A DNA stretch of 64,000 nucleotides from Chrysoperla carnea (lineage: Eukaryota; Arthropoda; Insecta; Neuroptera; Chrysopidae): contig NC_058339.1 of assembly GCF_905475395.1 (NCBI RefSeq), forward strand, positions 17,430,001 to 17,494,000. Direction: 5' to 3'. Below, in pieces: positions 1 through 64,000 of this stretch; positions within the stretch are counted from its first letter, which is position 1; each line of letters opens with the position of its first letter. The position numbers and the translations under genes were made by a program. The notes under the pieces are model-generated. The model made no database searches and was not told the origin of the DNA. It was given only the letters and a program-made list of their open reading frames with translations.

Positions 1-1199
1 ATTTTTAAAAACCAAACTTCACTTTTCTATTCGTGAAGTGAGAATTCTTCATCTGAAGTGATAAAAAAGATTTTTGTCCTATTCCCTAATTTAGTTCCTG
101 TGCTAAATTTTTTGTGCTGAATAAAACATTAAAACTAGGTACGAGAAACTTTCTTTCATTATAGCTCTGTAAATTTTTGTAAAAATGACTTGAAACTTCA
201 TTCGAGGTCTTTTAAAAAACTTCATTCATCAATTTCAAAGTCTTTTATAAAACTTTAAAAAGTATATGATAAACTTTTTTTTAAAACGTCAAATTTTTAG
301 TTATTAAACTTTAAAAACTCCGAATTTCATTCGCCAGTAACTCGGAAAGTATTGACTTTCCGAAATATACTTCATACATACCAAACTTCATAGTGCATTC
401 AATAAAATATACTCATAAATAAAATATTTACATAAGTTGCGTAAATGGATTGAAGTAAATGTTTTTTTATATTTTCTCTCATAAAATAATATGTGACCTC
501 ATTTTCATTATTTACTTAAATTTTACCCTCATTTTTTAATAATAATTATATACGATGAAAATGTGTTTAAAAATAAGTCTAGAACAAACCATTGGTAATA
601 TACTGCTACCTCCCTAATTATACCCAAGGTATAAACATCTAAAATAAAATGTTTTAATTAGCTACCTTATGTTAATTAATTGCATACGTACGTACCATTT
701 ACCACATTTATGTAAACAGCAACTTTTTTAAGTACCTAATAGTTTTCAATTTTTGTAAAGGAACAATTAATGTATTTGAAAGTCTGTATGTATTATTATA
801 ATCTTTTATTTCTCTCGTAAATAAACGTCAAACAGTAAATATTTTTACGTAACATAGTTTAAATTATTTTATTTTATGGTGGAAGCGCATGGAAATTATA
901 TATTTTATATACACGGTGTGCTGTTTGTTTACGTTTAATTAAAAAAACGCCTTTTATGATGTAATTTGTTTTTTTACTAATAATGTAATGTTTTCTTGCA
1001 AAAATATAATAAAAAAAAAAAAGTAGGATTTGACCAAACCAATCAAATACTTTTTTTAAATGTTTTTTCAAAATAATATAATCCAATTGAAATCAGTTCA
1101 TATCCCTTCTTTAGTTGAATATTTTTAAATGAAATTTACTAATATCTACTGATTATCATTGGCTGCTGGTTATCGAATCATAGTCAGTGAATGAACAAA

Positions 1200-1300
1200 T
1201 TTATCAATTTTTCTCAAATACAAAATTGGTAAAAGACTTTTTCCTTCGTCTTTATGAGCTTATTCTGTAGGCCGACGATCTGCAGTCAATAACAGAACAC
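1200..1300. repeat. Dispersed repeat end, inverted partner of 15160-15265
   Basis: About 90 bases here (a spacer reading ttccttcgtctttatgagct, then gccgacgatctgcagtcaat) recur in inverted orientation near 15165-15255 with only a few changes. Both copies lie in otherwise different DNA, so this is a dispersed element fragment rather than a local palindrome. Its class is not determined. Confidence 0.6.
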
Positions 1301-1354
1301 CGTGTATATATATAAGAATGAAAGATGACTGATCGATAAAATCGAGAAAAACGC

Positions 1355-1790
1355 AAAAATTTTGTTTTGGAATTTAATGAAACTCGGTGGATGGGGTAGT
1401 TTTGATCCAAAAAGTATAAAAATAAGGTTAATTTAATGATTGGATGAAAAGTTTCTGAAATATCGCAATATTTGGATCGATTTTAGTCCGTATCTCAAAA
1501 GCTATTCGACCAGTCAACAAATGCATCCGATTTTTGTACTTTTTGGGTCAAAATAACCTTATAAACTAAGTTTTATCGAAATTGGACATAAAAAAAATTT
1601 TTCGATTTCTTACAATTTTTTGTAAGGCCCTTTGAAAAAGGTGTGGATTGGGTAATTTTGATCCAAAAAGTACAAAAATCAGGTTAATTTAATAATTGAA
1701 CCTATAGAAAGTTACCCCTTTGAAAAAATCGAGATAATCGGAAAAAATCAGGATAATTTAAAGATTAACCTAAAGTTACAATATCAGCGA
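1355..1790 (+). repeat. Dispersed repeat family B, copy 1
   Basis: This copy carries the family's recurrent phrase gatccaaaaagtacaaaaat and the segment gaccagtcaacaaatgcatc. The phrase occurs near 1400, 1540 (inverted) and 1665, so the element has internal short repeats in both orientations. Inverted copies of the whole family lie at 21880-22330 and 34300-34760. There is no coding capacity. The class is unknown, but the family is clearly moderately repetitive. Confidence 0.65.
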
Positions 1791-2689
1791 GTATCATCGG
1801 CCAAACTTCATTTTCGAAAAAGTTAGAGTTCTCCACCAAAAATGTAGTGTCCGAAAATAGAGCACTTCTGCTCACCCTAAGGCGTAAATCAGAAAGCACA
1901 AGTACGCATGTATATGACTTTGTTGAGTACACTTAGACACACATTTTCCACCGGCTCCCATGAAAGTCAACAGACGAGTAGTCAATTCCTTGGTTAGAAT
2001 GTTTTTACGATTTTATTTCATCGCTTACATTCTGCAAAGACTATAATAATAGTCTGTGTAATTAAAGCTCTATTACACTCATTGTTATCATAATCACATG
2101 CTCAACTATATACTTCTCTGGCTTAGAAAATATGTTAAAAGATAAATTTTTGTGGTAGACACGATATAGGTAAATACAAAACATTATGTTTTCTATGCCG
2201 TTTAAAAATATTCTATGACAATAAACAAAGTATTTTATATTTTCAGACAACATTTCATTATTTGTTTTCCCATGTTTACCGTGCATAAATAATAGTATGC
2301 TATTGTATACGTAATATTCTATAAGCTAAGTGACAATTGTTCTACTGACTACCATCTGAATTGGAAACTATTAATACTTCATGTTCAGTCGACAAACAGG
2401 CAAATACGTAAAGGTATCGTGTGCTACAAAAAACTAAATACACTACTACTGTCTATCAGTATTTATTTTACTTCAAACATTAGTATATTCCTCTTCGGGT
2501 CAAAAATTTTCTTTTTTCTTTTCAGAAATTCGATCATGTTGAAAATATAAACACTGTTTGATTGTATGACATACGGGGAAAATAAAAAGCCAAAAAGATA
2601 CCAATATCGAGATGGGAGAAAGCGGTAGGGTCAAGCGACTACTGAATCATAAGAAATAGTCCAAGGAATAGACGCGAATAATTATACAG

Positions 2690-3235
2690 TGTGATTATTT
2701 CAAAAGTATACATCCCTAATAACTCTTGACCTGATATGATTATTGTTTTAAGTGAAAACACGTCGATATAGATATCGAAGGGGAAGTTTTAAAATTTCAA
2801 ATGGCACCCCTCTACCTGATTATACACCTTGTTTAAAAAGGCATAAAATTCTCTATTCACCATGAAAAAAAACATGAAATCGATCGATTGGTTCTCAAGA
2901 TAGCAACTTGGGACAATTGGGTCTCGGATTCCTAAAACCCATCTTATAAACCGTTAGAGATAGAACAAAAAAATAAATGTAAAAAATATTCTTTATAAAA
3001 AAATAAGCGACTTTTGTTTGAAAAATTTTTTCGTAAACATCACTGTTTACCCGCGAGGACGCAAATTAGTTCAAATGTTATAGTACGTATTTTATGGGAA
3101 TATCATTTGTGTGTGGCAATCTAAAAGTATATATCTTTCTTTACTTACGCGACGTAAAAAAACAAATGCGTCATCAACACTCTTTATGCATGGTATTTCA
3201 ACAATTAATTCAGTCAATTGTTTGATTACTTTTGC
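2690..3235 (+). repeat. Dispersed repeat family A, copy 1
   Basis: The copy shares the ordered blocks of family A: an aaccgttagagatagaa block, a cttttgtttgaaaaattttt block, the phrase gtaaacatcactgtttaccc, and an ending close to caacaattaattcagtcaat. The same order is found at 9030-9690, 21150-21640 (inverted), 23075-23635 and 25790-26135. There is no reading frame of note. It is probably a short non-autonomous transposable element; the class is not determined. Confidence 0.7.
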
Positions 3236-3869
3236 TCCATAATGGATTGAGGAAAAAATGAAAACTTTGATGTAAAGGGCCTTCCTTTTTATAGTGGTGT
3301 ATAATTTTCTAGTAGTGCATAGCAATTATTTTTTCGGCATCGAATGAAAAAGAAAAAAGTCGATTGTTATGACCCACCCTAGTTTTGCACCCACCTTGTA
3401 TGCAATCCTAGCGGCGCCCATGCGTACTTTATGGTGTCATAATGCAATCAATCACTACACAAAAGCTTGAAATTTAGCATTTTGGGGGAAACTATATAAT
3501 TTTTACAATATTTAGTATCAAAACTGAGTGTATTTGAAATAATGATAAAAAGTTTATTTTAATAGAGCAGCAATATTTATTTAAATGGTCTAATCATAAA
3601 CCTTTGAATTACACCAAAGTATTCTCTTAAGGGAAGGAACGAATAATATTATTACCTTTTATCTGTACAATTTAAATTCAGTATACATTATGATTTAGTT
3701 TTATAACCAAATAAATTTTGGGACACTTGATAAAGTTATTATTTTATAATGGTTTACATATACATTGTTTAGTTTTTCTACACAATAGCAGGTTGGGCAG
3801 ACACTTTAATACCCGATGGCATTACGTTTATATTTATTTCATACAAAATATCCATGTTATAACAGATAC

Positions 3870-4232
3870 AAAATATTATATACCACGTGTGTTTGTACCA
3901 TCTAGACATATACATATTTGTAGTATGACAGAATACATCCGTTTTGTAATGCATCTAAGCGAGAAGTATTATATACATTTGTCGTAAGACAACAGATACC
4001 ATATAACAGACCCTCTGTTGTATGCATGCAGAGAGTGGGAGTTTTGTTGCATACTTACTAGTTATCTGTAACTAAAAAACCCCCACTCTCCAAGCGTCTT
4101 CCAACTAATATTCAATACATTTATATAATACCTCTCGCTTAGATGCATTACTAAACGGATGTATTCTGTCATACTACAGATATGTATATGCCTAGATGGT
4201 ACAAACACACATAGTATAATATTCACGTTTAA
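3870..4232. mobile_element. Foldback element with about 117-bp inverted arms
   Basis: The left arm (about 3871-3990) and right arm (about 4112-4230) are reverse complements with scattered mismatches; for example, gtttgtaccatctagacata pairs with tatgcctagatggtacaaac. The centre holds a second small inverted pair (gagagtgggagtttt near 4031 and aaaacccccactctcc near 4076). The short frames at 3718-3987 (+) and 4062-4250 (-) share the same peptide only because of this inverted repeat and are not genes. It is likely a foldback-type MITE. Confidence 0.8.
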
Positions 4233-5097
4233 ATTCGTTTTCTTTATCATTTTGTAAGCAATGAAAATAATTCGACTTCAAATGAATATTGTATATTCCC
4301 CTATTTCTTTATCATAAACATTGGTGAAATATTCATCATATCTCTGAGGTTATAAATAAATAAACAAATCTATTTCTACAATAAATATCATCTCTTAAAT
4401 ATTTTGTACATCATATCAGTAATTCATTGGGGATTTTCAGGTTCATTCGTATCTAAATATCATTTTGAAATTTAAAATTTCTTCTACTAACGAAATAGCT
4501 TGACACTCGTTGACATGTCTGGCAGAAAGTTTAAAGAGAATTAATTATCTTGGAATATACTCAAATCAAATCAAAGACCTTTATATTGCGTGAAAAAAAA
4601 ATTCCTTACCTACGGGAGACTAGGTATTTATAGATCTTCTATGAACATAAGAGTAATTTGAAAATGTCAACATTAGTAGTTTACAGTACTGGTAAACTTT
4701 AAAGTTGGTAAAATATTCTCGATAAAAATCCTCTTTTCAAAATTTTAATTTTGATAAAATGCTACATATAATGCTGATTTATACGCCCTGTCCTGTCGTT
4801 GCCTTAAAAAGGTGCTATATATTTGTTCAATTATTATTATTTTAATTTTATTAATATGATATTATATTTTATTTCAGTATCTTAACCGAATGAAGTCTAC
4901 CTCGAAAATAGCCCTTAAAGTGACATTCAGACTCCAAAAACTTCCATATGTCACTTTCAATACTCTTTCGAACTATTCCGCTTTTGAAAAAAACTATGAG
5001 TAAAAAAAATAACAAACTAAAAGCATAACGTTTAGAAAAAATGTAAATTTAAGCTATTTCGATAACTAAAAAATGAAAAATAAATGATCCAAAAAAA

Positions 5098-5200
5098 TTG
5101 AAATTTTAATTATCAATTAATCATCGTTTTATACGCCTTTTCACAGAAGACCTATACAAGGGTGATTAATTGATAAATAAAATTTTTAATTTTAGTTATC
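5098..5200. repeat. Small hairpin repeat
   Basis: The block aaattttaattatcaattaa near 5100 is mirrored by attaattgataaataaaatt near 5166-5185, with about 45 bases between the arms. This gives an AT-rich hairpin. It may be a small palindromic MITE or a chance product of AT-rich sequence. Confidence 0.45.
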
Positions 5201-6739
5201 ATTTTCATTTCAACTCATTAAGGTATTTCGTTATCGTAAATTGAAAATGATACCAAAAATTTGAAATCTTTACTATGTGTCTTTTATATGTCTTTTGTGA
5301 GAAATTCATATCAATTCTCTGTAGGGCTTAGAAGAAATTGAATATCAAAGGCAGTGTTTTTACCAAAACTATTTTTTCATTTTTATGCACAGTTCTTAAT
5401 TTTGGTCTAATTTTAAAGCTTAAAACATGAGGAATATTGATACAATTTTTTTATGTAAATGGTAAACTATTTATAAAAGCATTGATGAACTAAAAAACCA
5501 ACATTTATTACGACTTCTTCATATACCACCATGTAAAAAGTGTGTTTTTAATCCTTTTGAAATTAAATACTCATTAATGGACACACCAAATTTCAGTTTT
5601 TTGATAACGCTTTCGTTTTGCTATCCACGAAACGAAAACAATAGGAACGAAAAAATTACACAAAATCCGGAAACCGAACAAGGGTCCTTTTATGTAATTG
5701 ACTCAATTATTTGTGTAACATCTTGTCTTATCGATATACTATCGACATGTTTATGTATATATTATTCACAAACAGGTTCACACTGCTCATGTAGGTGATA
5801 CAAACTGCATATTTTATTATGAAACCAAAAGTTCATTTCTTTATGTGTACAATTTAATAAAGTCAAAGCCTTCAAAAAAAATTAAATAGCCTTTATTTAA
5901 ATGTATTTTCTCCACAATGTTTTCACATATTTGAAAATACCTTTAATGCGTCAAAATTTCCTTTTTAGTATTTCATAAAAAGAAAAATTTGATAAAAGAA
6001 AAAATTTTTATTTAACCTTTTTATCTCTAAAATAACAAATCACATGTGAATACAATAAAAAAAAAAAAGTTTCTATTAACTGATGGGAAAAACGAATAAC
6101 GGAAATAGAATTTCAATAGATATTTATAACAGTTAGTTTCCTCTACGTTCCTTTCTTTATATTCAACTAGATAGAAACAACAGAGTATTTATATTGATAT
6201 AAATTGATATTTATTCAATACATTGATTTTAAGTCAAAATTGTTGATTTTCTATTTAGGTGAACCAAAACTTATTTATCAGACAATAGAACCTGCTTGTT
6301 TAGTCCATTTAAGTATTTTTCCATTGACCAGTTAAAAAACCGAACAAATGCGAGTTGGACTTGCGCAAAAAGGTTCCGCATTGAATAATTTCATAACTTT
6401 TTTTAAACCGACTCAAAATTGTTTCTGGTAACCCCTGGTTTGAATTCTGAATTGTCTCATATTGCTTACATATTATTAAATTTAGGATAAACACTATAAA
6501 TATGCACTGTCCATGCGACAACGAGCTAATTACCAACTGCGTGCGACAAATTTGATTATCGCATGCTAACAGTAAATTACCATTTTGAGGCATTGACTAA
6601 TTAACCATTTGTTATTGTACGGAAAATCCTGCTGAAAGAGGAAAATAATATTATAATCGAAAAGAAAAATAAAGTATACAGCTTGCGCGGATTATCTATT
6701 AAACACTCGAATGGTAATATGCAATTATGAAAGCATGAA

Positions 6740-7767
6740 TACGCTTCTCGCTTTTGTTACGATAGATGTAGTGAGTTTTGCGGTGCTTTTGTTTTATAAC
6801 TTTGTACTAATTATTGTTTATATTATAAATTCAACATGCATTAAAGATTAATCAATTGGTTTTTATTTTGTAAACTGTAGTGTTTTAACTCGTGTATAGA
6901 AAACTATACTATGCAAAATAAAAAAATTATATAATAGTATATCGTAAAACTACAGAAGCCTGAATGGCTCACTGTCAATTTATGAGAAAGTGGCGCTACA
7001 CTAGCTTATTTTTTAAATGTGTACTACCCACAAGTATAAAACCAACTTTTAAAAGTCACTAGTTTACTTTCAACAAGTGCATTTGTGACTTGTGGTATTA
7101 TGGAAACGAACCTTTTGGAAGATGTCAGTCGGTGATGACTATACTTTAATTAGACACTACCGAAACTGTATGGAATTATTAATAATTATATGCCCGGATT
7201 TAATAATAATAAAATGTTTATAATTTGTCTTATGTAGTTAGTTCAAAATTTTCTTTAGTATCATTTAAAAATATAATTCTTTAATTGTTGATGTTTTTCT
7301 TTTGCATCTGCACATTTCTAATTTCTAACCTTTAAAAGGATTATTAAGTGTTTATTATGACGTTATAATTAGAAATCTGCCAATGAAAAAATACCGACAT
7401 ATTCAAAAGGTTTCGTTTCCATAGTGCACTTGTTAAAAGTGACCTAGTGACTTTTTAAAAGTTGGTTTTATACTTCTGGGTAGTACACATTTAAAAAATA
7501 AGTTAGTGTAGCGCTACTTTCTCATAAATTGACAGTGAGCCATTCAGGCTTCTGTAGTTTTACGATATACTATTATATAATTTTTTTATTTTGCATAGTA
7601 TAGTTTTCTATAGACGAGTTAAAACACTACAGTTTACAAAATAAAAACCAATTGATTAATCTTTAATGCATGTTGAATATATAATATAAACAATAATTAG
7701 TACAAAGTTATAAACCAAAAGCACCGCAAAACTCACTACATCTATCGTAACAAAAGCGAGCAGCGTA
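6740..7767. mobile_element. Foldback element, about 1.03 kb with about 370-bp inverted arms
   Basis: The left arm runs from about 6740 to 7118 and the right arm from about 7402 to 7767. They are close reverse complements over nearly their whole length: the outer end tacgct.ctcgcttttgttac matches the complement of caaaagcgag.agcgta at the right edge, and the inner end ggaaacgaa.ccttttgg matches the complement of caaaaggtttcgtttcc. About 280 unrelated bases lie between. There is no transposase frame. This is a typical foldback/long-TIR non-autonomous element. I did not find a confident target-site duplication. Confidence 0.85.
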
Positions 7768-9029
7768 GATATGATCTTAAAAAGTCAGAAACATAACTTC
7801 TTGGAAGATTTTTGTTATTGGATCATCCTGCTAAGGAAAACTCTATCTGTCGATTTTAATTGGAATCTTTTTACAGGAAATTTTATAGACATTATACAGA
7901 TGTAGTGATTACCTGCGATTAAATTATTAAGATTGGCTATATTTGGATATTTTATTTTTGACTTGTTTTAGCAACTAGAAAATTTTTTTGAATACCAAGT
8001 AAAATGCCTTGGAATAAATATTGCTGTGTAGCTGAATAAAATTCAGTACATGTTATTTTACATGAATTTCCTAAGGCATTACAAAAATTAATTATAGTTA
8101 ATTTTACAGCTTTAATTATAATTCCAAAGGTGTCTCTTTTTCGATTGAAAAAATTTTTAGTTCATGTTGGTGACGATGAAGACAGTGAAAACTTATATAG
8201 GTGACTTTTGATAGGGTAAAATCGTCTAACGCGCCTATAGAAGTTTTCACTTCAATAATTTCATATTAAGGTAAGCATTTTAGAAATAATAACAAGACAA
8301 AAAATATAGTTTCTCTTGCAAAAAATTTAGTCCATTTACATTTCCATATTCGCAATAAGTCATATAACCACCATAAATTAGTCTCAACGATTTTTCATGA
8401 AAAAATGAGAAATTACCACATTTGAAGAAAATATCCCACGATAAACCTCTCTACCTACCTATGATAATCCCACATGTTCATCAATCATTTTAACGCCCAC
8501 AAAAATTTTCGTAGGCGTTAACATGAGGCGTGTAATTTGTAGGCGTGTGTTGTTGTGGCATGAGCATGAAAATGAAAATAGTCTTGTTTTACTTCTGAAA
8601 GACGGTTATTTACATGAAATCATTTGAAATAATAATTCACCGATCTAATATTAATTAAATAAAATCATAGTTATATCCTACACCGTTCTGTTTTTATTTC
8701 AATGTAAAAATGAATAACTCTTATCTGGCCGCATCCTTTATTTTATTCATAGAAAACGTAAAGATATATCACATTTGTTATTTCGAGTTGAAAACAAGAA
8801 CTTCTTATCAGGATGTTAATAAAACAAAAAAAAACATCATAGAATTCATTCTTTTACTTTGAATGTAAAGATTTTGAATTAAAATTTTGTTATTACATCC
8901 TTCCTTTTACTGTATATCATATACGCTTTATTTACTTTACTTATTATAATATACAATGTTGTTCTTATTCAACAGATATTTGTTTTTTATACCATGTATA
9001 TATGAAATATACATAGTATTATAAGTTTA

Positions 9030-9690
9030 GTCCCAAGTTTGTAACGCCTAAAAATATTGATGCTACAAAAAAAAAATTGGTATAGGTGTTCATAAAATCA
9101 CCTAATTAATCCATTTCCGGTTGTCCGTCCGTCCGTCCGGCTGTCCGGCCGTCCGGCCGTCCGGCCGTCCGGCCGTCCGTCTGTGGTCACGATTACTCAA
9201 AAACGTAAAGAGATATCAAGCTGAAATTTTTACAGCGTGCTTAGGACGTAAAAAGTGAGGTCAAGTTCGTAAATGAGCAACATGGGTCAATTGGGTCATG
9301 GGTCCGTAGTACCCATCTTGTAAACCGTTAGAGATAGAATAAAAGTTTAAATGTAAAAAATGTTCCTTGCAAAAAAATAAATAACTTTTGTTTGAAACAT
9401 TTTTTTGTAAACATCACTGTTTACCCACGAGGGCGTTAATTAGGTACAAATTTTATAGTATGTAATTAATATAGGAATATCAAAGTGAATATCTTTTGTT
9501 ATTTACATGACGTCAAAAAAAACAAACGACTGCGCATCAACACTTGCGCATTATATGAGAATATCAGTTAAATATGTCAGATATGTATGTATGTGAAATG
9601 TGACAGAGTTATCAATACTGCCTATACATGGTATTTCAACAATTAACTCAGTCAATTGTTTGTTTTCACTTGTTCTTCATTGCTTTTACT
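9030..9690 (+). repeat. Dispersed repeat family A, longest copy
   Basis: This is the most complete copy of family A. It starts near the block cccaagtttgtaacgcctaa, contains the ggtataggtgttcataaaat block and a CCGTCCGG microsatellite, then the aaaccgttagagatagaa and catcactgtttaccc blocks, and ends near caacaattaactcagtcaat. The inverted copy at 21150-21640 has the same block order reversed, including a short cognate of the microsatellite (gacggacggacagacgacag). No coding potential is seen. Confidence 0.75.
9121..9183 (+). repeat. CCGTCCGG-type microsatellite
   Basis: This is a GC-rich tandem array of variant units (cgtc, ccgt, ccggccgt) about 63 bases long, sharply different from its AT-rich surroundings. 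It sits at a fixed position inside repeat family A. The other copies have shorter related tracts (21495-21530 inverted, 23145-23175), so it expanded from a seed carried by the element. Confidence 0.9.
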
Positions 9691-12600
9691 AATCATGAAA
9701 ATATACCACGATACATAAACAAATAAAAAATATTAAAATTTACAAGTATATACAGAGTACTTAAAAAATAATAATAATTTTTAAAATTATTATTTTTCAT
9801 ATCGTATTGTTGTATTATGTCGTCCAATTTACAAATATTCTGCGATTTTCAGCTGCCTAAATCATCAGATACCAAACAAAAAGGCAGGAACGAAAGCGAG
9901 TTAAAAAATGTGTTAACAGTACAAACTTTCATGTTAAGCTTATTTTAAGGTTTAAGTTTGAAAGATAGGACAAAAAAATTAATATTTCTTGTACTAATAA
10001 GCCCAACAAAATTTGCTTTAGAGTTGTAAATAGCCAGGGAAAATGACAAAAATAAAGAGTCCAGCACAGTAATGTTTCAAACAAAAGTATCATATATTTT
10101 ACTATAAAAATATATGTATACAGTGAATATATGTATACAGTGTGCCGCAAAACGAAGACACCTCTATATTTTCGTTATTTAGAGGAATACCCATTTGAAT
10201 GTTTGCACAGCCATACTAGTTGGAAAATATACTGAATTTTGATAATTAATTCGAAAAATTTTCGGAAACTTATGCAAAAAAAAAAGTTTGCATAAAATCA
10301 AATCGATTTTTTTATTTTGTACTTTTAAGTTTAAGTTTTAAGATTTCAGGAGTCTTAATTTTTGTACGTCTTAATGACCAAAGTAACCAAAAATTTCTTA
10401 ATAAATTCGAGCGTAACTTAATGGTAAACTAGACTAAAAGATTTTCCGAAACAAACAAAATAGGAGACTTAGAAGATTTACTTTAATCCTTGTGAGCATA
10501 AGCGAGTATTTATGTATATATAAAATAATAATCTCATCATAGAATTTGTTTGGATCAGGCACATTACTTTCGGATTTCAAACATTCTATTTCCTCCAAAC
10601 ACTCGAAACGTTAAAAATAATTAGATAAGAATACCATATTATTACATAAGATTCCTCTAGCTTGTTTTTCGAATTCTTATGTTTATATACCCTCAACGTT
10701 CTCTTAAAAAATTCTATCCTATTATTTTCCATTTCAATTATAATCAAAGCACACAAACTCAAACTTTAATGAGACAACATAATGAATTTTTATCCAGAAT
10801 CAGAAAAACATAATGGAAAATAACAAATAAAATTCTATATTTTTACAACACTTGTATTGTATATTTTATATTATATGCATTTTAATTTAAAAATTTTCAT
10901 TAGAAACAAAATTTAATAATACAGTTTTCTTTTATTTCAAAATAGCAAAATTTTGTTCAATGCTGTCCGATTTGTTGACATTTATTGTTTTTTAAGCTAT
11001 ATTTAAAACAAAATATTTATTCCATTTAAAACTCGTAATATAATAGATATTATTTTTTTATTTCTTTACAATATTTAAAATAATTTTCTATAATTAATCA
11101 CAGTAGCAAACTTTGTAGGCACATGTTTCTAAACTAAGGGTGCACATAGTTCAGGATGAAATATATGTTGCATTATGACCCAAGCCTGGAATATAATCAA
11201 GTAGGATAGGGTAACGCAAACTTACCTAGATAATTCAAACTGACATAATGCAATAAGTAATATTTTAAATACAAATTAAATCAATATAAAAGTAGCCAAC
11301 AAATATGCGTCAGCTTTGCTGAACGATTTTAAGTTTACATATCCCCGAGTTACCCACTGAAAACCTGCACTTTTACGCTCAATAGCATTTTTGAAACGAG
11401 ATCCTGCAAAAATTTTCCATGAAAAATTATTCATACTAATATTAGTTAAGATTATACTGTCTGTGGACATATAAAAGAATACATTTGTTCTATTCTATTC
11501 GTTGTGTGCGTAGTCATGGTAGGGACAATAAAATCGATGCCAGCGCTTCCAGTGAAAATTTTTGGCGATAAAGGAGGCTGTTATGACTAATTTGCAATTC
11601 TTTACATGTTAATGTTATAGAAAATGTCAAATTAAAATTATTGAAAAACACTAATTAATTAAACTTAATGCATTAAAAATTGTGAAAATAAGAAAACAAA
11701 TTGCACAAATATTATTTTTCAACGTAAATTATCATAATTATTTATTTAAATTTGTGAGACAAAAATATTAAATTTTCAATGTAAGTCATAAATGCAATCC
11801 ATACAATTATATATGATGCATCCATACAATTCTATAATTAAAGTATTGTATCGTTACCATGGAAATGCCTCCAATAAAACTCACTCTCGGTACGAATAGG
11901 TTTGTTTGTATTCAATGCATTATTATAGGTATCTCAATAATACAAAAAAATAAAATGTTTCATTTAGTGTCCGACATGTTTAATAATACTGCAGATGGAA
12001 ACTAACAAACGGAAATATAGAGCCATTTTGTTTATGTATTTTACTCCCAATAGTATTGTTAATGAAAATGGCTATAGTAACAGTAACAAACATTTAAGCA
12101 ACAATATCGTTACAAATGTATCTGCATTCATTACAATTATTTCTAGTCGAATAGTTTGTATCTGTGTATTTATTCATTTCAATGAACAAAATTAATATGA
12201 ATGACTATCGACCTGTGTTCAATGTATATATATTGAGGTCCTCTAAACGAAAAAAAAACTATCTTTTTAAAAACAGTTATGTGCAATAACGGCGTGTTTT
12301 AGAAATTAATCAAGTGTGTGTATATTAGTGATGATGATTGTGTTTAAACTAATATTTTTTAAACAAATAAATAATATTGACCATATTGCTTCGGAAAAAA
12401 TTTGATCAAAAAAATTGGGGTCAAAAATAACAAAAAATGTTTTAGACAAACTCAATTTTTCGACTTTATTTCGAGTCGATTGGTGAAAATCCCATCTTCC
12501 CCAAATCCCAGCAGGTATATAGTTTTTAGTGTTATATCGCCTCGTCTATTTTAGGTTATTTACACATCTGTACGTTCAAGAATAGTGTCTGCTTAGAAAG

Positions 12601-13033
12601 AGTTTGAAATCTTAATTAAAATTTCAGTAATTGCAGAGATTACATTCAAACAAACACATAGGATACTGTGACCCTTTTATCAAAATTAAAGATCATAGGA
12701 TACAGGTAAAATTTAATCATTGCTATCTAAACGGTAACATTCAGAAAATGTTTCATATAAATGACGTAAATTACACATCATTATGAGTGTATTTTCAAAT
12801 TACATGTACCTATATATTACCCTCTAAAGCATTTTTACGACTTTAGCTTCTAGACTAAAATAGCATGTAAACTCCTACTAATATTTTTCTTCAATTCTAA
12901 TCATTTGAGTGATTTTTTTATTTTGATTTGTATGCCATCTTAAACTACCAAACTTTCTAAAACATAAATTGATTTACCTAAAAAAAAATGATAAAACTAC
13001 TCTGACGTCAAAGACAAGAAAAACTTCGAATAT

Positions 13034-13292
13034 TAACGAGCTTGAACTGATTAAATAACGAAATTCTCGAAAACTTCTGGAGGCGACGGGATACCGTTGC
13101 ACCAGGTACCTCTGAGACCAATTCTGTCAAGATATTCGTGTTCAGCGACTCTAAAAACCCTCGTTTAACGAGTTTGGACCGACTTTATAAATTTCCTAAA
13201 AACTCCATAAGACGACGAGGAACCGTTTTCCCTGAGCACCAGGTGCTTCTGAGACCAATTCTGTCACGATATTCACTATTGACCGTTTTGTG
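13034..13292 (+). repeat. Two-unit tandem repeat, period about 137 bp
   Basis: Two adjacent diverged units share ordered blocks: taacgag(c/t)tt at the start, then gacga or gacgg with accgtt, then accaggt.c.tctgagacca followed by attctgtca. The shared block accaggt lies at about 13101 and 13238, giving the period. The units are noticeably richer in GC than the surrounding DNA. Open frames are broken. It is possibly an old fragment of a satellite or a mobile element. Confidence 0.7.
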
Positions 13293-13910
13293 AATTTAAT
13301 ATTAACGCTCAATTTAAAATGCAATTATAAAATACATATTTATTATGCTAATTGAATATTTTTAATTTCTTATAAATCAGACTAGGTCACAAAATTTCCT
13401 GACTATGAATTTCTAAGAAAAAGCATTTAACGATTGAAGTTCTTGAATTCAATTAAAACAATTATTCAGTGTTGCTTTGTTGTGACTAAAAAGAAATCTT
13501 TCACGTGTACAAAGTATTATTAAAATGTTAAAGTTACCTTGTAGGTAGTCACTATGATAAAATTTATGCGATACATATCCAAGGTATAATGCTATAAATA
13601 TAGACGACCTACAATCGAGATACTATGTAACACAATTACGTATTATACCTTGTTTGTGGGTTTCTTATCTATGTGTAACCCTTATAAAAATATTACAAAA
13701 TTTATATATTCATGAATGAAAGAAAGGAAATCCTTACATTTTTTTAAAGAAAAGAATTAAATGGTAAATTAAATGACCTATATATATTCTTACTCCAAAA
13801 TCTGTGTCAAACAGAAACTATAAGTGAACATGGTTTCTTAAAGAATGATAGAGCTAATTAGTAATAATCAATATTGATAATTTTAATTTAGGCTTTATTG
13901 TTCTAAAAAT

Positions 13911-14056
13911 AACATCTGAAAAGAAAGAAAGAAGGCCTATAGTTTACAAAGCGGCTTTAACAGTTAGAGCCCATTAATCTAGGCTGTATCAAAATGGGTC
14001 CTGACTGTTAAAGTCGCATTTTAAACCACTAGAATTGTTTCTTTCTTTTCAGATTA
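13911..14056. mobile_element. Small palindromic MITE
   Basis: An inverted repeat of about 60 bases per arm surrounds a short centre. The left edge atctgaaaagaaagaaa pairs with the right edge tttctttcttttcagat, and the inner block gctttaacagt pairs with actgttaaagtc. There is no reading frame. The size and structure fit a hairpin-type MITE. The target-site duplication is not clear. Confidence 0.7.
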
Positions 14057-15159
14057 TATTGAATATAGTCGGGTTTTTAACTTTTTCTTTTATTTTAAAC
14101 TTTTTAGTAGCCTGGTACTAAAAAAACTCTCTTATTAAACTATATTAAAACTTTTAAACAAATTTATTATTCCTTATTAAATTTAAATATATAAATTATG
14201 TATATTTTTGTAATCCCCTTAGAATTAACTTTATTTTGATGCCCGACTCAACAGGTTTGGTTAATTTTATTTATTGACGTACTGCTATTTCAAGCAAAAA
14301 TCCGCCATTTTGTTTTTCTTTTTCAAAACCCTATCTAAAAACCTTTGAGATTTTAAGACGAATATAACGATACCTTACTTGTCGAAATCCACCCAGTCGT
14401 TTGTAAGATACGAGAAATTTGCAAACAAATGAACATATAAATACATACACATACAAAATACGCGCGAAAAACATAACCACTCTTAACTCTTTGATAGTCG
14501 GGTAAAAAAAAATGTCCCCATTCCCAATTTTAGCAAAATAGCATTTCACAAAAACATTTATAGCGATATCACAATTTTTTTTTTCTTTAATTTTTACTTT
14601 TTTTCTTTGATATTTTATAATTCTTTTTGAAATTTTTTTTCAAAAATTTTAAATTTATTTTAAACTTTTTATTATTTATTGATCATTTCATATTTATATG
14701 TTGTTTAATCAATTTTAATATTCACTCATCATATCCTTACATATAACTCATATTCATATTCAGTTGGGGAAATAATTCAAACATTTTGACGTATGAAAAT
14801 TGGCATATTTTATTCATATTTTGTCTGTATTACTACATAAAACAGATAAATTGGTATTGTATACGTCAGGTGACAACTAGTTTTACATATGGTTTTCTAT
14901 AATTTCCCATAGGTGCACTAAAGTTTTTACTGGAATAGTTCCTTATGAATAACGCCTTTACTAAATACGCAACATTTTCATTTGCTGCACTTGCATTAGT
15001 CATTCTTAAAGGAAAACTATTCAAAAGGGGCATTACTTTCATTTTTATTAACTCACTTTTATTTGCTTAACTTATTCAGAAGTATGAATGGCATTGTAAA
15101 CTAAGAAGGTGATAATATAATTATAGCAGTCAAGAATTGGCTTATTACCCATGCTATAC

Positions 15160-15265
15160 AGGGTGTTCCTTTATTGACTGCAGATCGTTGGCCTACAGAA
15201 TAAGCTCATAAAGACGAAGGAAAAAGTTATTTACCAATTTTGAATCTGAGGCCTAGTTTGCGAGA
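15160..15265. repeat. Dispersed repeat end, inverted partner of 1200-1300
   Basis: The stretch starting tacagggtgttcctttattg and running through gactgcagatcgttggccta repeats the sequence at 1200-1300 on the opposite strand. A phrase like acagggtgttcc is common at transposon termini, but no second terminus was found here. Confidence 0.55.
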
Positions 15266-15754
15266 TAATTAACAAAATAAATTAATATAATTTTAATAAA
15301 AAGTAAATAACTTTATCGAATCACAGTTCAATAAAATATTGAAGGCAGGTAGGTAGGCTATAAATACTCAAAAAATGCATAATATTGTTTGTGTGCATGT
15401 ACAAAAAATGACTGTTCGTACATATACATGTACTCAGCACAAATTTTTGGTTCTTAAATTGATGTATATTGTTTATTTTAATTAATGGACCCCAACATGT
15501 TAATTCACAAAACCAATTAATATTGGTAGGCATGCTATTACGTGGTAAATGTTAACCACGACAAATACTACCACAAATATTTGAACGTCCTTCGTTCTCA
15601 CCACACTCGAGTTAAAAAATATTTCATTAGAGGGGAAATTAGTTTGACATTTAAAATTCCCCACTGAGTGTAAATAGTATTTTCTGTTTTCATTTTCATT
15701 GCGATAAGCTATAATATAATATGATTTTACATGCATGAGTATGTACATAGTATT

Positions 15755-15782
15755 CCTACATACATACATACATACATACACA
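15755..15782 (+). repeat. CATA tetranucleotide microsatellite
   Basis: A run of about seven catacatacata-type units. It gives the low-complexity MYVCMYVC start of an otherwise meaningless open frame on the minus strand. Confidence 0.9.
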
Positions 15783-16107
15783 CCTGATGCCAGTAGAACA
15801 ATTTAAAACCAATAAAATTATGTATAGGTACCTATATACCGGAATCCTCAAAAAATTCACGCATAAACCACGCACATGGCCAATCCTAGTATCATCACAA
15901 CAAAATTCAATTAAAATAAAATAGTTACGAAGGATTCATATTGTGCACGGTATCAACAGTGAGTATATTTTAGTTCTTGGAGGTGTAAAAGATGAGTGTG
16001 GGCTTTGGAAAAGAAGGGCAAATGAGGAAGTTTATGTAATGTATAGGGTTATAAAAAAATTGAAGCCATGGGCCCTTGAGGCCTCCAGTGCCAATAACAT
16101 ATAAATA

Positions 16108-16655
16108 AACTAGCTGTGAACTACCCGCTTTGCTGGGCAACATTCCCACTTTCACCCCTCCCCCATATTCCATATCCTTTTCTAGGTTACTACCTATCAC
16201 ATAACTAAATTTCATCAAAATCCGTTCAGCCGTTTAGGCATGATAGAGCAAAACTCCCAGCAAAAACCATAAAAAAATCACTAACTCAATTCAGTTTTCT
16301 GCCTACTTCCTACCCCCTAAGTACGATGACGTGATCATTTTGATCTTATATCCGTTTTTAGGTAACCATCTATTACCTTACTAAATTTCATCAAAATCTG
16401 TTCAGCCGTTTAGACGTGAAAGAGCAAAAGTCCCAACAAAAACGACTAAAAATCACTAACTCAATTTAGTTATCTGCCTACTGCCTACCCCTAAGAACGA
16501 TGGCGTGATTATTTATAGCCTATGACCATTTCTAGGTTATCATCTATCACCATACCAAATTTCATCAAAATCCGTTCAGTCGTTTAAGCGTGAAAGAGTA
16601 ACAGACAGACAGACAGACAGAGTTACTTTCGCATTTATAATATTAGTATGGATAT
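16108..16655 (+). mobile_element. Dispersed element with three internal 175-bp repeats
   Basis: The element begins with the phrase actagctgtgaactacccgc followed by tttgctgggcaa, and ends with a short GACA array and tttataatattagtatggat. Inside, the block ttcatcaaaatccgttcag recurs at about 16211, 16387 and 16561, so three diverged units of about 175 bp are arranged in tandem. A 5' end of the same family (cgcccgctttgctgggtaa) occurs at about 34190. Related repeats with the same start and tail phrases are widespread in insect genomes. Its class (SINE, LINE tail or Helitron-like) is uncertain. Confidence 0.7.
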
Positions 16656-19600
16656 ATATATTTTAGTTCTAAACTGTTGATTATTTCGGGACTTGGTACT
16701 ATAAAGCCTTCTTTCAAATGACTAACATTTAGTAATATATTCCCGGTGAACAAAATGAGTAGATTTCCAGCTTTCTGAAAATTATTTTTTCGAAAAATTT
16801 TAATTTGATTAGGCTGTGAATATAATCACAAATTCGATTTTTAACCTGGTCAAATAAAATTTCTGGTATTATTCTAGAGGAGCTAAAAGCAATAAAATAA
16901 TGTTCAAAACATTATTATCCCTTGTGCATTTCCTGTGCCTTATTCACATAATGTACATTCTGCACTCTGTACATTTATATACACACATATTTGTTTGTAT
17001 ATTTTAAATACGTAACAAAAACATGACATTATTTCCTAAAAAATAATGCGCATATGAAAAGATGAGTTTTTGTTGTTATGCGAAAAAAATGATTGATTAT
17101 TTTATTTTATTTTTTAATATCAGTCCAAGCGATTGTTAGAATACCGTAGATTATTACAGCCTGTGCTTCAACCTCTTACAGATTTTTTGATTAAGTGCTT
17201 TTTTATACTTACGTATCTTATTTTTGCGTTCTAAAGTACCTGACACAATATTGCCCTTTTAGATTTCCAAAAGTAGGTAAAATTCAAAGCAAGAAACATG
17301 CTCTTGCAGAGACAAATAAGAATTAGGAGAGCACCTGGCTTAAAAATTATCTTTTATAGACTAAGATTTAGCGCTAGCCAGACGTTAGAGAGTTGCAAAT
17401 ATAAACGAACGATGACTTTGCCAAATACCAGGTAAAATGGTGTCTGAACTCATGCACGTAAAAGTATTAAAGCTAAAATTTGAACAAAGTACTGAGGCAA
17501 CAGTAATCTTATTTACTATTTAAACCATTTAATGCAAAAATCAAGCAGTATTTAAGAAAGCAGGTCCATCCTAAGTAACTTGCACCCACCCAGACTTGGT
17601 TATAAGGGACGCCACCGTCTATGCTGAAGAATAAAGGCTGAAACTTTATGTGTATATTTCCAGTATTTTAGGTAATAACGCTAAGAGGATACATTGCTAC
17701 AAACCCTGATAAGAGACAGGCTCTCACTTATATCTCCGTCTAAAGGTGTGCTAATCCGTTACGATGGGTCTGACTTTTTAAATATTGCTGTTAAACTGTT
17801 GCCGATTCTGGACGTTTATTATCAGGTCTCAAATCTAATAAGACTTCAATTAAGGCTAATTGGCTAAGATTCCTAACGTCATGTATCTCATATAAAGTAG
17901 AGATAGTTCACACTTGATCGATTTTTTCAAAATAAGTTTATACCGTTCCAGAAAATTAAATACTATTCATACGTACATTATTATTACTGTTATAGACAGA
18001 GTCCATAAACCGTACCAATGCTTATAGATATAACCTTTGATTGACCCACATCAATATGCCGGTTTGTATGTGATAAAAGTAAATAAGTTGGACGTTCTCG
18101 TTTTTTATTTTTATTTTGATAGATTAAGAGAAACGTTAAAAGATAATCTTTTGAACATGGTTTTTTATTAGAAAATAATACTAAAAGTCATGGTGAAATT
18201 ATTATTGTAAAAGATTATTCTCGATATTATTTTTATCAATGGTAAAAATTTCACGTTCATTAAAATTTTATAAGATCCCATAAATTTTGATGAAATTTTG
18301 TAGACATGTTAAGTGACGTGATAACTTTCAAGAAGAGTAGGTTCTAATTCATTTTTGTATTTGAAAAATTTCAGCAACATAAATAAAATTTGGCATGGAA
18401 AACTTGACTAGGTATGGCTACTATCAGGTGACATGAAAAGCATTACTAATTTTTTTGGGTGCTGTAAGGTAAGTAACGGAATCCTCGTTAGTCAGCGGGT
18501 TATATAATATAAACCTCAATAGTTTGACAGAAGAAATTTTGACAGAGTTTCTATCACTATTGCCGCAGAATTTAATAATAAAAATATTAAATAAGAAATA
18601 AATACCGCAATACATTAAATTATATTAGTAGTTTTTATTTATAATTATTAATAATAGATGGCGTTACAATGATAGTAACTGTTCATAATCATAGAGGGCT
18701 TTACAATGACAGTTTTTGTCTATAATCACAGATGGCTTTAAATTTATTAAACGGAATGGCTTTTCCAGTACCGGTAAAGTACGAAATGGCTTGTAAGTCC
18801 GACTCGCAATCAATCAATTTTTTGGAAATTTTCTATTATTATTGAACAAAATTCACTACAATAGATAAAAAAGGGACAAATATTTGAAAATCTCACTAAT
18901 AAATAGCTATAAATTCTTCGTTTTACAAAAAGAATAATGTTTTTACGATATTTTATGTCAGAAAATAATGGTTTCCAAGAAGAACTAATTGACTTATTCC
19001 ATTTATTATCAATCTTTCATAGAAAAATTCTCTTGAAGTCTGTTATTAATGTATACATAAATGAAAAATTAGAGTATTTTATACATTCTTCAAGAGGAGA
19101 GCTTTACAGAAAAAATAATCGAAACAACTTCTCTATAAGGAAAATGATTGGCTCTTTTTCATAATCTCCTTTTTCTTAACTATATCACATAAAATATTTA
19201 TTAAATTATTATCACACATATGATAATAAATACAAAATTCATATTTAATTATTAAATATAATATGATAATATATTTAAATACTTTGATCAACATATGTTA
19301 TAATAAAACTTACTGAACTGGAAAATAAAACAATTTATTACATGAAATTGATTTCATATATTTTATAGTAGTTAATGAGTGTTCTCTTAAAATTGAACAT
19401 GCGCTTACCAACTCAAAACCTACTCATACATATTATTATATTTAACTTTATATGAAAATATTAACACATACATCGCAATATATTTAATCAATTTATTATA
19501 ATAGAACATATTAAATATTATATAAATCAATATTATTAGAAATTAGCTAGCTTAAACATATAGTTGTTAATTGTAATTTCATAACAGCGTTTACAAATTT

Positions 19601-21149
19601 AAGATATAATTTAAATGAAAATTATAATAATAAATTATAGTTGTTGCGCGCAGAACAGAGCCAGTTAGTTATAAAATTAGCTACTTAACACAAAATGCTT
19701 TTTTAAATATTATGAGCAATACATATTACATAAATTATATGGCTTTTAAATTTGAATTTACATTTTTATGTAAATCTAATTGAAATAATGAACTAGTAAT
19801 TTTTCATAAATTATTTGAAATAATTATTAAAACAGTTGGTATAATATTTAATAATTACATTCGTATTTATTATCGTAATGTTTCATTTTTGTTCGTAAAA
19901 GGAAATTCCATTCAGTTTAATAATAATTCATTACCTAACTAATTCTGGGCACTTTTACGTTTATTTATGAAACGGTTTTTATCCAATTATTTATTATATA
20001 ATTTCAAGTAGTATTTTAATTAAATTTGATAAATATTTTTTGTTCAAAAAATATTAATACATAAAACCTTAAAGGTAAGCCCCAATTATACGATATAATA
20101 TAATATACTTATACATTTTAAACGTACTTAATTACTAGGGATTCTTTGATTGGGATTAAACGAGAAAATTTAAAAAAAAAATAAATGGTTGATTTTTTTC
20201 GTATAACTTTTAGTATATTTAAAAATTATTAAGAAATAGAGTTTATCAAGGGGAACCATAAAATGCTCCATCTGCTCGAGAGTAAAGATATTCTAATAAA
20301 TAACGAAAATATCAGAGTGTCTTCATCCTAAATGCGACACACAGTATAGGGTGCAATCCACTGGCGCTGCTAATTTGTTTTATAACTTACTTCTAGTCGT
20401 ATCAAAACTGCATTTGTATTTATATGTTATATTATGATCATTTCTTTGAACGTCATATAGCTGAACGAACTAAGGCACGTGGATGTATTTTGTTATTTTA
20501 GTGATTACTTAGCTCGATTCCAGCAGCAATCACAATTTTTTTTTTTTTAATTTATTATTATATGTAACTTTTTTTTAAATCTATTTCATCTTTCTTATTT
20601 TATTTTATGATATCTCTATATTGCTTTAATTTGAGTTGGTTAGATTGAGTTTGCCGACTGTAAAGGAGTTAGTTGGGTTTTGAAGTTTTTAGCCCTTACG
20701 TTTAAGAATGGGACACTATTATAGAAAACGGTAATATTCTCGTAAAGTATATATAAAAGTGATGCGATGCTCGCGCATGTATTCCGCAGTTTTGCTACGA
20801 CTAGAAGTTAGAGTTTTATATGTCTTTAAGTCGTTTCAGGCTGTAGTACTTGCATATAGAGGTGGTGTTACACTTCAAACAGTATTTTTATTCTCATAAA
20901 ACACGTACTATTACCTACCTAAGTATATACCCTTACACATTAGAAAAAAAAGAAGGATAATATTATATACAAACACTTATACAACGTATATATGTATATT
21001 AAAGTATATACATTATACCTACTATTTTTAAACCTTTTTAAAATATTTATACGGCTGTTGAGATGGATAAATGTCAAGGAAGAAGGTAACAAAAACTGTA
21101 GATATAAATTTTTAATCTCAGATATGCTCACACTTCAGAATTTAATATG

Positions 21150-21640
21150 AACAAGTGAAAACAAACAATTGAGTTAATTTTTGAAATACCATGTATAGAC
21201 TGTGTTGATTATTCTATCACATTACACATACATACATGTCACACATATATAACTGATATTTCCATATAATACATACTATACAATTTGCGAATAATTTGCG
21301 CTCTCACGGGTAAACAGTGATGTTTACGAAAACATGTTTCAAACAAAAGTTGTTAATTTTTTTATAAGAAGCATTTTTTACATTTAAACTTTTTTTCTAT
21401 CTCTAATGGTTTACAAAATGGGTCCTTTTTACGTCCTTATCACGCTTTAAAAATTTCAGCTTGGTATCTCTTTTTGTTTTTGAGTAATCGTGATGACGGA
21501 CGGACAGACGACAGACGACAGACAGGCAGACAGAAACCGCAATTGGACTAATTACGTGATTTTATGAACAACTATACCAAAATTTTGTTGGTAGCATCAA
21601 TATTTTTAAGCGTTACAAACTTGGGACTAAACTTAATATA
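21150..21640 (-). repeat. Dispersed repeat family A, inverted copy
   Basis: This is the reverse orientation of family A: it begins with aacaattgagttaatttttg, then gggtaaacagtgatgtttac, then a block complementary to the aaccgttagagatagaa box, and ends in acaaacttgggactaaactt. It carries a short GAC-rich microsatellite at the place where the copy at 9030 has its CCGTCCGG array. Confidence 0.7.
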
Positions 21641-21879
21641 CTTTGTATATTTCATATATACATGTTATAAAAAACAAAATCTTTTACAATTCAGATGAAT
21701 TCACATGAAAAAGCTTCTACTTTAACACTTATTTTGTTTTTATGCTACTTCACCACTGTATAAAAAAATTTTATTTCACAAATTTCACATATGCGTGTAT
21801 GGTACTTCAACATTCTACTTAATTCACGTAGATTTACTTGGATTCTATGAATAAATATTTCAACTTATAAAATTTCGAT

Positions 21880-22330
21880 AAAATTTAGTGTATAAGGTAA
21901 TTTTGATCCAAAAAGTAAAAAAAATGGGTGCATTTACTGACTGATCGAATAGTTTTTGAGATACGAACTAAAATCGATCCAAATATTGCGATATCTCAGA
22001 AACTCTGCATCCAATCATTCAATTAACCTGATTATTTATACTTTTTAGATCAAAATTACCCCATCCATCGAGTTTCATCAAATTCCATAACAAAAATTAT
22101 TTTGCGTTTTTCTCGATTTTTTCAAAGAGGTAACTCCTTATAAAATTGCAAAAAATCTAGAAAATTTGTTTATCTCTAATTTCGATAAACATCATTATAT
22201 AAGGCAATTTTGACCCAGAAAGTACAAAAATCGGATGCATTTGTTGGCTGGTCGAATAGTTTTTGAGATACGGACTAAAATCGATCAAAAAATTGGAATA
22301 TCTCAGAATCTGGAAAAACCACCTGAAAAA
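21880..22330 (-). repeat. Dispersed repeat family B, copy 2
   Basis: An inverted copy of the 1355-1790 repeat, with the recurrent blocks gatccaaaaagtaaaaaaaa, gatcgaatagtttttgagat and catccaatcattcaattaac. A second half-copy follows directly from about 22200, so the motif appears twice in this stretch, as it also does at 34300-34760. Confidence 0.65.
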
Positions 22331-23074
22331 AGTAACTGAATGTAACAATATTTTAATAATACTTTTGATTCAAATTTTTATTCATAAACATATAAAAAAT
22401 TAACATTTTTTCTATTTTCGGATCTATTTTTCCGAATCTATTTTTACAACAGCTACATTTAATAATAAATTTCAAATCATTTTGAAGATTTGTCTTAAAT
22501 CCAAAAAAAAGAAGATATGATATATTTTTTTAAATTTAAATTCTATTTAACAATGTGAATAACAATTTGAAATACTTTAATACCCAACTTCTTAGGATGA
22601 GCATAACCCACCTACCTACCTACCTCTTTAAGATGTAGGGGATATATTATTTTGCACATATATCTGCTTATTGTGTATACTTATATAAGTACCAAGTACC
22701 TACCTGTGTACAAACCTTACCCACGTATCTACCCATCTTCATAATATACATATATAATGCATTTATTTACAAGCTATTCAAAAAGTTCCGGTACAGTTAA
22801 ATACCGGAACAAAGAGATTTAGACAAGAAAACCTTTTAATAAGAGCAATCACCATGCTTTTAAGTTTTGAAGAACATTTGACGACAAGAAGGTGTAAAAA
22901 TTTTGGAACGATTTTTTCTTCAAAAGTTATATAATTGTACAAATTTTTTTCACAAAATTGGGAAGCTTTTGTAAAAGTTTAAAACTGTTATTATTTTTTT
23001 GTAATAATTTGTAAGTTATACACAGTTTTAAAAAAAATTTTCAAAAGAAAATCGAAAGCGATGATATTGATCGA

Positions 23075-23635
23075 AATATTGTTGCCACGAAAAAAATTTT
23101 GGAATAGGTGTTCTTAAAATTACCTAATTAGTCTATTATCAAAATGTCTGTCTATCCGTCTGTCCGTCTGGGGACACGATAACTCAAAAACGGTAAGACA
23201 TATCAAGCTGAAATTTTTATGGCGTATTTAGGGCGTAAATGAGTAACATAGGTCAATTGCATCGTCTAAACCGTTAGAGATAGATGTTTAAATATATAAA
23301 AAATGTCCCATTTAAAAAATAAACAACTTTTGTTTGAAACATTTTTTCGTATACATCACTGCTTGTCTCGTCCCGTGAGGAGGCAAATTTGGACAAAACT
23401 TTGGTGTACATTTTCTCCGAAACAATCAAATAAAGGCATTTGCAGGTAGTTTCAACTAGTGGTCTTGTGAAAGATTTGCAAAAAAAGTTCTAGAAAATAC
23501 TTTCAAAAACTTTCGAAATTTCCGAAAAACAAAGAAGCCACCATAATTGTGTTAGTTTTTTATACTTTTCAACATTCAACACTTTCTTTACAGGTTATTT
23601 AACAATTAACTCAGTCAATTGTTTGTTTTAACGTG
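23075..23635 (+). repeat. Dispersed repeat family A, copy 3
   Basis: Blocks in family A order: ggaataggtgttcttaaaat, a short TCCGTCTG tract, aaaccgttagagatagatg, aacaacttttgtttgaaaca, catcactgcttgtctcg, and a terminal caattaactcagtcaattgt. There are internal indels relative to the 9030 copy. Confidence 0.65.
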
Positions 23636-25299
23636 TTTAGGTAAAGCAATACATTATAATATCACAGAGGAAATGTATCTTTTAAAAAAAGAATGTTTTA
23701 AAGAATACGCCAAGCCATTTTCGGGTACACTTTTTATGCAATCTGGATATTACGAAAGCAAAAGAGTATGAAAAAAAAAAGTTATTTTAAAATAAATTAT
23801 TATATTCTCCTTTATACTTTTTAAATAACATACACAGAAAAAAATACTCTCAAAATATATTTAAAGTAATAAAGATGAAAATAACATAATTTAACAAGTA
23901 ACAAATGAGTCAAAGAAGAGACGGGAAGAAAGTCTTTGAAAAAAAATGTTGAATTAATATTTAAGAGAAAATCAATATTAGGTAAATATATTTTAGTGTA
24001 AATTACAGAGCCTAACATTAAATCGAATTCGACATTTCGATTCGATTTTGAATAATATATTATTCTGGAATTTGACCACAACAATTTGTTCACGAAATTA
24101 ATTAAGGGATGTGAAATTAAAATCGACACTTTAGACTTCAAATTGTCCAAAGAATACGCTCTTAAGCTATGTCCATCGAGTCACACCCTGTATAGTTTAA
24201 CAGAAGTAGAACAATATTTTCCAATGTATCCGTCGTTGATCGTAAAGAGATACAAAACTTTAATACTATCACAAATTAAAAGCTGTTTGTTCAAATGTCC
24301 AAATAATAAAGATAGAAAATTTTTTTTTTCGATTTAAAACACGATCTTTTTACTTGACCAGAGCAATAAAAAGATAAAAGAAATTTTAAAAATATGTTTT
24401 TTTTTTTCATTCAAATAATACATAATAGCTAATTAATTTCCTTTCTAATTAAAAATGTTGTGTACTCACAGAGAAAAACAGAAAATCTTTTTAAAAGCAA
24501 TCGTAAATGTTTTGTATTATGTATATTGTAAAAAATGTTTAAATTGTTTTTCATAATTATAATAGAAAACTTCTTATTAGATCTTTAAAATTAAGTAAAA
24601 AATAGAAACAGCATTGTATTAATTAAAATTTATTTAAATGTTAAACTAGAATAAACTTTGAAAACACTTTACCATTTGTTTAATAATAAAATATTCAAAT
24701 AGTTATTTCTTTACTGTAATGGGAATCGGATGATCGTTTTTTCCGTCAGAAAACATAGAAGAGGCCAGTTTATTGACTATTTTTATATAAAAAATGCGCT
24801 GAATACGATCATGACAAACAATTTTTTTATAGAATCATGGTTTAATTGTTAAAAATTATGTTTTTAGCGGAAATTTTCATTATTTTGATGTTTTTGACTC
24901 TTTAAGAAAAACGATCCATCGTACAAACAAAAAATTAATAGACAAAAATGTATGTATTTTGACAAAATACGTCGTTTAAGTAATGGCGAATTTTTTAGCT
25001 TTAACCGTTCAATTGTTATTAACCCCTTCTGGCCTCTTAAGTTTTCTGGCAAAACGATGATTTTCATTTCATTACAACTAGCCTATATTATATTTGCTGC
25101 AATGCAGCTATAAAACAGTTTATTAAAAATTTATTATTGGCCTATTAAAATGGTAATAAATTCGTATTTAATTATATATTATATAAAAACTCATATAACA
25201 AATATTTCCATCTGCTACACTGAAATAGTGTAACATAAAAAAATATTAAAAAATTTTAAATAAGAGTACATAAAAAGTAGTTTCCTTGATTTATCTTCT

Positions 25300-25360
25300 T
25301 ACTAGCAATCCAGTCCGGCTTCGCACGGGAAAAATTTTGCAGCCCGTAAAATTTTATATA
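25300..25360 (+). repeat. Element end of the 'tactagca ... cttcgcacggg' type
   Basis: The phrase ttactagcaatccagtccgg followed by cttcgcacgggaaaa resembles the start of the elements at 16108 and 34178. It is a degenerate 5' fragment with no recognisable body beyond it. Confidence 0.4.
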
Positions 25361-25789
25361 TAGTCTTGATTCATTGAGTGTATCAGAATAGGCAGGTGGC
25401 CATGAATTGAATTTCTTTCAAAATTTTACAGAAATTTTTAATTTATGGTTCAAAATAGTTTTAGATGGGATTTACATATATCTTTATAAATTATAGCTCA
25501 TGTGTTGTCTGTCTGATGGGTGAGTTGTTATTGTACAGTTTCATTCAAATTTATTGAGTTGTTTTTGCGTAAAAGCGTAACAAACAAACAGCGTTAGAAA
25601 CAACGTTACTTTAAGAACCAATCGATAGATTTCATTTTTGTTATCATGGTTAAAGAGAGAATTTTATGCCCTTTCAAATGAGGTATCACAATATAGGGAG
25701 TGTTATTTGATATTTCAAAGCTGGGGTGGCTGGGGTGAAAGCATGAAAGCTAAACTTCTCCAGGTGTTTTTTTTTTTAACTTCCCCGTC

Positions 25790-26135
25790 GATATCTAAAT
25801 AGACGTGTTTTCATACAAAACAATAATCCAATCAGGTCAAGAGTTTTTAAGAGTGGATACTTTTGAAATGATCACACGGTATATAAAAAAATAAACAACT
25901 TTTGTTTGAAACATTTTTTTTTGCTTTACCCGTGAGGATGCAAATTAGGTTAGAACATTTTATAATATGTAATTATATCAGTTGTGTATGTGTGTCGTTT
26001 TACACGACTGTGGCTATCTAAGAGTGACTATCTTTCTTTACTTAATGACGTTAAAAAACAAAAGAATGCTTAATCAACACTGTCTATACATGGTATTTCA
26101 ACAATTAACTCAGTCAATTGTTTGTTTTAGTTGTT
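25790..26135 (+). repeat. Dispersed repeat family A, truncated or composite copy
   Basis: The second half (25885-26135) carries the family A blocks aaacaacttttgtttgaaac and caacaattaactcagtcaat in normal order. The first part (25790-25880, with cgtcgatatctaaatagacg and ttgaaatgatcacacggtat) is the reverse complement of the block at 2690-2790. This makes it a composite or rearranged copy. Confidence 0.55.
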
Positions 26136-26984
26136 TTATATCTCATTTCAATTGCTATAATTTGGTGAAATATTCATTCATTTAAGCCTTTAAGAAATTC
26201 ATTAACTTTTTTTTCATTAAATATTATCCTTTCTAAAAAGGATGACAGCCAACACCTCGCCCATGCAACGACTTCCACCTCACAGTCACAATATACAGTA
26301 AAAGCTCAAGATTGTGGTACAGGTGGTTATATATATATGAAAGAGACCATTATAGAAACAATTATTTGAAATTTAAATCCCAAGTGATATCGTATGGTTC
26401 AGGTTAACTTTATGCGAACACTTTACATGTAAAGTTTTTGAATGAAATGGTAAGAAAGAAATTAAATATTTAAGAGAAGAAAAACCTTCTAAAAGCTTCT
26501 TAAATTTCTTCGTTTCGTGTAAAATTTTTCAATCGTCCTTTATATAAAATAAACTTTATTTTTTGTTTAAAGTAAATTGTTTTTCATAACTCAATGAATA
26601 AATTATAAAATAATAAAATACAAAAAAATAAAAAATAAACATGTTTTTTTTATCTTATTTTTTCGGGTATAAAAACTTTACATTTACCTATCGGGGACAT
26701 ACCTATACATTGACGCAAGCATGTATCAATATTATAAATTTTTTTGTGGATAATAAATGTAATACATAAAATATATATACCACCATTATTAATATAAATT
26801 TTTATAATAAGGACACGAATGATCGCACTCGATAAGATATACAAACAGTAAATGAAATTTCCAATTATACGAAGTGTTTACTGAACTATTACCACGTTTC
26901 CAAAGTTTCTTTGATAAGCATCTGTGCGCCAGGTTGGCGTCTCTGTAGAGAGCCATCACGGGACGGTTAATGTAATTCTCTGGA

Positions 26985-27610
26985 TCTATTACAGCTAGGT
27001 TAATTTTGTTTAGTCATAAAGTTAAAAAATTCGATTTTTTTGATAACACAGGCAAATTTGATCCGATCTTATCGGAATTTTTTTGAAACCCACTAATTTG
27101 AGGTCATTCTTTTCAGCTGTGATGTCAATTTTTCACTAGCTATCACTTATGTGCTTAATTCAGGAACTAGGACTCCACATTCTTGAAACCTATTAGAGCT
27201 AGGTTAATTTTGATTACAAATTTGAAAAGTATGGCCCAAATTTAGTAAGATTACATACGTGGTTTATCAAAATTGGATAAAATTTGAATGAGATAGAGCA
27301 AAATTAAATTTTTTGAATTCTGATGACGTCATAAAGGTTAAAAATTCGATTTTTTTGATAACACAGGCAAATTTGATCCGATCTTAATGGAATTATTTTT
27401 TAAACCCACTAATTATGGGTCATTCTTTTCAGCTGTGATGTCAATTTTTCGCTAGCTATCACTTATGTGCTTAATTCCAAAACCATGGCTCCACATTCTT
27501 GAAATCTATAGAAGCTAGGTTAATTTTGTTAACAAATTTGAAAATTATGATCCAAATTTAGTAGGATTACATACTTGGTTTATCAAAATTTGATAAAATT
27601 TTAATTTAAA
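26985..27610 (+). repeat. Tandem repeat, two units of about 315 bp
   Basis: The block ttcgatttttttgataacac followed by aggcaaatttgatccgatct starts at about 27030 and again at 27345, giving a period of 315 bases. Both units continue through the same ordered landmarks (attcttttcagctgtgatgt, ctagctatcacttatgtgct, ccacattcttgaaa, gctaggttaattttg). A partial upstream piece begins near 26985. No open frame is conserved between the units, so it is a non-coding tandem duplication. Confidence 0.8.
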
Positions 27611-27665
27611 TAATCAATCAAAATCTATCAAATTTTCAGGAGTTGATTTAAACGTATTTAAACTA

Positions 27666-28080
27666 CAGTTAAACCTGGGTAAGTGGGAACTGGATAAGTG
27701 AGAAAACTCTATAAGTGAAAGTAATAGCCAGGACCTGTCATTTTAAGCTCCCAAAACCTCTATTAGCAAGAACCAGAACCTCTGTAAGAGAGAGTCGTTT
27801 TTCCTCAGGTACCTCCGAAAGTGAGACTGCTACTTTTCTATACCTCTATAAGCGACAGTCGTGCTTTATTTATTTATATTATTTAGGAGGAACTATATTT
27901 TACCATCTTACATATTTACTACATACGTACTTGCTGTGACTTGTTATTGCTGCGTACCTCTATAAGAGAGAAACGTTACCCATGCACCTGCATTAGCGCG
28001 AAACTCAGGTTAGTGAGAAACCTCTATAAGCGAGAATGAGATTGTGCTCCTTTGAAGTCTCGCTTATCCAGGTTTGACTG
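27666..28080. mobile_element. TA-flanked MITE of pogo/Tc1-mariner type, 415 bp
   Basis: The left terminus CAGTTAAACCTGGGTAAGTG is matched by the complement of the right terminus (CAGTCAAACCTGGATAAGCG), and TA dinucleotides lie immediately outside both ends, as expected for the TA target duplication of IS630/Tc1/mariner/pogo elements. The body contains many diverged copies of a cctctataag(c/t)gagaa motif, so it is a string of short sub-repeats. The only open frame (27715-27939) is built from these sub-repeats and is not a gene. It is non-autonomous. Confidence 0.8.
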
Positions 28081-31000
28081 TATATAAAAAAAACGTTTTA
28101 CTGAAAATATGAAACTTAGATAATATTGATGTTTCATTGAACAATATGTATTTATAATAGTTTGTAAATATTTAATTCAAATATCAGGTGTATCATCATA
28201 CATACATGAAATGCACTTAATAATATAACTATTTTAGTTACTTTTACTGTACTATAAACTTACTATATATAGTAAGGAAACGATTAAATATTTATCAAAC
28301 AATTTTTATCTAAAGAGATGTTGTATGCATTAAAACTTTATATGTAACGTATAAAGTTTTTGAATACGAAATTGAGCTATTTTAAAAAGAGACATTACAT
28401 CAACAGAATTTCAAAATAAATACCAAGAAAGAAATTGTTAAGAATATGTTTGTTTATAAATAAATATCTTTTTCTATTAAACGTTCTATTTAGGCCGATT
28501 TTTCGGTTGTAGGTCAGAAGTTGTTTTAATCTTTGGAGGGGGGTACTCACAAAATGGACCTGAAGAGTATACTTCTGAGGAATCCGTCGAATAGAGTTAT
28601 TAAACAAAAACGGCTGAAATTTTTGTTTTGCTTCCTTGTAAGCTATATAACTCGTAAATCTTGCTTTTAAGAATGCAGGTGCTAAGGAACTTTAAGGAAC
28701 CAAGCTTTTCTTGCAAATTATTGCAAAAAAATTCGAAAAAATGCCTAAAAACACTATTTTTTTTATTCACTTTATTTATTTGCAAATAATTGTTTATAAT
28801 AAAATTGATCCCTCCATCTTCTAGCTGAAACTTCAACGATCAAATTTACAATGCATAAGCCTTCGATACAATGCTTAAATCCTTATTTTCTGGGAAAATA
28901 TTGCTAAAAGTTTTTATGGTTTTCGTAGATAAATAAATAAAAACCAACAGTTTAGCTATTACAGGTGTATTTCCAATATCAAACCAATCAAGCCAACATT
29001 CTGAAAGTGAAATAGATTCTTCCATCTATTATATGATTTTGTATTCATGTATATAAAAGGTGTTGCAAAATTAAAGCTCACAATAGAATCGAGGCTAGGT
29101 CAGCATTGATTCGTCAATCATTTCTCATTAATAAATCGAGAAGTGGTTTTCCAACCCAATTGCATCGATTAAGTTGTACATTTCTCGATTGTTAATTGAA
29201 TGAATTTCTTCTCTGAATAATTTTACAGGAATGTGTTCCATGTTCCATAATTAACTCTTTTATTAGCTAGGTATCTTTGTATCTATCTACAGAATTTTCA
29301 AACGAAATTGTCATCAACTTCAAAACGTTGGATTGAATTGAAACTTCGCACACTTTTCAAGAACCGATGACAATACATTAATTTAAAACAGATCTGCGCT
29401 GACGGATGTCTTTGAAAGTGTCAGGCTCTAATAAAATTTGGTATTGAAGGATACGATATTGAACCCAGCCATATTCTTGATAATATCGTAATAGTTATTA
29501 ATTTATTAGGAATCCTAGAAATTATTTTACTCTTATTTTTACCCATACGATTGAACTAACAATGCAGTTGAATTCTCTACGGATATTCCTTAAAAAGAAG
29601 TCAAATACATGATATTCCCGTATATACTTAAATAAATACTTCTGCGGGAAGAAAATATCTTACGATCAGGAAAAAGATAGACGAATGAAATATTTATGTT
29701 ACATAGAAAATGTGCCACACCACTAAGAATGCAATCTCACGTTTCAAAACAACACAACCGAGATGCTCACCGACTTATAAAACCAATACAGATATACATT
29801 ATACATGTAAGTATATATAATATAATTTATTGAAATCTAAGAAAATACTAACGACCATTATTTTATAAAATTTACAGCAAGCATTTCATATTTAATTATA
29901 TCTGGTTTATTGGTGCCTATGTTCCAAGACTAAAAATAAAGCTTCTAAAAACACTTCAATTTTCAAATATTAACTGTGACCTTAAAATACAACCAAAGGT
30001 GAAGTGACATAAGGAGGTTCTTCGCTGTGATGGTCCGTTTTTAAGCATTTTTTGTTGATTGTTTTTGACGAATAATAAAAAAATTGAAATTTATGATTTT
30101 TATCATTTATTTTATATTATTTCAAAATTGTGTATAACAATTTTCAAATGAAAATTTTCATTACAAACGAAGTTATACCACTCTTAAAACAGCGTCCTCG
30201 AAAAAAAGGACGTTAACTTCCTCCACGGTTTCGAATGATTGGCTTTTTTGTAGTAAAAATCCGGCATTTTAATCCAGAAGTCTAAATACATGAAATGATC
30301 TAAAATCAGTTGAAAATATGGATTTTTGGCAGCCGATGAAAAAAATTTCATAATTTCAAATTTTTGTTGCGAAAAAAACAGAAATACTCGAAATTTTTGA
30401 ATGATTCTGGGTCATTCCATGCGTATACATGTGCTGAGTATAAATTTCAAGTAAATCGGTTCAAGTAAATCGGTTGAACCGTTCTCGAACTATAATGGAG
30501 GAAAGTTTGAAAAATACATTTGAGATATTTTTGTACGCAGCATCAATATATTTAATCGTTATAAACTTGGGACTAAACTTAATATACCTTTATACTTTGA
30601 TATATTTCATATACTTATACCTACATGGTATAATAAAAATATTTTCAAACATGTAATAATAATTATATTTATCGATAAATATTTTTGAATTCGCCATAAG
30701 GACGTAACGGTTATTATATCCGATGATATACAATGCGTCATATAAAATGGATCACCAAGTGTAATGTAATTAATAATAAAATATAATGTATGTACACAAT
30801 ACAAATAAAAATCATCAATCATGCTTAATACATAAGAACAAAAAACATAGATAAAGGACCGCGCACATTTAACGTTACACTTGGAGTTTGGTTGAATTTT
30901 CATGAAACTGTTGATACAAGAAGACAATGTCATCCTGATCAAAAGTTCAAATGCGCGAAACTTTTTCAAACCATTCGTTTTGGAATTAAAGCTCTTAAAA

Positions 31001-33754
31001 TAGCTTAAGTTTTCTTATAAGTTTTGTAACTTATATATTATTTCTCAAGATTCTTTTTCTGTGGCTTTGCAAGATTTACCTTATTTCTTTATCAAATTCC
31101 ATGATTAACCTCTCATTCTAAAGCTTACCGTGCTGGCTAAGGGCGAAAACTATAGACCCACTAATATTTATAATTATTATTTACTCATAGAGTTATTTTC
31201 AAATAATTTTTATCTTGTTGTATGTTTTTCATTTTTTTGGAATTGGGTTTTTTTTATAGCAAATCGACAACAAGTCACACTGAATATTTTAAAAATAGAA
31301 AAAAAAGCACAAAATGATCCTACAAAATGGAACATGTGCATAATCAATCATTCAAACTAGCAGAAAAATCGAAGCAAATCTGAGTAAAAAAAGTAACCGC
31401 CAGATTTATAATATAAGAAGATACGATAGAGACATAGTTCGAACAAGGTGTCCCACGACACTTCTCGTTTTTTTTACTTTATATAACGGAGACGTTTTAT
31501 AGGTATTATCGTGTAAGATTAACCCATAAGTAGGAGACGTTTCTAGGAGACGTTTCTTGCCCTTATATTCGTTATTATTGGACTTATATGTTTAGTAGTA
31601 AGTTACATATATTCAACTACAATAATATATACTTATCATTAATTCATACTGAAATCCTAAATTCGGTTATTTTCCGTAAATCAGTTCAGTTTTTTCTATG
31701 TAATTTACTAATTTATACAGATATTTATAATTTTAGAACGCAACCATACTAATAAAATAGAATAGAATTATAGAATTATTTATCATAAAATAAAAAGCAG
31801 CTAAATTTTAAATATAATATTCACATAAAAATTTAAAACCAAAAATAAGAATTTTCTTAGTTAGTATATAAAACAAGGTATCTTTAATAAAAAACAAGAA
31901 CATTCATTATGAAGCTTTGTAAGAAATTTCATTTTATCTGTTTACTATATGCAGCTTTAGTTTCATCTAAGACATACAAGTTGCCTATATCTCAGAAAAA
32001 CCATATTTACAAAAATAAAATTCTTAATTATATTAATACATAATTATATTTAAATTATATAAATTGCGGGTACTTCCTTATTTAAAATAAAAAAGTGTCA
32101 ATTGTTTTTTAGCTTGTCAGAGGAATATTAATTTTATTATTAAAAAAAGAAGTCTATGCTGCTTAAGTAGCATATTAAATAGTTAAGTAAGTACTTAAAT
32201 ATGTTTATATTATTTAATATTGTGCGATTCTTAGTATAATGGGCCTCTATTATGATTATAATTGTCTTTTTAATTATAATCGATTATTATTAATAGCAAA
32301 ATTATACAGAAATGTATTCAGTAATCATATAATAAATAAATATTTTTATTTAAAAATATATGTATGTTTTTAAAGACATCAAAAAATTTAACTACTTCTG
32401 TTTTGTTAAGCTCAAATTTAACCAAGGCTAAAGTAATACACTTTCAATAAGTTTTCAAAACAATCAAGAGTCAAAACATTATTTTTGTGGCCAATTTTGG
32501 CGGATTTATTAATGTTACTTTTATTTGAGTTTTAACATATAAATACATTGCCGAGAAGAAAAACTTAATAATTTTAGATTTTTAATAAGTTATTTACCTT
32601 TTATCAATTGCAGTGATCCATTCCGTAGCCATAATTAACAGCCAATTACAAACAACTTATAAAATCAAAAATCAGTTTGTGTTAATTAATAATCACACAA
32701 CAAAGCACTTTTGAACAAACAAACAAACAAAAAATAAACAAAACTAAAAGAAAAAATTTAAAAAATTTTGTTTAAAACACAATAAACATTGCAAAACTTA
32801 AATCTTAAAAAACTGACATTATTTCTTTACACAGTCAATCTGTTTTTACTTCTTTTTTTTTTTGTAATTATATTTTATGCGCCTACATATTTCTTACGTT
32901 TTGGGAGACCGGTTCACCTACAAGCGCCGCGAAACTGCAATAATAAAACATTCAACACAGTCTCTTATTTTGTAATTCTCTCTAATCATAGGTACATGTA
33001 TATAGAGATTGTTATATAGCTTGGTATGCTGCTTATACAATTTACATTGTTAATACATATACATTTTTACTTTGTTGTGTGCGTTTAGCGACAATGTGCG
33101 GCAAATGAGTGAACTACCACAACTGATATCAAGGTGCTATATTTACTACGTTTGTAGCATTTATTTGTATAATATATACTAGATACTAGATAGAATACTT
33201 GGGATAGTATAGAAATATGGATATAGTAGCCGTATACACAATATATAATACATATAACATGATATATTATGTGAACGAACATGCGCGTATTCACTAGACT
33301 TATTTCTTATGTGAAACACACCGATATTTCGAACTGGATGAATTTATTTGGAAAAAAAACCATACACAGGTGTGATAGCTATCGTATAGGTATTCCCGTA
33401 TTATTGTTTTATTAACTCAACTAATAACGTTATTTATAATTTTGCGCTGATTTGTTTTTAATAACAGAAATATTTTTTCTTCTTGCTGTCGAGTCGCTTC
33501 CTCCATATTTTTATTAACAATTCCTTTTCGATTTGTAATGTTCATACCTGTATGATCACCTGTGATGGGTCACATTTTTTATGATACTTAACCGAAATCT
33601 GATCTTTAAAAACTCAGCCGACTATAAATTGACAAATAAGGCCGATTCTTAATATTTTGGCTAGCGTCAAGGATGATCGACGAAAATTTTTACATATCCA
33701 TATACCGATTTTCAAGAAAAATTCGTATTTTTAATTGTTTCATTAATATATAAT

Positions 33755-33800
33755 ATCTGGATGACCGAGCTTCGCTCGGTTATTCGCCAATAGATGTCAG
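33755..33800 (+). repeat. Short element end, 'gaccgagcttcgctcggtt'
   Basis: A 5'-end-like phrase (gatgaccgagcttcgctcgg, then ttattcgccaat) of the kind that starts dispersed retroelement fragments in insect genomes. It contains the small palindrome ccgagcttcgctcgg. No body is recognised. Confidence 0.35.
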
Positions 33801-34039
33801 CAAGAGTCATATTTTTCACTTTATTAGACTACTCAAACGCCTCCTTTTTGTTATGTTATAATTTGCATTGTATTTCATTAACTACGTTATACACCAATAG
33901 ATGTCTGATGAATTTTTCATGAAAAGACGGATAAAACAACATTTCTGATAAATGAAACCTAGCTAGATCGACTTATCGACCCAAAAAACCTCTACATACT
34001 CATTTTCATGAAAATCGTTGGAGCCATTTCCAAGATCGT

Positions 34040-34142
<103 letters not shown>

Positions 34143-34177
34143 AGAATTGCTCGTTTAAAAATATAAGATTTATATAT

Positions 34178-34225
34178 ACTAGCAGATACCCGCCCGCTTT
34201 GCTGGGTAATTTCTCCTTTTTAAAG
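34178..34225 (+). repeat. 5' fragment of the 16108-type element
   Basis: The stretch actagcagatacccgcccgc followed by tttgctgggtaatttctcc matches the start of the element at 16108. The match is lost soon after, and the following DNA is family B, so this is a truncated insertion next to the TA microsatellite. Confidence 0.55.
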
Positions 34226-34299
34226 AAAAAGACTATCACGTTATAGTTCTCACTTATCCTCCCTTTTGTTCACAATTTTATGGGGTTTAATTTTTTGGT

Positions 34300-34760
34300 G
34301 GGGAACTCTACATTTTGTGAAAATGAAGTTTTCTATAGGTCCATTAAATTAACCTGATTTTTATACTTTTTGGGTCAAAATTACCCCATCCACCGAGTTT
34401 CATCAAATTCCAAAACAAATTTTTTTTTGCGTTTTTCTCGATTTTTGCAAAGGGGTACCCCCCTTAAAAAAATTGCAAAAAATCGAAAAACTTGTTTTAT
34501 CTCCAATTTCGATAAAACTCAGTATATAAGGTAATTTTGACCCAAAAAGTACAAAAATCGGGTGCATTTGCTGACTGGTCGAATAGTTTTTGAGATACGG
34601 ACAAAAATTGATCAAAATATTGGGATATCTCAGAAACTCTGCATCCAACCATTAAATTAACCTGATTTTTATACTTTTTTGATCAAAATTAACTTATCCA
34701 CTGAGTTTCATCAAATTCCAAAATTTTTTCAAAGCGGTCAAACCTACAACACTCATTTTA
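34300..34760 (-). repeat. Dispersed repeat family B, copy 3
   Basis: A third copy of family B in the same orientation as 21880-22330, with the blocks gttttctataggtccattaa, attaacctgatttttatact and ttgaccgaat-type phrases occurring twice. It ends about 370 bases before the Mob4 start codon. Confidence 0.65.
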
Positions 34761-35131
34761 ACTCTTTAAGGGATTAATTGCGAAAATTCTTTCTTAGTGC
34801 ACACTTACGTAACTTAATTAATTAAGGAACAATTGTACAAATTTTCATTCTTCATCAGTCAGTTTCCATTCTTATAATATACAGATTATTATCTGAGATC
34901 ACTGTAACTAAAGCAATGGCTTATATGGAGTACTAAATATCGAAAAATTCCAATATCTAATTATATGAATAATAAAATTTCATTTATTTACAGTAATTTA
35001 TTAAATAAATGAAAATTATAAAATGGAAATGAATTTTATATTTCCATTAAAGTAGTTCATTATATTTGAATTTCTGCCAATATTCAGATAATGAAGCATG
35101 CGCATTTAATATATTAAAAGCAGTGGCAAAA

Positions 35132-36981
35132 ATGAAGATGGCCGATGGAACATTAAGTTTGCGGAGAAATAGGCCTGGTACTAAAGCAAAGGTTGATAAT
35201 TTTTTTAAATATTATTATTATTTATCACAAAGTTTATCCATAAACAATAATAATACTTTGCATGAATTTTATTTATTTATAAAATGTCATAGACAATAAC
35301 CTATACCAATACTTCTGTCATTGTCTACATTGACAGAAGAATGTAAAATAAAACTTATGCAGAATAAATGTAAAAAGTATTTTTTTTATTCGTTATTCTC
35401 TTTACTAGGACTTTAGCCGATGGCCTGATGAACCTTTCGAAGAAATGGACAGCACTCTTGCTGTTCAACAATATATACAGCAAATGATACGTAATGATCC
35501 ATCAAATATAAATTTTATATTATGCATGCCAGACGCTCAAGATGAAGGTGTTTGGAAATATGAACATTTAAGACAGTTTTGCATGGAGTTAAATGGCTTA
35601 GCAGTTAGACTTCAATCAGATTGTCATCCAGATATTTGCACTCAAATGACTGCTACAGAACAGTGGATATTTCTTTGTGCTGCTCATAAAACACCTAAAG
35701 AATGTCCAGCTATTGATTATACAAGACATACACTTGATGGTGCCGCATGTCTCCTAAACAGTAATAAATACTTCCCAAGTCGGTGAGTAAAAAACATTTA
35801 ATTCGATGTTTTCAAAATTTGATTTGCGACCCATTTTATCTTATAAACACATTTTACTTCGTAAATAGGCTAGTTATGAGCACAAACTGCGCTATTTAAT
35901 TTAAAATTTGTTAAAAAATTGGTTTCCAAATTTAATATTCTGTTCAAATTGTTTAAAGATGTACTTAACTACTGTTTTTGGGGTGCAAAATTTGACAATG
36001 AATTATGAACACATGATGTTCATATAGTACTGCTCAAAATAAGCTTATTTAGCTAAACTTGGGTTTGTTGACATTGTTTTATACGGCAAAAAACCCACAT
36101 AGAAATTAAGTTCATCATCAATCCGTTGGCGTTGAACGTGGGGTTTTTAGATTTCAAACTCCCCGAATTTCTACGTCCGCTAAAGGATTGAAAGTATTGA
36201 ATTTAGATTCTGTAAATTGTGTACTACAACAATGTAATTTTTGGTCAGAATCGTGGAAATTCGAAAGATTGTGAACAATCAAAATATACTGATCGATTGG
36301 AAATTTTATGCTTAGCAACTTTTATTCAAAGTTTCTTTTTCCCTTAAAAGTACAATTTAAAAAACTAACAAAAACACGGGAAATTGTACATTGATAGAGA
36401 TTTTAAGATAAGAAAAAGTTTATAAATATAAATCTATCGACAATTTAGCGTCTGATAACTTTGGATAGACCTATTTTTTCTCTAAAATCCATGGTTTTCG
36501 AAAAATTAGCTGGCATACCCGTTACTTAATATTCGGTACATACGGTTTGTTACAGCTTCTACCATTTTTCCTAATCTAGAAATAATATCCATTTTAAAAA
36601 TTCATTAATTTTGAAACGCCACTGTTAAAAATTATTGGGATATGAAATTTTTTACGATTGTTTCAATATAATCTAGTTCAGAAAACACAGATTCATTTAA
36701 CCCATAATTAAAAATCTTTTTTTTAACAAAATATTCATTAATTTTACAGAGTCAGTATTAAAGAATCATCTGTAGCAAAATTGGGATCAGTATGTCGGCG
36801 AGTATACAGAATTTTTTCACATGCATACTTTCATCATAGGACTATTTTTGATGATTTCGAAGCTGAAACATATTTATGTCGTCGATTCACACAATTTGTA
36901 ACAAAGTACAATTTAATGTCTAAAGATAATTTAATTGTACCAATGACTGAGGAGGAAACAGTTGGTGAATCGGATGCGTAG
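35132..36981 (+). CDS. Mob4: MOB kinase activator-like 4 (Mob4/phocein), three coding exons
   Basis: Mob4 is a MOB-family scaffold protein of the STRIPAK phosphatase-kinase complex, where it works with striatin, PP2A and GCK-III kinases at membranes and in the cytoplasm. Coding exons are 35132-35191, 35409-35782 and 36750-36981. All junctions are GT-AG and the frame is kept (phases 0 and 2), giving 221 aa against about 225 in vertebrates. The start at 35132 gives [20 protein letters not shown], the conserved Mob4 N-terminus; an upstream in-frame ATG-containing extension is not conserved. The MOB fold spans about residues 30-205. The expected zinc ligands are present: Cys92, Cys97 (CHPDICTQM), His169 and His174 (SHAYFHH). 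The block [19 protein letters not shown] is intact. The gene stands alone, with about 8 kb of gene-free DNA downstream. Nothing is broken. Assignment to Mob4 rather than another MOB protein is very secure from its length and N-terminus. Confidence 0.97.
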
Positions 36982-39900
36982 TTAGTAAATAAATTTTCAA
37001 AAACTGTTCCAGCAGCCACTCAAAAATAAATTTCTCGTGTATATTATCGTCTATGTCGTTTACTAAAAATATATTTTACTGGGATCGCAACTATCCTAAC
37101 AAGACACTAATGAACATTCAAATTCAAAATCATCTTTCAAACTACGTAAATTTTTTCCAGTTTATCGTTCAAACAGCTGTTAAATCGTAAAGTACTCAGC
37201 AAATAATATGTGTTAAATTTTTTAATTAGAAATTGAGTGTGCGTTGATTAGAAGTAAATCACTGCTGGAAGATACACATTAGTTAAAACTATACCTTAAC
37301 ATGAATTAAACATTACTTAAGACCGTACAATTGATTAGGAGTTTGAGGAGAATTGAAATCTCGTTGAAACCAATTAAAGGATATGTTTCGATATACCCTC
37401 TGAATTCAAATTAATTTTAGTAAAAACGAATACTAAACTAACGAAACAAAAATCTAAAAATCTGTTTTTCAAAAATTAATGTTCGAAATTATCGTTAAAA
37501 ACTCGCGAAAATGGTATTTATTTATGAGGTTCTAAATGATATTAATAGGGAGGGAGCAAAATGGAAAATACTGGCTGCATAGGAATGACAACCAATTATA
37601 CCTCCATGCCTTAGAATCTACGGCGTAAGGAACTTATCACGTGATTGCAATATTCTAAACTATCCAAAATATCGTAGCCCAGAAAATTGACTTTATTTTA
37701 AAAAAAAAATTACATTTAACGTGTAATATTTATGTTTTCATCCTGGATTTGGAGCTTTTTTCCTTAAGCTTACTTGCGTTATAAACAAAAGTCTGTGTAG
37801 CAATTAGTTATGGTATTTCGAACTTACTACTTCAAGCTTTCTTAAACATAAAATCTTGTTTACTGTAGGAATGTCGAAAAAATATCAATTTATCAATATA
37901 TTTGTTTTCGTTTAAATCTATATTGAATTTCAAGCGTTGAAAACATATCAAAATTGATATTTTTTTATTTACTTTGGAATTATATCGATAAATAAAAATT
38001 ATTTTTTATAAAACTAACTCTAGCATGATATTTAAACACTTTTATTTTATTATGAAAATGATAGATAATCGAAATATCTTTACGCTATACGTAATACTAA
38101 TATTTTTGTATATAATCGATACTTTTTAGAAACCCAAATTCAAATATAAAATATTTACTACTTTGAACGATAAATTTATAATTTAACTCTTAACTAACTA
38201 TTGCTCTTGCCTTAAATTTGAATTCAATGTGTTCTGCTCAAAAAGGTATTTTCAATTCACAACTTGATAAGAAACACTTAAAATATAGCGATCAGACAAT
38301 ACTCATAGCGTATATCGAAACTTATCTAAAGTATAAAATAAATACCACGTACATCATTCCGATTACTATCGTGGTTCTACTGTTTTGGTATTAAATATTT
38401 TTATTTATAGGAATATTTAGCTTGTGAAAAAAATTATATTTTATTTTTCAATTGTTAGAATTATTTTTAAAAAAAATTAATCCGTAATAAGGGTTGTACA
38501 ATTCTTTTAAAATTTATCTAATGTATCTCATAATTCCTTATTTAATTTTTGTGCGTATACTTAGAAATTTCCAAATAATAATCGTGGCAAATTATCTAAA
38601 ATATATATTATAATATAAAATTTAAATAAACTTTATTTATTTAACTTGGATAAGTTTAATTTCTGTAAACTTATTTTTTTATACTTATTATTTACAATAA
38701 TTTGAATCAAGATTTAAAAAATTTTACCCACTGTTTTGATTTTTTATGAGCACTGTTTTCAGTTCATAATAATAGTTCAAAAACGGTAATCAAGTATCTT
38801 GTAACACCTCTAAAAATTTGGTAGAGATAAGCGCTAAAGTGTATTTACGTCTAGAATTCCTTGTGCAGTTGGATTATACTTGACATAACAGCTTCTTTCT
38901 CTACGAAAATTTTCCTTGGTGAGGAGTTTCACGAGGTCCGAAAAATTTGTCCGATGGGGACAAATTTAAAGTTAATAGATATTCATTTTGGCATTAGAAC
39001 GATCATTGAATAACACATATCAAAAATATTTCGCCTGACACCACGTTTGATTCAGTCTCTGAAAAAATAATTTTTGCATTTATTATTCATTTATCCCTTT
39101 TAGAATAACAAAAAAATAGATAGGCTTCTATTTTAAGCTTATTCATGTAAACAAAAATTTTTCGAACTCCGTGGAAAAGAGAACCTACACCATTAAAGAT
39201 AATTTTCGCAGAGAAAAAAGTTATTAAACTAAACACAATGAAGCCACATAAGAGTTTCTGTATGTAGTATATTTATTTATCAATGACATCATATTTTGCC
39301 AGGCACCTGGTCTATTTTTTTTTCTTAAATTAAATTTGAGAATTATGAAGCAGATTTTAGACTGTTTTTTTGCAGTCTAAAAGTTTTCTAGGAAAAATAA
39401 TGGACGTAATAAGGACGGGACAGTCGCATGAAGGGAATACCATGAGCAACGGTTTCAATGTGTGCGAATATACAAAACTTTATAGCATTTATATATTATC
39501 TATCCTTATTAGCGAAAATCAAAGCTTTAGATACCTTATTACCGTGAGCTTTTGTATCATGCTATATTAGCTTTAAATCAGTCAATTTCTAATATTAAAT
39601 TTCTTAATAAATCAAATTTTTGTACTCTGCTCTGCATTATTTAAGAAATAGATTTTTCGTTAATAATGTAGATTCTAATACGTTTTTATGCTGAAAACTG
39701 TTTTTAGTTGTTAAGCAGAAACAATATTAAAGAAGTATAATCAAAAAGAATTCAATGACTGAAATAAATTTATATTTTCTGTAAAATAAATGAAACAGTG
39801 AAATGGATCTTTAATGTATGTTTCTTTTTAAATCTTTTTGTAATCTTTACTGAGTAAAGAATGCATTTTCTTTCAAAACGTTGTATGATTATGACTTTAA

Positions 39901-42685
39901 TGTAAGTCCACCGCAATTGTTGTCTCTTTTAATAAAATATTTAGAATTAATTGTCGATATTTTAATATATTCTTTTGTTTTTGACTAGCTTAATTATAAG
40001 TACTATCATTTCTTGTTTTATACCCACCTTCTTGTATTTATCGATTGTTAAAAGAAGCATCGATTTTTGAGATAGATAATGAAGTGTGGAAAATAGTATT
40101 ATACGACCCTAGGCCAGAAAGTTGAATTTACTGGCGTGTGTCATACATCCCAGGGCATCCAACATTTTGGCCGTATGTTGTATAATATTTTTCTTTGTTT
40201 TCTAGCTGAAAGTACGCTCTAATAATCGTTTAAATGACGTTTGAAAGTTTGCTTTGATAACAATGTTTCTAAAAATTGCAAAATTATCAGATTGATTTTT
40301 ACACAAAATGAATAAATATACAAACTTTCATTTTTGAGTTCACTACTTAACCGATTTTAGAAAAATGCTTCATTATCAGCTAGTTACATGGGCTGGATAT
40401 CATTTTCAAAAAAAATAAGATTCCGCGCTAAAAAAGGCAAAATCCATTAAATAGTTAACAAAAGGGGAGGTAAGTGAAGGTAAGGCAAGTGAAGACTATA
40501 ACGCGGATAATTACTAATTATTTATTTAAACAATATTCATGCAACTTACCTTTATAAAAAAAAAAAATCACTTTTATGTGATTTATACAGTTTCCAGTAT
40601 TTATAAAGTGGGATCATCAGAGATCTCCATGTTATGAAGTTGGTAGTTCAATCGAAAATTTCCTGCCAAGAGTCCCACCATCCTTCTCAACTATGCTCTA
40701 TCAAATTTCAGGCGAGCACAGTATGCCCTGCGCCAAGTCAGAGCAGGTGCTATTTAAATACTCGTCTAATCAGGAATGATGAAGTGATTTGATTCTATTA
40801 AAAAATGTACTAGCTTGGTGATTTATACCAAAATTGGTTGTAGAAAATGGGTATAAATGTTGGCGTACAATAATAGACAGTAATTTTTTGTTGCCAGCCT
40901 GATATGTTAAAATACCGATTATTAAACATCCAAAATATTGGGAATATACACGAACAAATAACGCATGTTGTATCTTTTATAGTACAGGAGTTGGATTCGG
41001 GTTGACCTTCGCCCCTCTGTTTACCGAATGAAATTTATTTTTATGAAATGTAAAAATATTCACAAATATCCTTGTAATAAGTTGCCTAAAAAATAAGGTA
41101 AAGACTTCTTTTCTTTTAATAAATATCAAAACTGAAAGCTTGTAAACGTTATTTTTTTTACCAACAGTAGAGAACGACAAGATGCGATAGTAGAGAACTA
41201 CAAGAAGCAGACAACTCTGCTCTTGCATATTCCTTATGGTTTTTTACTTTCGAGTAGACCAAAAGTTGTTAGATATACAAATCAGTAAAAATTTCATTCG
41301 GTAAACAGATGAATGTAGAAAACCCTAATTCGGCTCTTAAGACTATTCGAAAAACTCTTCACTTTTTTTAATGTGTAATAAAATAAATCAAGTATTGAAT
41401 TATTGGATTTTATTATTCATAATTACAATCCGTAGTATAATTCTACAAAAGTAATATTAGATAAAGTCACTGGTTCTAATATTCAGTGACTATTTTCATT
41501 ATTAATGATCTCAGTCAGCATTTACAAACAATAAAACTTTTACAAAAAGACAATTAGAAATTATAACATGTGTATAATAACAAAAACTCCCTCACCCACA
41601 ATATTGTCAAGGCAAATATCAATGATATAAGGTTAGGACAAAACATTTTATATTTCTGTTTATACATACAATAATCTGTTTTTATTTTCTCAAATATATA
41701 TTTTATATTTTTTTTATTTTATATATAACTCAAAATACAAAAAAACGCACCACAAATTTTGTTAGAGCAAAGATAATTTTAAACAATTCTTCGTTAACTA
41801 TTTTATTTAAATATATCAACCAGGTCCAAAAAAAAATTTCCTTTTTCAGTAGCAGAGTTATAATTAAAATTTAAGTTTACCACAAAATATTGTAATCTGC
41901 ATAAATTCTGGGCTAGACTAGATGATACATGAAATAAGAAATTGTGCCAGTAATTTTTATCTTTCAAAAGTTGTGTTAGCGTAAATAAAATCAAAAACAA
42001 AATCTATTTCATATTAAACCCGGCTACTGATTAAACATATATAGTGTGTCCCCGGATAGAGGTAACTATACTTGTAAATTTTCTTATTTTGCATTTTAAG
42101 AAAAAAAGTCATTCTTTATAAGAAGTTTTGCTTATTCTGAAAAGTATGTAGGTATATTTAAAACTTCTTAATAATGTACAGGGTAGCCAAAAATTTGCAA
42201 TCACTATTTTTATTTTTGGTAAAATTTTATTTATCAAAATTTTCCAAAACTCCATATGACTTATATGATAATCAAATCCGATAATAGTATTGAATTTCTC
42301 CACATAAATTAATTCATTTCAAGAGGAAATTTTTTATCAAACATTGAATAATTTATAAATTAAATTAATTTAAGAACCAAAATAATACAAACGAAATTTA
42401 ATTTGTAAATCATGCATTAACCTAGTTAATATATTGAAAAATGAAAAATTAATATAAATCGTTACGAACAACGTTTACAGGTTAATAAATACCTGCCGTC
42501 ACCTATAAAATGCCGAATCAAAATCATTTCCGACAATTATGTGAATAGTAAATTAAAAAAATGTACATGAAATATCACAGAATATTTTCATAAAATTTCA
42601 ATGACTGTTATTAAAAAAAACCTGTAAACGTTATTATAGTTTTTCTTTGTTTAAAATTTTATTTACGATGTTATAATTACGAGTG
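36982..42685. other. Intergenic DNA, no gene seen
   Basis: Downstream of Mob4 I see only AT-rich sequence. A possible polyadenylation signal (aataaa) for Mob4 lies at 37025-37030. Open frames are short and have no recognisable product. Part of a MITE is present at 42043-42240. Confidence 0.6.
42043..42240 (+). mobile_element. Partial MITE related to 56780-57252
   Basis: The stretch begins tagtgtgtccccggatagag and continues with gtaactatacttgtaaattt and aagaaaaaaagtcattcttt, then gtacagggtagcc. The same series, in reverse complement, forms the right half of the element at 56780-57252. Only one half is present here. A third terminal fragment lies at 47125-47157. Confidence 0.75.
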
Positions 42686-42693
42686 TGTATTGT

Positions 42694-43561
42694 CAGTGAT
42701 GGATTTAGGCCTAGGCCCGGGCCTAGGGCGGCAGAATTTGAAGGGCGACAAAATTTATGAAATGCCAAAACTTTAGAGTCACAAAAAAGTAAAGACAATT
42801 ATAATCCAATTCATTAATCTACTTCTCAATCTGTGTGGGTAAGATGTTAATTTTTTAATCGATAATCGATCAATGATATTCTTTATCGAGTAATGTTCTT
42901 TACTTTCTGTTCCTTTAGTGAGATTAATAATTTCATGTGTATGAAGCATTTTGAAATTATTTAATCCAAATAATTTCTCAATTTGTTTTTAGTGTGAAAT
43001 AAAAATACCGACGATTTGTATGTCCCTGATTTAAAAAAAAAAAAAGTATGGAAACAAAGAAAAAAGTATTGAATGAATATTCACGGAATCTTCGAGATGT
43101 TTATCCGAATGTGGACATTCCTCTCCGTATTTTTTTGAGTATTCCGGCTACAAATTGTTAAGGAGAAAGATCTTTTTCTACTCTTAAAAGGGTAAAAACC
43201 TATTTACGCGTAAGCATAGGTCAAGATAGATTGAATGCACTTGCATTACTGTCTATTGAAGCCCAAATAGTCCAAGAAATTAATTACGACGACATAATTG
43301 ACGTTTTTGCCCGGACCAAAGCCAGGAAAAAGAAATTTTCAAATTGATTAATATTAAAAGAAATATGAATTATTTATCTATCTAAAGTTTATATATATAT
43401 TTATCTGTCTTGTTTATCAGTAATATTTAAAAAATTATATTTCAATAAATTAAGTTACTTTAAAATAAAAAACTGGATCAAAATTAATGAAATTCATTCT
43501 ATCAAAAAGAGCGGCGCATCGAACGGGGCCTAGGGCGGCAGCAAGCCTAAATCCGTCACTG
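42694..43561 (+). mobile_element. Decayed hAT element with exact 8-bp target-site duplication
   Basis: The element is bounded by terminal inverted repeats: left CAGTGATGGATTTAGGC, right (complement) CAGTGACGGATTTAGGC. The 8-base direct repeat TGTATTGT lies directly outside both ends (42686-42693 and 43562-43569), which is the hallmark of hAT transposition. Both subterminal regions contain a cctagggcggca box. The interior holds a remnant of the transposase C-terminus (43048-43347), so the element is an internally deleted hAT copy, 868 bp long. The exact duplication suggests a fairly recent insertion. Confidence 0.92.
43048..43347 (+). pseudogene. hAT transposase C-terminal (dimerisation domain) remnant
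   Basis: This is a 100-codon frame that reads as the hAT-family C-terminal dimerisation region. It contains the phrases LRDVYPNVDIPLRIFLSIP, then TNC*GERSFSTLKRVKTYLR, then GQDRLNALALLSIEAQIV. One in-frame stop, TAA at 43159-43161, falls where the family normally has a small residue just before GERSFS. The frame is otherwise open and ends in TGA at 43345. The catalytic core and the zinc finger are absent, so it cannot encode a working transposase. It is similar to the ZMYM1-like/THAP-less hAT proteins common in insect genomes. The family call rests on recognising the GERSFSxLKRVKxYLR motif. Confidence 0.88.
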
Positions 43562-43569
43562 TGTATTGT

Positions 43570-44917
43570 GTATGTGTGGAGAAATTATTCTCATTTAATA
43601 TTGAGGACAAAGGCACAAACATTGCACAATTTGCACCGGCCTCATGTTATCAGTGTCTATTAAAAATCAATAGTTCTGTTCTAAACAGAATCAAATAAAA
43701 TATTTCATAACAATTGCTCGTTGTTTTATGAAAATAAGTTCGATCGATAATAAAAATTAATTACACGATCAACTAAATCTATTAATTTCAATTTTTAATT
43801 CGACGATTTATAAAATTTATTAAAATACCTTATATAAACCTAACTGCAAATATTGTTTTTTTTATATTTTTGATTATTTATAAAAAATGTTTGACCATGG
43901 ATCTATAAGGCTTTATTTTAGAATTTGTACTTACAAATACGTATAACAGTAAGTTTCGAATGATATTTGAAATAAAAACTTAGGAAGTACAATGTTTTTT
44001 TAAATTCATAGATCCACTATAAATAGACACTGATATAATAATAATTATAAATTATAAGTTATCATGATAAATTTTTAATAGTTCCAGTAGCAAAGTCCAA
44101 GTACATAGCCGGGCCGTATCGATATGCAGCAGGCAGTGAGGGCAGAAAGGCGCAGTTTTTTTTTTTTGATTTTTTTTTTAAGATTTGTCATTTTTTAATA
44201 CTACGTTCATAAATTTGTTCCAACAATTATATTAAATACTAAAAATAATTCCATATACAAATTATGATTGTAGACCGTTTATTTATCGATGCCTATTTAA
44301 AAGAAAAAAAAAAGTTACACAACAAAACCATAGCCAAGTTGAAGAGGTCGTTATAATATTGAGGGGTACAATTTTTGTTTTTGTAGCTAAAATATCTATT
44401 TTATTTTTTTTTTTACTAAATCCCTCTCTCTAAGATAATCAAAATTATGGCTAAAGTATACAGTTTTAAAAGAAATAAACATCTTTTATCAATAAATAAC
44501 AAAAATTCGTTAAAATTTTAAAAATAATATTTAGATGAAACTTATAGTTAGCTATAAATCAAAAATGATTTTGTTAAAAACTGTATGTATGCATTGATTA
44601 TTTTTTTTGTTGGATGCATAGGGAACTTTTATTTTTAAAATAAATTCTTAAAAAAGCAAGAGAGTATTACTTGTCAGAAACTACATTACGGAATCAAAAA
44701 AAACAACATAAATACAATGATATTTTTTTGTATTTCAAGTGAAATCACCACGTGTACCAGCCGTGTGTATATTTAATTTTTGTATAATTTTCAATTTTTT
44801 TTTGTTTTTATCAACATGAAAAACAAAACTTCATCGTATTAATATTTTTGTAAGTAGTACTACTAAATAACAAAGTGAATTATGTAGTTATGGCATAAAA
44901 AAACGAGAGTGGAGGAT
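43570..44917. other. Intergenic DNA; likely vigilin 3' UTR in its right part
   Basis: No coding region is seen. The part next to 44918 should be the vigilin 3' untranslated region on the minus strand. A candidate polyadenylation signal, AATAAA read on the minus strand, lies at 44628-44633. It is AT-rich with several poly-T tracts. Confidence 0.5.
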
Positions 44918-47900
44918 TTAACGACGTAGTCCCCAAGCACCAGAGAATGGTGCTGATTGTGGTGGTGTAGCTTCAGTTGGTGGTGCTTGAGTACCACCAC
45001 GTGGACCAAATGATGGAAATTCTTCAACACTTGCTGTATTTGGAGCTTTTTGTTCCCATGGTGCTCCTTTCACAACAAAACCATTACCAGCTTCACCACC
45101 TTGTTGAGAACCATTTGTCTCTTCGCGATTAGAAGATGGGCGATAGCTTTCCCTCATTTCCGCTTCAGTTACATCTTCCATCTATATCAGAGAAAATTGT
45201 TATAATAAATTATAATTATTTAAATATTTAAAATGAAATACTTACATATTCTTCTTCTAAATTAAGTAAATGATCTTTTGCTTCTTGAACATTATCGTCA
45301 GCACCCATTATAACAACAAGATTAGGATCTGGGTCGTCAGAACGAGGGAATTTAATGTCAACTTTATAATCATCCATGATTTTACGAATGTTACGACCAC
45401 GAAAACCAATAAATCTTGAATGGACTCGTGCATCTAACGATACTTCTTCTCTGACCATATCATTCTAAATAAAATAATTTATATTAAGTTAAAATGAATA
45501 AAAATTTTACATTTCTTGAATGTTCTTTAAATTGTAGTAACTATTATTTCTAACAATAATTATGACCAATAATATGGGGTTCAGTTCTATTACATACCAA
45601 TTCATTAACGATCTTCATAATATCGTCTTTTGCAGCATGCGTTTTCTCTTCATAGCCAGTTATTGTTATGATACGTTCATCGGGATCACCTTTCTTTGGG
45701 AAATTTATTTGAACATTGTGATCAGTACGTATTTTAGTAATAACTGCTCCACGTCGTCCAATAATTTTTGAATGAAACTCGGGGTCAACTTCAATTTTCA
45801 ATTCAAATGATCTTGCGAGACGATCTTCACGATCGGCAAGCAATTGTTTACATTTTTCTTGAATAGCTACTTCAGCATTTTTAACATTAGCAGGCGTACC
45901 GGTGATCTGAATAAACAAAATTTAAATTACCTATTTAATTCTTAATTTTTTGATATATTTTAAATAAAATATTAGTCATTTCAACTTATAAACAAATATA
46001 CAAATACAAAATAATTCGAAAAACATTTTTGGAAAAATATTTTTTCTTTACCTTTATTATATCTAATTTTTGGTCAGCCGGCGAAAGTATGATATGAACA
46101 TCATATGTGTCCATTAACTCACGAACGTCACGTCCTTTTTGACCAATAATTGAACGATGGAAGTCAAATGGCACAGCTACCTCAATGGTAATAGGAACTA
46201 GATCTAAAAGTGCTTGTTTTGCTGCAAGACAATTAGCTTCTTTACCATTAATCCTAATGATATCGCAAGGTTTAACAGCATTTTCATCAATATCTCCATT
46301 TACTTGACCTTCTTGATACGAATCTACAAAGTAAAATTAATAATTACTTTCAAATTAAACAAGGGATTATTCATAAACCATGTGACCGGGTCAAGAGGCG
46401 GTACATAGCGAAAGGGGTGGGTCCAAAGTTGGTAGAAGTAAGCCTCGTAGTTTATAAACACTCCCCAATCAAAACATTAAAAAAAATTGTATGAATTACA
46501 AATCGAGAGAATAAACAAAATTTAGCATAAACGCTTAAGATCGACGGTAGACTCACGACCACTAAAAAAGGTCTTAATTGATAGGTTTTTATTACAGGGG
46601 GTGCTTATGTTCAAACTGTCTATAGGTGCAAAATTTCATAATCCACCTCTATTTAGCTATTATATAATAATAAATTCGTGAGCTATTATTTATATAGATC
46701 GTAATTAAAGATAATTTAACTGTTTTCATGTACACTTAAGTTTCTCATTACGTGATTTCTCCTAATGTTTTTAATATTCGTGCAAAATAAAAAAATTAAT
46801 GATAAAACTTATTTTGTAACTGTCTATCCTAATATTGGTTACAGTGCCGACCTTTATTTTCCACGGTGGCGCAAAGATCTAACTATAAAAGAGTTTTGGA
46901 ATCGATACTTGTAAAAAAATTTATACTTTCGAATTTTGAAATTTTATTTTGATAGCTTTGTGTCCATTTATTCTACGTTTCAAGGACTGAGAGTGTCACC
47001 AAATTAGTGTCGAGTTACATATTTTTCTGAAGGCCAGAAATCAGGAGAATAAATAGAATTAGCTACTCCTTACTGATTATGACTACATTATAATCAAAAT
47101 AAATATTTATAATACAAAAATTTAGTATAGTTACCTCTATCCGGGGACACACTGTATATTCGAATGAATTACTTGCAAATTTAAATTTAATTTGAATACT
47201 AACCTTGAATATCTTTATCTGGAAATTTAATCATAACATCAAATTCAGAAGTTATTTGTTGGACTTTTGATCCTTTAGCACCCATAACAGTACGATGATG
47301 TTTTTGAGGTATAACACAATCGATTGTAACCATTGATTCTAAGTCAGCAACAATTTCTTGTATACGTTGTTTGGCAGCTTCAATACAATCTTTAGCTCCT
47401 TTCAACACTACCCTATCACTTTCAACATTTGGTCGTGGAAAACTAATTGATACACCTCCACACTCTTCAGTGATGCGGTGTAAAACTTCACCCCGCCTGG
47501 CTACAAAGTGCTTATGATGTTGAGGTTTTACAGTCATTTCGCTTTCAACAATATTATCCTAGAAATTATAAAAGTAAGAATAATGATATTTGAAACCTTC
47601 AAAGTGTAATTTGACTGGATAAATAGCTATTTATTTAAAAAATACGTACGATTTCTTTTATGGTTGACTCAAGTTCCGCTTTTGCTTTAAGAACAGCATC
47701 TTGTTTTCCAATGATTGTAATGACTTCTTTATCTTCATCCTTATCAGTTGGAAAAACAATTCGTGCTCCAGTTGCATCACGAATCTTTTTGATACTAGCT
47801 CCATTTTTACCAATTAAGAATTTATGATGTTGTGGTTTAGCACGAACTTCAGCAGTGTAACTTGATAATTGCCGTTCTGATGTTAATTCCAATAATTGTT

Positions 47901-50078
47901 GTTTTGCTCTCTCAACATCATCTTTAGGACCTCGAATACTAACCTGAAAATATTTATTATAAAAAATAAATTCAAAAGATTTTCAAATGGCTCCTTTTTA
48001 AAATCGTAGCCAAATTAGAAAAGCCAACTTACTTTATCACTATTACTTTCGGCAGTGGGAAATTTGATAGTAACACCACCACAGTCTTCCATTATTGAAT
48101 GAATCAATTTTCCACCAGTACCAATAAGGGAATTATAAAATTTAGGTGGAATAGTAATTTCTTCGTTTACAATATTGGCAAGTTCAACTTGAATTTTTTG
48201 AATTCTATCACGTGCTTCTTCAACATTTTCTTTTTTCCCTGTAATTGTTATAACATCGCTGTTGTCACCCTCAGCAGGTAAGTCAATTTTCGTTTGAGTT
48301 TCATCACGAATTTTTCGTATATTTGCTCCTGCTTTACCAATAACAAACTTATGGAATTGTTTAAATATTGGAACATCCACAGAATATGATACTTCATTCA
48401 ATTGTTTGGCACGTTTTAATAAGTATTTTGAACATTTTTCAACTTCATCTTTTGGTCCACGTAATTTAACTAAATCGGGTTTATCACCTGGACCGGGGAA
48501 TGCAATTGCAACTTGTGGAAATTTATCTTTAATTTCTTTAATGTTTGCTCCTTTTGTACCAATAATGCTTTTATAATGTCTTTGATCAATGACAACGTCT
48601 TTTTGTACTTCGTTATCTAGTTTATCAATCATTTCACAAAGTTCTTGTTTCGCCTGTTGAACACCTTCATGATTACCTTCGATTCTAATAATGTTGGTAG
48701 CATCATTTTCGGTTATGTTGATCATAACACCAGTTTCATCTTTCAGCCTATTTACATTTGCTCCACTTTTTCCAATGATATGTTTACAATACTTTGGATC
48801 AACATTTAACTCAACGAATGTGAATTTCGATACTAAGTCATTTACAACACTTTCAATAGATGCTCGAGCTTTTTCAACTTCTTCAGGTTGGCCTTCGATC
48901 TTAATTTTATCTTCTGTAAATTCAACTCGTAATTTTTGGAAATCTCTAGTTAAATCTTTAATATTAGCTCGTTTTGGTCCAATAATATATTTATGAATCC
49001 ATGCCGGTGCTTCAATAATTGCTGTTAGACCTGAATTTGCCTTCTCATACACTTTACTTAATGCTAAACCCAATTTATCATGAGGACCTCTTAAAGTAAT
49101 TGTTCCAGTTGCCGAATCGCTTGGTGGTATTTCAACACTAACATTAGTTTCTTTTAGAATTTCGGCAATAGTACTTCCACGATGACCAACAACATATTTA
49201 TGTTGTGCTTTTGGAACTTCAACTGAAACCGTACCACATTTTTTCACCATATCTTTATGAATAGCTTCAATTTTTGCTTTTGCTAATAAAACACCTTCCT
49301 TTTCACCAGCAATAATAATTTCGTCTTTTTGTACCGAAGGTGGAGGGACATTAATTCGAGCTCCAGTTTCAGCAATCATTGCGTTTAAAGTTTCATTGTA
49401 GGCCCCAAAAATAAATGGATGATAAATTTTTGGAACGGATACACGTTCAAGTGCTTTACGGGATTGTTCTTCGGACCAAATACGTATTTCATGTTCTGCC
49501 TTTTCTACACCTTCTTTAGTTCCAGTTATAGTAATTATTTCAGAACTTTCATTGATATTTGGAACGTGAATTTTAGTTGCTGTTTGTTTTTCCAAATCTT
49601 TAAGTCGTTGTCCAGCTTTACCTAAAATAACTTTATGATGTTCCACTGGAATGGATAATTGCTTACTAGCTTGAGTTTGGAAATGGGTTAGAATTTTTCG
49701 GCGTGCTTCTAACACTTCATTTGTTTTTCCAGTTACCAAAAATGTTAAAGATTGATCTTTACTAGATGAAATTTCAATGTTTGCGCCGGTATCTTTTGAT
49801 ATTTGATAACATGTCCGTGTCGATTCACCTTCACCAAATTTATCGCTATGGTCAAATTTGCGTTCTTCATAAGGTACTCGTACCACTTGAGTAACCGAAG
49901 TGGATCCAACACGCATTTTATTATTCCATTGTCCTTGAGTATTCACATTTGGAACAGGGGTTACAGATTCCGGTAATGCCGGAAATAAGTCGTCGTAACT
50001 GCTTGCAGGGTTTTCATATGACGTAGTTGTTGTTGTAGTAGTAGTAGTAGTAGTTTCTTCCATCACTGCTTGCTGCAT
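44918..50078 (-). CDS. Dp1: Vigilin (multi-KH RNA-binding protein, Dp1/HDLBP type), seven coding exons
   Basis: Vigilin binds RNA through many KH domains and acts in mRNA localisation, stability and translation, tRNA handling and heterochromatin. Coding exons in transcript order are 50078-48033, 47943-47650, 47558-47204, 46323-46052, 45906-45598, 45464-45246 and 45181-44918. All are GT-AG and phases agree, giving 1252 aa (vertebrate vigilin is about 1268). I count 15 KH or KH-like modules: nine in the large first exon, one in exon 2, two in exon 3 and one each in exons 4-6. Intact GXXG loops include GKAG 153-156, GHRG 298-301, GKSG 436-439, GTKG 507-510, GKAG 581-584, GTGG 653-656 and GKNG 727-730. 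Divergent loops are GAYN 225-228, GPKR 367-370 and ARRG 800-803. The C-terminal tail carries the conserved GFVVKGAPW and EEFPSFG motifs. An 11-residue threonine run follows residue 8. Met1 (50078) or Met6 (50063) could start the protein. The next gene upstream is Aly/REF on the same strand. Confidence 0.96.
46324..47203 (-). other. Vigilin intron 3 with several repeat fragments
   Basis: This is the longest vigilin intron (880 bases). It holds a dispersed fragment near 46370-46470 (cattcataaaccatgtgacc-type start and a ggtacatagcg block), part of the palindromic MITE family at about 47065-47125 (cttactgattatgactacat), and a terminal piece of the 56780-type MITE at 47125-47157 (agtatagttacctctatccg). 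No coding sequence is seen inside. Confidence 0.65.
50020..50060 (-). repeat. ACT/ACA codon repeat in vigilin exon 1
   Basis: A trinucleotide tract encodes eleven consecutive threonines (ACT x6, ACA x3, ACT, ACG) right after the acidic start of vigilin. Such tracts often vary in length between individuals. The family does not need it for function. Confidence 0.85.
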
Positions 50079-50119
50079 ATTGATTGGGATGTCCTAATTC
50101 GTGCCAAGTCCTTACAGTA

Positions 50120-51709
50120 ACACTGTAACAGAAACATAAAAACATTTTTAAAACTTTAGTAGAACAAATTTTAAATTCTTGGATTCATTGGATTCTAAGC
50201 TCGGCGTGGTAGTACTCCTAAAATTGAGGGCCTTCAGACGTCGATAATTGTAGGGTTTTGCATTACTATAAAAACGTTAAAGCTAACATTTATCGCATCA
50301 ATAAATAGAACTATCACCAGTGTAACGAAATTTAAACATAAAAAGAAATGGAATGCTAAAAAATAAACTTCTTACTTTTAAACATTCATTCTTATTTTTT
50401 AAATTGAGCATGTCAAAATTAATATACGAAAATTGTGAAATCGATTTAATTTACTTAAATAATTTTAAATTTGTATGGTAAGACAGAAGCCTACAATTAT
50501 TAACTTTTGATAATATTTGTTTGTTATTTGGTGACGAGTAACATACACTATGAGAGTCATTACTGATAATGACTATATGGTAGTCGAAATACATATTTAT
50601 ATAATACAGAATTGATCTAGGATATTGGGGGGGAAAAATAGAAATTTAATTCGAAATATCTTAGAATTCTCATTTATTATTTTACCATAATTTATACACC
50701 ACGATGTAGCAAATAAATAAAATTTTTATTATCAGGATTTAATATATTTAATTCGTTATTCTCGGCAAGTTCTATAAGATTATAAAGTATATTATTAAAC
50801 TTTTCTGCTCGTGCAAGTTTAATCGAGTATTAAAGATATAATGAATCCATTTAACTGAGACAATACACCGTTGATTCGCTTGTGGATCTTTGGCTGTCTA
50901 TAATTCTACGCATTAAACTAAAATTAGCTAATTTAGACCATTTTTGAGCAGAAGTAACTCGAAAAATAATTAGTGTAGTGAAATTGAGAATGCTTAGGTA
51001 TAAAATCAAGTGAAAAGTCTTCAGTGAAATAAATCAAATTGAATTTTTTTTCTCCCAAAAGGCTCTTTGTCTGGCTCTCCATTTTTTTGTTCAAATTCTA
51101 CCACCTTCATTATATTTAGATAATTGCTTTTCAAGTTATTTGTACGCGCAAAGAGCTTAAATCTTCTAAATTTATTCGGGTAATTTTAGTTTCTTCATAA
51201 CCAACAATAATCAAGAGCCAAAAGGTCTTAACGAGGAATATTGTAGCCTCATTTATTAACTTTAATCGTGTTCTCTCTCATGCGTTAATTCTTAGATGCA
51301 AACTTTCTGTTAAGTCTCTAAAAGTCCAATGATTGATTTCGATAAAAATACTGATATTTTCAGTTGAAATCACAAGCTAAATTTATAAGATTAAAGATTA
51401 TTTTATCTTTTTTACAAACAAATTTGCGATAAATCGCAAACCATTTAGCAAATATTTTACCAATTATTCAAATAATTTTGGAATGTCATTTAAAAAAAAA
51501 AAAAAAAAAACATTGTTATCATAAATTCATTATATTCTTATCTTAAGGTTAAACATTCGTAAACAATTAAGTTCACAAACTTTACATGATAAATTTTACT
51601 GACGATAAGTAATTTGAAATATGAAAAACAAGGACTTTTCATAAAGGATGAAAATAACAATGGAAATTTAAGTAATTATTACTTTAGTGTTAAGGTATTT
51701 ATGACATGC
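50120..51709. other. Vigilin upstream region with a MITE fragment
   Basis: No coding sequence is seen. The part next to 50078 should hold the vigilin 5' UTR, probably with an upstream untranslated exon, because splice-acceptor-like sequence is present near 50108-50120 on the minus strand. A fragment of the palindromic MITE family (cattactgataatgactata, then tggtagtcgaaatac and ttgatctaggatattgg) lies at about 50550-50635. The remainder is AT-rich and unique. Confidence 0.5.
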
Positions 51710-51717
51710 TAAATAGG

Positions 51718-52348
51718 CAGGGTCGGATTTAATCTTTTGCCGCCCCATGATTGAAATATCACTCAGTTATGTAGTTTTGATATCTTTAAAAAAAACTATT
51801 GAGTCTCTTTGCACTCATTGTAGAACGTAAGTAGTTTTTAACCTTTTTCTAAAAACGATCGTTCTGCACTACAGTTTGTTACAGCTAACGTAATAAATAT
51901 TCTATTATTGCGATTTCTACGTTTGGAAGCTCAGTGTAAAGGTCGTTTGCTCGCAAAAGTTTCAGAAGATCGGAAGGTCAATTTTTTCCTATCGTTTTTT
52001 CAGTGCAATAAGCATAGCAAAAATACCCAAATTTAAATTTTATGATTCCAGAAAATTAAAAAATCAAATATTACCATTTCAAATCTTCAAAGAAATGAAT
52101 TAATTAAATTTTTTCGAAGACAAATTTTCACTAAAGGTGCCAAAATTATGATTTACAGTATTTCGATTTGACAAATATTGTATAAGTCGAATTTCTTGAA
52201 TTATCTATTAAATAATGTATGATTAATTAAAAAAATAAAAAATTTCCATTGAGAAATTTTGATGACAATAAGAAAATTTTATTCCACTTGCCAAATTTTG
52301 CCGCCCTGGGCACTAGCCCCGACTGCCCCTAGTGAAAATCCACCGCTG
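51718..52348. mobile_element. Short non-autonomous hAT-type element with 8-bp target-site duplication
   Basis: The direct repeat TAAATAGG lies on both sides (51710-51717 and 52349-52356). The termini are CAGGGTCGGATTTAATC on the left and, in complement, CAGCGGTGGATTTTCAC on the right. Both subterminal regions contain the ggcggca box (tgccgcccc near 51738; tgccgccctgggc near 52299), as in the hAT element at 42694. The two elements therefore probably belong to one superfamily group. No transposase remnant is recognised in the 631 bases. The TIRs match less well than those of the 42694 element, but the flanking duplication is exact. Confidence 0.82.
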
Positions 52349-53767
52349 TAAATAGGTACACTTCGCCATTAATACGTAAGCAAACTTTTTTTCAAATTAC
52401 GACGTATCGTTTTATTAACTATTATTAACATAAAATTAGTAAAAATTATCATTGTAATATTGGATGAAAGTTTAATGAATAATCTAATCAGATTTAAGTA
52501 GTAATGGTGAAACGTTAACCTTTAAAAATTTTAAACACCAATTCTTTTAAAATCTTTTCTAAATTATCAAAATTATTTTTTAATTGTATATGAAATAAAT
52601 TAATTAATTAAAAATTAATAAATTTATTAATATCAGAATTTCTATATGTAAGATAATAAATATTGTCTGGTAAAAGCATATGGTAATGACACGTTGCTAT
52701 AAAATTTTCATATGATCTAAAAAATATTTATTCAAGACTAAAATAAATAATCATTCATAAAATTAAACAAATATTAATATAATTTTTGTTAAATTCAAAC
52801 AATATTTTGAATAAATATTTTATAAGATCAGTTGACGTGTCACCTTCGATTTGACGTGGAAATTATTAACTTTTGGTACTTACTGTACTGCATATACAAA
52901 AAAAATCCGTCCTAATTATTGTAAATAATTCATGAGGATTCCCAGTTTCCTTGGAATGTCTTTCTGTAACAAAAAAAAACCGGATAAATATCCCAAAACA
53001 CTTTTTTTTAACTACAACACATTGCAAATATAAACCTCACGTACCGACTGCCAAGTCTAAAATGTGGAAGATTGGATTGCATGCGGACGCAGAGTGGAGT
53101 TACTCTGGTAGAAAGAAACAGAATCTGTTTCAATCTATTACATTGTCTTCGTCTATTTTTTTTTTTTTAAATTATGATTATATGCGTTTTTTATTACATT
53201 AATTCAAACTTATTATTTTTAATTTTTTTGTTTAATAAATTGTTTATTCGTTCTTTTAACACAATAAATTTTTTTTAGAGGTTTTGATGGTATAAAATAT
53301 ATTTTCTTTTTATTTACAATCAATATGACATCTTTTGAGTTTAAGATTTTCGCTAATAATTAAATAATGATATTCGATCAAAGTTGCCTTAGTTCGGATG
53401 TCAATAATGATTCCAAAAAAATTTATAAATTCTTTTATTACATTTAAATTTATTCGAAGAATAATTAACCTTTTTTTGAATAACATAAGTTTAAAAACAC
53501 TTTTTAAACTTTGTAAATATTAATGTGTTTCTAATATTTTTAAATTCATACGATTGCCTACGTGTCTCATGTTCAATTCGATTTAATAAAATATAAATAA
53601 TTCGTTTCGAATTTCGAATTTATAAAACGTTTTTAATATAATTCTTATGTTTATGTTGCAAATCTAATATTTGATGAATTTGAAATGATATTGTATAGGA
53701 GACGACACAACAATCGAATATAAATATTATCGAAGATAATAAATGAGAACTCTAGGATATGTCGAAA

Positions 53768-54037
53768 TAAATTTCGATTTTTGCCCCAATTCCTAGATCA
53801 GTTTTTTGTATTTTTAAAATACGTATTTTCGACTACCAAGTAGTCATCATCAGTAAGAATTAGCTAGTGAATGTTACTCTTTGCTAATTTGGTGGCGGAC
53901 TGCACTCCGCCACCAAATTAGCAAAGAGTAACATTCACTAGCTAATTCTTACTGATGATGACTACTTGGTAGTCGAAAATACGTATTTTAAAAATACAAA
54001 AAACTGATCTAGGAATTGGGGCAAAAATCGAAATTTA
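53768..54037. mobile_element. Near-perfect 270-bp palindromic MITE
   Basis: The sequence is almost its own reverse complement over 270 bases, centred at 53902/53903. The outer ends (taaatttcgatttttgcccc and the complement at 54018-54037) match, and the centre ggcggactgcactccgcc has only two mismatching positions. There is essentially no loop. Fragments of the same family occur at about 50550-50635 and 47065-47125. Such arms form a very stable hairpin in single-stranded DNA or RNA. The near-identity of the arms implies a young copy or gene conversion between them. Confidence 0.93.
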
Positions 54038-54242
54038 TTACAACAATCGAAGTTGATGTATAGGGTGTCGCGCGAATTGAAAAAGCTTCGTTGGAATCCT
54101 TCTTATCTGTTATTCAAATTAACCAGCCATCACTTCAAATGTTTGCTAATTTGAAACATTTAATGAATGATATGTAATAAAACAGAAATTTATTTTTCAT
54201 ACATAACACTACAAATACAATTATTATTGTTGAAATAACAGT

Positions 54243-54476
54243 TATCTTCTGTTCGTTTTTTCCTCAACGTATCTATCTTCACGTTCCATACATGTAATTG
54301 TTCTTTTACAAAATTCTTTAAATACATGCCCACATTTCTCGGGAGTGATTTCTTGAACTGTTTCCCTTAACATCTATTCTAAATGGTCTACATTTCTTAT
54401 CAGTCCTTGATATACCTTTTCTTTTAAATTGCTCCAAGGGAAAATCTATTGGGGTTAAGTCGGGAATTCGAGCTCG
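54243..54476 (-). pseudogene. Mariner/Tc1-type transposase C-terminal remnant
   Basis: Read on the minus strand, the sequence gives FPDLTPIDFPLEQF (resembling the SPDLxPIDFxLW region that holds the last catalytic residues of mariner-like DDE transposases). After a frame change, it gives MLRETVQEITPEKCGHVFKE and then a cysteine/arginine-rich end. The downstream helix pattern, ITPE...F..R...C, is typical of these transposases. Frameshifts break the frame and no N-terminal half is present. The family call is by eye and moderately secure. Confidence 0.65.
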
Positions 54477-54499
54477 CTAAAAAATCATTCTACCATGGA

Positions 54500-55490
54500 C
54501 TAATTCCTCTATCAAGCTCCACTTCTATCAAGCGACAAACTCTAGCGTTGGCATTTTTAATAAACTATAGAAAGTTTAAAAAATCAACAAAATTTTTCCT
54601 TTTTTTCGTTATACCTTGCATATTACATATATGCGTGGTATAAAAACTCTAGTCATGGCTAAAGAAAGCAGATTACTAATCTGGCTTAAATTGTTTACTA
54701 AATTAATTTTTGTTTGAATACGAAATTCGCATCGAATCTGAAAGAATGAATAAATGAAAACACAAAATATGTTATTAGATATTTCTTTTTATTTTGAAAA
54801 CAATTATTTTTAGTGCTTAAAAAATATAATCAAAACTCGATTCTCGAATTAAGATATTAATTTTATTGATTCTGTTAACGATAGTTTTGTATTTTTTATT
54901 TTTATACTTATATTTTTTTTTGTGAATTATTAATAAATCAAATGAAATCTTTTTTTCACACATTTTTTCTGATATATGATAAAAGAAATTTACAAAATAC
55001 ATTTTCCTAATTGTAAAATTAAACTAAAATATCTACTCTTATTTTGTTTGTTTGGATTCTTCAATTTGTATTTTCATTAAGTTTTCCTTTAAACTGTTGA
55101 ATTTGAGAAATAAAATTTATATTCCATGTAAAAGAAATCAAAAACAAGATTTAAAAATAATTATTTAAAACTTTTAAGTTAAAATTTAATATTGTCAAGG
55201 ATTTACAAAATTCTTGTATTTAAAAATACGAGTCAATTGTTTTTGATATTAATGAATTCATCGGAATAATTTAAGGAAAACTATGCTGAGACATTTTCTT
55301 ATGTAAAACTTAAATTGAATAAAAAATAACTTATAATGGCATAAGAAAAATCACAAACGAAGAAACATCATCGCGAGAAAGTGAATGGAAAACGTAAAAA
55401 AATCAGATAACAAACGTTTTCGTTATGGAAGAAAACGTTAAGTCTATTATTTTACACATCACACGTTTTGCCAGTCACGGCAAATTATTC
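54500..55490. other. Intergenic DNA; Aly/REF 3' UTR in its right part
   Basis: No coding region is seen. Sequence next to 55494 should be the 3' untranslated region of Aly/REF on the minus strand. It is AT-rich, and its small open frames are not supported. Confidence 0.45.
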
Positions 55491-55494
55491 ATAA

Positions 55495-58426
55495 TTATTT
55501 GGTTTCTTTGATATAGGCATCTAATTCTGCGTCTAATTCTTCCGCCGTTGGAACTGGTTTATTTTGATTTCTAGCACCTCGACCGCCACCACTTGCTGCA
55601 CCACCACCGCCTCCTCGAGGACCTAGACAGATAAAAAAAAATAAATGAAACATTAATTTTGAAGATAATATGAAAAAAATAAATAAAATTTGAGGCATTA
55701 CGGATAAAATATTAATTTATAAAAAAAACGTATCACGCCTGCTAATGTTAAAAATGCTGAAGTAGCTATTCAAGAAAAATGTAAACAATTGCTTGCCGAT
55801 CGTGAAGATCGTCTCGCAAGATCATTTGAATTGAAAATTGAAGTTGACCCCGAGTTTCATTCAAAAATTATTGGACGACGTGGAGCAGTTATTACTAAAA
55901 TACGCACTGATCATAATGTTCAAATAAATTTCCCAAAGAAAGGTGATCCCGATGAACGTATCATAGCAATAACTGGCTATGAAGAGAAAACGCATGCTGC
56001 AAAAGACGATATTATGAAGATCGTTAATGAATTGGTATGTAATAGAAATTAACCCCATATTATTTTTCCTAATTATTGTTAGAAATAATAGTTACTACAA
56101 TTTAAAGAACAGTCAAGAAATTTCAAACCACTACTAGCACAAATGAAAACGAATAAAATCTGGCTGGGCCCATATACCCAATGAGTGTTGAAAAATGTTT
56201 TCATACTTTTCGACTATTCCAAAATAGGGTATTATCGTTAGTCAAAAATAAATCATGAAATTTGAAAAAAATTAAAATTTATGTAAAATTGTACTTAAAT
56301 ATTCTGATTTCGAGTCATAAAAGAAAGCACTTTATTCTTAAAATATTAAAATTAAAAATCGTAATTTTTAAACTGTATATCACGTGACCTAAAACGTGGG
56401 TAAGCCCTGCTGTGATGTCATAGCGGTGTGAGTCATAGACCATCAGTTAATTCAGTGTAGACAGCTGGGTATAATATATACATAGATAATAAGTATTTAT
56501 ATTTATTATAATCAGATGTCTATGAACATATCTGCCAAAATTATTTGTGTTTTTTCGTATAATGATACCCATATTACGTCATCAAATTGGATACCCGCGT
56601 TTGTAACAGTTTAAAAAAGGTTTAAAATTTAATTTAAGTTTTTGGCAACAAATCGTGTGTATTTTTTCGAAATAAATTTTTGGTGGCTTTTTATTGCCAA
56701 AATCACCATTTTGAAGTACTTTTTCAAAAATAGTGGAATACCCTATTTTTATACTGTGAAATTAAAATACATTTTTATACAGTGTGTCCCAGTATAGAGG
56801 TAACTATACTTGTAAATTTTCTTATTTTGCATTTTAAGAAAAAAAGTCATTCTTTAAAATTACACTCTCGTATAGTACATGTTAATTGATTTATTATTAT
56901 TTTCTTTCTTACGTTTTTTTTATAATTAGAGCTTTTGTTCAAATAAAAAATGATGCTATAATTAAAGTACACGGATCTTCTTGATATTTTATATAAAGTC
57001 ATAATTGTTAATTTCGAATAACTTTTCTTAGTAACATTTCGCCAACTTATAAAAAAGAAGGGTAGTTTACCAAAAATAAAAATAGTGATTCCAAATTTTT
57101 GAATACCCTGTACATTATTAAGAAGTTTTAAATATACCTACATACTTTTTAGAATAAGCAAAACTTCTTATAAAGAATGACTTTTTTTCTTAAAATGCAA
57201 AATAAGGAAATTAACAAGTATAGTTACCTCTATCCGAGGGGGGGGGGACACTATATATTTGATGAAGGAAAAATGTTAACACAACATTTTAACAATGTTA
57301 AAATTCACACAAAGTATGTACACTTAAAAATTGTAACACTTTATATAAATTGAAAACCCACAAAATTATTTTAAAAACATTGCACCCATAATGCCTCAAA
57401 AAAAACGGTGCTTTGCACGAAACCAACCTCTTGCTTGTCTTTGTGGTTGCTTAGTATTTCTTGGTCTAGCTTGAAAACTTTTTCTTTCTCCTGCACCCAA
57501 ACGACCTCCTCTTAATACGGATGGAATATCGGATGTTGTAAGTTGAATGCTCATTGGTCTTCCATCTAATGGGACTCCATTATACTGCTTCATTGCCTTT
57601 ATTGCGTCAGCTTTTCTTTCAAATATAACATCAGCTGTACCCAATGATCTACCAGATCTATCATAATGTACAGCGGCATTTTTCAATGGTCCAAATTCAG
57701 CGAATAATTCTTGGATATCCGAATCAGAGACTCCGAAGTCTAGATTTGATACTAATAATTTAGTTGGACCAAGACCGGTAGTGGCAGCAAGACCTCTGCT
57801 TGCAGCTAATGCTTTTCGAACACCAAATCCATCGAACATATCATGCTTCCAAGCACTGTTAACATCTCCCTGCACATACATACATATTCTACGTTAAAGA
57901 AATAAAAATTTTATCACTGTGAGAGACGAATTATTAGCGGAGATATAACTATTTTTTGGTATATTAATGATTATTATAAAGATGGATATTCAAATACATC
58001 ACAAAAAAAAACATTACTAATACACAAAAATGTTTATTAATAGAAACATGATTTCATCAAAATGGTCACTTTGATGCGCACATGTCTTCTCAATAAACTC
58101 TCTCAGATGAGAACGCCATGAATTGAACACTTTGAATACGTTTCAAAATCCATCATGAAATAATTTTGTGAATAAAAATCCATGATTTTAAATTAATACA
58201 TGGAAATTCTCCTAACCCTGGTGTATTGCCTCTGAATGCCACCGAATTTTCTGCCTCTTTGAACACCTCCGGCACCAGCACGATTTTGTCCACGAAAACC
58301 TCCACGCCGTCCACCTCCAGGTGATCTTTGTGTGTTGTTTGTTCGACCTCCACGTCGGCCGCCACCACCACGTTTTTTATTTGATTTTATAATGTCGTCT
58401 AAACTCATATCAATTTTATCCACCAT
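55495..58426 (-). CDS. Ref1: Aly/REF mRNA export adaptor (THO complex subunit 4), three coding exons
   Basis: Aly/REF is a TREX component that binds spliced mRNA, the helicase UAP56 and the export receptor NXF1 in the nucleus. Coding exons in transcript order are 58426-58217, 57869-57428 and 55622-55495. All junctions are GT-AG (phase 0, then phase 1), giving 259 aa, the usual family length. The N-terminal UAP56-binding motif [18 protein letters not shown] (1-18) is followed by an RG-rich region to about residue 70. The RRM spans about 107-180, with RNP2-like KLLVSNLDF and RNP1-like [11 protein letters not shown] second RG-rich stretch (218-236) precedes the conserved C-terminal helix [14 protein letters not shown]. 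Intron 2 (55623-57427, 1.8 kb) contains an inverted copy of a vigilin exon and two MITEs. Reading through the exon 2 donor would add ten residues and a stop. The gene lies head to head with sedoheptulokinase. Confidence 0.95.
55735..56121 (+). pseudogene. Inverted duplicate of vigilin coding exon 5, inside Aly/REF intron 2
   Basis: These 387 bases align without gaps to the reverse complement of 45511-45897, that is, vigilin exon 5 without its first nine bases plus 87 bases of the following intron. By eye I count nine mismatches (about 97.7% identity): three in the 300 exonic bases, two of them synonymous and one Thr-to-Ala, and six in the 87 intronic bases. The KH frame is still open, with GRRG intact, up to a stop at 56050. 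The donor GTATGT is kept, but there is no acceptor AG at the left edge and no start codon, so it is most likely a non-functional fragment. It lies antisense to Aly/REF and opposite to vigilin, from which it was copied. Confidence 0.93.
56205..56765. repeat. Dispersed element with inverted 'aatagggtatt' ends
   Basis: Near 56210 the phrase gactattccaaaatagggta and near 56720 the phrase agtggaataccctattttta are inverted relatives. They bracket about 500 bases that include gctgtgatgtcatagcggtg and a gcttttattgcc-type block. This looks like a dispersed non-autonomous element inserted in Aly/REF intron 2. No other full copy is in the window, so the call is tentative. Confidence 0.45.
56780..57252. 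mobile_element. MITE with about 75-bp terminal inverted repeats, TA-flanked
   Basis: The left end CAGTGTGTCCCAGTATAGAG and continuing block gtaactatacttgtaaattt are matched in complement by the right end, which reads tatagttacctctatccgag followed by a run of about ten G and gacacta. Both arms extend to aagaaaaaaagtcattcttt. TA dinucleotides lie outside both ends. A half copy is at 42043-42240 and a terminal fragment at 47125-47157. There is no coding capacity. It probably belongs to a Tc1/mariner-type group, judged only by the TA flanks. Confidence 0.8.
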
Positions 58427-59154
58427 TTTGATTTATTTATTATTGAAATTTATTACAACTTAAAATATCTTTTTGCTTTAACGCCTAACAACAAACTGCA
58501 CTCAATGGCGTCGATTAAAAGGAAGCGTTTGTTTCTGCTATGAATTATGGGTAAGTTTTTTGTACAGCGCCATTTACATTGTACTACTTAATATAGGAAT
58601 AAAATATATTTTATCTTTATTATCTATTACATGCAATACTCTTTTTATTATTATTAAAAATATTCTTATTTCTAAATTTTAATAACTTTCAAGGGTAAGT
58701 TTTCGTTTTTAAATGAACATTTTATTGTAACATTGAAAATGTAATAAAATTAATGTTGAGATGATAATTTAAAATTATTTACAAATCATTTAAATCCTTT
58801 TAATTGGCCAATTATAATTTGACTAAAAAGTAGAGATGGAGGATATAAATTAAAATTTTTTTTTGCGGCAAATTTGAATAATGACTATTATTATAATTAT
58901 AATTATTATCGATATAATATTATAGCTATTATTTATAAATCAAAAATTGCATGTTATTTTGATTTACACATTTTTTTACACTCGATTGCATGTTACTAAT
59001 TTACTCCCACTCTTAAATATCCCGTCTGTACAATTTGTGATTTAAATTGAAACCTATTTTTAGATTGGTATAGATAAAATATTAATTAGAAAATTATTAT
59101 TTTATTACAGAGTATACAAGCTTCGAGTATTTTTAATTTTTGATAGAAACAACA
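58427..59154. promoter_or_regulatory. Shared upstream region between Aly/REF and sedoheptulokinase
   Basis: The two start codons, 58426 (-) and 59155 (+), are 728 bases apart and point away from each other, so both promoters must lie in or near this region. A splice-acceptor-like tttattacag ending at 59110 suggests that SHPK has an untranslated first exon upstream. The 100 bases next to Aly/REF are the least AT-rich part (around 58490-58540). I see no clear TATA box placed for either gene. Confidence 0.55.
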
Positions 59155-61792
59155 ATGTCAGATCGGCAATTACTTTTGGGAATTGATATTGGAACAACTT
59201 CTGTAAAAGTATGCGTTGTCGATTCAGAGACCAAAGAAGTTATTGCATCCCAACAAAAAGATACACAAGCAAATGTGCCTAGCGATCTAGGTACGGAAGG
59301 AAATAAACAGGATGTTCCAAAAATCATTTCAGCCTTTACTGCTTGCGTTTCTCGACTTCCAAAAGATTTATTACGACAGGTGAGTTACGCAATGTTATAT
59401 AATAAGTTAATTACAGTTACGTAATTTTATTGAATTTAAAAATCATTTATGTAGGTGTATCTAGATATGTCTTGTAAAACGATACGTATCTGCAGATAGG
59501 TACTGCCCAAAAAAGGTATAAATGTTTGCATTCTAAATTTCAAGGATATTTTTGACTAATAACTCGTTATTTCTAATTTCCATTTAAAACTCTTTTTCAC
59601 TTTGTCTATTTAAAGTGATTTTATCATTTATTTTGTTTATCAAAAAAAGAAGTATTTTAATATTTATTGTTAAATAACATAATTGTATGATAACCTTTTG
59701 TTCCTTGACTGATTCCCTGATTCCTTGATTAATTTTTTACAACAAATTCCAAATTTTTTACGTAAATCCCAAACTTGTTAAAAATGCTTTGTCTCATTTT
59801 TGAATCAATCAATAATAAAATAGATTCTCAAATAACAAGTACCATAATATTCCAAATATATTATTTTTAATCAAATGGTAATATTAGGTAGTTCGAATTG
59901 GAATATGTGGACAAATGCATGGTGTCATGTTGTGGAATGATGATGGCGAAGAATCACGTGCATGGAGTCGGATAGAACGAGAAGATAATACATTTATTCG
60001 ATATGATATTCCAAGAGAAAAAGTATCTGCGTTGTATACTTGGCAAGATTCTAGATGCGAGCCATCTTTTCTGGCTACTCTTCCAAAACCTCAATCTCAT
60101 CTTAAAACTTATACCGGATATGGATGTGCTACCCTATTCTGGATGGTTAAAAACAAGTATGGGAATATTTAATTAGAAATAAGACACTCAAAACCTTTCT
60201 TTGAACTTGAAAAAATATTCTTTTGAATATTTAAACTTTCAAAATTTTGCATTTGGAAATAGTTTGTATGTATATTAATCTTATCAAACAAGTTCATATT
60301 ATGAAGTTTGAAAAAAGGTTTTGGAGCATCCCTTATTAAAAATAACGATAAATCAACTTTTTTTTTAAATGTTTAAATATTTTAGACCTTCAAAATTAGA
60401 GAAGTATAACTGTGCTGGAACAATACAAGATTTTGTGGTGGCTATGTTAGGAAATTTATCAAAACCAATAATGTCTTCTCAAAATGCTGCTAGTTGGGGC
60501 TATTTTAATTGTACATTAAGTGATTGGAATAACGAAATTTTGTCAGAGGCCGACTTTCCAGTTAGATTATTACCCAAAGTTGTAGAGAATGGCCAAATTG
60601 TTGCCCACTTAGCCGAATGTTGGTATGGGATTCCAATCGGTACACCTATAGGTAAAAAAATTGTTTAAATATTTTAAAATTTCTTATTAAAATTTGTTTT
60701 ATTTTTAGGAGTAGCTCTCGGTGATTGGCAATGTTCTGTTTTAGCAACGATTGAAAATATAAGTGATGCAATTTTAAATATATCAACATCAGCCCAATTA
60801 GGATTTGTTTCAGAAAATTTTCAACCGCCATCAGATGAAGAAGAAATATCGGGAGATCAACCAACAAACGCTGTAGAATATTTACCTTACTTCAATGGAA
60901 AATATGTAATTGTAGGTGCATCATTAAATGGTGGAAATTGTTTAGCGGCATTTGTAAAAATGGTACAACAGTGGTGCTTAGATTTGGGTTTCTCTGTTCC
61001 ACAATGTGTGTATTTTAGAAGTGTATCTGGCCCAAAAGAATCATTGACCACAACTCTTGCGACGATTTTTATCGTTCAAGGCTAAGATATGTTCCTTTGA
61101 CCGATTCAAATAAGTTAATATTCTACTCTAATTCAATTTTTGCTAGGGCAATGTATGTTCTCATCGTCTTGGAAACTATTTTTATAGATATTCGAAATGA
61201 TCGCTCGAAAATTTAAAGTTAAGAAATATATCTTCAGATCCCTACCCCAGAGCCAGAGTCAGAGTCAATGATACCTTGGGTTAGATTTAGCAATTTTCAA
61301 TTTCAGCTTAATTATATTTGAATTTGATATAATGAATATGTATTTTTATAGCTACGTTATGGACTAAATTAATTGGATTAGCTTCTGAAGATAATGCGGT
61401 TTCAACTTTACGAGTAACACCAACTTTATTAGGAGAACGATCAAAGCCTGAACAAAACGCCAGCGTTCAAAATATCGATCTAAGTAATTTAGGATTAGGT
61501 CAGATGTTTCGAGCGTTATGTCGTAGTTTAATTGAGAACTTACACAAGTTAGTATTTATTTATATAATAGTTTTTTTTATTGTTGTTATTTAATCCGTTT
61601 GCTTTTAGGTTATTACCTAAGGAATTATTAATTGAATCAAATATACAACGTATTGTTGGAAACGGTTCAGGTTTATCCCGTAATAAAGTATTACAAAAAG
61701 AAGTTCAAGATATTTACCAATTACCATTAATTTTTACTTCTGGTGGAGATGCAGCTCGAGGAGCTGCATTGGCTGTTGCCCCAGAACAATGA
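59155..61792 (+). CDS. Shpk: Sedoheptulokinase (FGGY carbohydrate kinase), six coding exons
   Basis: This enzyme phosphorylates sedoheptulose to sedoheptulose 7-phosphate with ATP, feeding the non-oxidative pentose phosphate pathway in the cytosol. Coding exons are 59155-59379, 59888-60156, 60386-60651, 60709-61005, 61352-61547 and 61609-61792. All are GT-AG with consistent phases, giving 478 aa, the same as human SHPK. The N-terminal phosphate-binding loop LLGIDIGTTSVKV (7-19) and the GQMHG block (83-87, in ICGQMHGVMLWNDDG) are present. So are the CAGTIQDFVVAML and TPTLLGER blocks, which mark SHPK rather than glycerol or xylulose kinase. The C-terminal nucleotide-binding signature VGNGSGLSRN (434-443) and GGDAARGAAL (463-472) are intact. 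The ATG at 59155 is preceded by an in-frame non-ATG extension only. A polyadenylation signal, AATAAA, lies at 61809. It is head to head with Aly/REF. Substrate is inferred from family membership. Confidence 0.94.
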
Positions 61793-61808
61793 ATAATTTC
61801 AATTTTAA

Positions 61809-61814
61809 AATAAA
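61809..61814 (+). terminator. Candidate polyadenylation signal of sedoheptulokinase
   Basis: AATAAA lies 17 bases after the stop codon at 61790-61792. It is very close to the stop, so the 3' UTR would be short. The sequence is AT-rich and similar hexamers occur by chance. Confidence 0.5.
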
Positions 61815-61829
61815 TATAATTCCATTAAT

Positions 61830-64000
61830 GCTTTTATTTGTATAATAGTCCAAGAAAATAGACATTGAACATAGAATTAATGCTGAAAATTCTGTTGCAA
61901 TTAATTCTTGCCTATTAGAGTTGAAAATGTTTTGTGGAAATTCGATATTAATACAAGTGGTAAGGGTAAATGGTAAGTGGTAAGTTTTCTTTAAATATCT
62001 AAAAAAGGTAGAATTTTCAATATTTAGTACCCTGAACCCGAAGGATCGAGAAATATGACCACTATTTCTCACCTAAATATTTAATTAGCTGAGTAGAAAA
62101 TAGTATTTGTGTCGCTTTTGCTCACCTTTAAATTTTGTTTCAACTACAATGTATTACTACCGGACGTTCATTGTCGAAAAAAACATCGTTTTCGATATAT
62201 TTGCGATAAACTTAATAACACTTTTAATCACACAAAACATTTTTGACACTTATACCAAGTTTTGTATACAAACATCCAGTCTGTAGTACTTTATTTCAAA
62301 TTCTGGAGTTCTTTATGTCGAATTTTCATGGATTTTAATTTCAATGCTTTTCTTAATATTTAATCAAAAGTAGAAAACTCAGTAGAGCTGTAAGGCAAAT
62401 CCGCTTTAGCAAAAATTTTTAGCTAGGAGCTTTTAGTTGATATTTTATTTTCATAATAGTCTGTGCAATAACGAGATTCCCGTAGTATTTTGTGATATTT
62501 TCCAGTAATGTTGTAGTTGTGAGAATAGTGCCTTTACAATACCGTTCCAGTTTTAGTATTCTATAGTTGTATTAAAAAGTACAACGAGTTTATAAAAGTA
62601 ATGAAAGATTAAAGCGAAACACATGAAATTCTATTATTAATAATAATATTCTTGCAATAATTAGGATAAAATTTAAATTATAATATACCAAAGGCAATTT
62701 TTATTTTTTTATTTTAATATTGTTTTTAATTTTGAATTATATTTTCTTATTATTAATGTGTTATTTAATTTTAATAGTTTATTCATTTGTTAAAAAATTT
62801 TGCTTTATTTTAATTTTTATTTTCATATTTCTTTTGGATTTACGGGTGAGTCGAAAAGTTTTGCATTTGACATATAGATACAGAGTCAACAATACGAAAT
62901 TTGTATTTGTGCTTTTGAGTAATAGGCCTTTTTAAAAAGTCATAAGTATAGAGTTTATTATTTCAGACTGACAGCACTGTGGCATCGTAGCTCCTAAACA
63001 GATGATCCGATTTTTATTTATTTTTTACTTGAAAGACAATTTAATCGAGTATTCGGTATATGTAGAAGCAAGAGATTACGGTCGAAATGTTATCCTAGTT
63101 TTGATATTGCATTTTTTGGTCACAGTCTCCGTCTTTATGCCAGTTTCAGAACTTTTCGAAACCACCCCCTCCCCCAATATGTAAGAATCTTAGAATTATT
63201 ATAAATATAATAATATAATAATAAGCTTCAATATAAATTTGATGAACTGAATAATTTCATGTTATGAATTGGGGATTTAAATTTGTGATGCTTAATCGAA
63301 AATTTCCTTCACACTGGATAATCTGTTTATCCGTTTATAAGCAGTATTTAATTATAGCTAGTTTGCAACCTGCTTTTTAACGTTGGCATTAAAAAAGAAC
63401 CACTTTACTCATTAAAAACAGTTAGAAATACTTATACACTACCTACTAATTCTTGTTTTGCAATAAATTAAAATTGTAAATCGCAGGAAATGATATGATT
63501 CGAATTTAAGTCGATTTAAATCCCTAATTCAAAATATTTGTCTCATATGCATATCAAAAATACAAATTGATTCTTTATAAGTTGTACAACTGTGATGTGA
63601 AAATATTCAAATATTGTATAAGATCTTAATTATTTTAATTAAAAGGACATTCCTTGAAAGTCTAATTACAATATTTTTACAAATGTTTTTTCAATGCTTA
63701 CGAAAATTACAACTTATTTGATATTTGAATACTCAAAGCATGCTCAAATATTATGTATACACTATAATGTAAGAAATAAATAATTCTAGTGTGAATTTTT
63801 CAATATATGAATTTACATTTCCCTACCAACATGAGTTTTGTTTATTAAAATTAAGTTGTAGTTTAACTTAAGGATGTACGAGCGCCAGGTATAAAAGGAT
63901 TGATTTTTTTTTCGGAAACTTTCGGAAAACTCGGAAACTTGGAAACCGGAAACTTTTGGAGGGGTTGCCCGATTATTTAAATAAATAAATGACTTAGATG
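61830..64000. other. Intergenic DNA, no gene seen
   Basis: Only short open frames are present here, hydrophobic and low in complexity, for example 62720-62935. Near 63910-63965 there is a small array of diverged cggaaact units. No repeat family shared with the rest of the window was recognised. Confidence 0.5.

Follow-up and report, generated by a model that had tools for sequence, protein, structure and literature searches.

An inverted copy of part of a vigilin exon and its adjoining intron in an intron of the neighbouring Aly/REF gene of Chrysoperla carnea

The second coding intron of the Aly/REF gene in this 64-kb stretch of Chrysoperla carnea DNA (the window, by which we mean the whole stretch analysed) carries an inverted copy of a piece of the neighbouring vigilin gene, and we suggest that it probably arose as a small dispersed inverted duplication at the DNA level, a templated insertion taken in inverted orientation from vigilin, 9.8 kb away. 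Copy and source agree at 378 of 387 positions (97.7%) when the copy is set, ungapped, against the reverse complement of the source, and the facing ends of the two arms lie 9,837 bp apart; the ungapped match and the inversion across about 10 kb are both as the sequence-only reading had described them. The best local alignment of the arms (45505-45897 against 56127-55735, 382/393 identical, 97.2%) outgrows this 387-base core by six bases at one end, two of them mismatched, and its blastn E value of 0.0 rules out chance similarity. A blastn search with the source (E up to 1e-3) found no third copy within the 64-kb window.

The two genes involved are laid out in Table 1. Vigilin exons 2-7 have GT...AG borders and join in frame, Pfam KH_1 matches eight stretches in the large first exon and six in the 570 aa that exons 2-7 encode, and the top PDB match of exons 2-7 is a vigilin chain (E 4.7e-28). 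No relatives of the large exon were found among viral and prokaryote contigs. The limits given for vigilin are those of its coding part. The Aly/REF protein has an RRM and a C-terminal FoP_duplication domain, with THO complex subunit 4 as its top PDB match (E 4.2e-52); the last base of its first exon reflects a choice between two in-frame joins. The gene is intact, its three coding exons joining in frame around the copy, with the splice acceptor 112 nt from the end of the copy. Since vigilin exons 2-7 and the three Aly/REF exons are all in frame, the sequence would have been inserted without rearrangement of either gene.

Table 1. Positions in the window of the two genes, their coding exons, and the source and copy of the duplicated piece
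Feature	Position	Strand	Evidence
Vigilin gene, coding part, seven coding exons	44918..50078	-	ORF and donor (exon 1), splicing of exons 2-7, KH domains, PDB vigilin chains
Vigilin large first coding exon	ORF 48015-50093, donor after 48033	-	ORF, donor
Vigilin coding exon 2	47943-47650	-	in-frame splicing
Vigilin coding exon 3	47558-47204	-	in-frame splicing
Vigilin coding exon 4	46323-46052	-	in-frame splicing
Vigilin coding exon 5, 309 bp = 103 codons, one KH domain	45906-45598	-	frame, splice borders, KH_1
Vigilin coding exon 6	45464-45246	-	in-frame splicing
Vigilin coding exon 7	45181-44918	-	in-frame splicing
Source of the copy, in the vigilin gene	45511..45897	-	378/387 ungapped
Aly/REF gene, coding part, 259 aa	55495..58426	-	splicing, domains, PDB match
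Aly/REF coding exons	58426-58217, 57869-57428, 55622-55495	-	in-frame splicing
Aly/REF second coding intron, carrying the copy, 1.8 kb	55623..57427	-	splice borders
Inverted copy of part of vigilin exon 5 and 87 bp of intron	55735..56121	+ (vigilin sense)	378/387 ungapped

The copy begins at base 10 of vigilin exon 5, passes through the donor (GT at 45597) and ends within the following intron, so that it holds 300 of the 309 exon bases and 87 of the 133 intron bases; the first nine bases of the exon and the splice acceptor are lacking, and there is no stop codon in the 300 exon bases. The earlier description of the piece as exon 5 plus adjoining intron thus holds for the intron and not for the whole exon, and its description as recent is to be taken solely as a statement of the 2.3% divergence between the arms. 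With high identity, collinearity, and 87 intron bases and the donor included, the copy has the features of a dispersed inverted duplication at the DNA level.

The ends of the copy bear none of the transposon or retrocopy hallmarks that were looked for with the ends shifted by up to 8 bases, Helitron ends having been judged by eye only. Exact direct repeats flanking the copy, sought up to 8 bases from its ends, reach 4 bases at most, in a single 4-mer, so that no target-site duplication of more than 4 bases was seen there; the copy has no terminal inverted repeats, its best terminal inverted match being 9/15; and there is no poly-A tail on the side that would fit the vigilin sense, the A tract sitting instead 5' of the sense piece. 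A processed retrocopy is rejected on these grounds together with the intron and donor that the copy retains, and the same observations uphold the earlier claim of a DNA-level event rather than retroposition. The A8 tract adjoins the left junction, and great-ape genomes show an excess of A/T tracts near template-switch sites (PMC7954356). Since DNA with 28% G+C, as here, is rich in tracts of this kind, the tract speaks weakly for a template switch. Sixteen bases at this junction (55717-55732) recur inverted at 56910-56925, within a nearby element with terminal inverted repeats (TIRs), and this might point to a two-step template switch with filler copied from that element. None of 300 dinucleotide shuffles of the intron part reaches the score of this 16-mer, but 13 of 60 third-order Markov sequences score as high over the whole intron, and a control flank, on the 5' side of the source, likewise has a 16-mer elsewhere in the window.

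If the templated insertion is correct, a break or stalled fork would have arisen in the Aly/REF intron, and the DNA end would have copied, in inverted orientation, a vigilin stretch of some 390 bases lying 9.8 kb off, before being rejoined. The mechanism would presumably be of the fork-stalling/template-switching type or microhomology-mediated break-induced replication. Copying most plausibly ran from vigilin to the Aly/REF intron, since the vigilin gene is intact and the acceptor is missing from the copy. The patch would have left both genes intact and would since have drifted, probably close to neutrality, as an exon-derived pseudogene fragment.

Other origins must be weighed against this one. 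A mobile element might have captured vigilin DNA and the copy might belong to it, as the TIR element in the same Aly/REF intron (56776-57258) could suggest, along with an inverted pair of TTTGAGGCATTA near both ends of that intron (55689-55713, 57376-57400). However, the copy itself is without terminal repeats or a target-site duplication of more than 4 bases, the window holds no third copy, and the intron-end pair is no more than chance can give, since 7 of 60 Markov sequences score as high; capture by an element with terminal repeats is therefore rejected (Helitron ends, again, by eye only), and we regard a mobile origin of any kind as quite unlikely. The intron bases could also be explained by copying through RNA, whether unspliced vigilin pre-mRNA was reverse-transcribed or RNA served as a template for repair, given that intron retention is conceivable in a partly processed transcript. 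Such RNA-mediated copying is highly unlikely, however: there is no poly-A where the vigilin sense would call for it, the A tract stands 5' of the sense piece instead, and flanking direct repeats reach 4 bases at most.

It is also conceivable that the copy is an artefact of the assembly, an amplification chimera or a misjoin. Inverted pieces separated by a few kb are a chimera type that is known. A simple chimera would nevertheless suit poorly a copy with two junctions and both Aly/REF flanks in frame, and just as poorly the nine differences between the arms, six of them in the intron part; we hold an artefact to be very unlikely. Paired inverted duplicates at the ends of a segment are, further, the footprint of an inversion with staggered breaks (PMC7584159), and an inversion of 45898-55734 could in principle have left the arms behind. 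That segment, however, contains the first four vigilin coding exons and the final Aly/REF exon, so that flipping it would break both genes. As the two reading frames now run unbroken past the arms, neither gene would have been whole before such an event, which fits only as an inversion followed by a back-inversion. Judged from the in-frame vigilin and Aly/REF genes, this origin is rejected as extremely improbable. A templated insertion therefore remains our preferred origin, and the copy, while genuine, looks like an ordinary kind of mutation.

The differences between the arms are unevenly spread, with 3 in the 300 exon bases and 6 in the 87 intron bases. Those in the exon are all transitions, two synonymous (CGT/CGC, Arg/Arg; CAC/CAT, His/His) and one nonsynonymous (ACA/GCA, Thr/Ala), and those in the intron (45520-45584 against 56112-56048) are, all six, A-C or G-T transversions. 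The contrast in divergence gives a Fisher p of 0.005, or 0.13 if neighbouring changes are counted as single events, and the split of transitions and transversions between the two parts gives p 0.012; the differences are clustered (p 0.003), with p 0.051 for the longest clean run. Few events may underlie the intron changes, since five of the six fall within 22 bases. Such a pattern is not easily obtained by simple drift of the copy; any one of later gene conversion from vigilin, a multi-base copying error, and descent from an older allele of that intron could account for it. When the ORFs are read by eye, Thr is seen at the Thr/Ala site in several of the other KH units of this vigilin, and Lys, Arg or Ile in some others, which suggests that it was the copy that changed.

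We also considered whether the copy could act on its source. Both genes lie on the minus strand, whereas the plus strand is the one on which the copy reads as vigilin sense. The geometry thus bears out the earlier claim that the Aly/REF pre-mRNA would be antisense to vigilin there; by that geometry, it would contain 387 nt complementary to the vigilin pre-mRNA, the exon-5 donor included. The copy might then be a source of antisense RNA or siRNA, RNA from the Aly/REF intron pairing with vigilin RNA and lowering it or altering the splicing of exon 5. As for the capacity to pair, 264 of the 367 21-mers of the copy match the source perfectly, the longest perfect run between the arms is 170, and the predicted duplex energy of the arms is -639 kcal/mol. 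There are precedents in the antisense pseudogene antiNOS of Lymnaea (PMC7878882, PMC3449122), in Drosophila hairpin RNAs derived from their own targets (PMC10292708) and in miRNA genes derived from targets (PMC3237417). However, the same pairing capacity would be found in any recent inverted copy, the sequence gives no mark of selection on this one, and the spliced Aly/REF mRNA would not carry the copy because it is intronic, all of which leaves an antisense or siRNA role decidedly unlikely. None of the computed results favours a function, and it would be surprising if the copy had one of any kind. Among the literature matches listed for vigilin with antisense, no title concerned such an arrangement, from which we do not claim absence.

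A young cis-linked circuit, with Aly/REF intron RNA lowering vigilin or promoting in-frame skipping of exon 5, is likewise a long shot. Were it true, the skipped exon would remove 309 bp, or 103 codons, as one KH-bearing exon. Both arms would be present in any transcript that read through from Aly/REF into vigilin, and such a transcript could form a 387-bp hairpin. If expressed, the copy would represent antisense regulation at its very beginning; were it silent, it would be ordinary genome noise. An inverted repeat of 97.7% identity across two conserved genes could also promote harmful inversions, as any recombination of one arm with the other would flip 45898-55734 and disrupt the two genes, and the repeat should hence be a mild liability. 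This is, in any case, a clean example of an inverted coding-exon copy that landed in a neighbour's intron with neither gene broken, and inserts of this type have been proposed as raw material for antisense and hairpin-RNA loci.

We note that the window holds several other repeats. The TIR element in the second Aly/REF intron (56776-57258, about 480 bp) has 66-bp arms that are 95% complementary, looks Mariner-like by eye only, and has related sequence at 42037-42223 and a weaker piece at 47111-47158. Between Aly/REF and vigilin lies a 286-bp palindrome (53760-54045, 97.9% self-complementary), with a related piece (80%) near the vigilin start at 50536-50696. At 6740-7767 there is a long inverted repeat with ends TACGCT, whose arms, about 343 bp each, are 96.8% identical; it resembles a TIR element more than a local duplication. 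There are also a close direct pair at 27013-27605 (about 278 bp, 89.6% identity) and a repeat family at 1335-1627, 21871-22311 and 34342-34723, with about 88-90% identity and members in both orientations. Additional genes in the window are one of the Mob1/phocein family (35409-36981, Pfam E 1.4e-19) and one for an FGGY carbohydrate kinase (59137-61792, Pfam E 1.5e-08), which we take to be sedoheptulokinase. ARAGORN and Rfam at gathering scores returned 0 matches each.

The arrangement can be compared with several known systems. Drosophila inversion-breakpoint duplications resemble it in that a segment is flanked on either side by inverted duplicates (PMC7584159); in contrast to these, the segment here is so oriented that the two genes stay in frame. 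With antisense pseudogenes, and with hairpin-RNA or miRNA loci formed by inverted duplication, it shares an inverted piece of a coding gene in a transcribed region (PMC7878882, PMC10292708 and PMC3237417), whereas the arms here lie 9.8 kb apart in two genes and any antisense RNA, small RNA or effect is putative. Partial inverted gene duplicates are alike in being DNA-mediated, partial, inverted and close to the parent, and the youngest intrachromosomal duplicates of C. elegans are mostly adjacent and inverted (PMC4546093); the present copy differs from such duplicates in being most of one exon only, in another gene's intron, and no gene of its own. Templated insertions and template-switch duplications (FoSTeS, MMBIR) provide the remaining comparison: while 387 bp over 9.8 kb exceeds the short-range switches of PMC7954356, the likeness extends to a short piece of nearby DNA, its inversion, the lack of transposon marks, and an A/T tract at the junction.
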